From NCBI RefSeq assembly GCF_001418415.1, contig NZ_LIQT01000051.1:1-44582 (forward strand): DNA of 44,582 nucleotides, in the 5' to 3' direction. A model generated the notes under the pieces. The model was given only the letters and a program-made list of their open reading frames with translations, had not been told where the DNA came from and ran no database searches. The position numbers and the translations under genes were made by a program. This DNA comes from Streptomyces hirsutus (GTDB lineage: Bacteria; Actinomycetota; Actinomycetes; Streptomycetales; Streptomycetaceae). Of the stretch, positions 1 through 44,582 are shown piece after piece (within the stretch, counting starts at the first letter, position 1; each line of letters opens with the position of its first letter).

Positions 1-959
1 AGGACCGCGGCGGCCGCCGCGCACAGCATGATCCAGCGGCCGGGCCCGAAGCGCCCCGCGGCCCAGGGGGTCACGACGGCAGCAACGAAGAAACCGGCGC
101 CGGACACACCCAATGCCAGGCCCAGGAGGGCGAGCCCTTCCTCCGTCGTGTCGGTCAGGGCGTACCGGCACAGCATCAGCAGCATGACGAGCATGGCGCC
201 GTAGCAGAACCTCATCAGGGACATCGCGGCGAGCGCCCATGCGGCTTCCCTGCGCGAGGGCGCTGCCAGGTGGCGCAGGCCTGCCAGCAGGTCGTGAGCG
301 GTGCCGGTGAGCGCCGTGGCCAGCCCCGGCCGCACCAGTGCCCGGTCGGGGCCCAGCAGTTCCTTCGCGATGCGCAGCGATGCCAGAGCCGCGCACAGGT
401 ACAGCGCCGCACCCACGAGCACCACGACCGCATCGGAGTCGGAGACGACCAGGCGTACGAGGAAGGCGAGTCCGCCGCCCGCGGTCGCGGCGAGCGTTCC
501 GGCGGTCGGGGAGAGGGAATTGGCGACGACCAGCCGTTCGGAGTCCACCACGCGCGGCAGCGCGGCGGAGAGGCCGGCGAGGACGAAGCGGTTGACGGCG
601 GTCACGCACAGGGCGGAAGCGAAGAGCAGCCAGTCCGGGACCTGGCCGAGGATCAGGACGGCGGTCACCGAGGCCATCAGCGCGCGCAGCAGGTTGCCGT
701 ACAGGAAGACCTGGCGGCGGCGCCAGCGGTCGAGCAGGGCCCCGGCGAAGGGGCCGACCAGGGAGTAGGGGAGCAGCAGGACCGCCATCGCGGAGGCGAT
801 CGCCGCGGCCGACGTCTGCTTCTCCGGGGAGAAGACCACGTAGGAGGCGAGTGCGACCTGGAAGACGCCGTCGGCGCCCTGGGAGAGCAGCCGGACGGCG
901 AGCAGGCGTCTGAAGCCCTGAAAACGCAGCAGGACGCGCAGGTCACGGACGACGGCCAT
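1..959 (-). CDS. MFS transporter, 3' end outside the window
   Basis: An open reading frame runs without a stop from an ATG at 959 off the left edge, giving at least 319 residues. It begins MAVVRDLRVLLRF, with GAGG about eight bases upstream. The translation is almost entirely hydrophobic helices. The loop after the second helix (GALLDRWRRRQVF, near residue 75) resembles motif A of the major facilitator superfamily. This points to a 12-helix cytoplasmic-membrane exporter or importer; the substrate cannot be inferred. It lies downstream of ino1 on the same strand, but a strong hairpin at 982-1015 separates them, so it is probably transcribed independently or by limited read-through. The identity as an MFS member is an inference from overall pattern. 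The C-terminal end is not in view. Confidence 0.75.
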   Translation of the reverse strand, partial: MAVVRDLRVLLRFQGFRRLLAVRLLSQGADGVFQVALASYVVFSPEKQTSAAAIASAMAVLLLPYSLVGPFAGALLDRWRRRQVFLYGNLLRALMASVTAVLILGQVPDWLLFASALCVTAVNRFVLAGLSAALPRVVDSERLVVANSLSPTAGTLAATAGGGLAFLVRLVVSDSDAVVVLVGAALYLCAALASLRIAKELLGPDRALVRPGLATALTGTAHDLLAGLRHLAAPSRREAAWALAAMSLMRFCYGAMLVMLLMLCRYALTDTTEEGLALLGLALGVSGAGFFVAAVVTPWAAGRFGPGRWIMLCAAAAAV

Positions 960-981
960 GGGGCACAGCCTCACACACGGG

Positions 982-1015
982 GAGGGTCCCCGGGACATAC
1001 GCCCCGGGGACCCTC
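982..1015 (-). terminator. Hairpin terminator behind ino1
   Basis: A 13-bp perfect inverted repeat (arms 982-994 and 1003-1015, GAGGGTCCCCGGG) with an 8-base loop lies between the ino1 stop and the MFS start. It is GC-rich and has no clear U tract, as is common for Streptomyces terminators. Confidence 0.7.
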
Positions 1016-1056
1016 GATCACCCGCACGTCAGGTCCTCATCCGCAGGAGGCGGGTC

Positions 1057-2139
1057 CTAGCGCTCGATCTCACCCGCGATGAACTTCTCGACGTTCACCC
1101 GGGCCTCGTCGTCGAAGTACTGCACCGGCGGGGACTTCATGAAGTAAGAGGAGGCCGACAGGATGGGGCCGCCGATGCCGCGGTCCATGGCGATCTTCGC
1201 GGCACGCAGGGCGTCGATGATGACACCGGCGGAGTTCGGGGAGTCCCAGACCTCGAGCTTGTACTCCAGGCTCAGCGGGACGTCACCGAACGCGCGGCCC
1301 TCGAGGCGCACGTAGGCCCACTTGCGGTCGTCCAGCCACGGGACGTAGTCGGACGGGCCGATGTGGACGTTCTTCTCGCCGAGGTCCCGGTCGGGGATCT
1401 GGGAGGTGACGGCCTGCGTCTTGGAGATCTTCTTGGACTCCAGGCGCTCCCGCTCGAGCATGTTCTTGAAGTCCATGTTGCCGCCGACGTTCAGCTGCAT
1501 CGTGCGGTCCAGGACGACACCGCGGTCCTCGAACAGCTTCGCCATGACGCGGTGCGTGATGGTGGCGCCGACCTGGGACTTGATGTCGTCACCGACGATC
1601 GGCACACCGGCCTCGGTGAACTTGTCCGCCCACTCCTTGGTGCCGGCGATGAACACCGGGAGGGCGTTGACGAAGGCGACCTTGGCGTCGATGGCGCACT
1701 GGGCGTAGAACTTCGCCGCGTCCTCGGAACCGACGGGCAGGTAGCAGACCAGGACGTCGACCTGCTTGTCCTTGAGGACCTGGACGACGTCGACCGGCTC
1801 CTCGGCGGACTCCTCGATGGTGGCCCGGTAGTACATGCCGAGACCGTCGAGGGTGTGGCCGCGCTGGACCGTCACACCGGTGCTGGGGACGTCGCAGATC
1901 TTGATGGTGTTGTTCTCGGAGGCGCCGATGGCGTCAGCGAGGTCGAGGCCGACCTTCTTGGCGTCCACGTCGAAAGCGGCGACGAACTCGACGTCGCGGA
2001 CGTGGTAATCGCCGAACTGGACGTGCATCAGGCCCGGCACCTTGGACGCCGCGTCGGCGTCCTTGTAGTACTCGACGCCCTGCACCAGTGACGCGGCGCA
2101 GTTGCCCACGCCGACGACGGCTACGCGAACCGAACCCAT
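1057..2139 (-). CDS. ino1: Inositol-3-phosphate synthase
   Basis: This 360-residue protein converts glucose 6-phosphate to 1L-myo-inositol 3-phosphate, an NAD-dependent isomerisation in the cytoplasm. Actinobacteria use the product for phosphatidylinositol and mycothiol. The N-terminus [19 protein letters not shown] is the dinucleotide-binding start of this family, and VGNCAAS and the length of about 360 residues are typical of the short actinobacterial form rather than the roughly 500-residue eukaryotic form. The ATG at 2139 follows GGGAG by about eight bases. It starts 43 bp after the stop of the PadR-family gene on the same strand, so the two are probably co-transcribed and controlled through the palindrome at 2939-2961. 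Confidence 0.95.
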
Positions 2140-2182
2140 TCCGGTTGCTCCCTGTGTGTACGAGTGAGGCCCTGAGCGGGAC

Positions 2183-2866
2183 TCACGTGGCGGTGTCGTC
2201 GGGCGAACCGGGCCGGGGGTCGTCCCCGGGCCGGGGCAGGTCGCCCGACGTTCCAGATGTGGTGTCCTGTCGAGGGTTCGCCCCGGAGGCGGGACCCTTC
2301 AGGTCCCGTCCGGCCCGCTCGCTCTCGATGAGCTCGTTCAGCCAGCGCACTTCCCGCTCCACGGACTCCATCCCGTGGCGCTGGAGCTCGAGCGTGTAGT
2401 CGTCGAGACGCTCCCGGGTCCGGGTCAGCGAAGCGCGCATTTTTTCCAGGCGCTCCTCCAGCCGGCTGCGGCGGCCTTCCAGTACACGCATGCGTACGTC
2501 GCGTGATGTCTGTCCGAAGAAGGCGAACCGCGCGGCGAAGGTCTCGTCCTCGTACGCGTCGGGGCCCGTCTGGGAGAGCAGCTGTTCGAAGTGCTCCTTG
2601 CCGTCGGCCGTCAACCTGTAGACGATCTTGGCGCGGCGGCCCGTGAGCGGAGCGGCGAGGGCGTCCTCGGTGGTGTTTCCCGGTTCCTCGATCAACCAGC
2701 CGTTGGCGACCAGCGTCTTGAGGCAGGGGTAGAGCGTTCCGTAGCTGAAGGCACGGAACACACCCAGTGACGTATTGAGTCGTTTGCGCAGCTCATAGCC
2801 GTGCATCGGGGACTCGCGGAGCAGGCCGAGGACGGCGAACTCGAGGATCCCGGAACGCCGGCTCAT
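2183..2866 (-). CDS. PadR-family transcriptional regulator
   Basis: The product is a 227-residue DNA-binding protein. Residues 1-90 form the winged helix typical of Pad[21 protein letters not shown] at the start, then [11 protein letters not shown], then a basic wing and [11 protein letters not shown]. The C-terminal half is rich in charged residues with a heptad-like pattern (REREEKM-like stretches), consistent with the PadR dimerisation coiled coil. The ATG at 2866 is chosen because GGAGGCGACG precedes it; an upstream in-frame ATG at 2992 would place the operator palindrome inside the coding region and lacks a good ribosome site. It sits immediately upstream of ino1 on the same strand. Control of ino1 and of itself is inferred from position and from the palindrome, not shown. 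Confidence 0.88.
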
Positions 2867-3263
2867 CGTCGCCTCCTCTCTGCCGCGGTCGTGCCGTGAC
2901 GGTCTCTCGGGTGGCTCAGCGCCATCTTTATGCCGAGCTGATGTATCGACTCGATACATCACGACGATAGAACGGCCTCGCGGCTGGGACAAGAGGGGGT
3001 GGGGTGAACGGGGTCACATCATCGATTCAATGCGAGCAAGTTGCCTGATTTGGGCTGAACTTCTGTGCTCGGCAGGTTTTGGTGGTGCGTAGTCTGTGCG
3101 CCATGCACAACACCGGGAACCGAGTTACGCGTGGGGGCGTCCTCGTCCCTGGTGCAGTACGGGATGAATGCGGAGACCACCGCATCCGTACTTCGGGGGG
3201 ACCGGAAACCAGTTGCCGTTTCCAGGCGCGCGAGAATGCGCCTGCCCGAGGAGTAGTCGTTCG
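2867..3263. promoter_or_regulatory. Divergent promoter region between padR and the PBP gene
   Basis: These 397 bases separate two divergently transcribed genes. They contain the PadR-type palindrome at 2939-2961. I see no convincing small gene here; the open frames are shadows of the PBP reading frame. A promoter for the PBP gene must lie to the right of about 2960, but I cannot place its hexamers with confidence. Confidence 0.5.
2939..2961. promoter_or_regulatory. Palindromic operator, probably for the PadR regulator
   Basis: An 11-bp half-site TGATGTATCGA is followed, after one central base, by its perfect reverse complement. The core ATGTATCGA...TCGATACAT is AT-rich compared with its surroundings. 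It is 73 bp upstream of the PadR start, the usual place for an autoregulatory site. Binding is inferred. Confidence 0.75.
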
Positions 3264-5957
3264 ATGAGCGAGCACCGTCGCAAACCGCAGCAGCCGCAGG
3301 GAGGCGGACGTGCCGCGGCCCGACGCGGCCAGTCCGGCTCGTCCTCCGGCCGCCGCGCGGCACCGCGAGGCGCCACCGGGTCTCCGTCCGATTCCTATGG
3401 GTCGGACTCCCGCGACTCGGGTGGTGAGGACCATACCCATGGAAGCCGCGCCGAAGCACGACGCGCGGCACAGAGAGGCGGGGGCCGCCGGGCCGGTTCC
3501 ACCGGGCCCGGCCGGGGGCGGTCGGCGCCTCCCGGCAAGAAGCGGATCATCGATTATCCGCGCCACGACAAGTACGGCTGGCGTCGTTGGATGCCCTCCT
3601 GGAAGTTCGTCACCGGGCTGTGCATCGCGTTCTTCGGCAGCATGGTGGCCGCCGCGGGGATCGGGTACGCGATGGTGAGCGTGCCGAACATCGCCAAGAC
3701 GGCCGAAGCGCAGAACAATGTCTACTACTGGGCCGACGACACGCAGATGGTCGCGACGGGTGGTGAGCGCAACCGCCAGATCGTCAATCTCGAACAGATC
3801 CCCAAGGCGATGCAGAACGCGGTCATCTACCAGGAGAACAAGACCTTCTACGAGGACAACGGCATCGACCCCAGGGGCATCGCCCGCGCCATGCTCAACA
3901 TGGCCACGGGCGGCGAAACGCAGGGCGGATCCACGATCACCCAGCAGTATGTCAAGAACGCCATGCTGGACGACCAGTCGCAGACGCTCTCCCGCAAGTT
4001 CAAGGAGATGTTCGTCTCGATCAAGGTGGGCACCACCGTTGACAAGGACGAGATCCTCAAGGGCTACCTGAACTCCGCGTACTACGGGCGTGGGGCCTAC
4101 GGGATCCAGGCCGCCGCCCGCGCGTACTTCGACAAGGAGGCAATCAAGCTCAACGAGGGCGAGTGCGCCTTCCTGTCGGCGGTCCTCAAGGGCGCCACCT
4201 ACTACGACCCTGCCGGTGCGACTTCCATCGACCCGGACGCCACTCCCGAGGCGAACAAGAAACGCGCCCTGACCCAGATGCAGGACACCCTGGACAAGAT
4301 GGTCGAGTACGACCGTCTGGATCCCGCGGTCAGGGCCAAGTACAACAAACTGCCCAAGGTGCAGAACCCCCGGTCGAACACCGCGCTGAGCGGGCAGATC
4401 GGTTACCTCGTGGACCTCGCCAAGGCGTACATCGTCAACAACAGCGACGACACCGGTATCACCGCCAGGCAGCTGGAACAGGGCGGCTACTCGATCTACA
4501 CGACCTTCGACAAGAAGAAGGTCGAGGAGCTCGAGAAGGCGGTCAAGAAGGTCTACAAGAAGAACATCAAGCCCGAGGAGCGCCCGGATACGGACACCCA
4601 CGTCCAGTTCGGCGGAGCCTCGGTGGCTCCTGCGACCGGTGCGATCGAGGCCATCTACGGCGGCACCGACGCGACCAAGCACTTCACCAACAACGCCGAC
4701 GCGACCGGTGCCCAGGTCGGCTCGACGTTCAAGCCGTACGTGCTGGCGGCCGCCATGCAGTGGGGCGTCAGGGACCCCGACGGGGACCGGGTACAGGCCC
4801 AGGACGAGCGTACGAAGGTCTCCGAGAAGAGCCTGTACAGCGGTAAGAACAAGCTCAAGATCAAGGAATACGACGGGTCGATCTGGCAGAACGAGAAGGG
4901 TGAGCAGTGGGAGCAGGTCAACGACGGCGACGAGACCCTCGGCACCGCGCCCGACTACAAGATCGATCTTCGTGAGGCGATGCGGCTCTCGGTGAACTCC
5001 GCCTTCGTCCAGCTCGGCGTGGATGTCGGTCTGGACAAGGTGGAGAGCGCCGCGGTGGAGTCGGGGATCCTGAAGAACAGCCTCGCCGGAGCGAACTACC
5101 CGTCGTTCTCCCTCGGTACCTCCAGCCCCAGCGCGATCCGTATGGCGGGCTCGTACGCCACCTTCGCGGCCAGCGGCGACCAGCGCGATCCGTTCTCGGT
5201 CAAGAAGGTGACGAGCAAGGACGGCACGGTCTACACCCACAGGACCAAGACCAAGCAGGCGTTCACCGCCAAGGTCGCCGACAACGTCACGGACGTCCTG
5301 AAGACCGTCGTCGAGGAAGGAACCGGCACCAACGCCCAGCTCGAGGGCCGCGAGGTGGCCGGCAAGACCGGTACCACGGACGGCAACAAGTCCGCCTGGT
5401 TCGTCGGCTACACCCCGCAGCTGTCCACCGCGATCAGCATGTTCCGGTACCCCGACGACGAGACCATCAAGAACCGCCAGTTCCTGGAGATGTACGGAAC
5501 AGGTGACCAGGAGTCGATCCACGGCGCCTCGTTCCCGTCCGAGATCTGGGCGGACTACATGGAGGAGGCGCTGAAGGGCCAGAAGTCGGTGCCCTTCCCG
5601 ACGCCGGAGCCCATTGGCGAGATCATCAACGACACTCCGTCGCCGACCGCGACTCCCTCCCCCACCGAGACCGAGGAGGAGACTCCGTCGGCGTCTCCGA
5701 CCACTTCGGAGCCGGAGCCGGAGCCCAGCCGCCCCACGCCGTCCGAGACCGCCACCTGCAGGGTCTTCGACTTCAACTGTGAGGACGAGGACGACACGGG
5801 CGGTACAGGGCCAGGAGGCTCGGACGCCGGTGGCACGGACGGCGGGGTGACCAGTTCGCCGTCGGCTTCGGAGTCGGAAGAGGAAGGCGCCAACCGGGGC
5901 AACAGCAACGGCAACGGAGGCGGTAATGGCGGTCTCTTCGGAGGCCCGGCCGGATAA
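3264..5957 (+). CDS. Bifunctional penicillin-binding protein (transglycosylase/transpeptidase)
   Basis: This 897-residue class A PBP polymerises and cross-links peptidoglycan at the outer face of the membrane. A basic, Gly/Arg-rich cytoplasmic N-terminus is followed by one membrane segment near residues 115-137. The GT51 transglycosylase domain shows ENKTFYEDNGID (from E191) and GGSTITQQY (about 221-229). The transpeptidase domain shows the serine motif STFK (S487-K490), SVN (576-578) and KTGTTDG (from K701). The last 100 residues are a Pro/Thr/Glu/Ser tail ending in a Gly/Asn-rich stretch, a common extracellular extension in Streptomyces PBPs. ATG 3264 is preferred over the in-frame ATG at 3168 because GAGGAG precedes it. 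The next genes (membrane glycosyltransferase, racemase-like, FemX) are also envelope-related. Confidence 0.95.
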   Translation: MSEHRRKPQQPQGGGRAAARRGQSGSSSGRRAAPRGATGSPSDSYGSDSRDSGGEDHTHGSRAEARRAAQRGGGRRAGSTGPGRGRSAPPGKKRIIDYPRHDKYGWRRWMPSWKFVTGLCIAFFGSMVAAAGIGYAMVSVPNIAKTAEAQNNVYYWADDTQMVATGGERNRQIVNLEQIPKAMQNAVIYQENKTFYEDNGIDPRGIARAMLNMATGGETQGGSTITQQYVKNAMLDDQSQTLSRKFKEMFVSIKVGTTVDKDEILKGYLNSAYYGRGAYGIQAAARAYFDKEAIKLNEGECAFLSAVLKGATYYDPAGATSIDPDATPEANKKRALTQMQDTLDKMVEYDRLDPAVRAKYNKLPKVQNPRSNTALSGQIGYLVDLAKAYIVNNSDDTGITARQLEQGGYSIYTTFDKKKVEELEKAVKKVYKKNIKPEERPDTDTHVQFGGASVAPATGAIEAIYGGTDATKHFTNNADATGAQVGSTFKPYVLAAAMQWGVRDPDGDRVQAQDERTKVSEKSLYSGKNKLKIKEYDGSIWQNEKGEQWEQVNDGDETLGTAPDYKIDLREAMRLSVNSAFVQLGVDVGLDKVESAAVESGILKNSLAGANYPSFSLGTSSPSAIRMAGSYATFAASGDQRDPFSVKKVTSKDGTVYTHRTKTKQAFTAKVADNVTDVLKTVVEEGTGTNAQLEGREVAGKTGTTDGNKSAWFVGYTPQLSTAISMFRYPDDETIKNRQFLEMYGTGDQESIHGASFPSEIWADYMEEALKGQKSVPFPTPEPIGEIINDTPSPTATPSPTETEEETPSASPTTSEPEPEPSRPTPSETATCRVFDFNCEDEDDTGGTGPGGSDAGGTDGGVTSSPSASESEEEGANRGNSNGNGGGNGGLFGGPAG

Positions 5958-5980
5958 CCGCACTTTCGCCCGACTTGGGT

Positions 5981-5994
5981 GTTTCACGTGAAAC
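5981..5994. promoter_or_regulatory. parS: parS site (ParB-binding)
   Basis: A perfect GTTTCACGTGAAAC lies in the gap between the PBP stop and the glycosyltransferase start. This 14-mer is the ParB site that is clustered around the Streptomyces origin. Confidence 0.92.
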
Positions 5995-6064
5995 ATGGGC
6001 CGCCGTACCCTCGGGTGCGGCGGCCCTCGCCATAGGCCCCGGCGCGTACGGCAGGATGTGCGGC

Positions 6065-7564
6065 ATGCCCAGTGGAGAATCGACGCGAGCGAGCGTCCAC
6101 GAGCCGGAGCTGGTGGAGCCGACCCGGGAGGACAAGGTCGCCAAGGCCGGCAGTGAGCTGATCGGCGGTCCGCTCGGGCGGCGTGCCCTGCTGGGGACGT
6201 CCTGGTGGACCCCGGTCCGGGTGATCGCGCTCGTGGCGATCGGTATGTTCACCCTGGGCCTGGTCCAGAAGGCTCCCTGTTACAACGGCGCGTGGTTTTT
6301 CGGCGCCGGCTCCCAGTACACCCACGCGTGCTACTCGGACATCCCGCACCTCTACCAGGGGCGGGGCTTCGCCGACGGCCTCGTACCGTACTTCGACCAG
6401 CTCCCCGGCGACATGCAGTACCTCGAGTACCCGGTGCTGACCGGTGTGTTCATGGAGGTCGCGTCCTGGCTCACCCCCGGCAGCGGGAGCATCCAGGACC
6501 AGGAACAGTGGTACTGGATGGTCAATGCCGGGATGCTCATGGTGTGCGCGGCCGTCATCGCCGTCTGCGTGACCCGTACGCACGCCCGGCGGCCCTGGGA
6601 CGGCCTGCTGGTCGCCCTGGCGCCGGCCTTCGCCCTGACCGCGACCATCAACTGGGACCTGCTGGCGGTCGCGCTGACGGCCGCCGCGATGCTCATGTGG
6701 TCGCGCAGCCGGCCTCTGGCCTTCGGAGTCCTCCTGGGGCTGGCCACGGCCGCCAAGCTCTACCCCGTGCTCCTCCTGGGGCCGTTGCTGGTGCTGTGCT
6801 GGCGTGCCGGACGGTGGCGGGAGTTCGGGAAGGCCCTGGGCGGTGCCGTCGTCGCCTGGGCCGTGGTGAACGGGCCGGTGATGTTCTTCGCCTTCGACGG
6901 CTGGTCGAAGTTCTACACGTTCAGCCAGGAGCGGGGCGTCGACTTCGGGTCCTTCTGGCTGATCATCGCTCAGAACTCGTCCGACCCGCTCAGTACCGAG
7001 ACCGTCAACACCCTTGCCACGCTGCTGATGCTGCTCTGCTGCGTGGGCGTCGCCGCGCTGGCCCTCACGGCTTCCCGCAGGCCGCGCTTCGCGCAGCTCG
7101 CCTTCCTGGTCGTCGCCGCGTTCATCCTCACCAACAAGGTCTACTCGCCCCAGTACGTCCTGTGGCTGGTGCCCCTTGCCGCCCTGGCCCGGCCGAAGTG
7201 GCGGGACTTCCTGATCTGGCAGGCCTGCGAGGTGGCCTACTTCCTCGGCATCTGGATGTACCTCGCGTACACGACCAGCGGAGACGCCCACAAGGGACTG
7301 CCCGCCGACGGCTACCACTGGGCCATCGCTCTGCACCTGCTCGGGACGCTCTACCTGTGCGTCATGATCGTGTGCGACATCCTGATGCCGGACCGGGACC
7401 CGGTGAGGCGGTCCGGTGGCGACGACCCGTCGGGCGGGGTGTTGAACGGAGCGGAGGACGCTTTCGTGTTCGGTCCTGCCGCTCGGCCCGCCCGGGGCGC
7501 CGTGCACTTCGACGGACCGCAGGTCGAGTGGGACAAGGCCGACGCCCCGGGCGGTTCGCTCTGA
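6065..7564 (+). CDS. GT87-type polytopic membrane glycosyltransferase
   Basis: The 499-residue protein has about ten hydrophobic segments separated by short loops, starting with VIALVAIGMFTLGLV near residue 55. The first extracytoplasmic loop contains the acidic patch YSDIPHLYQGRGF. Later segments include GVLLGLATAAKLYPVLLLGP, with the A-K-x-Y-P motif seen in GT87/DUF2029 polyprenyl-phosphate-mannose-dependent glycosyltransferases. It probably adds a sugar, perhaps mannose, to an envelope lipid or glycan on the outside of the membrane; acceptor and sugar are unknown. ATG 6065 is chosen over the upstream ATGs at 5975 and 6056 because AGGA lies eight bases before it and because the 5975 start would put the parS site inside the gene. 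Confidence 0.85.
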   Translation: MPSGESTRASVHEPELVEPTREDKVAKAGSELIGGPLGRRALLGTSWWTPVRVIALVAIGMFTLGLVQKAPCYNGAWFFGAGSQYTHACYSDIPHLYQGRGFADGLVPYFDQLPGDMQYLEYPVLTGVFMEVASWLTPGSGSIQDQEQWYWMVNAGMLMVCAAVIAVCVTRTHARRPWDGLLVALAPAFALTATINWDLLAVALTAAAMLMWSRSRPLAFGVLLGLATAAKLYPVLLLGPLLVLCWRAGRWREFGKALGGAVVAWAVVNGPVMFFAFDGWSKFYTFSQERGVDFGSFWLIIAQNSSDPLSTETVNTLATLLMLLCCVGVAALALTASRRPRFAQLAFLVVAAFILTNKVYSPQYVLWLVPLAALARPKWRDFLIWQACEVAYFLGIWMYLAYTTSGDAHKGLPADGYHWAIALHLLGTLYLCVMIVCDILMPDRDPVRRSGGDDPSGGVLNGAEDAFVFGPAARPARGAVHFDGPQVEWDKADAPGGSL

Positions 7565-7622
7565 GCGAACGGCTGGTGGCCGGTCCGATGACAGCTCACA
7601 CCGGATGCTGGTGAAGGCACGA

Positions 7623-7663
7623 GGGAAGGGCCGCGCACGGGAGTCCCGTGCGCGGCCCTTCCC
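7623..7663. terminator. Strong bidirectional hairpin terminator
   Basis: A perfect 19-bp inverted repeat (7623-7641 with 7645-7663; arm GGGAAGGGCCGCGCACGGG) with a three-base loop sits between the convergent glycosyltransferase and racemase-like genes and can serve both. Confidence 0.88.
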
Positions 7664-7753
7664 GTTGCCTGGCGCCTGCTCAGGCGCCGCTTCTGTCCCC
7701 TCCGCAGGCTCTGTCTCCCCCGCCTGCTCCGTCCGCTCCGCGCCTCGTGCCGC

Positions 7754-8785
7754 TCAGCGGTCGAGGATCCGGTCGAACTGCGTGGTGGTGTGCCGCAGGT
7801 GGGCCACCAGCTCCTCACCGACCTGCGGTTCCGGCGCGTCCGAGGGCACGAACAGGATCGACACCTGCATGTGCGGCGGTTCGGCGAACCAGCGCTGCTT
7901 GCCGGCCCAGACGAACGGAGAGAGGTTCCTGTTCACCGTGGCCAGTCCGGCGCGGGCGACGCCCTTGGCACGCGGCATGACGCCGTGCAGAGCCTTGGGA
8001 GCCTCCAGACCCACCCCGTGCGACGTGCCCCCCGCCACGACCACCAGGAAGCCGTCGGACGCGGCCTTCTGCTGTCGGTAGCCGAACCTCTCGCCCTTGG
8101 CTATGCGCGTGACGTCCAGGACGGCACCGCGGTATTCGGTGGCCTCGTGGTCCCCCAGCCACAGCCGCGTGCCGATCCGGGCGCGGAACCGCGTCTGCGG
8201 GAACTGCTGCTGCAGCCGGGCGAGTTCCTCGGCCTTGAGGTGGCTGACGAACATGGTGTGCAGGGGGAGGCGGGCTGCTCGGAGTCGGTCCATCCAGCCG
8301 ATGACCTCCTCGACGGCGTCCGAGCCGTCGGTGCGGTCCAGGGGCAGATGGATGGCGAAACCCTCGAGCCGGACGTTCTCTATGGCGGAGTGCAGCTGGG
8401 GCAGATCCTGCTCGCTGACCCCGTGCCGCTTCATCGAGGACATCACCTCGATGACCACCCGGGCGCCGACCAGGCCGTACACGCCGTCGACCGACGAAAC
8501 CGAGCGGATGACCCGGTCGGGCAGCGGGACGGGCTCCTCGCCGCGCCGGTACGGCGTCAGTACGAGCAGATCGCCGCCGAACCAGTCCTTGATCCGGGCA
8601 GCCTCGTACGTCGTGCCGACGGCGAGGACGTCCGAGCCCAGCCGGGTGGCCTCCTCGGCCAGCCGCCCGTGTCCGAAGCCGTAGCCGTTGCCCTTGCAGA
8701 CCGGGACGAGTCCCGGGAACTGCTGCTGCACGTGCTTGTGATGCGCCCGCCAGCGCGCGGTGTCGACGTAAAGCGTGAGCGCCAT
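7754..8785 (-). CDS. Alanine-racemase-like PLP protein
   Basis: This 343-residue protein has the fold-type III PLP barrel signature near its N-terminus: VCKGNGYGFG, with K31 as the expected Schiff-base lysine. Later it has IEVMSSMKRHG and the glycine-rich phosphate-binding stretch VVAGGTSHGVG. Canonical alanine racemases are about 370-390 residues and end in a second beta domain with a catalytic Tyr. Here the C-terminal part is short and poorly matched, so racemase activity is not certain; it may be a divergent amino-acid racemase or a PLP-binding relative. The femX-like gene lies 91 bp upstream on the same strand, which suggests a joint role in supplying or attaching amino acids in peptidoglycan precursors. 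Confidence 0.82.
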   Translation of the reverse strand: MALTLYVDTARWRAHHKHVQQQFPGLVPVCKGNGYGFGHGRLAEEATRLGSDVLAVGTTYEAARIKDWFGGDLLVLTPYRRGEEPVPLPDRVIRSVSSVDGVYGLVGARVVIEVMSSMKRHGVSEQDLPQLHSAIENVRLEGFAIHLPLDRTDGSDAVEEVIGWMDRLRAARLPLHTMFVSHLKAEELARLQQQFPQTRFRARIGTRLWLGDHEATEYRGAVLDVTRIAKGERFGYRQQKAASDGFLVVVAGGTSHGVGLEAPKALHGVMPRAKGVARAGLATVNRNLSPFVWAGKQRWFAEPPHMQVSILFVPSDAPEPQVGEELVAHLRHTTTQFDRILDR

Positions 8786-8876
8786 GGCCGGACCTGGAAC
8801 CTTTCTCGTGGCTGCGGTGTGGGGAAGGAGTGAGAGCTGTGGGAACCGGTGGAGCGAGCTGTGCGCGGAGCCGGTG

Positions 8877-9998
8877 TCAGCGGCGCGACATGTACATGTC
8901 GAGCGCCTTGTGGAGCAGCTTGTTCAGCGGGAAGTCCCACTCGCCGAGGTACTCGGCTGCCTGGCCGCCCGTGCCCACCTTGAACTGGATCAGGCCGAAG
9001 AGGTGGTCGGTCTCGTCCAGCGAGTCCGAGATGCCGCGCAGGTCGTAGACGGTGGCACCGAGTGCGTAGGCGTCGCGCAGCATCCGCCACTGCATCGCGT
9101 TCGAGGGCCGGACCTCACGGCCGATGTTGTCGGACGCGCCGTAGGAGTACCAGACGTGACCGCCGACGATCAGCATCGTCGCCGCCGACAGATTGACGCC
9201 GTTGTGCCGGGCGAAGTACAGCCGCATGCGGTTGGGGTCCTCGGTGTTGAGGGCGGTCCACATGCGCTGGAAGTACGACAGCGGGCGCGGCCGGAAGTGG
9301 TCGCGCGCGGCGGTGATCTCGTACAGCCGCTGCCACTCCTCCAGGTCGTTGTAACCGCCCTGGACGACCTCGACACCGGCCTTCTCGGCCTTCTTGATGT
9401 TGCGGCGCCACAGCTGGTTGAAGTTCTTGTGGACCTCTTCCAGGGAGCGGTTCGCCAGCGGCACCTGGTAGACGTAGCGGGGCTGTACGTCGCCGAAACC
9501 GGCCCCGCCGTCCTCGCCCTGCTGCCATCCCATACGGCGCAGCTTGTCGGCGACCTCGAAGGCGCGGGGCTCGATGAAGTCGGCCTCCAGGTCGCGCAGA
9601 CGCTTCACGTCCGGGTCCTGGATGCCCTTCTTGATGGTCGTCGCCTCCCAGCGCCGGATGATCACCGGGGGGCCCATCTTCACCGAGAACGCGCCCTGCT
9701 GCTTCAGGTGCGCGAGCATCGGCTCGATCCACTCCTGAAGGTTGGGCGCGAACCAGTTGATGACCGGGCCTTCGGGGAGGTAGGCCAGGTAGCGCTTGAT
9801 CTTGGGAAGCTGCCGGTAGAGGACGAGGCCGGCGCCGACGATCTCACCGGTCGGGTCGTCGAACCATCCGAGGTTCTCCGCGCGCCATTCCGCTTTGACG
9901 TCCGACCAGGCTGGGACCTGCATGTGACTCGCCGACGGCAGGCTCTGGAGGTATGCCAGATGCTGCTCTCGGCTGATGGTCCTCAGGGTCAGGCTCAT
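8877..9998 (-). CDS. FemX-like lipid II aminoacyltransferase
   Basis: The 373-residue product belongs to the FemABX family, which attaches the first bridge amino acid (glycine in Streptomyces) from aminoacyl-tRNA to the lipid II stem peptide in the cytoplasm. Two GNAT-like halves are visible. The first has VLYRQLPKIKRYLAYLPEGPV. The second has MRLYFARHNGVNLSAATMLI and then SNAMQWRMLRDAYALGATVYDLRGI, followed by GLIQFKVGTGGQAAEYLGEWDF, the characteristic end of this family. The ATG at 9998 follows GAGGAG by about nine bases. It precedes the racemase-like gene and is probably co-transcribed with it. Family assignment is firm; the exact amino acid added is inferred from the known Gly bridge of the genus. 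Confidence 0.9.
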   Translation of the reverse strand: MSLTLRTISREQHLAYLQSLPSASHMQVPAWSDVKAEWRAENLGWFDDPTGEIVGAGLVLYRQLPKIKRYLAYLPEGPVINWFAPNLQEWIEPMLAHLKQQGAFSVKMGPPVIIRRWEATTIKKGIQDPDVKRLRDLEADFIEPRAFEVADKLRRMGWQQGEDGGAGFGDVQPRYVYQVPLANRSLEEVHKNFNQLWRRNIKKAEKAGVEVVQGGYNDLEEWQRLYEITAARDHFRPRPLSYFQRMWTALNTEDPNRMRLYFARHNGVNLSAATMLIVGGHVWYSYGASDNIGREVRPSNAMQWRMLRDAYALGATVYDLRGISDSLDETDHLFGLIQFKVGTGGQAAEYLGEWDFPLNKLLHKALDMYMSRR

Positions 9999-10103
9999 TC
10001 GGGGCGCTCCTCGGGCTGGTGTGTCCCCATGGGTTCAGGGGCTCCGGCTCTCGCGCGAAGCCTACTGCGCCGTGGGTGCGCCTCGGTTGGGCACAGGGGG
10101 CCT

Positions 10104-10131
10104 GCGCCCCGGCCCGTTACGGCCGGGGCGC
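10104..10131 (-). terminator. Hairpin terminator behind the small membrane gene
   Basis: An 11-bp perfect stem (GCGCCCCGGCC, arms 10104-10114 and 10121-10131) with a six-base loop lies between the small membrane protein stop and the femX-like start. Confidence 0.75.
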
Positions 10132-10161
10132 TCCACGGTATGCGGGAGGAGGGGCCCGGAG

Positions 10162-10476
10162 TCAGTCGAAGAGCCCGCCGAACAGGCCGCCGTTCGCCAT
10201 GCCGAGGAAGAAACCGATCGCCGAGGCGCCCAGCCCCAGGATCAGGCCGAAGCGCTCCCGTGTCGTCTCCGAGATCCACTGGCCGTACGCGCCGGTGAGG
10301 ATGCCCACCAGGCCGGTCCAGGAGCTGAGCAGGTGCAGATGCTGGAACATCGCGGTGACAAGGGACGTGACCCCCAGCACCAGGGTTACCGCGAGCAGGG
10401 CGGCCTGGACTGGGTGGGGCTTGCCGTCCGTGGCGAAAAGGCCTCCGGCGGTATTGGGTCGCGTTGCCTGTGCCAT
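10162..10476 (-). CDS. Small four-helix membrane protein, function unknown
   Basis: The 104-residue protein has a short polar start (MAQATRPNTAGGLFATDGKPH) and then three or four hydrophobic segments: AALLAVTLVLGVTSLVTAMF, SWTGLVGILTGAYGQWI and FGLILGLGASAIGFFLGMANGG. ATG 10476 is chosen because AGGAGGTGCCC immediately precedes it; the longer frame from 10518 lacks such a site. It is divergent from rpsF with a 317-base gap. I know small hypothetical membrane proteins occupy this position in other Streptomyces, but no function is established to my knowledge. Confidence 0.8.
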   Translation of the reverse strand: MAQATRPNTAGGLFATDGKPHPVQAALLAVTLVLGVTSLVTAMFQHLHLLSSWTGLVGILTGAYGQWISETTRERFGLILGLGASAIGFFLGMANGGLFGGLFD

Positions 10477-10793
10477 GGGCACCTCCTGCGAAAGGCGGCG
10501 CATCGTAGCGCCGTACACACCCGATGTGTACAGACTGACGGGCTTCCGGACCGGATTTCAACCGGAAGCCGCTGTGCGGGTACTCTGTACCGTCTGCACC
10601 GGTGTCTGTTCGGACAGATCCAGTCACGTTCAGGACAGGGCCATGGGTCCGTCCCGGCCGGCCTGGAGAAACCGTCACCCGACCTCATTGTCAGTGGCGG
10701 CTGCTCTACTGACAGGCATCGTTGCGCAACGCATCACGACCCTCCTGCCACGGAACGACCGTGGCCGCTGAGTCCAAAGGAGGTGGGTTCCAC
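10477..10793 (+). promoter_or_regulatory. Promoter and leader region of the rpsF operon
   Basis: This 317-base gap separates the divergent small membrane gene and rpsF. Close to rpsF are two small hairpins: TGTCAGT/ACTGACA (10689-10695 with 10708-10714) and GCCACGG/CCGTGGC (10747-10753 with 10759-10765). The second ends 11 bases before the AAAGGAGGT ribosome site at 10776-10784. They could belong to an autoregulatory S6:S18 leader, but I cannot show the conserved features of that motif. Confidence 0.4.
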
Positions 10794-11084
10794 ATGCGTC
10801 ACTACGAGGTGATGGTCATCCTCGACCCCGATCTCGAGGAGCGCGCTGTCTCCCCGCTGATCGAGAACTTCCTTTCTGTCGTCCGGGATGGCGGCGGAAA
10901 GGTCGAGAAGATCGATACCTGGGGGCGTCGTCGTCTCTCGTACGAGATCAAGAAGAAGCCCGAGGGCATCTACTCGGTCATCGATCTGCAGGCCGAGCCT
11001 GCGGTCGTCAAGGAGCTCGACCGCCAGATGAACCTGAACGAGTCGGTCCTCCGGACCAAGGTCCTCCGCCCCGAGAACCACTGA
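10794..11084 (+). CDS. rpsF: 30S ribosomal protein S6
   Basis: The 96-residue protein starts [19 protein letters not shown] and contains [21 protein letters not shown] and the C-terminal [17 protein letters not shown], which are hallmarks of S6. It sits on the platform of the small subunit and pairs with S18. The ATG at 10794 has a near-perfect AAAGGAGGT nine bases upstream; the longer frame from 10722 is spurious. It heads the usual rpsF-ssb-rpsR-rplI operon. Confidence 0.97.
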
Positions 11085-11161
11085 GCCCTTCCGCTCAGCT
11101 GGTCCCGGGATCCGAGTAGCAGTACAAGCAGCCAGCAGCAAACCCGCCGAGAGGTTCCCCC

Positions 11162-11755
11162 ATGGCAGGCGAGACCGTCATCACGGTCGTCGGCAACCTT
11201 GTCGATGACCCCGAGCTGCGCTTCACCCCGTCCGGTGCGGCCGTCGCGAAGTTCCGTGTCGCGTCGACTCCCCGCACCTTCGACCGCCAGACGAACGAGT
11301 GGAAGGACGGCGAGAGCCTGTTCCTGACCTGCTCGGTCTGGCGCCAGGCGGCGGAGAACGTCGCCGAGTCGCTCCAGCGAGGCATGCGCGTCGTCGTGCA
11401 GGGCCGGCTGAAGCAGCGGTCCTACGAGGACCGTGAGGGCGTCAAGCGCACGGTCTACGAACTGGACGTCGAAGAAGTCGGCGCCAGTCTGCGCAACGCC
11501 ACGGCCAAGGTCACCAAGACCACCGGCCGCGGTGGCCAGGGTGGTTACAGCGGTGGCGGCAACCAGGGTGGTGGCAGCTGGGGCGGAGGCTCCGGCGGCG
11601 GCCAGCAGGGTGGCGGCGCTCCGGCCGACGACCCCTGGGCATCCGGCGCTCCCGCCGGCGGCCAGCAGGGTGGCGGCGGCCAGAGCGGCGGCGGCTGGGG
11701 CGGAGGCTCCGGCAGCGGCGGTGGCGGCGGCTACTCGGACGAGCCCCCCTTCTAG
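11162..11755 (+). CDS. ssb: Single-stranded DNA-binding protein
   Basis: This 197-residue SSB protects single-stranded DNA during replication and repair and recruits partner proteins through its C-terminal tip. Residues 1-110 form the OB fold ([20 protein letters not shown], then [25 protein letters not shown]). The remainder is a Gly-rich disordered linker with repeats of the type [17 protein letters not shown], ending in the acidic tip DEPPF. Its place between rpsF and rpsR is conserved in actinobacteria. Two imperfect copies of the Gly/Gln-rich block in the linker suggest internal duplication. Confidence 0.97.
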
Positions 11756-11797
11756 GCGGGGCCGCACCACACTTCTTGATCACACAGGAGATACATC

Positions 11798-12034
11798 ATG
11801 GCGAAGCCGCCTGTGCGCAAGCCGAAGAAGAAGGTCTGCGCATTCTGCAAGGACAAGGTCACGTACGTGGACTACAAGGACACGAACATGCTGCGGAAGT
11901 TCATTTCCGACCGCGGCAAGATCCGTGCCCGTCGCGTGACCGGTAACTGCACCCAGCACCAGCGCGACGTCGCCACGGCTGTCAAGAACAGCCGTGAGAT
12001 GGCGCTGCTGCCCTACACCTCCACCGCGCGATAA
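11798..12034 (+). CDS. rpsR: 30S ribosomal protein S18, zinc-binding (C+) form
   Basis: The 78-residue protein has the S18 core [20 protein letters not shown] and [20 protein letters not shown]14-x2-C17 and C51-x2-H54 can bind zinc, so this is the zinc-containing C+ paralogue. Streptomyces often carries a second, zinc-free copy elsewhere under Zur control. CACAGGAG precedes the ATG. It is followed after 18 bases by rplI. Confidence 0.96.
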
Positions 12035-12052
12035 GGGAAGGGTGACCGAATC

Positions 12053-12499
12053 ATGAAGATCATCCTCACCCACGAGGTCTCCGGCCTCGGTGCCGCGGGC
12101 GACGTCGTCGACGTCAAGGACGGTTACGCTCGCAACTACCTGGTTCCGCGGAAGCTCGCGATCCGCTGGACCAAGGGTGGCGAGAAGGACGTCGAGCAGA
12201 TTCGTCGCGCTCGCAAGATCCACGAGATCCAGACCATCGAGCAGGCCAACCAGGTGAAGGCCCAGCTCGAGGGCGTCAAGGTCCGCCTCGCGGTTCGCTC
12301 CGGCAACGCCGGTCGTCTCTTCGGTTCTGTCACGCCGGCCGACATCGCTTCCGCGATCAAGGCCGCCGGCGGTCCCCAGGTCGACAAGCGTCGCATCGAG
12401 CTCGGCGCGCCGATCAAGACCCTCGGCGCCCACGAGACGTTCGTGCGTCTGCACCCCGAGGTTGCCGCCAAGGTCGACCTCGAGGTTGTCTCGGAGTAA
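12053..12499 (+). CDS. rplI: 50S ribosomal protein L9
   Basis: The 148-residue protein has the conserved N-terminal domain [21 protein letters not shown] followed by [16 protein letters not shown], a long connecting helix, and a C-terminal domain with [15 protein letters not shown] and [13 protein letters not shown]. It binds 23S rRNA at the base of the L1 stalk. It closes the ribosomal operon and is followed directly by a strong terminator. Confidence 0.97.
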
Positions 12500-12519
12500 G
12501 TGCTGCTCGTTGTAGCAGT

Positions 12520-12556
12520 GGGATGGGGCCGCACCTTTCAGGTGCGGCCCCATCCC
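12520..12556 (+). terminator. Terminator of the rpsF-ssb-rpsR-rplI operon
   Basis: A perfect 17-bp stem (arms 12520-12536 and 12540-12556, beginning GGGATGGGGCC) with loop TTC starts 21 bases after the rplI stop. It also lies at the end of the convergent MATE gene. Confidence 0.9.
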
Positions 12557-12557
12557 C

Positions 12558-12571
12558 GTTTCACGTGAAAC
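12558..12571. promoter_or_regulatory. parS: parS site (ParB-binding)
   Basis: A perfect GTTTCACGTGAAAC begins two bases after the rplI terminator, between convergent genes. Confidence 0.92.
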
Positions 12572-12576
12572 GCGTG

Positions 12577-12590
12577 GCTTCACGCGAAAC
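12577..12590. promoter_or_regulatory. Degenerate parS next to the perfect one
   Basis: GCTTCACGCGAAAC differs from parS at two positions (C for T at positions 2 and 9) and starts six bases after the perfect site, in the same orientation. It overlaps the gap in front of the MATE stop codon. It may be a weak second ParB contact or a decayed copy. Confidence 0.5.
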
Positions 12591-12592
12591 GG

Positions 12593-13930
12593 TCAGCGTG
12601 CGGCGCCGGTGACGAGCCAGCGGCCCGATCGGGTACGGAACCACAAGGTCAGCAGCCGAACGGTCATCATGAGCGTCATCGTCCCCCACAGCGCGGTGAG
12701 CCCACCTCCGAACGCCGGGACCAGCAGGGCGAACGGAGTGAAGACCGCCAGAGTGACCAGCATCGCCCACGCCAGGTACGGCCCGTCGCCCGCACCCATC
12801 AGTACCCCGTCCAGCACGAAGACGATGCCGGAGATCGGTTGGGACAGCGCGACGATCATCAGAGCCGGCAGTGCCGTGTCCGTGACCGTGGAATCGCTGG
12901 TGAACAGGGGCAGGAAGACCGGCCGGGCGAGCACCACGACCACGCCGAGGACGGCCCCGACCCCGAAACCCCACTCCACCATGCGGCGGCACACCTGGCG
13001 GGCCCCCTGGGCGTCTCCGGCTCCCAGGTAGCGGCCGATGATGGCCTGCCCGGCGATCGCGATGGCGTCCAGCGCGAAGGCGAGCAGGCTCCACAGGGAG
13101 AGGATGATCTGGTGAGCCGCGATGTCGGAATCGCCGAGTCGGGCGGCGACGGCGGTGGTGATCATCAGAATGGCTCTGAGCGAGAGGGTCCGTACCAGCA
13201 AGGGCACACCGGCCTGGGCAGAAGCTCTGATCCCCGCGAGGTCCGGGCGTAGTGAGGCGCCGTGTTTGCGCGCGCCCTTCAGTACCACGACCAGATAGAC
13301 GGCAGCCATGCCCCACTGGGCGATGACCGTGCCCCAGGCGGAGCCCGCGATACCGAAACCGGCGCCGTAGACCAGCGCGACATTGAGAACGCCGTTGGCG
13401 GCGAAGCCGCCGACGGCGACGTAGAGAGGGGTCCTGGTGTCCTGCAGCCCGCGCAGGACACCGGTCGCGGCGAGCACGATCAGCATGGCTGGTATGCCGA
13501 GTGAGGAAATACGCAGATAGGTGATCGCGTAGGGGGACGCGGTGTCCGAGGCGCCGAACAGATCCACGAGGGCGGGTGCCGTGGGCAGCACCACGGCGAC
13601 GACGCCGGCCCCGAGGAGCAGGGCGAGCCAGATTCCGTCCATGCCCTGGCGGATGGCTGAGGGGAGGTCGCCGGCACCGACTCGCCGGGCGACAGCGGCC
13701 GTGGTGGCGTAGGCGAGAAAGACGAAGACACTGACGGCGGTCATCAGGAGGGCCGAGGCGATGCCGAGTCCGGCGAGCTGTGCTGTGCCGAGATGACCGA
13801 CGATGGCGCTGTCTGCCATGACGAAGAGGGGTTCGGCGACGAGGGCGCCGAATGCCGGTACGGCCAGCATGACGATCTCGCGGTCGTGCTGCCGTCGGAC
13901 GGCTCGAGGGCGCGCGGGGGCCTGTGTCAT
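12593..13930 (-). CDS. MATE-family efflux transporter (DinF-like)
   Basis: The 445-residue product has about twelve hydrophobic segments in two similar halves, with EIVMLAVPAFGALVAEPLF at the start and DSAIVGHLGTAQLAGLGIAS after it, the typical MATE beginning. GIAGSAWGTVIAQWGMAA in the middle and LDGVLMGAGDGPYLAWAM near the second half fit DinF-type cation-coupled drug and metabolite exporters. I start it at the ATG at 13930 (MTQAPARPRAV); an in-frame ATG at 13975 is possible but has no ribosome site either, so a leaderless transcript is conceivable. It converges on rplI and diverges from dnaB. Substrate unknown. Confidence 0.88.
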   Translation of the reverse strand: MTQAPARPRAVRRQHDREIVMLAVPAFGALVAEPLFVMADSAIVGHLGTAQLAGLGIASALLMTAVSVFVFLAYATTAAVARRVGAGDLPSAIRQGMDGIWLALLLGAGVVAVVLPTAPALVDLFGASDTASPYAITYLRISSLGIPAMLIVLAATGVLRGLQDTRTPLYVAVGGFAANGVLNVALVYGAGFGIAGSAWGTVIAQWGMAAVYLVVVLKGARKHGASLRPDLAGIRASAQAGVPLLVRTLSLRAILMITTAVAARLGDSDIAAHQIILSLWSLLAFALDAIAIAGQAIIGRYLGAGDAQGARQVCRRMVEWGFGVGAVLGVVVVLARPVFLPLFTSDSTVTDTALPALMIVALSQPISGIVFVLDGVLMGAGDGPYLAWAMLVTLAVFTPFALLVPAFGGGLTALWGTMTLMMTVRLLTLWFRTRSGRWLVTGAAR

Positions 13931-14387
13931 GTGCACCAATCTAATCGTCCACAGGTAAGAGATGCAATGCTCCATAGACCCTTACGTCATGGCGCAGGGT
14001 GTGTGCTTGCATACAGCACTTGAGGGGATCTTGGCCGGAGAGGGAATTTTTTTGTTCTGCACAGGCGGTGGATGATGAAGTACCAGGTCAGGGCCCTTCT
14101 TGCGAGTCAACTCGGGTCTTGTTCACAGGCCTGTCCACCGGGTCGTGCACAGGTTTGGCGGACTTCTCCACAGCATTGGGCCGGTCGTCCACATGCCCTG
14201 TGGATAACCAGATTGGCTGACGGTGCAGACAGGCCTACGGTGGTCCGGCGCCCGCTCCGTCTGCCGGTTTCCAAAAAGTCATAAAACCGGCGCGCGACAA
14301 CCGGAGTCGGGCGTCCTATTTGTCAGTGCCGTGCCGTAGAAAGAGGGCACGGCGAGGTCCGCTCGGCGGACGGGAGGAGGTGGCTCG
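13931..14387. promoter_or_regulatory. Divergent MATE/dnaB control region
   Basis: These 457 bases hold no credible gene. They are notable for repeated TCCACA words described under the DnaA-box cluster. A run of AT-rich sequence (GGGAATTTTTTTGTTC near 14040-14056) is unusual for this genome and could be part of a promoter or unwinding-prone stretch. The dnaB ribosome site GGGAGGAGG is at 14372-14380. Confidence 0.5.
13945..14207. promoter_or_regulatory. Cluster of DnaA-box-like sequences upstream of dnaB
   Basis: Four 9-mers match the Streptomyces DnaA-box pattern YYVTCCACA: TCGTCCACA at 13945-13953, TTCTCCACA at 14164-14172, TCGTCCACA at 14185-14193, and TTATCCACA on the minus strand at 14199-14207. 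Three near matches (TTGTTCACA 14119-14127, CTGTCCACC 14131-14139, TCGTGCACA 14143-14151) fall between them. Six of the seven lie within 90 bases. DnaA binding here is inferred. Confidence 0.6.
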
Positions 14388-15866
14388 GTGAGCATTTCCG
14401 AGCCCTTGGACGACCCGTGGGCCGACAGTGGACCCAGTGATCGTCTGCCAGCCTCCCGACGTCGTGAGGACGGAGGCCGAGGCCGTGACGAGCAGCACGA
14501 CCGCGGCCGGGACTCCGGCGGATGGGACGGCACGGGCTCCACGTTCGAACGGGTGCCGCCGCAGGACCTCGAGGCCGAGCAGTCCGTTCTGGGCGGCATG
14601 CTGCTGTCCAAGGACGCCATCGCCGATGTCGTGGAGATCCTCAAGGGCCACGACTTCTACAAGCCGGCTCACGAAACCGTCTACACAGCCATTCTCGACA
14701 TCTACGCGAAGGGCGAGCCGGCCGACCCCATCACGATCGCCGCGGAACTGACCAAGCGCGGTGAGATCAACAAGGTCGGCGGTGCCTCGTATCTGCACAC
14801 CCTCGTCCAGACGGTGCCCACGGCGGCCAACGCGGCGTACTACGCGGAGATCGTGCACGAGCGCGCCGTGCTGCGCCGCCTGGTCGAGGCCGGTACCCGC
14901 ATCACACAGATGGGGTACGCGGCCGACGACGACGTCGACGAGATCGTCAACCGGGCGCAGGCCGAGATCTACGCCGTCACGGAACAGCGCACCAGTGAGG
15001 ACTACCTCCCGCTCGGCGACATCATGGAGGGCGCGCTCGACGAGATCGAGGCGATCGGCTCCCGCAGCGGCGAGATGACCGGTGTGCCCACGGGGTTCAC
15101 GGACTTCGACTCGCTCACCAACGGGCTGCACCCCGGGCAGATGATCGTCATCGCCGCGCGTCCCGCGATGGGCAAGTCCACGCTCGCGCTGGACTTCGCC
15201 CGTGCCGCGTCCATCAAGCACAACCTGCCGAGTGTGGTCTTCTCGCTCGAGATGGGGCGCAACGAGATCGCGATGCGCCTGCTGTCCGCCGAGGCCCGGG
15301 TCGCCCTCCACCACATGCGGTCCGGCACGATGACCGACGAGGACTGGACCCGCCTGGCGCGCCGGATGCCGGACGTGTCGGCGGCCCCGCTCTACATCGA
15401 CGACTCCCCGAACCTGTCGATGATGGAAATCCGTGCCAAGTGCCGTCGGCTGAAACAGCGCAACGACCTGCGGCTGGTCGTCATCGACTACCTCCAGTTG
15501 ATGCAGTCCGGCGGTTCCAAGCGGGCGGAGAGCCGTCAGCAGGAGGTCTCGGACATGTCCCGTAACCTCAAGCTGCTCGCCAAGGAACTGGAGTTGCCGG
15601 TCATCGCGCTCTCCCAGCTCAACCGTGGCCCCGAGCAGCGCACCGACAAGAAGCCGATGGTCTCCGACCTGCGTGAGTCGGGTTCCATCGAGCAGGACGC
15701 CGACATGGTCATCCTGCTGCACCGTGAGGACGCGTACGAGAAGGAGTCCCCGCGCGCGGGCGAGGCCGACCTGATCGTGGCCAAGCACCGAAACGGCCCG
15801 ACGGCGACCATCACGGTCGCCTTCCAGGGCCACTACTCCCGTTTCGTGGACATGGCGCAGACCTGA
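14388..15866 (+). CDS. dnaB: Replicative DNA helicase DnaB
   Basis: This 492-residue hexameric helicase unwinds DNA at the replication fork. After a charged N-terminal extension, the DnaB N-domain begins near residue 53 (ERVPPQDLEAEQSVLGGMLL). The RecA-like ATPase has Walker A RPAMGKST (G262-K263-S264), LRLVVIDYLQLM as Walker B, and ALSQLNRGPEQR and SGSIEQDADMVILLHR further on. The frame is uninterrupted, so no intein is present. The start is GTG 14388 with GGGAGGAGG seven bases upstream. The last codons (HYSRFVDMAQT) are highly conserved in the genus and are the likely recognition sequence for the transposon inserted six bases after the stop. The insertion leaves the gene intact but replaces its normal 3' flank. 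Confidence 0.97.
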   Translation: MSISEPLDDPWADSGPSDRLPASRRREDGGRGRDEQHDRGRDSGGWDGTGSTFERVPPQDLEAEQSVLGGMLLSKDAIADVVEILKGHDFYKPAHETVYTAILDIYAKGEPADPITIAAELTKRGEINKVGGASYLHTLVQTVPTAANAAYYAEIVHERAVLRRLVEAGTRITQMGYAADDDVDEIVNRAQAEIYAVTEQRTSEDYLPLGDIMEGALDEIEAIGSRSGEMTGVPTGFTDFDSLTNGLHPGQMIVIAARPAMGKSTLALDFARAASIKHNLPSVVFSLEMGRNEIAMRLLSAEARVALHHMRSGTMTDEDWTRLARRMPDVSAAPLYIDDSPNLSMMEIRAKCRRLKQRNDLRLVVIDYLQLMQSGGSKRAESRQQEVSDMSRNLKLLAKELELPVIALSQLNRGPEQRTDKKPMVSDLRESGSIEQDADMVILLHREDAYEKESPRAGEADLIVAKHRNGPTATITVAFQGHYSRFVDMAQT

Positions 15867-15871
15867 CCGGT

Positions 15872-15876
15872 TCCCT
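15872..15876. repeat. 5-bp target site duplication, dnaB side
   Basis: TCCCT directly abuts the first base of the transposon end. It is identical to 27288-27292 on the other side. Tn7-family transposition creates 5-bp duplications. Confidence 0.9.
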
Positions 15877-15960
15877 TGTAGGGCCTCATTTTCCGTGTCG
15901 GAATCTCACGGTCGATGTCGGATGGATGTCGGATACGACATCGCTGTGAGACCGTCCAGG
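15877..15960. repeat. Transposon right end with overlapping TnsB-type sites
   Basis: Site 1 is the terminal 23-mer (15877-15899). Site 2 (15896-15919, TGTCGGAATCTCAC...GATGTC) overlaps it by four bases and shares TGTnGG, CTCAC and CG-TGTC. A 10-bp unit GATGTCGGAT is then repeated at 15914-15923 and 15925-15934. A third site in the opposite orientation (GACATCGCTGTGAGA, 15937-15951) forms an inverted repeat with site 2. Closely packed sites are typical of Tn7 right ends. The repeat assignment is from direct comparison; protein binding is inferred. Confidence 0.75.
15904..15951 (+). other. Inverted repeat between dnaB and tnsA
   Basis: TCTCACGGTCGATGTC (15904-15919) is nearly the reverse complement of GACATCGCTGTGAGA (15937-15951), with one bulged base and one or two mismatches, around a 17-base spacer. 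In RNA it can form a long hairpin in front of tnsA. It could slow read-through from dnaB into the transposase operon, or act as a TnsB operator. Confidence 0.5.
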
Positions 15961-16090
15961 CTCTTGAGGCTGAATTCGCTCAAACGTGTGGACGTTCCAA
16001 GCTCTCTTGGTGAACGTACCGCCGTACGGCCCAGGCTGTCACCGACTGCTTGATCGCATCGAACCTGATGCTGCGGGAGTGGGGGTGCTT

Positions 16091-16807
16091 GTGCCAGTTG
16101 AGTCGGCAATGGTGTGTTTCCGTACATCGGGCCGGGAGTTCGAAGACGAGCCATGGGAGAGCGTCAGCAGCGCGACGTTGGCGACAGCGTCTCCATGGCG
16201 GACATTCCGGTGGTACGACGGCCAGAAGCACTACTCGGGCACCTACTGGTCGTCGACCATGTGTGACCACGTGATCTACGAGTCGCGGCTTGAACTTGCT
16301 CGACTGTTGTTTGACGACTTCGACCCATCCGTACGCCGCATCCTTGCCCAGCCCTTCCTGCTGAAAGCCGAGGTGGAAGGCAAGGTTCGCAAACACATCC
16401 CGGACTACCTGCTGATCAGCGAGGACGGTCCGGTCGTGGTCGACGTCAAGCCGAGGCACCGGGTGGCCAAGCCAGAGGTGGCGTTCACTTTCGACTGGAC
16501 GCGGCGGTTGGTGGAGACACGCGGATGGCGATACGTCGTGTGGAGCGAACCTGCGCCTGCGGAACTCGAGAACCTTCGGTTCCTCGCCGGGTACCGACGT
16601 GACTGGCTTTTCGATGGTCTCCTGCTCGACGAACTTCGAGCGATGGGGCTGGATTGCCGGACACTTGGCGAACTCGATGACGCACTCACCGGACGGGAAC
16701 CGGAGGAGGTCCGTGCTGGGGTCCTTCACCTTCTCTGGCGTGGTGAGCTGGTCACCGACTTGACTACCCCGCTCAGCGGTCATCACGTTCTGAAGGCTTC
16801 GAAGTGA
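16091..16807 (+). CDS. tnsA: TnsA-like transposon endonuclease
   Basis: TnsA cuts the 5' strands at the transposon ends, allowing cut-and-paste movement together with TnsB. The frame shows the restriction-endonuclease-like core: ESRLELARLLF with the catalytic Glu (E68 from this start), AQPFLLKAEVEGKVRKHIPD with D105, and VVVDVKPRHR with K120 of the xVK motif. A smaller C-terminal domain follows. The start is uncertain. GTG at 16091 or 16085 lies behind GGGAG (16075-16079); ATG 16109 has no ribosome site; and ATG 15986 would extend into the transposon end. The product is about 238 residues, compared with 273 for E. coli TnsA. Its stop overlaps the tnsB start by four bases (GTGA), so translation is coupled. 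Presence of TnsA argues for excision rather than copy-in transposition. Confidence 0.9.
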   Translation: MPVESAMVCFRTSGREFEDEPWESVSSATLATASPWRTFRWYDGQKHYSGTYWSSTMCDHVIYESRLELARLLFDDFDPSVRRILAQPFLLKAEVEGKVRKHIPDYLLISEDGPVVVDVKPRHRVAKPEVAFTFDWTRRLVETRGWRYVVWSEPAPAELENLRFLAGYRRDWLFDGLLLDELRAMGLDCRTLGELDDALTGREPEEVRAGVLHLLWRGELVTDLTTPLSGHHVLKASK

Positions 16808-18933
16808 GCTGGGCCGGAGTCCGCGTGGGGGTTGGTACACGGTTCCGCTATGACGGCGAGACCGTTGAGCTCGTCGAGCTGGCGATCACCGCGAACGGCA
16901 ACGAGGCGGTACTGAAGAACGGCCGCGGGAAGCTGCTGAGACTGGCAGTGAAGGAGCTGCTGCTGTCTGATCGAGTTCGTGTGATCCCGGATGCTCCGGG
17001 ACCGTCCGGTGACGACGACGAAGACGTCGCTGGCGTCGTGCTGAGCCAGCTGTCGAAAGCCGAGCAAGACGGACTACGAGTGCGGGCAGGCCATGTCCGG
17101 GAGGTCCTCACTGGTTACCGTTCGGGTGCTCCCGAGCTGGCAGCGGAAGGCGAGCCGAGGCCGGAATACTCGCCTGACCTCCCGCTCGGCGAGCGCTACG
17201 CGAGCAAGGCCGCTGAACTCGGCGTCACCGTTCGTACCGTCGAGCGCTGGGTTCGGGACTTCCGCCGTGGCGGCGAGGCGGGCTTGGCGGCTGCCGGGCG
17301 ACCCGCACGTGGGCGGGCCACGAAACTGGATGACCGGTGGGTGGAGACAGCCACGGAGGTCATGGTCGAGCATGCCAAGGAGTCCAAGCCGTCCCGCACG
17401 CTGGTGATCGAGCGGACCCGAGCACGGGTGGTTGCACGGTTCGGTCCGGATGTCGTCCCGCAACCCAGCCGGGCTACTGCCTTCCGGCTGCTTGAGGAGT
17501 TGGAGGACCAGCACCCGCTCTTCCGACTGAGTGCGAAGCGGAACCGGGACATCGCTGGCCGGCCAAGTGAGCCTTATGGCAAGTTGCGGCCGACCAGGCC
17601 GGGCGAGTACCTCCTGATGGACTCCACCCGGCTGGACGTTTTCGCCTTCGACCCGTTCACGCTTCGATGGGTTCAGGCTGAGCTCAGCATCGGTATGGAC
17701 TGGTACACCCGCTGCGTCACCGGCATCCGCCTCACCCCGGTGTCGACGAAGGCGGTGGACGTCAGCGCGGTGCTCTACCAGTCGTTCCGGCCCAGGCCGG
17801 CTGGGAAGGACTGGCCGCGCTACGCGGTTTGGCCCGAGCACGGCATCCCACGGACGGTCCTCGTGGATACGGCTGTCGCCGAAGGGGCTGGTGCAGCTGG
17901 CCCGATTCTGGTTCCGGAAACCCTGGTCATCGACCACGGAAAGCAGTACGACTCCGAGCATCTGACCAGCGTCTGCCGACGGATGGGTATCTCGATCCAG
18001 CCTGCGAGGCTACGGACGGGCCGCGACAAAGGGCCAGTCGAAAGATTCTTCCGCACCCTGCGCGAGGGCCTGCTTCAAGCATTGCCCGGCTATAAGGGGC
18101 CGGACGTCCATTCCCGGGGGGAGAACCCGGAGGACGACGCCTTCTTCTTCCTGCATGAGCTGGAGGCGATCATCCGTGAGTGGGTCGCGGCGGTCTACCA
18201 CCATCGACCGCACACGAGTCTGGTCGACCCGGGTCTGCCAGGGCTGCGGATGTCCCCCGCCGCGATGTTCGAGCACGGCATGGCCCGGGCGGGTTACATC
18301 GAGGCCTCCAGAGACCCTGACCTCGCCTACGAATTCCTGAAGACCGAATGGCGCACGATCCAGCACTACGGAGTCGAGATCGGCCGTCGCCGCTACAGCG
18401 GCCCCGGCCTCAAAGGCCTCAGCGATGTCCGGAGTCCCTACAAGAGTCCGGTCGAGAACGGATGGCCCTTCCAGGTTGACCCCGACGACATCACCCGCAT
18501 CTACGTCCGGGACCTGGACCGTCGCTGGCGCACCCTGACCTGGGAACATGCGCCCACGGCCGGTATGCCGCTGAGCGAGGATGCTCTCGCCTTCGCCCGG
18601 AAACTGGCTGCTGCGAAGTATCGCTTTCCTGACGACCGTCTTGCGGTCGCCGACCTATTGGAGCGCTGGAACCTCGGCCTGGGCACAACGCTGGCAGAGC
18701 GGCGGATGGCCCTGCGGCTATCGCGAGAGCAAGCGGCCATCGAACTGCCCGAGTCCGACGAGTCAGTCGTCTCGCTGCCCTCAGTCCGCAAAGCCCTGGG
18801 GGACAAAGAGGGCTCGTCCCACGAGGAGCCGGAGCAGATGGAGCCGGCCGAGACGGGTGATGACGACGAGGCCGACTTCGAAGTCCTCGTCGAAGAGGAC
18901 GACTTCTACGCCGACGCATTGGAGGACGTGTGA
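16804..18933 (+). CDS. tnsB: TnsB-like DDE transposase
   Basis: The 709-residue protein, close in length to Tn7 TnsB (702), joins the 3' transposon ends to target DNA and binds the end repeats. An N-terminal region has a helix-turn-helix (SKAAELGVTVRTVERWVRDF, about residues 136-155). The retroviral-integrase-like core has D273 (LLMDSTRLDVF), D377 (VIDHGKQYDSEHL) and E413 (GPVERFFRTLREG), with the D-E spacing of about 35 expected for this superfamily. A Mu-transposase-type beta-barrel follows (RRYSGPGLKGL). The C-terminus is very acidic (AETGDDDEADFEVLVEEDDF) and probably contacts TnsC. The GTG start at 16804 overlaps the tnsA stop, and its own stop overlaps tnsC, giving one translationally coupled operon. 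Confidence 0.95.
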   Translation: MSWAGVRVGVGTRFRYDGETVELVELAITANGNEAVLKNGRGKLLRLAVKELLLSDRVRVIPDAPGPSGDDDEDVAGVVLSQLSKAEQDGLRVRAGHVREVLTGYRSGAPELAAEGEPRPEYSPDLPLGERYASKAAELGVTVRTVERWVRDFRRGGEAGLAAAGRPARGRATKLDDRWVETATEVMVEHAKESKPSRTLVIERTRARVVARFGPDVVPQPSRATAFRLLEELEDQHPLFRLSAKRNRDIAGRPSEPYGKLRPTRPGEYLLMDSTRLDVFAFDPFTLRWVQAELSIGMDWYTRCVTGIRLTPVSTKAVDVSAVLYQSFRPRPAGKDWPRYAVWPEHGIPRTVLVDTAVAEGAGAAGPILVPETLVIDHGKQYDSEHLTSVCRRMGISIQPARLRTGRDKGPVERFFRTLREGLLQALPGYKGPDVHSRGENPEDDAFFFLHELEAIIREWVAAVYHHRPHTSLVDPGLPGLRMSPAAMFEHGMARAGYIEASRDPDLAYEFLKTEWRTIQHYGVEIGRRRYSGPGLKGLSDVRSPYKSPVENGWPFQVDPDDITRIYVRDLDRRWRTLTWEHAPTAGMPLSEDALAFARKLAAAKYRFPDDRLAVADLLERWNLGLGTTLAERRMALRLSREQAAIELPESDESVVSLPSVRKALGDKEGSSHEEPEQMEPAETGDDDEADFEVLVEEDDFYADALEDV

Positions 18934-20048
18934 CTGACCCGCTCCCGCTGGGCCTGGGGAATCTGGCGTTGTCGCGGAAGGAGGACTTCAAGGAGTTCGC
19001 CAACGCTCCGCGTCGCGAACAGCCCAGGCTGCTGACGAGGACAGAGCTGAAAGCTCTGACCGCTGAGGCGAGAGCCGTCTACGACCGACTGCGGCGGGAG
19101 TGGCATGCCAACCTCGGGCCGATCAGGACGCAGCAACTGGCTGATCTTCACGAGGATTTGTGGGACATCGTCGACAGCAATCAGCAGGACGGTGACAAGG
19201 CCAAGGGCGCCGTGGCTGTCGACGCCTTTCCCGGCCTCGGGAAGACGACCTCGGTGCTGGCGTTCCTCCGTGAGTTCCACCACCGGGAGATCGCCGAGAA
19301 CGGCGAGTTCACAGCGCAGGGACACGAACGGCTTCCGGTCTGCCGGGTCGGACTGACCGGCAACACCGGCATGAAGGACCTCAACCGTGCCATTCTGGAA
19401 TTCTTCGGCCATGCTGGACGCAACCGCGGAACGGCCGCCCAGATGGGCCAGCGGGCCCTGGACTGCGTGTTGTCCTGCGAAGTGCGCGTCCTCGCACTCG
19501 ACGATCTGCACTTCCTGAAGTGGCGCAACACCAGCGGCATCGAGGTCAGCAACCACCTGAAGTGGATCGCCAACGAGTTCCCCGTGACCTTGCTGATGAT
19601 CGGCGTCGGACTCGCAGAGAAGGGCCTGTTCAGCGAAGGAACTACTTCCGGTGACACAGCCCTGGCCCAGACAGGCCGGCGCACGACTCGACTGGACATG
19701 CAGCCCTTCACCATCAAGAACGAGGCGGGCCGCCGAGAATGGAGGAAGATGCTTCTCGCCCTGGAGAAGCGAGTGGTCCTGGCCGACAAGTATCCCGGCA
19801 TGCTTGCAGACGATCTTTCCGACTACCTCTTTGCCCGAAGCACCGGGCATATCGGCTCGCTGATGACACTGATCAACCGGGGCTGCCAAAGAGCCGTCCG
19901 CAGCGGCACCGAACGCCTCGACCGTGACCTGCTCGACCGAGTGAAGAACGACGAGGCATCCGAGAAGGCTCGCAGGGAGCTCGAAGCAGCCCTGGACAAG
20001 CGACGACTCACCAGCCGGCCCCGATCCAGCAACCGGAAAGCCGCGTGA
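18930..20048 (+). CDS. tnsC: TnsC-like AAA+ transposition regulator
   Basis: TnsC is the ATPase that connects the target-site protein to the TnsAB transposase and mediates target immunity. This 372-residue protein has Walker A FPGLGKTTS (G102-L-G-K105-T-T107) and Walker B VRVLALDDLHFL (D191-D192). It also has TLLMIGVGLAEKGLF after sensor-type residues and the ARSTGHIGSLMTLINRGC C-terminal lid seen in TnsC/TniB proteins. It is shorter than E. coli TnsC (555) and nearer to the compact TnsC of other Tn7-like families. The GTG at 18930 overlaps the tnsB stop and the tga at 20046-20048 overlaps the tniQ start. Confidence 0.94.
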   Translation: MTDPLPLGLGNLALSRKEDFKEFANAPRREQPRLLTRTELKALTAEARAVYDRLRREWHANLGPIRTQQLADLHEDLWDIVDSNQQDGDKAKGAVAVDAFPGLGKTTSVLAFLREFHHREIAENGEFTAQGHERLPVCRVGLTGNTGMKDLNRAILEFFGHAGRNRGTAAQMGQRALDCVLSCEVRVLALDDLHFLKWRNTSGIEVSNHLKWIANEFPVTLLMIGVGLAEKGLFSEGTTSGDTALAQTGRRTTRLDMQPFTIKNEAGRREWRKMLLALEKRVVLADKYPGMLADDLSDYLFARSTGHIGSLMTLINRGCQRAVRSGTERLDRDLLDRVKNDEASEKARRELEAALDKRRLTSRPRSSNRKAA

Positions 20049-22687
20049 CGTCCGGCCTGCGGACTCTCCCGATCAGGGTCGCGCCGCTGCCAGGAGAAGC
20101 CCTGGACTCCTGGCTGGAGACCCTGGCCCACCGCAGCATGGTCAGCTTCCGCGAGATCCTGATCGCCTTGGGACTGCCCGGTCGGCGCGACGGCAACCTC
20201 CCTGACCTCACCCGCTACCTCGAGTCGGACCAGGCCGAGCAGGCCGCGGCCGTGAGCGGAGTCCCCGCTGACCGGTTGCATGCGATGACGTTGCGCCAGT
20301 ACGACGGCCATGCGCTCGTACTGCACCCTCACCGCCGGACGGTGAACCGCATGCAGCTATGGGGCCGAAACGGCTCCCGTTACTGCCCCCGATGCCTTCA
20401 CGAACACGACGGCCGCTGGCAGTTACGCTGGCGCCTCCCCTGGAGCTTCGCTTGCACTCGGCACCGGATCCTGCTGCCGCACGCCTGTCCCTCTTGCAAC
20501 CAGCGCACCCGCCACGGCCGAGTCAGCATCTTCCGTGATCTTCCACCCCATCAGTGTCCTACGACGCTGAAACCGTCAGGGGCTCTCTGCCAGACGGACC
20601 TCACCCTGGCCCCCGCTGCCGCCCTTCGCGAAGACAGCCCAGAACTGGCGTCCCAGCGCTTGATCAACGACCTGCTGGACCGAGTCGAACAGGGACAAGC
20701 GCAGTCCCTCCCCGCACCCCGAATGATCTTCAACGACCTGCGTGCGCTGGCCTCCTGGGTCTTGCGCATCGCGGAACCCGACGACTTCCCGACACTCGAT
20801 CCGCATGTCGAGCAGGCATGCCAGGCCTACGCCGGAGACGGTCAGTTTTCGCCTACCTCGGCGGCAGTGACCGCAGGCGGACTCACCCGCGCCGTCCACA
20901 TCCTTCAACAGGGCTCCGACAAGACAAACATCGCCACGCTGCGGACCCTCCTCGAACGAGACGGCGAGCGACTGGACCTCATGCCGCTCGGTGACATCAA
21001 CAAACGCTGGAGGGCACACTCCACTGCCCTGCAACAACTGATCTGGCAGGCCATGGACACACGCATGGCGAACGTGGACCGGCTCCGCTTCCGAAGCTGC
21101 ACCACTCGCCCGCGCCCACCCCACAAGATGAATGAGACCCTGACCACCGCACGGGCCGGCCGAGTCCCACAGTTGCTCTGGCGCGGATGGACTGCCCGCT
21201 TCCTGCCCGCCGCCGGCGTCCGGAACATCGGCAACTTCCGCGCGGCCCTGGCCGTCGCACTCCTCCTCCCCGGAGCATCCAAACGTCACTTCGATCCCCT
21301 GATCAGCATGCTTGGTCATCAGGCGCAACTCGACGTCCACTACACGCTCGCCGAGCTTGCCCAGCAGGGCCACGACGGAGTCCTCACCGGGCTCTGCGAG
21401 ATCGCCGACTACCTGGACACCCAGCCCGTCCCCATCGACTACGAACGTCGACGCGGGCTGACAGGTGAGGGCCTCTTGCCCGCTGATGACTGGGTTTCGA
21501 TTTGCACACAGACCGGTGTCCACCCGGGACAGGAAGCGCGGCTGCTGTCTGTGCGCCGCTACCTCTATCAGCGCATCACCGGAAATGATCTCCGGCAGGC
21601 GCCAGCGTCGCTCCGGATCACGACCGCCGAGGAGACGGGAGGCGTCGCGGTAGTTCCCTTCCGGATCACCGCCGCCCTGCTGAGAGCTCTCGACGAGTAC
21701 GGCGAGAACTACCTACGGGGTTTGGGCATCGACGAACCGCTGACCTGGGAGCCCCCAGCGGATCTTGCCGCAGGACTCTGCCTACCCGGCAGACCAGTGG
21801 ACGTGACACGAGCACACCGTCTCATCTGCGCTGAGGGCCAAGCGCCCGCCGTCGCAGCGAAGGAGATGGGCGTCGCTCTGGAAAGCATCCGCCATTGCTT
21901 CGAGCAGCACCCACCCAGCAGCCCCTGGTCCTCCAAAAGCGGCGGCTCTTGGGTCGACCCCAGCAGGCCCATCGCTCGACGGTCCCGGCTTGCCGCAGCT
22001 CAGGCCCGCCAGCAAGCACATACCGTGCTGACCAACGAATTCCTGCGAAGCGAGTACCTCGACGCGCGGAAGACGGTCAGAGAGATCGCCTCAGAGACCC
22101 GTCTCCCCAAAAGACTCATCAGCGAGGTGCTGAATCAGTCCGGCCTCATCGCTAGCCGAGAGCCGTCGAGGAAGCCGATCGTCGATGAGCAGTGGCTCCG
22201 AGAGCAGTACGTCCGGCAGGCCCGGACCCTGGCCAGCATCGCCACCGAGCTGGACATGAGCCCAACGACCCTGACACGCCACCTCCGGGCCATGGGCATC
22301 GCACTCCGTCCACGCGGCGGACGCCGGGCCGTGAGCCGAACGGAACTCGAATCAGTACCGCCGCTGATCAGGCCGGCCCTCACAGATCGGCGCTGTTGGG
22401 GCCGCCTTCAGCGGTTTCGAGAAGCCATGGAGCATCGCACCCTCGCCGAGGCATCACGCCAGCTCGGCACCACTCGCTCGGTCCTTTACACCCAGTTTGC
22501 TGCCCTGGAAAGGGATTTGGGCGTCCAGCTCTACATCCGCCCCCGCCGGGGCGAATCACTCCGCCCCACCGAGGCCGGACAAGCCGTGATGGACGCGCTC
22601 ACCGACAGCGAAGGCGCTCGACCAGGCGGCAACACCATCGAGACCGGCATTCCTCCCGCCTCCAGGGCAGAACCCATGACCAGCTGA
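20045..22687 (+). CDS. tniQ: Large TniQ/TnsD-like target-selection protein
   Basis: TniQ proteins choose the insertion site and pass it to TnsC. The N-terminus has the family signature LPIRVAPLPGEALDSWLETL. A zinc finger follows with C114-x2-C117, C137-x2-H140 and C148-x2-C151. The protein is 880 residues, much longer than Tn7 TnsD (508). Its C-terminal third has a series of DNA-binding units: EGQAPAVAAKEMGVALESI (about 595), RKTVREIASETRLPKRLISE (about 675), ARTLASIATELDMSPTTLTR (about 725), and a LysR-like unit RTLAEASRQLGTTRSVLY with LERDLGVQLYIRP and RPTEAG (about 798-850). By analogy with TnsD at glmS it should bind the 3' end of dnaB; this is inference from the insertion point. GTG 20045 overlaps the tnsC stop. 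Confidence 0.9.
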   Translation: MTSGLRTLPIRVAPLPGEALDSWLETLAHRSMVSFREILIALGLPGRRDGNLPDLTRYLESDQAEQAAAVSGVPADRLHAMTLRQYDGHALVLHPHRRTVNRMQLWGRNGSRYCPRCLHEHDGRWQLRWRLPWSFACTRHRILLPHACPSCNQRTRHGRVSIFRDLPPHQCPTTLKPSGALCQTDLTLAPAAALREDSPELASQRLINDLLDRVEQGQAQSLPAPRMIFNDLRALASWVLRIAEPDDFPTLDPHVEQACQAYAGDGQFSPTSAAVTAGGLTRAVHILQQGSDKTNIATLRTLLERDGERLDLMPLGDINKRWRAHSTALQQLIWQAMDTRMANVDRLRFRSCTTRPRPPHKMNETLTTARAGRVPQLLWRGWTARFLPAAGVRNIGNFRAALAVALLLPGASKRHFDPLISMLGHQAQLDVHYTLAELAQQGHDGVLTGLCEIADYLDTQPVPIDYERRRGLTGEGLLPADDWVSICTQTGVHPGQEARLLSVRRYLYQRITGNDLRQAPASLRITTAEETGGVAVVPFRITAALLRALDEYGENYLRGLGIDEPLTWEPPADLAAGLCLPGRPVDVTRAHRLICAEGQAPAVAAKEMGVALESIRHCFEQHPPSSPWSSKSGGSWVDPSRPIARRSRLAAAQARQQAHTVLTNEFLRSEYLDARKTVREIASETRLPKRLISEVLNQSGLIASREPSRKPIVDEQWLREQYVRQARTLASIATELDMSPTTLTRHLRAMGIALRPRGGRRAVSRTELESVPPLIRPALTDRRCWGRLQRFREAMEHRTLAEASRQLGTTRSVLYTQFAALERDLGVQLYIRPRRGESLRPTEAGQAVMDALTDSEGARPGGNTIETGIPPASRAEPMTS

Positions 22688-22701
22688 TCGTCGACGGACG
22701 G

Positions 22702-23175
22702 CTATCGAACAGGACCGCACTCATCGACCAGAACGGTCGGCTCTGACAGGAATACGTTCGGGTCGACGGGCCCATAGGCAACGTTGAACGTGTCGAGCCA
22801 GTACGACCAGTCCCGTATTCCGGCGGCGCTACTGAACCGATAGTTCAACTGCCAACGGACCCACTGCCCCGGGACCAGACGCACCGCCGGCGGCCGCCAC
22901 GGGCGCGGCGGCAATCCGAACAACGGCTCCACACGCGCCAGCACGCGAAGCCGATCGCCCTCGTCTCGCAAGGTGAGTCCGACCTGGCGCAAGTCCCTCT
23001 CGCTCTCGTGCGGCTCGAAACCGTCACGCTCGGACATCTGGATGACCTGGGCGAAGGAAGACGGCACTGGTGACACCAGGAACCCCATTGGCGCCGAATT
23101 CCTGCGGGCAGCAGCGTCACCGCCCCTGGAGTGCTTCGTCCAGGACGTCCTGATCCACTGAACCGTGATCTCCAC
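22702..23175 (-). CDS. Hypothetical cargo protein
   Basis: A 157-residue frame begins at GTG 23175 (AAGGCGG about six bases upstream) and converges on tniQ, ending 14 bases beyond its stop. The N-terminal 30 residues are basic. The core contains SSFAQVIQMSERDGFEPHES, then RLRVLARVEPLFGLPPRPW and a C-terminal WVRWQLNYRFSSAAGI / WSYWLDTFNVAYGP with many aromatic residues. It looks like a soluble beta-rich domain. I do not recognise the family. An internal ATG (MGFLVSPVPSSF) is a possible shorter start. Consistent codon use and conserved-looking core make a real gene likely. Confidence 0.65.
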   Translation of the reverse strand: MEITVQWIRTSWTKHSRGGDAAARRNSAPMGFLVSPVPSSFAQVIQMSERDGFEPHESERDLRQVGLTLRDEGDRLRVLARVEPLFGLPPRPWRPPAVRLVPGQWVRWQLNYRFSSAAGIRDWSYWLDTFNVAYGPVDPNVFLSEPTVLVDECGPVR

Positions 23176-23319
23176 TGGAACCGCCTTTCGCCCCGGACAC
23201 TACGGCGACCACAGCCTGCACGGCACTCTGGTTTCGGCGTGCTGCCCGGCGGCCCGGAAGATTCCGGCTGAGACGGACCTATTGCACGGCCCTAGAGTCC
23301 AACAGTGGAGGAGGCGAAG

Positions 23320-23655
23320 ATGGCGCTGAACAAGAAGGGTTCCCGGCGCATAACCGTTGACGGGATCGAGTACCGCTGGCGGATCCGCAGGAAGCCCTCC
23401 TACATGCAGGGACTCTGCTGGACACCGATGACCTATGCGGTTGAAGCGGCCAGCGGCAGCCAGCCGGGCACGACGTTGATCGTCACCAGCGGTCAGGCCC
23501 ATCCCAGCAACTGGGTGGGCGTCGAGACGGAGCCCATTCGTCCGGCTCACGTTGCTGCCAGCATTCGAGAGGCACGGGATCAAGGCTGGGATCCAACCCG
23601 GGTCGGTTCTCCTTTCCAGCTCGACCGATCCGCAGGATTCATCGCCCAGGCATGA
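23320..23655 (+). CDS. Hypothetical cargo protein
   Basis: The 111-residue product starts MALNKKGSRRITVDGIEYRW at ATG 23320, which has GGAGGAGG just upstream; the GTG at 23305 in the same frame is less likely. It has the sequence VDGIEYRWRIRRKPSYMQ, TYAVEAASGSQPGTTLIV, and a C-terminal PIRPAHVAASIREARDQGW helix followed by a short GSPFQL tail. Small proteins of this style are frequent as orphan genes in Streptomyces, sometimes beside immunity-like genes; no function is known to me. No membrane or signal sequence is seen. Confidence 0.7.
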   Translation: MALNKKGSRRITVDGIEYRWRIRRKPSYMQGLCWTPMTYAVEAASGSQPGTTLIVTSGQAHPSNWVGVETEPIRPAHVAASIREARDQGWDPTRVGSPFQLDRSAGFIAQA

Positions 23656-23701
23656 GACAGAGCGGAGTAGGGCGGCGCATCTGGCGCGGCATCATGGCCT
23701 G

Positions 23702-24016
23702 GTGACCACATGGATGCGCTGCTACTGGGACGAGGAAGACACCTGGTTCTACTTCGAGGTCGACGCCGAAGGCTGGGTGATCCGGCAGGTCGAACTCGAA
23801 GGGCCAGAGCTGATCCCGATCGCAGCAGCCTCCCTCGCCGAGTGGCAGCGGGCCCGCGACGCGGGCCGCCTCGGTGATTACGACAGCAGATTCGGGATCA
23901 CTGCCGAGCTGCCCGTCTCGGAATGGGAAGGCCACGACCCCGAACAACTCACCTTCGAGGAGTTCGAGGATGTCTGGGGCTCTGCCCGTCAGCAGATCGC
24001 ATCCCGGCCCAGCTGA
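23702..24016 (+). CDS. Hypothetical cargo protein, possibly immunity-like
   Basis: A 104-residue acidic protein with MRCYWDEEDTWFYFEVDAEG at its start, followed by WVIRQVELEGPELIPIAAASLAEWQRARDAG. The pattern of a Trp/Tyr-rich beta hairpin, EVD-GW and RQVE recalls small DUF6881-like or immunity-type proteins of actinobacteria; this is a weak resemblance from memory. GTG 23702 is taken as the start; ATG 23714 is an alternative and neither has a strong ribosome site. It follows the 111-residue gene by 46 bases on the same strand. Its 3' end overlaps, antisense, the probable truncated gene at 23949-24233. Confidence 0.6.
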   Translation: MTTWMRCYWDEEDTWFYFEVDAEGWVIRQVELEGPELIPIAAASLAEWQRARDAGRLGDYDSRFGITAELPVSEWEGHDPEQLTFEEFEDVWGSARQQIASRPS

Positions 24017-24233
24017 CCTCTCGGCGCCGCACTGGTGTGAAGATCGTGGAACTCCAGCGCGACCCGTCGGCAAGATGAACCTCGGCATCGACGTTGCAGA
24101 CCTCCTCGATCGCCTCGTCCGGTTCCACGAGGAAGAGCACCTGGAAGCCGGCGGCCCGAACCCGGTAATAGGGAGCCTCCCAACCGGCATCAGAAGCCCG
24201 ACCCTCAGACGCCGGGCCCGCCTGTTGCGGCAT
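23949..24233 (-). pseudogene. Probable truncated cargo gene
   Basis: The first two thirds of this 94-residue frame looks like a real small protein: EAPYYRVRAAGFQVLFLVEP, DEAIEEVCNVDAEVHLADGS, RWSSTIFT. After TIFT the sequence turns into low-quality basic residues (PVRRREVSWAG... RHPRTPRR) that overlap the opposite gene 23702-24016. This suggests that the natural C-terminal half was lost by deletion or rearrangement. It begins 13 bases after the stop of 24246-24644 on the same strand, so the pair may once have been an operon. The claim of truncation rests on the break in sequence character, not on a seen homologue. Confidence 0.45.
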
Positions 24234-24245
24234 CGACGCCGTCAG

Positions 24246-24644
24246 TCACTGAAGCTCCTCACCCGGCGGTATGAAGGCGTCGGCGCTGTCGGCGTCCTCC
24301 ACATGCCCCTGAGCATCGACCGTGATGGCAGTCGCCCGGCCCTGCGAAGTGATCAACCAGGCCAGCACCTGCTCCGTGAGAGGTGATCCACCCGGCCCTT
24401 CATCCGTCCAGTGTGCCCGCCATCCCCCACCGGGTATCGCGGCAACGACCTGATCGGCCCGCTCCAAGTGGGAGAAGTCCACGTAGTCCGTGACCTGGCG
24501 CAGTGCCCCTCGCTGCGGGTCGACCACCAAGGCTGTCCCGGTTGCGGGATCCCATCCCTCCACACGCACCATGCGACCGATCTCCGTCTCAGTGCCATTG
24601 AAGATGGCGGTCCATCCGGTCTGATTGAAGTATCGGAGTTGCAT
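24246..24644 (-). CDS. Hypothetical cargo protein
   Basis: From ATG 24644 the frame encodes 132 residues starting MQLRYFNQTGWTAIFNGTET. It has EIGRMVRVEGWDPATGTALVVDPQRGALR and a C-terminal WRAHWTDEGPGGSPLTEQVLAWLITSQGRA followed by an acidic tail. The repeated Gly/Trp pattern suggests a small beta-rich soluble protein, not an enzyme I recognise. The upstream frame to 24860 has unlike composition and is not used. The probable truncated gene 23949-24233 follows on the same strand. Confidence 0.6.
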   Translation of the reverse strand: MQLRYFNQTGWTAIFNGTETEIGRMVRVEGWDPATGTALVVDPQRGALRQVTDYVDFSHLERADQVVAAIPGGGWRAHWTDEGPGGSPLTEQVLAWLITSQGRATAITVDAQGHVEDADSADAFIPPGEELQ

Positions 24645-24969
24645 GGCGTCATGATCCCGGAGGTCCGGCGACCTGCTCGACCTCCGTGTCGTGGAAGCCG
24701 TGGTTATCAAGAAACCGGCAGGCCGGTGATGCTGATGACAAAGACCCGACGGACTGTGGAAGCGGACCCAGACATTCCTGTAGGGCTCACGGAGCTTGTG
24801 ACCGACCGGCGGGCAGCCGGGCCAGCGTTGCTGCCACAGATCCGTCAGAAGCACCCGCACATCTCCAGTCAGTGGAGCCGCGACTGGCTCCCCAAGCAGG
24901 GGAGGCCGCCGAGTAGGCGGGAGAGAGCGCGGTCAGTGGATTGATGCTTTTCTATGCTGGTGCCCACGT
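24645..24969. other. Cargo gap with at most one short open frame
   Basis: This 325-base stretch separates two minus-strand genes. A plus-strand frame at 24729-24944 could encode 71 residues (MLMTKTRRTVEADPDIPVGL...), rich in Arg and Pro, without a good ribosome site. I cannot tell whether it is used. Nothing else is recognisable. Confidence 0.35.
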
Positions 24970-26211
24970 TCACTCGTTGGGGGACTCCGTTGCCAGTGGG
25001 ATACCGCACCGCCAGCAGTCGTTCGCGTGGTCGTCCTGGCAGACGTAGCGGATGGCACCATCCACGCACCATTCGGCGGCCTCCTCGGACAGCAGGTCGG
25101 GCCCGGCAAGGAGTAGCCGACGAAATTCCGTGGTGTCCGCAATGTCGGCCGGGCGGTTGGTGAACCACTCGTCGAACCAAGGCTTGTCCCGGTGCATGCG
25201 CCAGTGCGCATTCTCCCGGTCGTCGACAGCCGTAAGGAACCGATCGACGATGCGCCCCCAACTCGGAGCTCCGAACCAGCCGTTGTCGGACGCGCAGAAG
25301 GATTCGATCAGGGTTCGCAGGCCGAATTCCTTCTCGTGAAGGCAGTACCTTCGCCCCCATGAGATCGCGACCTGTGCCATCTCCGCGAGTTCTTCTCGCG
25401 GATCAACCTCGTGCGCCGGGTCGTCAGCGTTGTGGCAGGCCAGCCCGAGCTCGAGCACGGACTGCCCTGTCGGTAGAACCCGAGACGGGTTGACGATCGC
25501 GAGACCGACAGCGATCCAGTCGACATGGTCGAACGACAGCATCGAGCGCACGAGTCGGGTGGTTGCCACGTTGATCCGCATCATCGTGCCGTCGTGGAGC
25601 GGACTCATACCGGCATGCCAGTTCTCGACGGGTGTGTTGCGCCACACGGCGAGCGTGATGCGGGTGGCAGCCAGCCACAGCAGGGCGTCGTCGTCAAGGT
25701 GCCCGAACCGCTTGGCACACTCCTGGGCCCCGTAGGGGATCAACTCTCCCGGTTTCGGCCACCTATGGCTGTCAGGCCCTTCAGGCGCGTACTCGTAGTC
25801 GCCGGCGTACTCGTCGAGGATCTCGCTCAACTCGGCTGCGCTGTAAGCCTCGCTGTACTCGGAGCCGTCCGGCCCCTCGACGGTGTACATGTCGTGGTCC
25901 CATGACACATACACGTCGTCCCAGAGCACGACGTCGTCGCACTCGATGGCGTTATCCGTCACAACCGGCCTGATGGTGATCGGCGCAGTACGCCCGTCGG
26001 TTCGCTCGCCGTCCTTCTTGGCGGCCCATGCGGTGATGATCCCGAGCGGCTTCGGAAGGAGAGGGCCGACCTCGGTGATGCTGAACGGCTCGTCGTCGTC
26101 ATCGGTGTCGAACCGGCTGTTGACGAACGCGACCGCCTCGGAGGGCGTGCTGACGATGGACTGGGTACCACTCTGGTTGTCAACCACTCGCCACAACGCG
26201 CTGTTCTTCAT
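24970..26211 (-). CDS. Hypothetical 413-residue cargo protein with C-terminal Cys cluster
   Basis: ATG 26211 (MKNSALWRVVDNQSGTQSIV) is chosen because GGAGAG precedes it; the longer frame to 26454 is not plausible. The protein is strongly acidic in its first 160 residues (DTDDDDEPFSITEV, ECDDVVLWDDVYVSWDHD). The middle part is helical (RLVRSMLSFDHVDWIAVGLA). At the very end CVDGAIRYVCQDDHANDCWRC gives four Cys and one His within about 20 residues, like a small zinc-ribbon. There is no signal peptide. I do not recognise the family. It is divergent from the 26495 gene with 283 bases between the starts. Confidence 0.7.
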   Translation of the reverse strand: MKNSALWRVVDNQSGTQSIVSTPSEAVAFVNSRFDTDDDDEPFSITEVGPLLPKPLGIITAWAAKKDGERTDGRTAPITIRPVVTDNAIECDDVVLWDDVYVSWDHDMYTVEGPDGSEYSEAYSAAELSEILDEYAGDYEYAPEGPDSHRWPKPGELIPYGAQECAKRFGHLDDDALLWLAATRITLAVWRNTPVENWHAGMSPLHDGTMMRINVATTRLVRSMLSFDHVDWIAVGLAIVNPSRVLPTGQSVLELGLACHNADDPAHEVDPREELAEMAQVAISWGRRYCLHEKEFGLRTLIESFCASDNGWFGAPSWGRIVDRFLTAVDDRENAHWRMHRDKPWFDEWFTNRPADIADTTEFRRLLLAGPDLLSEEAAEWCVDGAIRYVCQDDHANDCWRCGIPLATESPNE

Positions 26212-26494
26212 GATGCTCTCCGATCGCGGTGAATGCACCCGGGGCGGGTGCGATGCACCGGGTCGCTCGATACTGACTCCGATTAGGTGCTCAAAGGGGC
26301 CGGGCTGACAGGCTGCACTCGTGGCTCTTAACGATGCCTGGACGCCGGTTGGGCCGAACCACCCCCGAGCAGACCAGGGAAGCCGCCGTTTTCCGGTGCT
26401 GGCGGTCTCGGGGCCGGCCCCGTCTCGCCGAACTCTAGGCGCAGGGTCTGACATTCGAACCGGGCAGCACGTTCATGTGGTCGACAATGAGCCC
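26212..26494. promoter_or_regulatory. Divergent promoter region in the cargo
   Basis: The region separates the 413-residue gene (-) and the 198-residue gene (+). The plus-strand frame is open from 26321 but its composition before 26495 does not look protein-coding. No clear operator palindrome was found. Confidence 0.35.
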
Positions 26495-27091
26495 ATGGAC
26501 GTTCCTGAGTTGCTCGAAGCAGCTTCTCTGCTGGTTCCGGAAGAGACCGCCACCGAGAACGACATCACGGTGCGAGACATCTGGGACTACCTCGTCCACG
26601 ACGAGTGGGAGATCGCCCTGGACCTGCTGGAGGAGCTCGGGGACGCCTGCTCGCTTCCTCTGGCCTTCTGGGAACAGCTCGCCGAAGCCGCTGAGCAGCT
26701 TCGGCTGGAGCGGAGCGCGAGGTGGTGCCATTGGCGATGCTCCGAACTCCGCAACGGTGCGATCAGGGCGGATCTGACGCTCCGCCCCGCCGCCGAGGCG
26801 CGACGCACGGCGCCGATCCCCGGCGCCGGTGTTCTGCGACCCATGTGGGACATCGGACACTTCTCACCCACCGGCGGACGCGCGGTGAGCATCGCTGGGC
26901 TCTGGGTTGAGAACACGCCTGTGCTGGAGCCCGGAGGACGAGCCACGGTTCGCCTTGTGCCCCTCATTCCCTCCCACTGGACGCACGTCCAGCCCGGCCA
27001 GCAGATCACCATGCACCAAAACAGAGCCGTGGCCGGCACCGCAGTCATCTTGGAGGTCCGGCGCCCTGCCACGACCATGCCCGCGCGATGA
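26495..27091 (+). CDS. Hypothetical cargo protein with EF-Tu-like beta-barrel C-terminus
   Basis: The 198-residue protein starts at ATG 26495 (MDVPELLEAASLLVPEETAT). Residues 1-100 are helical and acidic (DIWDYLVHDEWEIALDLLEELGD). The second half reads LRPMWDIGHFSPTGGRAVSIAGLWVENTPV, LEPGGRATVRLVPLIPSHW and VQPGQQITMHQNRAVAGTAVILEVR. That order (Gly-rich strand, EPGG-xV-x-L-P, PG-x-I-x-x-x-E/Q-x-R-x-V-A-x-G) resembles domain 3 of EF-Tu-type translation factors. Function is unknown; an RNA- or ribosome-linked role would be speculation. It is the last gene before the left end of the transposon. Confidence 0.65.
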   Translation: MDVPELLEAASLLVPEETATENDITVRDIWDYLVHDEWEIALDLLEELGDACSLPLAFWEQLAEAAEQLRLERSARWCHWRCSELRNGAIRADLTLRPAAEARRTAPIPGAGVLRPMWDIGHFSPTGGRAVSIAGLWVENTPVLEPGGRATVRLVPLIPSHWTHVQPGQQITMHQNRAVAGTAVILEVRRPATTMPAR

Positions 27092-27187
27092 CATGAGCCG
27101 CTGGTGCACGTATCTCCGTACGTAGTGGTGCACCCGGACCGGGTAGTCGGACAGGCGGTGCAGCGTGCTGGACAGCCTGAGGAAAGT

Positions 27188-27287
27188 GACACCGATCTGA
27201 GACAGCCGTCGGCCGACACCGCGTGAGACTGAAGAGGGACATCCAGGTCACAGCGTCGGCACATGACACCGAAAGTGAGAACCTACA
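27188..27287. repeat. Transposon left end with three spaced TnsB-type sites
   Basis: The core GACACCGnnnTGAGA recurs three times in the same orientation: GACACCGATCTGAGAC at 27188-27203, GACACCGCGTGAGACT at 27215-27230, and the terminal GACACCGAAAGTGAGA...CTACA at 27265-27287. Wider spacing than in the right end is the same asymmetry as in Tn7. The last site is the terminal inverted repeat. Confidence 0.82.
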
Positions 27288-27292
27288 TCCCT
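27288..27292. repeat. 5-bp target site duplication, distal side
   Basis: TCCCT immediately follows the terminal ACA of the left end and equals 15872-15876. Joining the flanks gives the inferred empty site CCGGT-TCCCT-CCCCG behind dnaB. Confidence 0.9.
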
Positions 27293-27339
27293 CCCCGCTG
27301 AGTAGCCCAGCCATCAGCCGCAGTGCTTGACTCCTCCGC

Positions 27340-28110
27340 ATGTCAACGACTCTTGGCGCGTCACGACCTGACCAGGCCGCCTACATGCTCCGAGCGGCAG
27401 CCGGCGTCGGCCGCGGCTACAAGCGGGAGTTGATGAACCTGCTGGACCTCCAGCAGGGGCAGACGGCACTCGACGTGGGATGCGGTCCGGGCGCCGACCT
27501 GCCGGAGCTGGCCGAACGCGTCGGCGTCAGGGGCACGGTGATCGGAGTCGACCGTGACCCGGCGATGCTCATCGAGGCCCGTCGGCGCACGACAGACCTG
27601 TCGGCAGTGGAGATCCGGGAGGGAGACGCTCATTCCCTGCCCGTCGCGCCGAGGTCAGTGGACCGGGCCAAGATCGACCGGGTTCTCATGCACGTCGTCG
27701 AGCCCGCCGATGTCCTGGCACAACTCCACTCGGTCACCCGGCCAGGTGCGCGGATCGGCCTTGCCGAGCCTGATTGGGACACCCTGGCCGTCGACGCGGA
27801 GGATCTCGGCACAAGCCGCGCCTTCACGCGCTACACCACCTCGGAAGTGGTCCGGCACGCCACCATCGGCCGCAGCCTCGCCCGCCACGCAGAGCAAGCC
27901 GGCTTCACCGTCGAGACGGTGATCGCCACGGCACCGGTCTTCCTCGACTTTCAGGACGCGGATCACACACTGGGACTGGGCCGCAACCTGCAACAGGCCA
28001 TCCAGGACGGTCACATCGACGAAGAACGTGGCCGTCGCTGGTTCACCTCTCTTTCCGAGGGATCCTTCTTCGCTTCCTTCGTGCTCGTCAGCGTGATCTG
28101 CTCCCGCTGA
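27340..28110 (+). CDS. SAM-dependent methyltransferase
   Basis: This 256-residue class I methyltransferase has motif I LDVGCGPGADLPEL (about 46-60), VIGVDRDPAMLIEARRR for motif II, and VEIREGDAHSLPV for motif III. It then has DRAKIDRVLMHVVEPADVLA and RPGARIGLAEPDWDTLAVD in place of the post-motif region. Such proteins methylate small molecules, often in secondary or lipid metabolism; the substrate is not evident. It starts 48 bases outside the transposon, after the second TCCCT, so it belongs to the host chromosome and would be the gene next to dnaB in the empty site. A ribosome site is not obvious before ATG 27340. Confidence 0.85.
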   Translation: MSTTLGASRPDQAAYMLRAAAGVGRGYKRELMNLLDLQQGQTALDVGCGPGADLPELAERVGVRGTVIGVDRDPAMLIEARRRTTDLSAVEIREGDAHSLPVAPRSVDRAKIDRVLMHVVEPADVLAQLHSVTRPGARIGLAEPDWDTLAVDAEDLGTSRAFTRYTTSEVVRHATIGRSLARHAEQAGFTVETVIATAPVFLDFQDADHTLGLGRNLQQAIQDGHIDEERGRRWFTSLSEGSFFASFVLVSVICSR

Positions 28111-28118
28111 CGAGCACG
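28080..28118 (+). terminator. Hairpin at the end of the methyltransferase gene
   Basis: A 14-bp perfect stem (CGTGCTCGTCAGCG, arms 28080-28093 and 28105-28118) overlaps the last codons and stop of the methyltransferase. Confidence 0.7.
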
Positions 28119-28201
28119 AAGGACGGACGCGGCGCCGGCGGCTCCGGCGTTCCGGCCGCCGACTTCGTACGGGCGGAACCCGCACCTGGTGAACTGAGGG
28201 C

Positions 28202-29578
28202 ATGACGACACATCAGGAAGAACTGCTGGCCGGCACGCGTCGGGCATTGCTGCACCGGATCGCCGTTGCCCAGGCGGAGGAGCGTGCTCCGTCGCTCGTC
28301 GCGACCGTGGTACGGGGCGGAGAGACCGTATGGACAGGGGCGCGGACGTCGGTGGAGGGACATGCGCCGGACGAGGACGTGCAGTACCGCATCGGCTCCG
28401 TCACCAAGACGTTCACCGCCGTACTGGTCCTCCAGTTGCGCGATGAGGGGGTGATCGACCTCGGGGACCCGCTGGAGAAACATCTGCCGGGTACGGGCGT
28501 GGGGGAGGCGACCCTCGTCGAACTGCTCGGCGGCCTGGCGGCCGAGACGCCGGGGCCCTGGTGGGAGCGCACCCCCGGCTCACTGCGGCCCGACCTGGCC
28601 GATGTCCTGGGCGAGCGGCCTCTGGTGCACCCGGTCGGCCGGCGGTTCCACTACTCGAATCCCGGATACGCGCTGCTCGGCGCGCTTGTGGAGAAGCTGC
28701 GCGGTGCCACGTGGGAGGAGGTGCTCCGACGCGATGTGCTCGAGCCCTTGAGCCTGCGCCGGACGGGTGTGCGTCCGAAGGCGCCGCATGCGGGTGGCTG
28801 GGCGGTGCATCCGTGGGCCGACGTGATGCTGCGCGAGCCGGCCGAGGATCTCGGGAGGATGGCGCCGGCGGGACAACTCTGGTCCACCGCAGGTGACCTG
28901 GCGCGCTTCGCGGCCTTCCTGGCCAACGGGGACGCCCGCGTGCTGAGTATCGAGTCGTTGCGGGAGATGAGGAGACCGGCGGCGCCGGCAGAGGCGACGG
29001 ACGTGGCGAGCGGCTATGCCTATGGCCTGGGGCTGGAGTTGCGTCACCGGGACGGGCGGGCTCTTGTCGGGCACACAGGATCGCTGCCGGGCTTCCTCGC
29101 CTGTCTTGCGATCGGTGTGGAGGACGACGTGGCCGCGGTGGTCCTGGCCAATTGCACTTCGGGGCCCATGCCGTTCCCGGTGGCTGCCGATCTCGTCCGG
29201 ATCGTCGCCGAGGCGGAACCGCGTATCCCTGCTCCCTGGCGACCGTTGCGGGAGTTCGATTCCACGCTGCTGGAGCTGGTGGGTCAGTGGTATTGGGGGA
29301 CGCAGGGCTTCGCTCTGCGGTTGTCGGCCGACGGGCTGCTGTCGTTGGAGCCGCTGTCCGGCACGGGCCGTCGCGCCCGCTTCCGCTCGAACGGCGACGG
29401 AACCTGGACCGGACTGGAGGGTTACTACGCCGGAGAGCTCCTGAAGCCCGTACGGCGGCCGGACGGATCAGTGAGCCATCTGGACCTCGTGTCCTTCGTG
29501 TTCGGCCGTCAGCCGTACGAGGAAGGGGCTTCTGTGCCGGGCGGAGTGGACCCTGAAGGATGGCGGGGGATCGGTTAG
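28202..29578 (+). CDS. Serine hydrolase of the class C beta-lactamase / S12 peptidase fold
   Basis: The 458-residue protein has the three motifs of the family: S66-V-T-K69 (IGSVTKTF), the Tyr motif YSNPGY (near residue 157) and HTG (VGHTGSLPGF, near residue 288). An additional domain of about 100 residues after residue 350 (QWYWGTQGFALRLSADGLLSLEPL) resembles the lipocalin-like extension often found in this group. No signal peptide is visible, so it is probably a cytoplasmic esterase, amidase or D-amino-acid peptidase instead of a secreted beta-lactamase. It begins 91 bases after the methyltransferase. Confidence 0.88.
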   Translation: MTTHQEELLAGTRRALLHRIAVAQAEERAPSLVATVVRGGETVWTGARTSVEGHAPDEDVQYRIGSVTKTFTAVLVLQLRDEGVIDLGDPLEKHLPGTGVGEATLVELLGGLAAETPGPWWERTPGSLRPDLADVLGERPLVHPVGRRFHYSNPGYALLGALVEKLRGATWEEVLRRDVLEPLSLRRTGVRPKAPHAGGWAVHPWADVMLREPAEDLGRMAPAGQLWSTAGDLARFAAFLANGDARVLSIESLREMRRPAAPAEATDVASGYAYGLGLELRHRDGRALVGHTGSLPGFLACLAIGVEDDVAAVVLANCTSGPMPFPVAADLVRIVAEAEPRIPAPWRPLREFDSTLLELVGQWYWGTQGFALRLSADGLLSLEPLSGTGRRARFRSNGDGTWTGLEGYYAGELLKPVRRPDGSVSHLDLVSFVFGRQPYEEGASVPGGVDPEGWRGIG

Positions 29579-29609
29579 GAATCGCACGCCCAGCCTGCCC
29601 GGGGTGTGT

Positions 29610-29628
29610 CGGAGGTCGAAGACCTCCG
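29610..29628. terminator. Small hairpin between convergent genes
   Basis: CGGAGGTC/GACCTCCG with loop GAA lies 32 bases after the serine hydrolase stop and before the convergent acetyltransferase. Confidence 0.55.
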
Positions 29629-29643
29629 GGAGTCCGCAGGGCT

Positions 29644-29657
29644 GTTTCACGTGAAAC
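29644..29657. promoter_or_regulatory. parS: parS site within a 24-bp palindrome
   Basis: A perfect GTTTCACGTGAAAC is extended on both sides to a perfect palindrome at 29639-29662 (half-site GGGCTGTTTCAC). It lies between the convergent serine hydrolase and acetyltransferase genes, so it may also act as a terminator hairpin. Confidence 0.92.
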
Positions 29658-29672
29658 AGCCCTCCGTCGTCC

Positions 29673-30125
29673 TTACAGCGCCAGCTTGAAGCCCACGTGG
29701 GAAGCCGAGAAGCCGAGCCGTTCGTAGAACTGGTGGGCCTCGGTGCGGGTGTTGTCGGAGGTCAACTGGACCAACTGGCATCCCTGGCGGCGGGATTCGC
29801 CGATGGCCCACTCGATGAGCCGGGTCCCCAGACCGCTGCCACGTTCGTCGGCGTGAATGCGGACGCCTTCGATGATCGATCGCGTGGAGCCGCGACGGGA
29901 CAGCCCGGGAATGATGGTGAGCTGGAGTGTGCCGACGACACGGCCCTTGTGGACCGCGACGACCAGATGCTGGTTCGGGTCGGTGCTGAGCCGCTCCAGC
30001 GCGGCCAGGTATGGACCGAGGTCGTCCGGAGACTCGCGCTGCGCCCCCAAGGTGTCGTCCGCGAGCATGCCGACGATCGCGGGGACGTCGGGGGCAGCCG
30101 CGGCACGTATCTCAAGATTTTCCAT
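29673..30125 (-). CDS. GNAT-family N-acetyltransferase
   Basis: The 150-residue protein shows the GNAT core: IRAAAAPDVPAIVGML at the N-terminus, VVGTLQLTIIPGLSRRGS, then the acetyl-CoA loop RIHADERGSGLGTRLIEWAI and the C-terminal TEAHQFYERLGFSASHVGFK. It transfers an acetyl group to an amine; the substrate is unknown. The marR-family gene ends upstream on the same strand and the two are 38 bases apart. Confidence 0.92.
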   Translation of the reverse strand: MENLEIRAAAAPDVPAIVGMLADDTLGAQRESPDDLGPYLAALERLSTDPNQHLVVAVHKGRVVGTLQLTIIPGLSRRGSTRSIIEGVRIHADERGSGLGTRLIEWAIGESRRQGCQLVQLTSDNTRTEAHQFYERLGFSASHVGFKLAL

Positions 30126-30163
30126 GGCGGCACCTTACGCAGGCCCGCGCCGACGCGGTCGGC

Positions 30164-30628
30164 TCATGCCGGTACGGATGTCTTCAGTGTCTCCACCGTG
30201 CGGACCAGTGGGGCCAGGTCGGGGTTTTTCGCCGCTGCGTCGAGCGCTTCGCGCAGCGCGGAGTCGTTGGTCGGCCGCGCCTTCTCGAGAAGAGCGAGGC
30301 CGGCCTGCGTGACGTTGGTGTAGATGCCGCGCCGGTCCGTGGGGCACAGGTAGCGCGCCAGCAGGCCACGGTCCTCGAGCCGGGTGACCAGGCGGGTGGT
30401 GGCGCTCTGGCTGAGTACGACCGCGTCTGCCACCTGTTTCATCTGGAGATGCCCCCCTTCGCCGTCGTGCTGTCGGCTCAGCACATCGAGCAGGGAGTAC
30501 TCCCGCACGCTCAGATCGTGCTGAGCCTGGAGAGCCCGCTCGATGTGGGCCTCGATTCTCCCGTGCAGCAGGGAGAGCGCGCACCAGCCCTGCGCAAGGG
30601 CGGTGAGTGCGGGGTCCGTGGCTGTCAT
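30164..30628 (-). CDS. MarR-family transcriptional regulator
   Basis: The 154-residue protein has the MarR winged helix: LSVREYSLLDVLSRQH, then QMKQVADAVVLSQSATTRLVTRLEDRGLLAR, then CPTDRRGIYTNVTQAGLALLE with the DRRG wing. The ATG at 30628 is preferred (GGGAAAC upstream) over the 30715 frame start. It is divergent from an MFS exporter gene, the classic arrangement in which a MarR protein represses an efflux pump and is released by a ligand. The repeats at 30718-30754 are candidate operators. Confidence 0.92.
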   Translation of the reverse strand: MTATDPALTALAQGWCALSLLHGRIEAHIERALQAQHDLSVREYSLLDVLSRQHDGEGGHLQMKQVADAVVLSQSATTRLVTRLEDRGLLARYLCPTDRRGIYTNVTQAGLALLEKARPTNDSALREALDAAAKNPDLAPLVRTVETLKTSVPA

Positions 30629-30717
30629 GGGCGTTTCCCTCCGTCCAGGAGCTGCTGAAACCAGAGTAGTGCAGGAGCGAGGTAGACCGCGTTTGCATGC
30701 ATCCCGCGTGTGCAACT

Positions 30718-30754
30718 ATTGTTTGAGCGCACAAAGTGATTCTGCAATTGTTTG
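30718..30754. promoter_or_regulatory. Candidate MarR operator in the divergent promoter
   Basis: ATTGTTTG occurs at 30718-30725 and again at 30747-30754 (29 bases apart) in the otherwise GC-rich gap. TTGT...ACAA at 30720-30734 is a short dyad between them. AT-rich short dyads are typical MarR targets. This is inference. Confidence 0.45.
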
Positions 30755-30771
30755 GGAAGGGCTGTCTCCTC

Positions 30772-31980
30772 ATGCCTCTCGCGCTTCTGGCCCTCGCGAT
30801 CGGGGCCTTCGGGATCGGAACGACCGAGTTCGTGATCATGGGTTTGCTGCCCGAGGTCGCCGACGACTTCGGTGTCTCCGTACCCACCGCCGGTCACCTG
30901 GTGACCGGCTACGCCCTGGGCGTCATGCTCGGCGCTCCGCTGATGACCGTGCTCGGCACCAAGATCTCCCGCAAGCGGATGCTGATGCTGCTGATGGGCC
31001 TGTTCATCGCCGGGAACCTGCTCTCGGCCCTGGCCCCGGTCTTCGGCCTCATGCTGCTCGGGCGGGTGATCGCCTCGCTGGCCCACGGCGCCTTCTTCGG
31101 GATCGGCTCGGTGGTCGCGGCCGGTCTGGTCGCCCCGCACAAGAAGGCCGGTGCCATCGCCCTGATGTTCACCGGGCTGACCGTGGCCAACGTCGTCGGT
31201 GTCCCTCTGGGCACCCTTGTCGGTCAGTCGGCCGGTTGGCGCATCACGTTCGGGCTCGTCGCCGTGCTCGGTGTCATCGGACTGGCCGGCATCGCCGGGC
31301 TCGTTCCCGACCTTCCCGCGCCCGAAGGCGTACGGCTGCGTCATGAACTGGCCGCCTTCAAGAACGTCCAGGTGCTGCTCGCCATGGCGATGACCGTCCT
31401 CGGATTCGGCGGTGTCTTCGCGGCCATCACCTATATCGCGCCGATGATGACGCAGGTCGCCGGCTTCGCGGACGGATCCGTCACCTGGCTGCTGGTCCTC
31501 TTCGGCCTGGGCATGGTCGGGGGCAACCTCGTCGGAGGCAGGTATGCGGACCGCGCCCTGATGCCCTTGCTGTACGTGTCCCTGGGCGCTCTCGCCGTCG
31601 TCCTCGCCCTCTTCACCCTGACCGCGCACCACAAGGTCCTGGCGGCCGTCACGATCATCCTGATCGGCGGCCTGGGCTTCGCCACCGTTCCGCCCCTGCA
31701 GAAGCGTGTTCTCGACCAGGCCCACGGGGCCCCCACCCTGGCCTCGGCCGTGAACATCGGCGCCTTCAACCTCGGCAACGCCCTGTCCGCCTGGCTCGGT
31801 GGCCTGGTGATCACGGCGGGCCTCGGCTACACCGCGCCCAACTGGGTCGGCGCCGTCCTCGCCGCGAGCGCCCTGGTGCTGGCCTTCGTCGCCGCCGCCC
31901 TCGACCGTCGGGACAAGGTCCTCAGCGTCGTGGACGGCGACCAGGTGTCCACCGAGCGGCAGGCCGCGGTCCCCCACTGA
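30772..31980 (+). CDS. MFS efflux transporter (DHA1 / AraJ-type)
   Basis: The 402-residue protein has twelve hydrophobic segments. It starts MPLALLALAIGAFGIGTTEFVIMGLLPEVADD, the hallmark of the arabinose-efflux/drug-H+ antiporter-1 group. Motif C-like and motif A-like features include ALGVMLGAPLMTVLGTKISRKRMLMLLM. ATG 30772 is preferred over 30736. The GGGAAGGG stretch lies about 11 bases before it. It is divergent from the marR gene and probably repressed by it. Substrate unknown. Confidence 0.9.
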   Translation: MPLALLALAIGAFGIGTTEFVIMGLLPEVADDFGVSVPTAGHLVTGYALGVMLGAPLMTVLGTKISRKRMLMLLMGLFIAGNLLSALAPVFGLMLLGRVIASLAHGAFFGIGSVVAAGLVAPHKKAGAIALMFTGLTVANVVGVPLGTLVGQSAGWRITFGLVAVLGVIGLAGIAGLVPDLPAPEGVRLRHELAAFKNVQVLLAMAMTVLGFGGVFAAITYIAPMMTQVAGFADGSVTWLLVLFGLGMVGGNLVGGRYADRALMPLLYVSLGALAVVLALFTLTAHHKVLAAVTIILIGGLGFATVPPLQKRVLDQAHGAPTLASAVNIGAFNLGNALSAWLGGLVITAGLGYTAPNWVGAVLAASALVLAFVAAALDRRDKVLSVVDGDQVSTERQAAVPH

Positions 31981-32054
31981 CCGGGAGGCCTGTGGCCATG
32001 AGGGGTGCGAGGGCCGCCCCCGTGCCCTCCGTGTCCACAGATTTCCTCGCCACC

Positions 32055-32090
32055 ACCACCGACATCACCTTCACCACCGACATCACTTCC
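32055..32090 (+). repeat. Two tandem 18-bp repeats before the GlcG-like gene
   Basis: ACCACCGACATCACCTTC (32055-32072) is followed at once by ACCACCGACATCACTTCC (32073-32090). They lie in the 166-base gap between the MFS and GlcG-like genes. Confidence 0.6.
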
Positions 32091-32146
32091 CTCCCAGATC
32101 TCACCTGTTCAAACGACACCCCCTGTACACGAGGAGTACCTGTTTC

Positions 32147-32587
32147 ATGAACACCACCACCGCTGTCGCCCCGCTCACCACCGCCGAGGCCGAAGTCCTG
32201 GTCATGGCCGCACACCAGGCCGCCGAGGCCGCCGGGGTCACGGTGAGCGTGACCGTCCTGGACGCGGGCGGACATCTGCTCGCCTTCCGGAGAGACGACC
32301 GTGCCGTGCTGATCTCCGGCGAGACCAGCATCCGCAAGGCTTTCACCGCTCTTCAACTGAACACGCCCACCGCGGACCTCGTCGACGCCGTACAGCCCGG
32401 AGGGGTCTTCCACACCCTGCCCACCGCACTCGACCGGCCGTTGCTGTTCATTGCGGGGGGTGTCCCCGTCCAGCGTGGCGGCCGTCCGATCGGCGCGATC
32501 GGCGTCGGAGGCGGTGCACCGGAGCAGGACCACTCCTTCGCCACGGCTGCCGTGGACGCCCTCGTCCAGGGCTTGCGGCGCCCGTAG
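32147..32587 (+). CDS. GlcG/HbpS-family protein
   Basis: The 146-residue protein matches the GlcG/HbpS (DUF336) fold: LTTAEAEVLVMAAHQAAEAAGVTVSVTVLDAGGHLLAFRR, then RKAFTALQLNTPT, and GGVPVQRGGRPIGAIGVGGGAPEQD. Family members include the extracellular heme- and redox-responsive HbpS and proteins of glycolate or cobalamin-linked operons. No signal peptide is visible here, so it is probably cytoplasmic. It follows the MFS gene by 166 bases on the same strand. A direct function cannot be assigned. Confidence 0.9.
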   Translation: MNTTTAVAPLTTAEAEVLVMAAHQAAEAAGVTVSVTVLDAGGHLLAFRRDDRAVLISGETSIRKAFTALQLNTPTADLVDAVQPGGVFHTLPTALDRPLLFIAGGVPVQRGGRPIGAIGVGGGAPEQDHSFATAAVDALVQGLRRP

Positions 32588-32593
32588 CGCGTA

Positions 32594-32625
32594 CGCCGGT
32601 TCCCGACCACCTTCGGGAACCGGCG
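32594..32625 (+). terminator. Hairpin terminator behind the GlcG-like gene
   Basis: A 13-bp perfect stem (CGCCGGTTCCCGA, arms 32594-32606 and 32613-32625) with a six-base loop starts seven bases after the stop codon. Confidence 0.82.
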
Positions 32626-32644
32626 TCGTCGCGTCCGGAAGGCG

Positions 32645-33517
32645 TCAGCCTGCCGCGACCGTCACAGGGGCGAACCTTCGGGTCCAGTCGCCGGGTGGCT
32701 CCGTGATCCCGTACGTCATCACAGCGTTGAAAGCGATGGACTCCAGACCGCGGTTCTTCGCCCAGGCCAGCAACTCTTCGTGCCGCACATCGATGTCGGT
32801 GCGCAACGGCCGGTCGGTGTGGGCGGCGAGCGAGGCGAGGAGCGCCGTGGCCGTGGGGGTGTCGCGGGCGATCAGCGGGCCCACGACATGGGTGTCCATA
32901 TTGGGCCACGCGGCGGCGTAGCCGACGATCCGGCCGTTCTCCTCGGCCACGCGCAACTGGTCGGCGAATGCAGGCAGCCGGGTGACGATGTGTGTGCGAT
33001 CCGTCCCGAACACTTCCTCGTCGAGCCGGAGGAGGACGGGCAGGTCCTCGGCGGTCGCCGCTCGTGTGGACACCCCCACCGCGGGTCCGCCCGCGTCCGG
33101 GAGGAAGTACCCGCGGAGCATCTCAGCCCGGCCGGTGACCTTGAAACCGAGCTCTTCGTAGAGCGGGCGGCCGTGTGGCGTCGCGTACAGCGTCAGTGGC
33201 GTGGAGTCCATCGCTGAGACCACGTGGCGCATCAGGCGGCGCCCGATGCCCTGCCGGGCATGCCGTTCCGCGACCAGAACCATGCCGATGGCGCCGAGTG
33301 CGGGTTGCTCCTGGGGTCCGTACTCGGTGACGACACAGGCGGAGGTCAGCCCGCCGTCGGGATCATCGATGCCGTAGCCCTTCCCGGCGGAGAGGAGGAG
33401 TCCCCACTTGTGTTCTTCGCGCGGCCACCCCCGGTCCTCGGACAAGTCGGCGCAGGCCGAGAGATCGCGGAGTGTCAGACGGCGGATGGGCAGAGAGGCA
33501 AGAGCAGGTGTCGGCAC
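32645..33517 (-). CDS. Two-domain GNAT-family N-acetyltransferase
   Basis: The first GNAT domain has LPIRRLTLRDLSACADLSED, AIGMVLVAERHARQGIGRRLMRHVV with the acetyl-CoA loop, and PLYEELGFKVTG. The second half (VSTRAATAEDLPVLLRLDEEVFG, NGRIVGYAAAWPN, then GLESIAFNAVMTYG) is a degenerate second GNAT-like domain as seen in YitH-type proteins. The start is uncertain: GTG 33517 (VPTPALASLPIRRL) is taken here, giving 290 residues; the frame also opens at TTG 33565. Substrate unknown. Confidence 0.85.
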   Translation of the reverse strand: MPTPALASLPIRRLTLRDLSACADLSEDRGWPREEHKWGLLLSAGKGYGIDDPDGGLTSACVVTEYGPQEQPALGAIGMVLVAERHARQGIGRRLMRHVVSAMDSTPLTLYATPHGRPLYEELGFKVTGRAEMLRGYFLPDAGGPAVGVSTRAATAEDLPVLLRLDEEVFGTDRTHIVTRLPAFADQLRVAEENGRIVGYAAAWPNMDTHVVGPLIARDTPTATALLASLAAHTDRPLRTDIDVRHEELLAWAKNRGLESIAFNAVMTYGITEPPGDWTRRFAPVTVAAG

Positions 33518-33628
33518 GCAGGTCAGGCTGTCCGACGGCGACGGGCGGCGTCCACTTGTTTGCAAAGACCGAGGCGATCTTCCGGTCGCGCGGAGGGCCG
33601 GTGCAGGGCGCGGTCGCAGGCACGGGAT

Positions 33629-33642
33629 GTTTCACGTGAAAC
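33629..33642. promoter_or_regulatory. parS: parS site (ParB-binding)
   Basis: A perfect GTTTCACGTGAAAC lies in the gap between the Nudix stop (33669) and the acetyltransferase start. Confidence 0.92.
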
Positions 33643-33668
33643 ATATGAAACCGGCGAGTACCGACGGG

Positions 33669-34151
33669 TCAGGCCAGGTCGGAGGCCTGCAGAGCGCGCA
33701 CGCCCTCGATGTTGCCGTCCAGATAGTGCCGCAGAGACAGCGGAACGAGGTGGACGGAGGCGATGCCCACGCGGGTGAACGGTACGCGGACGATCTGGTA
33801 CTCGCCGGCGGGTTCGTCGACCTCTGGGCCGTGCCGCAAGGACGGGTCCATGGATTCGAGGTGGCAGACGAAGAAGTGCTGCACCTTCACGCCGGTGGCG
33901 CCGCCGTCCGCACCGATGTGCTCCACCGTGTCGACGAAGCAGGGCACCACATCGGTGATCTTGGCGCCGAGTTCCTCGTACACCTCTCGGTGGAGAGCGT
34001 CGACGACGGTCGAGTCCTCCGGCTCGACACCGCCGCCCGGGGTGACCCAGTAGGAATCGACGCCGGGTTTGGTGCGTTTGATCAGGATCAGGTGGTCGCC
34101 GTCCAGGAGGACGGCTCGAGCGGTGCGCTTGACCACGGGTCGGACGGTCAT
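33669..34151 (-). CDS. Nudix hydrolase
   Basis: The 160-residue protein contains the Nudix box GGGVEPEDSTVVDALHREVYEELGA, matching G-x5-E-x7-REU-x-EE-x-G-U, for metal-dependent hydrolysis of a nucleoside diphosphate linked to another group. The N-terminus reads MTVRPVVKRTARAVLLDGDHL. ATG 34151 is chosen because the longer frame to 34259 would include the parS-like sequence upstream. No strong ribosome site is visible. Substrate unknown. Confidence 0.92.
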   Translation of the reverse strand: MTVRPVVKRTARAVLLDGDHLILIKRTKPGVDSYWVTPGGGVEPEDSTVVDALHREVYEELGAKITDVVPCFVDTVEHIGADGGATGVKVQHFFVCHLESMDPSLRHGPEVDEPAGEYQIVRVPFTRVGIASVHLVPLSLRHYLDGNIEGVRALQASDLA

Positions 34152-34172
34152 GGAGGGAATGTGGCCCAGCTC

Positions 34173-34186
34173 GTTCCACGTGAAAC
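34173..34186. promoter_or_regulatory. parS-like site with one mismatch
   Basis: GTTCCACGTGAAAC differs from parS at one position and lies in the Nudix upstream region, 530 bp from the perfect site at 33629. Confidence 0.65.
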
Positions 34187-34252
34187 ATCGTGAGACGTCA
34201 CCGGCCGAATTTCCGGCGTGGGTCGTTCGGCGTGAGCCGCCCGACCGGAGGG

Positions 34253-35155
34253 TCAGCACCAGTCGGTGGCCGCCTGCTGCAGTGCCTCATGGGCACGTGC
34301 GACATGCGGCATGGCCAGGGTGCCGCTCCGGACCACCAGGAAGTATGTACGTAACGGCGGCACCGCGGGCTCGTGCAGGGCGGTAACCTCCCCCCGTTCG
34401 AGTGCGGCCGTACACAGATACCGGGGCAGCACAGCCATCCCGGCACCCGCGACGGTGCAGGCCAGCACCGCGCGTAGATCCGGGACGACGACAGCGCCCG
34501 CGGTGACAGGCCGGGAGTCGAAGACGGAAGCCCAGTAACGGGAGACGAGGGGGAGTGACTCGTGCACCTCGATCACCGGGATCTGCTCCGGAGCGGACAC
34601 CCCGGCGGGGCGAACTCCGTCGGCGCCGAACCGCTCGGCCCAGCGGGGCGCGGCGACCAGGACGTGTTCCTCGTCGCAGAGCGGAGTCGCCGAGAGCAGT
34701 GCACCGCGGGGCCGGACCGTACTGATGGCCAGATCGTGCCGTCCGGCGGCCAGCCCTTCCAGCGTCTCCTCGGCGGTTCCGAAGGAGGCGCGCAGGGCGA
34801 AGTTCTGGCCGTTCGGGGTCAGTGCGGTGAGCGCGGGCACGGCCCGTTCGGACGTGAACTCCAGAGGTCCTGCCAGGTGCAGCGTCCGCGAGGAGGAGTC
34901 CTCGTCGAGCCCGGTCTCGGCGATTTCCACCAGGGCGTCGAGGTGGGGTGCGGCTTTGTGGGCGAGTTCGTCCCCGATGGTCGTGGGGGTCACACCGCGG
35001 GCCTGCCGCAGGAACAGCGGCCGCCCCAGCTGCCGCTCCAGGGTCCGGATCTGAGAGGTCACGGCCGGCTGGGAGAGGCCGAGCAAGGCAGCGGCACGGG
35101 TGAAGGAACCGGCTCGGTGGACGGTCACGAAAGTCCGCAACAAGGCCAGATCCAC
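34253..35155 (-). CDS. LysR-family transcriptional regulator
   Basis: The 300-residue protein has the LysR helix-turn-helix at its N-terminus (LLRTFVTVHRAGSFTRAAALLGLSQPAVTSQIRTLERQLGRPLF) and a periplasmic-binding-like effector domain after residue 90. GTG 35155 (VDLALLRTF) is the start, with GGAGGG five bases before it; the 35197 frame start lacks this. No divergent gene is adjacent: the gap to the next gene (35156-35380) contains a hairpin for the following gene and an AT-rich stretch (CTATAAATATGTCGATAG near 35200) that may be its promoter or operator. Confidence 0.92.
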   Translation of the reverse strand: MDLALLRTFVTVHRAGSFTRAAALLGLSQPAVTSQIRTLERQLGRPLFLRQARGVTPTTIGDELAHKAAPHLDALVEIAETGLDEDSSSRTLHLAGPLEFTSERAVPALTALTPNGQNFALRASFGTAEETLEGLAAGRHDLAISTVRPRGALLSATPLCDEEHVLVAAPRWAERFGADGVRPAGVSAPEQIPVIEVHESLPLVSRYWASVFDSRPVTAGAVVVPDLRAVLACTVAGAGMAVLPRYLCTAALERGEVTALHEPAVPPLRTYFLVVRSGTLAMPHVARAHEALQQAATDWC

Positions 35156-35297
35156 AGCACACCCTCCCGTTCGTCGACCCCGCTGCCGCTCCGGCACAAC
35201 TATAAATATGTCGATAGGTCGCTGTCGCTACAGTGATTGGACACTGACACTGAGTCAACTAGCCTTGGTCACGAGGTTCTTCGCGCGCGTAGAACCG

Positions 35298-35336
35298 GGA
35301 CGGTCCGAGCCACGAGGGGGGAGGCTCGGACCGTCC
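35298..35336 (-). terminator. Hairpin terminator behind the PLP-enzyme gene
   Basis: A 14-bp perfect stem (GGACGGTCCGAGCC, arms 35298-35311 and 35323-35336) lies 44 bases beyond the stop of the cystathionine gamma-lyase-like gene. Confidence 0.85.
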
Positions 35337-35380
35337 GTCGTCGGGAGCCGGGAGCCTGACGACCCGCCCGGACGGACCGG

Positions 35381-36553
35381 TCAGCCGGCCGACTCGTCCA
35401 GTGCGCGCAGCACGTCCGCCACCAGATCGGCAGGGTCCTCGGCCCCGACGGAGAAGCGGACGAAGCCCTCCGGCACCGCGTCCCCACCCCAACGACCCCG
35501 TCGCTCGGCCGTGGACCGCACACCGCCGAAGCTCGTCGCATCGTCCACGAGCCGCAGCGCGTCGAGGAAGCGGTCCGCACGTGCCTGTGAGGGCAGAGTG
35601 AAGGACACCACGCATCCGTAACGCCGCATCTGCTGCGAGGCGATCTTGTGCGAGGGATCGTCCGGCAGCCCCGGATAGCGCAGCCCCGTCACCTCGGGCC
35701 GTTCCCGCAGCGCCTGGGCGAGCGTCAGCGCCGTGGCGTTCTGCCGGTCGACCCGCAACTGGAGCGTGGCGATCGAACGGTGTGCGAGCCAGGCCTCCAT
35801 GGGGCCGGTAATGGCGCCGGCGATCTTGCGCCAGCGGCGTACGGCGGCCATCGCCTCGGCGTCGCGGCCGGCGACATATCCCAGGAGGACATCGCCGTGT
35901 CCGGTGAGCTGCTTGGTACCGCTGGCCACGGTGAAGTCGGCGCCGAGCTCCAGCGGGCGCTGGCCGAGCGGGGTCGCGAGGGTGTTGTCGACGGCGACCA
36001 GGGCACCACGCACGTGGGCGGCTTCGGCGAGCCGCCGCACGTCGCACACGTCGAGCCCGGGGTTCGACGGAGTCTCGATCCACAGCAGCCTCGCGCCGTC
36101 GAGGAGATCGAGCTGGGCGTCGCCCCCGGTCGGTGCGGTGCGTACCTCGATGCCGTACGCCTCCAGCTGGGCGCGTACCAGGGGCAGTGCCTGATAGCCG
36201 TCGTTCGGCAGGACGGCCACGTCCCCGGTGCGGAGCTGAGAGAAGAGCACCGAGGAGATCGCGGCCATGCCCGAGGGGAACACCAGGGTTTCGACGCCGT
36301 CCTGCCCCGGTGCCTCCAGCTCTCCGATGGCCCGCTCCAGCAGCGTCCAGGTCGGGTTCTCGTCCCTGCCGTAGGTGTAGGGGCCGGTGGGGTCGCCGGG
36401 CAGGTGGAAGTGGGCGGCGAAGACGGGTCCGGGCAGGGTCGGTTCGTGCTTGACCGGCTCGGGCAGCCCGGCCCGCACCGCACGCGTGCCCTCACCGGGA
36501 GACGTTCCCCCCGCGCCCGTCTCGTAGCCGCTGGTCATCCTCGAATCGTTCAT
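35381..36553 (-). CDS. Cystathionine gamma-lyase-like PLP enzyme
   Basis: The 390-residue protein belongs to the Cys/Met-metabolism PLP family. TYGRDENPTWTLLERAIGELE, PSGMAAISSVLFSQLR, IETPSNPGLDVCDVRRLAE, LVAVDNTLATPLGQRPLELGADF and SGTKQLTGHGDVLLGYV with the PLP lysine K214 are all present. Members cleave or synthesise cystathionine and related thiol compounds. Its start codon overlaps the end of ptpA by four bases (36550-36553), so the two are co-translated. Whether it acts in transsulfuration or methionine metabolism cannot be decided from sequence. Confidence 0.92.
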   Translation of the reverse strand: MNDSRMTSGYETGAGGTSPGEGTRAVRAGLPEPVKHEPTLPGPVFAAHFHLPGDPTGPYTYGRDENPTWTLLERAIGELEAPGQDGVETLVFPSGMAAISSVLFSQLRTGDVAVLPNDGYQALPLVRAQLEAYGIEVRTAPTGGDAQLDLLDGARLLWIETPSNPGLDVCDVRRLAEAAHVRGALVAVDNTLATPLGQRPLELGADFTVASGTKQLTGHGDVLLGYVAGRDAEAMAAVRRWRKIAGAITGPMEAWLAHRSIATLQLRVDRQNATALTLAQALRERPEVTGLRYPGLPDDPSHKIASQQMRRYGCVVSFTLPSQARADRFLDALRLVDDATSFGGVRSTAERRGRWGGDAVPEGFVRFSVGAEDPADLVADVLRALDESAG

Positions 36554-37041
36554 GCCGCCCGTCCCTCCGCCTGCTCACGTACCGAGGAGAGCAGCCCGAC
36601 GCTCGCCGCCTCCACCATCTCAAGACATGCGTGGAAGCCGTCCGCCTCCCCGTAGTAAGGGTCCGGTACGTCCAGATCGTCGCCCGCTTCGGGGTCGTAC
36701 GAGCGCAACAGGCGCACCTTGTCCGCGTCCCGTGGGGTGGGGGCCAGGCGGCGCAGGGTCCTGAGGTGGCCCGTGTCGAGGGCGATGACCAGATCGAGGC
36801 GGGCGAACCAGGAGGGGTCGAACCGCCGGGCGGTGTGGTCGGCGGCGTAGCCGTTCTCCTCGAGGACGGCCACCGTGCGTGGATCGGCGCCGTCGCCCTC
36901 GTGCCAGCCGTCGGTGCCGGCGCTGCCGGCCTCGACCACGCCGTCGAGGCCGGCCTCCGCGACGCGCGCGCGGAAGACGGACTCGGCCATCGGAGAGCGG
37001 CAGATGTTGCCGGTGCAGACGAAACAGACGCGGTAGGCCAT
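36550..37041 (-). CDS. ptpA: Low-molecular-weight protein tyrosine phosphatase
   Basis: The 163-residue cytoplasmic phosphatase has the active-site loop C9-TGNIC-R15-S in VCFVCTGNICRSPMAESVF and the general-acid region DVPDPYYGEADGF near residue 125. It hydrolyses phosphotyrosine. In S. coelicolor the equivalent gene in this neighbourhood is known as ptpA and affects secondary metabolism when overexpressed. It overlaps the cystathionine gamma-lyase-like gene by four bases and starts five bases after the stop of the membrane gene 37047-37424, suggesting a three-gene operon. Confidence 0.93.
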   Translation of the reverse strand: MAYRVCFVCTGNICRSPMAESVFRARVAEAGLDGVVEAGSAGTDGWHEGDGADPRTVAVLEENGYAADHTARRFDPSWFARLDLVIALDTGHLRTLRRLAPTPRDADKVRLLRSYDPEAGDDLDVPDPYYGEADGFHACLEMVEAASVGLLSSVREQAEGRAA

Positions 37042-37046
37042 GGTGT

Positions 37047-37424
37047 TCAGTCTCCGTCGGGGAGAACGACGTTGAGGGCCCAGGAGACGACCGAGACGAC
37101 CAGACCGCCCAGCACGGCAGTCCAGAAGCCCTCTACATGGAAGCTCAGGTCGAACACGTCGGCGAGCCAGGAGGTGAGCAGCAGCATCAGAGCGTTCACC
37201 ACCAGCGTGAACAGCCCGAGAGTCAGGACGAGCAGCGGGAGGCTGATGAGCTGCACGAGCGGCTTGACCAGGGAGTTCACCACGCCGAAGATCAACGCGA
37301 CGAGTATGAGGGTACCGATTTCCTTGCCCGTGCTGTCACCGGTCAGGGTGATCTTGTCGATCAGCCACACCGCGACCGCGAGGGCCGCTGCGTTGGCGAT
37401 CGTCTTGACTACGAAATTCTTCAT
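37047..37424 (-). CDS. Phage-holin-family (family 4-like) membrane protein
   Basis: The 125-residue protein has four hydrophobic helices: ANAAALAVAVWLIDKI, IGTLILVALIFGVVNSLVKP, LPLLVLTLGLFTLVVNALMLLLTSW, and FWTAVLGGLVVSVVSWALNVV. The NSLVKP and NALMLLLTSW motifs are typical of the widespread four-helix 'phage holin family' membrane proteins, which in most bacteria are chromosomal and of unknown function. It is the first gene of the ptpA operon. Confidence 0.88.
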   Translation of the reverse strand: MKNFVVKTIANAAALAVAVWLIDKITLTGDSTGKEIGTLILVALIFGVVNSLVKPLVQLISLPLLVLTLGLFTLVVNALMLLLTSWLADVFDLSFHVEGFWTAVLGGLVVSVVSWALNVVLPDGD

Positions 37425-37453
37425 GTGTCTGATCGTGGCAGACAGGACCGGAC

Positions 37454-37801
37454 ATGAGCAGTGAGGCAGGGGCGGACAAGGCTATGAAGGCATTCCGGCT
37501 GGACGAACTGGAGACCGAACGCGCCGCCAACGAGGGCGCCTACCTCCAGTTCCTGCGGGAGCGGAACATGTCGGTCGGCCTGTACGCCCTGGACGCGGGC
37601 GAGCAGGATCCACAGCAGCCGCACGGCCAGGACGAGGTGTACTTCGTCGTCAGCGGCAGAGCGGCGATCACCGTCGGCATGGAGACCACGCAGGTGGCCC
37701 GCGGCAGCATCGTGTACGTGCCGGCCGGAGTCGCGCACAAGTTCCACCACATCAGTGAGGACCTGAGGGTCCTGGTGGTGTTCTCTCCGCCCGAGAGCTG
37801 A
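37454..37801 (+). CDS. Cupin-domain protein
   Basis: The 115-residue protein is a single cupin. QPHGQDEVYFVVSGRAAITVG is motif 1 (with the usual metal-binding His and Glu), and GSIVYVPAGVAHKFHHISE is motif 2. It may be a metal-dependent dioxygenase, isomerase or a binding protein; the substrate is unknown. The start is uncertain: ATG 37454 has AGGA six bases upstream, whereas ATG 37484 (MKAFRLDELETERAANEGA) leaves a larger gap to the divergent gene and may be the true start. Confidence 0.88.
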   Translation: MSSEAGADKAMKAFRLDELETERAANEGAYLQFLRERNMSVGLYALDAGEQDPQQPHGQDEVYFVVSGRAAITVGMETTQVARGSIVYVPAGVAHKFHHISEDLRVLVVFSPPES

Positions 37802-37951
37802 GCCGCGGTCTCCGGGTTCCCTAGGGGACCGCTCAGGGGAGGACAAGGGATCAGAGGCCCCCGGCAGGGCTCCTGCCGCCCTAGCATCGAGTGCAGGACA
37901 TCATTCACGCGACCCGGTACGAGACGGGCGGAGCAGGTAAGGACGAAGGCG

Positions 37952-38164
37952 ATGCGAGAGATCTTCATGGGACTGCCGTGGTGGGTGAAGTGGATCGCGG
38001 TGCCGGTCATCGCCCTGGTCGTGTTCGGCGGCCTGATAGCCAGCGTGGTCGGGTTCGTGGTCTATCTACTCTTCAAGGTGCTGGTCTTCGTCGCCCTGGT
38101 CGGCGGACTCATCTACGTCGTACGGAAGTTCACGTCGAGTTCGACGTCGCGCGGCGACTGGTGA
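37952..38164 (+). CDS. Small DUF5326-like membrane protein
   Basis: The 70-residue protein starts MREIFMGLPWWVKWIAVPVI and has two hydrophobic helices (VIALVVFGGLIASVVGFVVYLL and KVLVFVALVGGLIYVVRKF). It resembles the small DUF5326 membrane proteins of Streptomyces. Function unknown. It follows the cupin gene by 150 bases on the same strand. Confidence 0.8.
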   Translation: MREIFMGLPWWVKWIAVPVIALVVFGGLIASVVGFVVYLLFKVLVFVALVGGLIYVVRKFTSSSTSRGDW

Positions 38165-38361
38165 GCCTCACGGGGAGCCGGTGAAGCGGTAACAGCCGGC
38201 ACCGGTTCCCTCGGGTGGGGGAAGTTTCCCGGACGAACCGTCTGCGTGCGGTGACAGACGGTTAGAGTCCGGAAGGCCATGCGGGGACGATCCCCGCGAG
38301 CGGCGTACACCCCCACCCGTGTTCCCCCGCACGGGCTGCCCCCTCGCTCCGGGAGTGACCC

Positions 38362-39192
38362 TTGGCCACGGCTGCCACCGTCCCCGCACATCTGTCCGTC
38401 GTTCCCTGCCAGCCCCATGCGCGCCCAGCGTCCGAGCCGGCGCCCACCACGACCCTCATCGGCTCGGTGCAGCGTGCGATGCGTCTACTGGAGTCCGTCG
38501 CGGGACACGAGTCCGGGGCCCCGGCCAAACAGCTGGCCCGCGAGACCGGGCTGGCGCTTCCCACGGCCTACCACCTGTTGCGCACCCTTGTGCACGAGGG
38601 CTATCTGCGCCGCGACAAGGGGTTGTTCTTCCTCGGCGACGCGGCCGAGCGGCTGAACAGGAGTGGAGCCCCGCAGAAACGTCGCAGCACGGTCGTCGCC
38701 GCACTCACGCACTGGCGTGACGCGATCGGGGCCCCCGTGTACTACGCGGTGTACCGCGAGGGCGAGATCGACCTGGTGTGCGTCTCCGACACCCCGGGCA
38801 ATCCCGCGGTCCAGGAATGGGCCGACTTCCGGGCGACCGGCCACGCGCACGCCATCGGACAGTGCCTGCTGTCCCAGCTCGACGAGCCCGCCCGCCGTGA
38901 CCACCTCGACCGCTACCCGGTGCAGCCCGTCACGCCGTACACCGTGCGCGACGGGCACAGTCTGCTCCGGCGCCTGGAGCGGACGCGTCGCATGGAGCCG
39001 GTGTTCGCGCGGCAGGAGTACGCGCTGGGGACGGTGTGCGCGGCCGTCCCGATCACGGCCGGTGCCACAGCCGCGACGATCGCCGTCTCTCTTCCGGTCC
39101 ATCAGGTCCACCGGCTGCACCCTGCCGCCCAGCAGTTGCAGGCGGAAGTGGGCCGTCTGCTGGGGCCGCTGGCACTCTCTATCAGTATCTGA
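38362..39192 (+). CDS. ssgR: IclR-family regulator SsgR
   Basis: The 276-residue protein has the IclR winged helix (SVQRAMRLLESVAGHESGAPAKQLARETGLALPTAYHLLRTL) and the GAF-like effector domain (DAIGAPVYYAVYREGEIDLVCVSD, TGHAHAIGQCLLSQL). It lies directly upstream of ssgA. In S. coelicolor the IclR protein SsgR activates ssgA and with it sporulation-specific cell division. The start appears to be TTG 38362 behind GGGAG; no good ATG or GTG is closer. Identity as SsgR rests on family and position beside ssgA. Confidence 0.9.
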   Translation: MATAATVPAHLSVVPCQPHARPASEPAPTTTLIGSVQRAMRLLESVAGHESGAPAKQLARETGLALPTAYHLLRTLVHEGYLRRDKGLFFLGDAAERLNRSGAPQKRRSTVVAALTHWRDAIGAPVYYAVYREGEIDLVCVSDTPGNPAVQEWADFRATGHAHAIGQCLLSQLDEPARRDHLDRYPVQPVTPYTVRDGHSLLRRLERTRRMEPVFARQEYALGTVCAAVPITAGATAATIAVSLPVHQVHRLHPAAQQLQAEVGRLLGPLALSISI

Positions 39193-39290
39193 AAACTCAC
39201 TCCTTGTAATTTGCTGTGTACGTTGAGCAAGATTCACCCAGTGTCAGGGGTCCATTCCCGGCCGGTCCGTAGCGAATGACGGGGTAGGCG

Positions 39291-39725
39291 ATGCGCGAGT
39301 CCGTGCAGGCAGAGGTCATGATGAGCTTTCTCGTGTCGGAGGAGCTGTCCTTCCGTATCCCGGTGGAGCTCCGCTACGACACCTGTGATCCCTACGCCGT
39401 ACGGTTGACCTTCCATCTTCCCGGTGACGCGCCGGTGACCTGGGCGTTCGGCAGGGAGCTGCTGATCGACGGGGTGGGCAGACCGTGCGGCGAGGGTGAC
39501 GTACGCGTTTCACCGGTCGACCCCGACTCTCTGGGCGAGGTGCTGATCCGGCTTCAGGTCGGATGCGATCACGCGCTGTTCCGTTCTTCGACGGCGCCCC
39601 TCGTGGCCTTCCTCGATCGCACCGACAAACTGGTACCGCTGGGCCAGGAGGGGGCGCTCGCCGACTTCGACGCCCATCTCGACGACGCGCTGGACCGCAT
39701 CCTGGCGGAGCAGAGCGCCGGGTAG
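39291..39725 (+). CDS. ssgA: Sporulation protein SsgA
   Basis: The 144-residue protein has the SsgA-like family sequence MSFLVSEELSFRIPVELRYDT, DPYAVRLTFHLPGDAPVTWAFGRELL, and ALFRSSTAPLVAFLDRTDKLVPLGQE. SsgA-like proteins are restricted to sporulating actinomycetes and control septum-site selection and cell-wall remodelling. The 10 residues before MSFLV (MRESVQAEVM) may or may not be translated; GGGG lies six bases before ATG 39291. The position behind ssgR supports SsgA and not another paralogue. Confidence 0.92.
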   Translation: MRESVQAEVMMSFLVSEELSFRIPVELRYDTCDPYAVRLTFHLPGDAPVTWAFGRELLIDGVGRPCGEGDVRVSPVDPDSLGEVLIRLQVGCDHALFRSSTAPLVAFLDRTDKLVPLGQEGALADFDAHLDDALDRILAEQSAG

Positions 39726-39940
39726 AGGCGTTCCGCCTCCGGCCAGCCCGCGGCGGAACCCTTCACCGTGTTCCGCCGGACCGTGCAGGAACGCTTCCGC
39801 AGCGGCGGCCGAGCGGCTCCGGTGCCGGATTGAACAGCAGTCGGCAGTCGACGGCTGATGGCCGCCTGCCGGAGGGCGGGTTGCCGGGAGAGCGGCCACG
39901 GACGGTCGGAAGTCGGCGGCGCGCGGTCCGGCGGGCGGGG
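39726..39940. other. Convergent gap with hairpins
   Basis: Between the ssgA and YibE/F-gene ends are two possible terminator hairpins: GAGGCG/CGCCTC (39725-39739) and CGGCGGAAC/GTTCCGCCG (39751-39759 with 39770-39778). Nothing else is seen. Confidence 0.5.
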
Positions 39941-41782
39941 TCAGCGCTTCCGGCGCCTGCCCCGTCCGCCGCGTGCCGGAGCCGACCGGATGCCTTCCTC
40001 GGCCGCCGCCTGCGCGGTCGGACGGTCGGCCGAGACCACCAGGGCGGCCAGCACCGTGGTGACCGGCACCGAGGCGACCAGACCGATCGAGCCGATCAGC
40101 GTACGCACGATCTCCTCCGCCACCAGCTCGCTGTTGGCGACCGTCCCCACGCTGCTCTGCGCGATGGAGAACAGCAGCAGCAAGGGCAGCGCGGCGCCCG
40201 CGTAGGCGAGAACCAGGGTGTTGACGACGGACGCGATGTGGTCGCGGCCGATGCGGATGCCCGCGCGATACAGCCCGCGCCAGCCCATCGACGGGTTGGC
40301 CTCGTGCAGTTCCCATACGGCCGAGGTCTGTGTGACCGTCACGTCGTCGAGCACACCGAGCGATCCGATGATGACGCCGGCCAGCAGCAGACCACTCATG
40401 TCGATGTCCGGGTAAAGGCCGTGGATCAGCCCGGTGTTGTCGTCGGTGTCACCGGTCAGCACCGCCCAATTGATGAAGACCGTGCCCAGAAAACCGATCA
40501 GCAGCAATGAGATCAGGGTCCCGATCACGGCCACGGAGGTACGCGCCGACAGTCCGTGGCAGAGATACAGGGCCTGCAGCATGATGGCGCTCGCCCCCAC
40601 CACCGCCACGACCAGGGGGTTCGAACCCTGCAGGATCGCGGGCAGGATGAAGAAGTTCAGCACCAGGAAGCTGATCGCCAACGCGACCAGGGCCATCACG
40701 CCGCGCAGCCGTCCGACAGCGACGACGGCGACCGCGAAGATGCCGGCGAGCAGGGTCAGCGGTACGCGCCGGTTCACATCCGCCACCGAGTACTGGAGGT
40801 CCTTCGGCGCGGAGGGCTCGTAGGCGACGATGACCTCCTGACCCTCGCGCAACTGCCGTGACTGGTCCGGTTGCACGATCTCGGTGAAGGTGCGGCCCAC
40901 ATCGTCGCCGGTGTCGACCCGGATCGTCGCTTTCTTGCACGTGCCGTCCGCCTGCTGCTGCGCGGAGGACCCCTCGGCCGTCGATGTGTCGCCGGTCGGG
41001 ACGCCCCCGGACGCGTTGACGGACGAACAGCTCAGCTCGACCACCTTGGTGACCGTGGCCTGCTGTGTCTGCCGGTCGAAACCGACGCCGGTCCGCTCGT
41101 GGCCGGGTGTGCCACCCGGCCACAGCACCGCGAGGCCGATCAGCACCGCCGCGCCGAACGGGATGAGGACCGCCGCGATGACCTTGCGCAAGTGCTTCGA
41201 TACGGGAGCGGCCGGGCCGTGGCTGTGACTGTGGCCGTGCGCGTGGCCGTGCCCACCGCTGTCGCCCGGACCATGCCCGTGCCCACCGTCTCCCGGAGGC
41301 GGACCGCCGTGCCCACCGCCCGAGTTCGGACCTCCGCCGGAGTTCGGGCCACGCCCGCGGCCGCCGGCACCGGGGTCCGGACTGTGGTCATGACCCGGAC
41401 CCCGGTCCTGGCCGCGGACTCGACCCTGCCCTTGCCCTCCTTGTCCCTGCCCGTAGCCCTGGCCCGGCCGGCCCACGCCGGGTCCGGGAGCCCGGCCGGG
41501 AGGTCCGAAAACCGGGTCTACGGGCCCTGGGCCGACGGGCCCGTCGGGGCCTCTGGGGCCAGGCCCTCCAGGGCCGGGCAGGTGGTTCTGTGTCGCCGGC
41601 GCCTCGCCGGGGCCGTGTCCATGCCCGAACCAGTCTTCGGAGCCGGGGCCGTCTCCCTGAACGTTCCCATGGCCCAGGCCGGTGTCGGCTGCGGGGCCTC
41701 TGCCACGGCCGCCGCCGCTTCGGGCGCCGGAGCCACGGGGTGGTTCGGGCTGCGGGTAGGGGGGAGGCTGCGTCGAGGTCAC
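39941..41782 (-). CDS. YibE/F-family membrane protein
   Basis: The 613-residue protein has a long N-terminal cytoplasmic region (about 190 residues) that is low in complexity and rich in Pro, Gly and His, including a His-rich run (HGHAHGHSHSHG) that could bind metal. After residue 200 there is one membrane helix (VIAAVLIPFGAAVLIGLAVL) and an extracytoplasmic domain, then about seven further helices. The region YSVADVNRRVPLTLLAGIF and GLLLAGVIIGSLGVLDDVTVTQTSAVWEL is characteristic of YibE/F proteins. Function unknown; a transport role is often assumed. It is divergent from the thiC riboswitch region. Confidence 0.88.
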   Translation of the reverse strand: MTSTQPPPYPQPEPPRGSGARSGGGRGRGPAADTGLGHGNVQGDGPGSEDWFGHGHGPGEAPATQNHLPGPGGPGPRGPDGPVGPGPVDPVFGPPGRAPGPGVGRPGQGYGQGQGGQGQGRVRGQDRGPGHDHSPDPGAGGRGRGPNSGGGPNSGGGHGGPPPGDGGHGHGPGDSGGHGHAHGHSHSHGPAAPVSKHLRKVIAAVLIPFGAAVLIGLAVLWPGGTPGHERTGVGFDRQTQQATVTKVVELSCSSVNASGGVPTGDTSTAEGSSAQQQADGTCKKATIRVDTGDDVGRTFTEIVQPDQSRQLREGQEVIVAYEPSAPKDLQYSVADVNRRVPLTLLAGIFAVAVVAVGRLRGVMALVALAISFLVLNFFILPAILQGSNPLVVAVVGASAIMLQALYLCHGLSARTSVAVIGTLISLLLIGFLGTVFINWAVLTGDTDDNTGLIHGLYPDIDMSGLLLAGVIIGSLGVLDDVTVTQTSAVWELHEANPSMGWRGLYRAGIRIGRDHIASVVNTLVLAYAGAALPLLLLFSIAQSSVGTVANSELVAEEIVRTLIGSIGLVASVPVTTVLAALVVSADRPTAQAAAEEGIRSAPARGGRGRRRKR

Positions 41783-41861
41783 CGCCTGATCATCGCAAGA
41801 ACAACGAAGGCCCTCTGGTCACCGCGCCAGGATTCCCGCTAGCGTGGAGGCACCTTTTTGT

Positions 41862-43852
<1,991 letters not shown>

Positions 43853-43879
43853 ACGAACAAGCGGACCGAATGGACAAAG

Positions 43880-43902
43880 GGGCGGGCCGTTCGGGCCCGC
43901 CC
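43880..43902 (+). terminator. Hairpin terminator behind thiC
   Basis: A 9-bp stem (GGGCGGGCC, arms 43880-43888 and 43894-43902) with a five-base loop begins 27 bases after the stop. Confidence 0.75.
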
Positions 43903-43941
43903 TCTCCTCTCCCGGGAGGACGGGTCGGCAGACTGGATGCC

Positions 43942-44582
43942 ATGACAGCGAGATCAATGAGCAAGGGGTCCAACCTTCCCGTCGACGCCCGGGTGGTGCG
44001 CGCCGAGCTCGCCTGGGCCGCCGGGGCCGGTGTGCCCGACATCGACGGGTCGGCTCTGCTGCTCACGGAGAGCGGGCGGGTGCGGGACGACGGAGACCTC
44101 GTCTTCTACAACCAGCCGCGGCACACCTCCGGCGCTGTGACGCACCTGGGGAAGCGGAGCGCCGCCGGTGCCGCGACCGACACGGTCGAGGTGGATCTGC
44201 CTCGGCTGGAACCGGCCGTCGAGCGAGTCGTGCTGTGCGCGTCGTCGGACGGCGGGACGTTCGGTCAGGTGCCGGGACTGGTGCTCAGGCTGCTCGACGC
44301 CGGTACGGGGGCCGAGATCGCGCGGTTCGACATGGTGGCCGGAACGGAGACCGCGTTCATCGGCGGCGAGCTGTACCGGCGGCAGGGAAAGTGGAAGTTC
44401 CGCGCGGTGGGGCAGGGATACGCCGCGGGGCTCGCGGGGCTGGCAACCGACTTCGGTATCACCGTGGACGACGCTCCCCCGGCGGCAGCGGACTCCACGA
44501 CGGCTGCCGGCTCCACCACGGCACCCGGTGCGACGACGCCCGCAGCCGCAGTGCCGCCGGTCCCGCCCGCGGTGCCCACCAC
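43942..44582 (+). CDS. TerD-family protein, 3' end outside the window
   Basis: From ATG 43942 the frame is open to the right edge (213 codons). [49 protein letters not shown], and [22 protein letters not shown] are the conserved start, calcium-binding-like acidic segment and middle of TerD proteins. [32 protein letters not shown] completes the domain. After residue 175 the sequence becomes Ala/Pro/Thr-rich, so a second domain probably follows beyond the window. TerD proteins are linked to tellurite or stress resistance and to calcium binding; in Streptomyces they affect differentiation. The frame is truncated only by the edge. Confidence 0.92.

Follow-up and report, generated by a model that had tools for sequence, protein, structure and literature searches.

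A Tn7-like transposon behind dnaB in Streptomyces hirsutus and recurrent insertion of related actinomycete elements at this site

Tn7-like transposons and their attachment sites

Tn7, resident at attTn7 (glmS), shares with the element described here its complement of TnsA, TnsB, TnsC and a TniQ-domain selector, as well as insertion in a single orientation immediately downstream of an essential gene, with a constant spacing from the end of its coding sequence. Both have TGT..ACA ends with several TnsB sites (putative in our element) and a 5-bp duplication, and Tn7 at glmS is a standard means of integrating single copies of DNA into Gram-negative bacteria. The two differ in their target, as the present element lies behind dnaB and so falls outside Tn7 proper with its glmS site; moreover, no TnsE was seen among the cargo ORFs scanned, and the C-terminus of the selector carries a LysR-like winged helix. 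Tn7 begins about 20 bp behind the stop according to the available portion of one account (PMC2918618), as against 7–14 bp for the dnaB elements.

Known sites listed in Table 1 of a 2024 review (PMC11406308) are glmS, yhiN, comM, parE and tRNA genes, with Tn6230 assigned to yhiN, Tn6022 to comM, Tn7017 to parE, and further types directed to tRNA genes. These transposons share with the dnaB elements the strategy of a conserved chromosomal landing site but differ in the gene used, and the dnaB elements span several actinomycete genera. Host group and tnsABC-tnsD make-up are shared with the Actinobacteria-dominated clade 2 of Tn7-like transposons, which in the accessible sections of Benler et al. 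2021 (PMC8649781) has no experimentally characterised member and no attachment gene named for it; on these two grounds the element likely belongs to clade 2. By description it may also be likened to Tn7706 of Rhodococcus erythropolis NI86/21, an actinomycete Tn7-like transposon with tnsA, tnsB, tniB and tniQ (PMC12915292, in its available part). Among the matches listed for the main texts of the open-access literature, none describes dnaB as the attachment site of a Tn7-like element; the word dnaB has zero occurrences in PMC10293859, PMC11406308 and PMC8649781, and in PMC10991518, the one listed paper in which both terms occur, DnaB serves as a negative control only. dnaB appears to be a new attachment site, in wide use, for an uncharacterised clade of a known kind of element.

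The element and its transposition module

The window, a 44.6-kb stretch of a Streptomyces hirsutus contig (NZ_LIQT01000051.1, 44,582 nucleotides), contains a Tn7-like element of 11,411 bp (15877–27287), the features of which are collected in Table 1. Its left end starts 10 bp past the dnaB stop (TGA, 15864–15866), these being CCGGT and the left copy of an exact 5-bp target duplication, TCCCT, the second copy of which directly follows the right end. The initial annotation had already recognised a complete element between identical TCCCT copies, and both points hold; its span of 15872–27292, however, takes in the two duplications, and its distance of six bases from the dnaB stop is that to the first base of the duplication, not to the element. 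The termini are TGT...ACA, and the end sequences TGTAGGGCCTCATTTTCCGTGTC and TGTAGGTTCTCACTTTCGGTGTC are by reading identical at 19 of 23 positions, the figure first given for the 23-bp repeats. A TnsB-site-like motif has six of its seven matches in the window inside the two ends, although it was composed after the ends had been viewed and is no independent test. Thus TGT..ACA termini, several putative TnsB-type sites and a 5-bp duplication are all present, as in Tn7-like elements. The window as a whole is devoid of tRNA genes, and no Rfam family was found in 13000–30000.

The order tnsA-tnsB-tnsC-tniQ was borne out by coordinates and domain matches, with all four genes directed away from dnaB and 4-bp overlaps at tnsA/tnsB, tnsB/tnsC and tnsC/tniQ. 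TnsA scores 252.6 bits against NCBIfam TnsA_like_Actin (cut-off 110); the start of its gene is uncertain, the annotated plasmid homologue starting about 90 bp further in, and the true start is probably near 16080. TnsB matches solved TnsB proteins, including that of Tn7 (7pik), and has the catalytic residues D273, D377 and E413, the D–E spacing being 35 residues. In the selector the TniQ domain occupies residues 9–144 (PF06527, E 2.3e-23), and the C-terminal helix-turn-helix (HTH) domains include a LysR-like one at residues 787–846. An AlphaFold2 model of TniQ built on a 12-row alignment has a mean pLDDT of 64.5 (low confidence), and in a Foldseek comparison with the PDB none of its matches reaches E 0.001; the best 50 of 374 rows contain LysR-type regulators from E 0.06 on and, at rank 49, a TniQ complex chain from a CRISPR-associated transposon (CAST), which hints faintly at a C-terminus rich in HTH domains. 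As predicted from these matches, the module comprises the full Tn7-like set of a TnsA endonuclease partner, as in cut-and-paste transposition, a TnsB-type DDE transposase, a TnsC AAA+ protein and a TniQ-domain selector. On the target side, the conserved FVDMA segment of dnaB has its ATG at 15852, 25 bp ahead of the element.

Table 1. Features of the element and of the adjoining dnaB gene (positions in the window)
Feature	Position	Strand	Basis and remarks
dnaB, replicative helicase	14388..15866	+	Pfam DnaB_C and DnaB; 3' end is the putative attachment site
Left target duplication TCCCT	15872..15876		Sequence
Left end, tnsA-proximal, dnaB-facing	15877..15951		Three TnsB-site-like motifs; start is where identity with the plasmid copy starts
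Left-end TnsB-site-like motifs	15884-15899, 15904-15919, 15937-15951	+, +, -	Motif match, putative
tnsA, TnsA-like 5'-end endonuclease	15986..16807	+	PF08722, NCBIfam NF033179
tnsB, DDE transposase	16804..18933	+	Pfam Mu-transpos_C, DDE residues, solved TnsB structures
tnsC, AAA+ regulator	18930..20048	+	PF13401, PF05621 (TniB/AAA); Walker motifs picked by eye
tniQ/tnsD-type target selector, 880 aa	20045..22687	+	PF06527, PF00126
Cargo gene	22702..23175	-	No Pfam, NCBIfam or PADLOC match; annotated in plasmid copy
Cargo gene	23320..23655	+	Hypothetical in plasmid copy, carried over by offset; no Pfam match
Cargo gene	23702..24016	+	Hypothetical in plasmid copy, carried over by offset; no NCBIfam match
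Cargo ORF	24246..24860	-	No family match
Cargo ORF, 413 aa from internal ATG	24970..26211	-	No family match; GC3 of longer ORF 0.80
Cargo ORF	26321..27091	+	GC3 0.76; no family match
Right end	27188..27287		Three TnsB-site-like motifs
Right-end TnsB-site-like motifs	27265-27280, 27215-27228, 27188-27202	-, -, -	Motif match, putative
Right target duplication TCCCT	27288..27292		Sequence

Empty site and plasmid copy

A search for the joined empty site, proposed with the initial annotation, returned an element-free allele in genome G315, where the joined flanks of the window align without a break over 1,520 columns at 89.5% identity; the DnaB of G315 is 99% identical to that of the window. In Streptomyces scopuliridis NBC 01771, plasmid NZ_CP109110.1 has a copy of the element, 8,708 bp long and 97.1% identical over 8,159 bp (TnsB 97.3%, TniQ 97.4%), flanked by an exact duplication of its own, GCCGC; NZ_CP109113.1 has the same arrangement. 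Identity with the plasmid copy sets in precisely where the left end begins, and this shared start together with the separate duplication confirms, at the level of sequence, that the boundaries are real and not a product of chance. No dnaB is among the annotated genes around the copy in NZ_CP109110.1. The idea that the plasmid target resembles the dnaB end was rejected, as the two have no significant similarity and their local score is reached by 85 of 500 shuffles.

Recurrence behind dnaB at a fixed distance

The pattern of a dnaB end followed after 4–14 bp by an element end occurs in 36 of 392 Streptomyces genomes (37 matches), and the reversed control pattern in none of the 392. Within a GTDB contig collection the junction of dnaB and left end was found in 65 contigs, most of them from Streptomyces, the others from Actinacidiphila (2), Wenjunlia (1) and one Pseudonocardiaceae bacterium; the check proposed with the initial annotation, for other elements close to a dnaB stop, was thereby answered in the affirmative. 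A second genus (g4) has 20 places with TnsB matches, spread over 17 of 148 genomes. Where TnsB is at least 58% identical, the left end lies directly behind dnaB at six of seven places, the seventh being on a short contig and not placeable; of the 13 places at 56% or less, 12 are without a dnaB match in the upstream stretch fetched, and at the remaining one (L300) the dnaB end is followed by an element end that is separated from tnsA by 3.3 kb. A search across the class gave matches in 21 of 296 genomes, of which 16 lie outside Streptomyces, and in three of the ten genomes fetched from those 16 (G614, G504 and the g4 member G581) dnaB directly precedes the element. In sum, beyond the Streptomyces genomes, the 65 contigs and the second genus, three further genomes, outside Streptomycetaceae, show the junction.

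The gap between stop and element is narrow, measuring 7, 8, 9, 10, 11 and 12 bp in 4, 10, 9, 33, 8 and 1 of the 65 contigs. In other genera the length of the DnaB C-terminus differs and the gap to the stop is 7–14 bp. Counted from the Met codon of FVDMA, the distance is 22–26 bp in other genera and 22–27 bp in the 65 contigs, L300 being an exception with its element end 13 bp past this codon. Because this distance is kept even where the stop moves, the anchor is taken to be the coding end of dnaB, as it is for Tn7 at glmS. Orientation is equally constant: at all 58 junction loci with tns genes behind the junction (some of them one genome seen through two collections) the tns matches point away from dnaB, in keeping with the claim that the tnsA-proximal end faces dnaB as that of Tn7 faces glmS. 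Judged from these genomes, insertion is both site- and orientation-specific behind a conserved gene, as in Tn7-like transposition.

Among 13 dnaB-sited elements examined at both ends, eight have exact duplications, of eight different 5-mers, where chance would produce one with an estimated probability of about 1% per element; the other five, one of them (L035) cut by its contig, have none. A further 23 loci come from 22 of 23 additional junction genomes (G021 was left out), some of them cut by contig ends (L202, L209 and L210 included), and matches to tnsA, tnsB and tnsC are all retained at a single one, L218. Three of these loci are short elements of 615, 3,266 and 1,894 bp with exact duplications. 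Many dnaB insertions are thus relics, and elements also stack, as second sets of tns remnants lie downstream in L070 and L200. The genome of Actinacidiphila epipremni holds an element with the exact duplication CCTGT that directly abuts the end of an older element; three bases of the duplication also belong to that older end, which is followed by a tnsA fragment. Since this insertion was made at the ruler distance despite the older end there, the local sequence of the insertion point seems to be of no importance. A parallel exists in Tn7, where TnsD binds the glmS end and steers insertion to its position irrespective of the sequence found there (PMC2918618). Taken as genomic evidence, these comparisons confirm dnaB as a recurrent attachment site. 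A special DNA conservation of the dnaB end as a footprint was considered and rejected, the last 60 bp being no more conserved than the preceding 240 bp among 40 distinct Streptomyces sequences.

Relatives at other sites and the protein that reads dnaB

The initial annotation had put forward the dnaB 3' end as the attachment site of the family, and many independent homologous insertions there support it, with the qualification that members of the wider family also use other sites. A Streptomyces survey of the window and the best 40 TnsC matches gave 21 placeable elements with TnsB at least 58% identical, 13 at dnaB and eight elsewhere (L034, L042, L043, L047, L049, L052, L067 and L069). L038 is counted at dnaB, its contig starting with the element end that follows dnaB on contig C10; the fragments L071–L073, which lack tnsB, are left out, as are L040 and L045, whose left end was not found, and L053, which accompanies L052 in one genome as a second, less similar copy, is uncounted. 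In the next clade (TnsB 42–50%, n = 14) L055 is at dnaB and 12 of 13 placeable elements have no dnaB in the upstream stretch fetched; this leaves out L062, cut by its contig, and counts L061 and L068 as elsewhere, their left ends not being found and their upstream stretches having no dnaB match. Homologues at unrelated places therefore do exist, while most close ones are at dnaB. Use of dnaB can be asserted for the window element and for the majority of its close clade; it does not extend to every Tn7-like element of these hosts.

Mapped on a TnsB tree (34 rows), the dnaB label requires seven changes, a value as low in 7 of 500 shuffles, and on a TniQ tree (30 rows) it is scattered, with eight changes (93 of 500 shuffles as low). 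Quick trees of the TniQ termini, with 44 rows of which 18 are at dnaB, gave ten changes for the C-termini (7 of 500 as low), on which the label is somewhat clustered, and 12 for the N-termini (72 of 500); here L331 (G706, the L300 end) was labelled as other despite the element end at its dnaB. Relative to the window element, that of A. epipremni, at dnaB, is 65% identical in TniQ and 61% in TnsB, and L036, likewise at dnaB, 34% and 79%, respectively; by these comparisons tniQ genes have been exchanged between transposases. L067 and L069, both elsewhere, share the first 640 residues of the window TniQ at 39–48% but not its C-terminal part. On the other hand, L041 (dnaB) and L042/L043 (elsewhere) are 46–85% identical in TniQ per 80-residue block, C-terminus included, and C-termini like that of the window TniQ are also present in five elements located elsewhere (L034, L047, L052, L057 and L060) as well as in the unplaceable L062. 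The TniQ C-terminus as sole determinant of dnaB use is therefore not established. A long TniQ with C-terminal HTH domains is an architecture suggested for direct DNA recognition (PMC10293859, as far as available), and we infer that TniQ/TnsD is the likely reader of the dnaB end, the C-terminal HTH region presumably making the target contact. Sequence-specific binding of this TnsD-type selector to the coding end is suggested by the constant distance of the insertions from it.

Proposed mechanism and alternative explanations

The proposed mechanism builds on what the compared genomes display, namely the ends, the duplications, the empty site, the fixed distance, the orientation, the repeated independent insertion and the plasmid copy. 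We consider it highly probable that the element is a Tn7-like transposon of the cut-and-paste type and that its TniQ/TnsD-type protein recognises the 3' coding end of dnaB. Bound there, TniQ would recruit TnsC and then TnsAB on the paired ends, an assembly order borrowed from Tn7, and TnsAB would insert the element in one orientation, tnsA end facing dnaB, 22–27 bp past the conserved Met codon. Insertion would fall just outside dnaB, generating the 5-bp duplication; dnaB is left intact, and the essential gene thereby offers a safe, universal landing site. The element would also move onto plasmids, which would carry it between hosts. A broader reading, offered tentatively and with somewhat less than even confidence, is that the dnaB 3' end is an old, class-wide chromosomal site and that these elements serve both dnaB and transmissible plasmids with a single TniQ, using neither TnsE nor a Cas system, and stack and trade cargo at dnaB.

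Were all dnaB-sited elements descended from a single ancestral insertion, inherited vertically and diversified with no repeated targeting, some clustering of their TnsB proteins would be accounted for, and this clustering is indeed seen to a degree. Yet 356 of 392 Streptomyces genomes are without the junction pattern (degenerate relics can escape it), an empty site aligns, elements stack beside older ones, and a 97% copy resides on a plasmid; at dnaB-sited loci TnsB is 44–79% identical to that of the window while DnaB is 90–97% identical. The exact duplications, moreover, differ between elements, and recent copies with fresh, different duplications refute a single insertion, which we regard as very improbable. 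An even slimmer chance is given to dnaB as a tolerant intergenic hot spot, where insertion is random and the survivors are those that leave dnaB intact. Family members at many other places and on plasmids are in line with such indiscriminate insertion, but random insertion would yield a broad spread and both orientations, as opposed to the observed spacing of 22–27 bp from a fixed codon and the constant orientation at 58 of 58 loci.

As to the component that selects the target, it is unlikely, albeit conceivable, that TnsABC, a cargo protein or a host factor sets it, with TniQ acting as a bridge. Clustering of the dnaB label is tighter for TnsB than for whole TniQ, and the similar TniQ proteins of L041 and L042/L043 go with different sites, both in favour of such an arrangement; against it, L055 leaves little room for an extra gene, tnsA being preceded by about 1.5 kb and tniQ followed by 93 bp, the long TniQ with its C-terminal HTH domains has the architecture suggested for direct DNA recognition (PMC10293859, in part), and L067 and L069, which lack the window-like TniQ C-terminus, sit elsewhere. 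RNA guidance of the CAST kind has hardly any probability: TniQ and TnsABC are also CAST components, and the present TniQ matches the TniQ models of PADLOC, but the repeat search found no CRISPR-like array, the proteins scanned included no Cas gene, hence neither the array nor the Cas effector of a CRISPR-associated transposon, and no word shared with dnaB is longer than in shuffles.

The dnaB end is a concrete and testable attachment site for the actinobacterial Tn7-like clade, and a dnaB-directed TnsABC-TniQ set could give Streptomyces and its relatives a Tn7-style tool for single-copy integration. Divergent TniQ proteins on one site, with near relatives elsewhere, make a change of TniQ target directly testable by swaps.

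Cargo and plasmid traffic

About 4.5 kb of cargo is carried without a family match that tells a function. Neither Pfam, NCBIfam nor PADLOC gave a match above cut-off, coverage being Pfam alone for 23305–23655 and Pfam with NCBIfam alone for 23552–24016. Below cut-off, the gene at 22702..23175 matches one PHROG of unknown function at E 0.038 and that at 23702..24016 matches only DUF6881 of Pfam, at E 0.062. TnsE, which is weakly conserved (PMC8649781, available sections), had no family match in Pfam or NCBIfam among the cargo ORFs scanned.

TnsB relatives, taken at E up to 1e-60, are present in 58 plasmid records, mostly of Rhodococcus (30) and Streptomyces (19), and 28 of the 58 are typed as mobilizable or conjugative. 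Pieces of the window cargo recur at 88–98% DNA identity in three other genomes (G665, G666 and G670), one of them of another genus, as compared with 71–78% for their best tns matches. In G665 the cargo pieces and the dnaB junction are on different contigs; in G666 and G670 the pieces lie on the contig of a dnaB-sited element, inside the element or in an adjoining relic. One such stretch, DNA of window positions 24037–26280, is 96% identical in the dnaB-sited element of G670. The plasmid copies and the sharing of cargo are in keeping with elements that alternate between plasmids and a safe site on the chromosome.

Target sites and left ends of related elements

In the Streptomyces scopuliridis plasmid NZ_CP109110.1, a perfect inverted repeat of 13 bp, GCCGCCGGTCAGG...CCTGACCGGCGGC, has the copy of the window's element at its start, and the repeat's first five bases constitute that copy's target duplication. 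Elements L058, L057, L060, L064, L034 and L047 adjoin, by their upstream flanks, the 3' side of other genes, which by eye resemble those for glyceraldehyde-3-phosphate dehydrogenase, NlpC/P60, an ABC transporter, an OmpA-like protein and a glycoside hydrolase, and are candidates for a wider set of attachment sites. Two close Streptomyces relatives (L042 and L043) share a target region in two genomes, again other than dnaB and spanning about 450 bp before the left (tnsA-proximal) end, 68% alike across 464 columns and, as judged by eye, best conserved in its last 40 bp. Their TniQ proteins resemble that of the dnaB-sited L041, yet the target region differs. At several left ends (L049, L052, L054, L066, L335, L300) the terminal sequence TGTAG brings an in-frame stop codon, TAG, into the frame holding the element (by-eye judgements for L052 and L300), as if gene ends could tolerate insertion by having their frame closed by the transposon's own end.

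Coordinates of the features described
Feature	Locus	Positions
Plasmid copy of the window's element	L332 (NZ_CP109110.1)	11075-19782
GAACCTACAGG, oriented	L298	about 5190-5201
Two dnaB matches	L071 (G105)	2450-4564

The dnaB ends and their elements

The two dnaB matches of L071 cover residues 11-269 and 263-434 and lie about 0.85 kb apart, and at five loci of g4, a second genus with dnaB-sited elements (L293, L294, L296-L298), the best dnaB match begins or ends near residues 256-304. Such breaks are what one would expect from an intein close to the P-loop, and Tn7-like ends or fragments lie behind dnaB in these same genomes as well. In L298, GAACCTACAGG immediately precedes the left end, between dnaB and the element, and resembles the outermost bases of an inverted element end. 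In S. himastatinicus (G179) an element end is found at both of two dnaB-like ends on separate contigs (L202, L203), and this genome may hold a second dnaB copy. Finally, in L068 (G190:C13) the tnsC and tniQ matches share one open frame, 838 aa long, which may be a TnsC-TniQ fusion.
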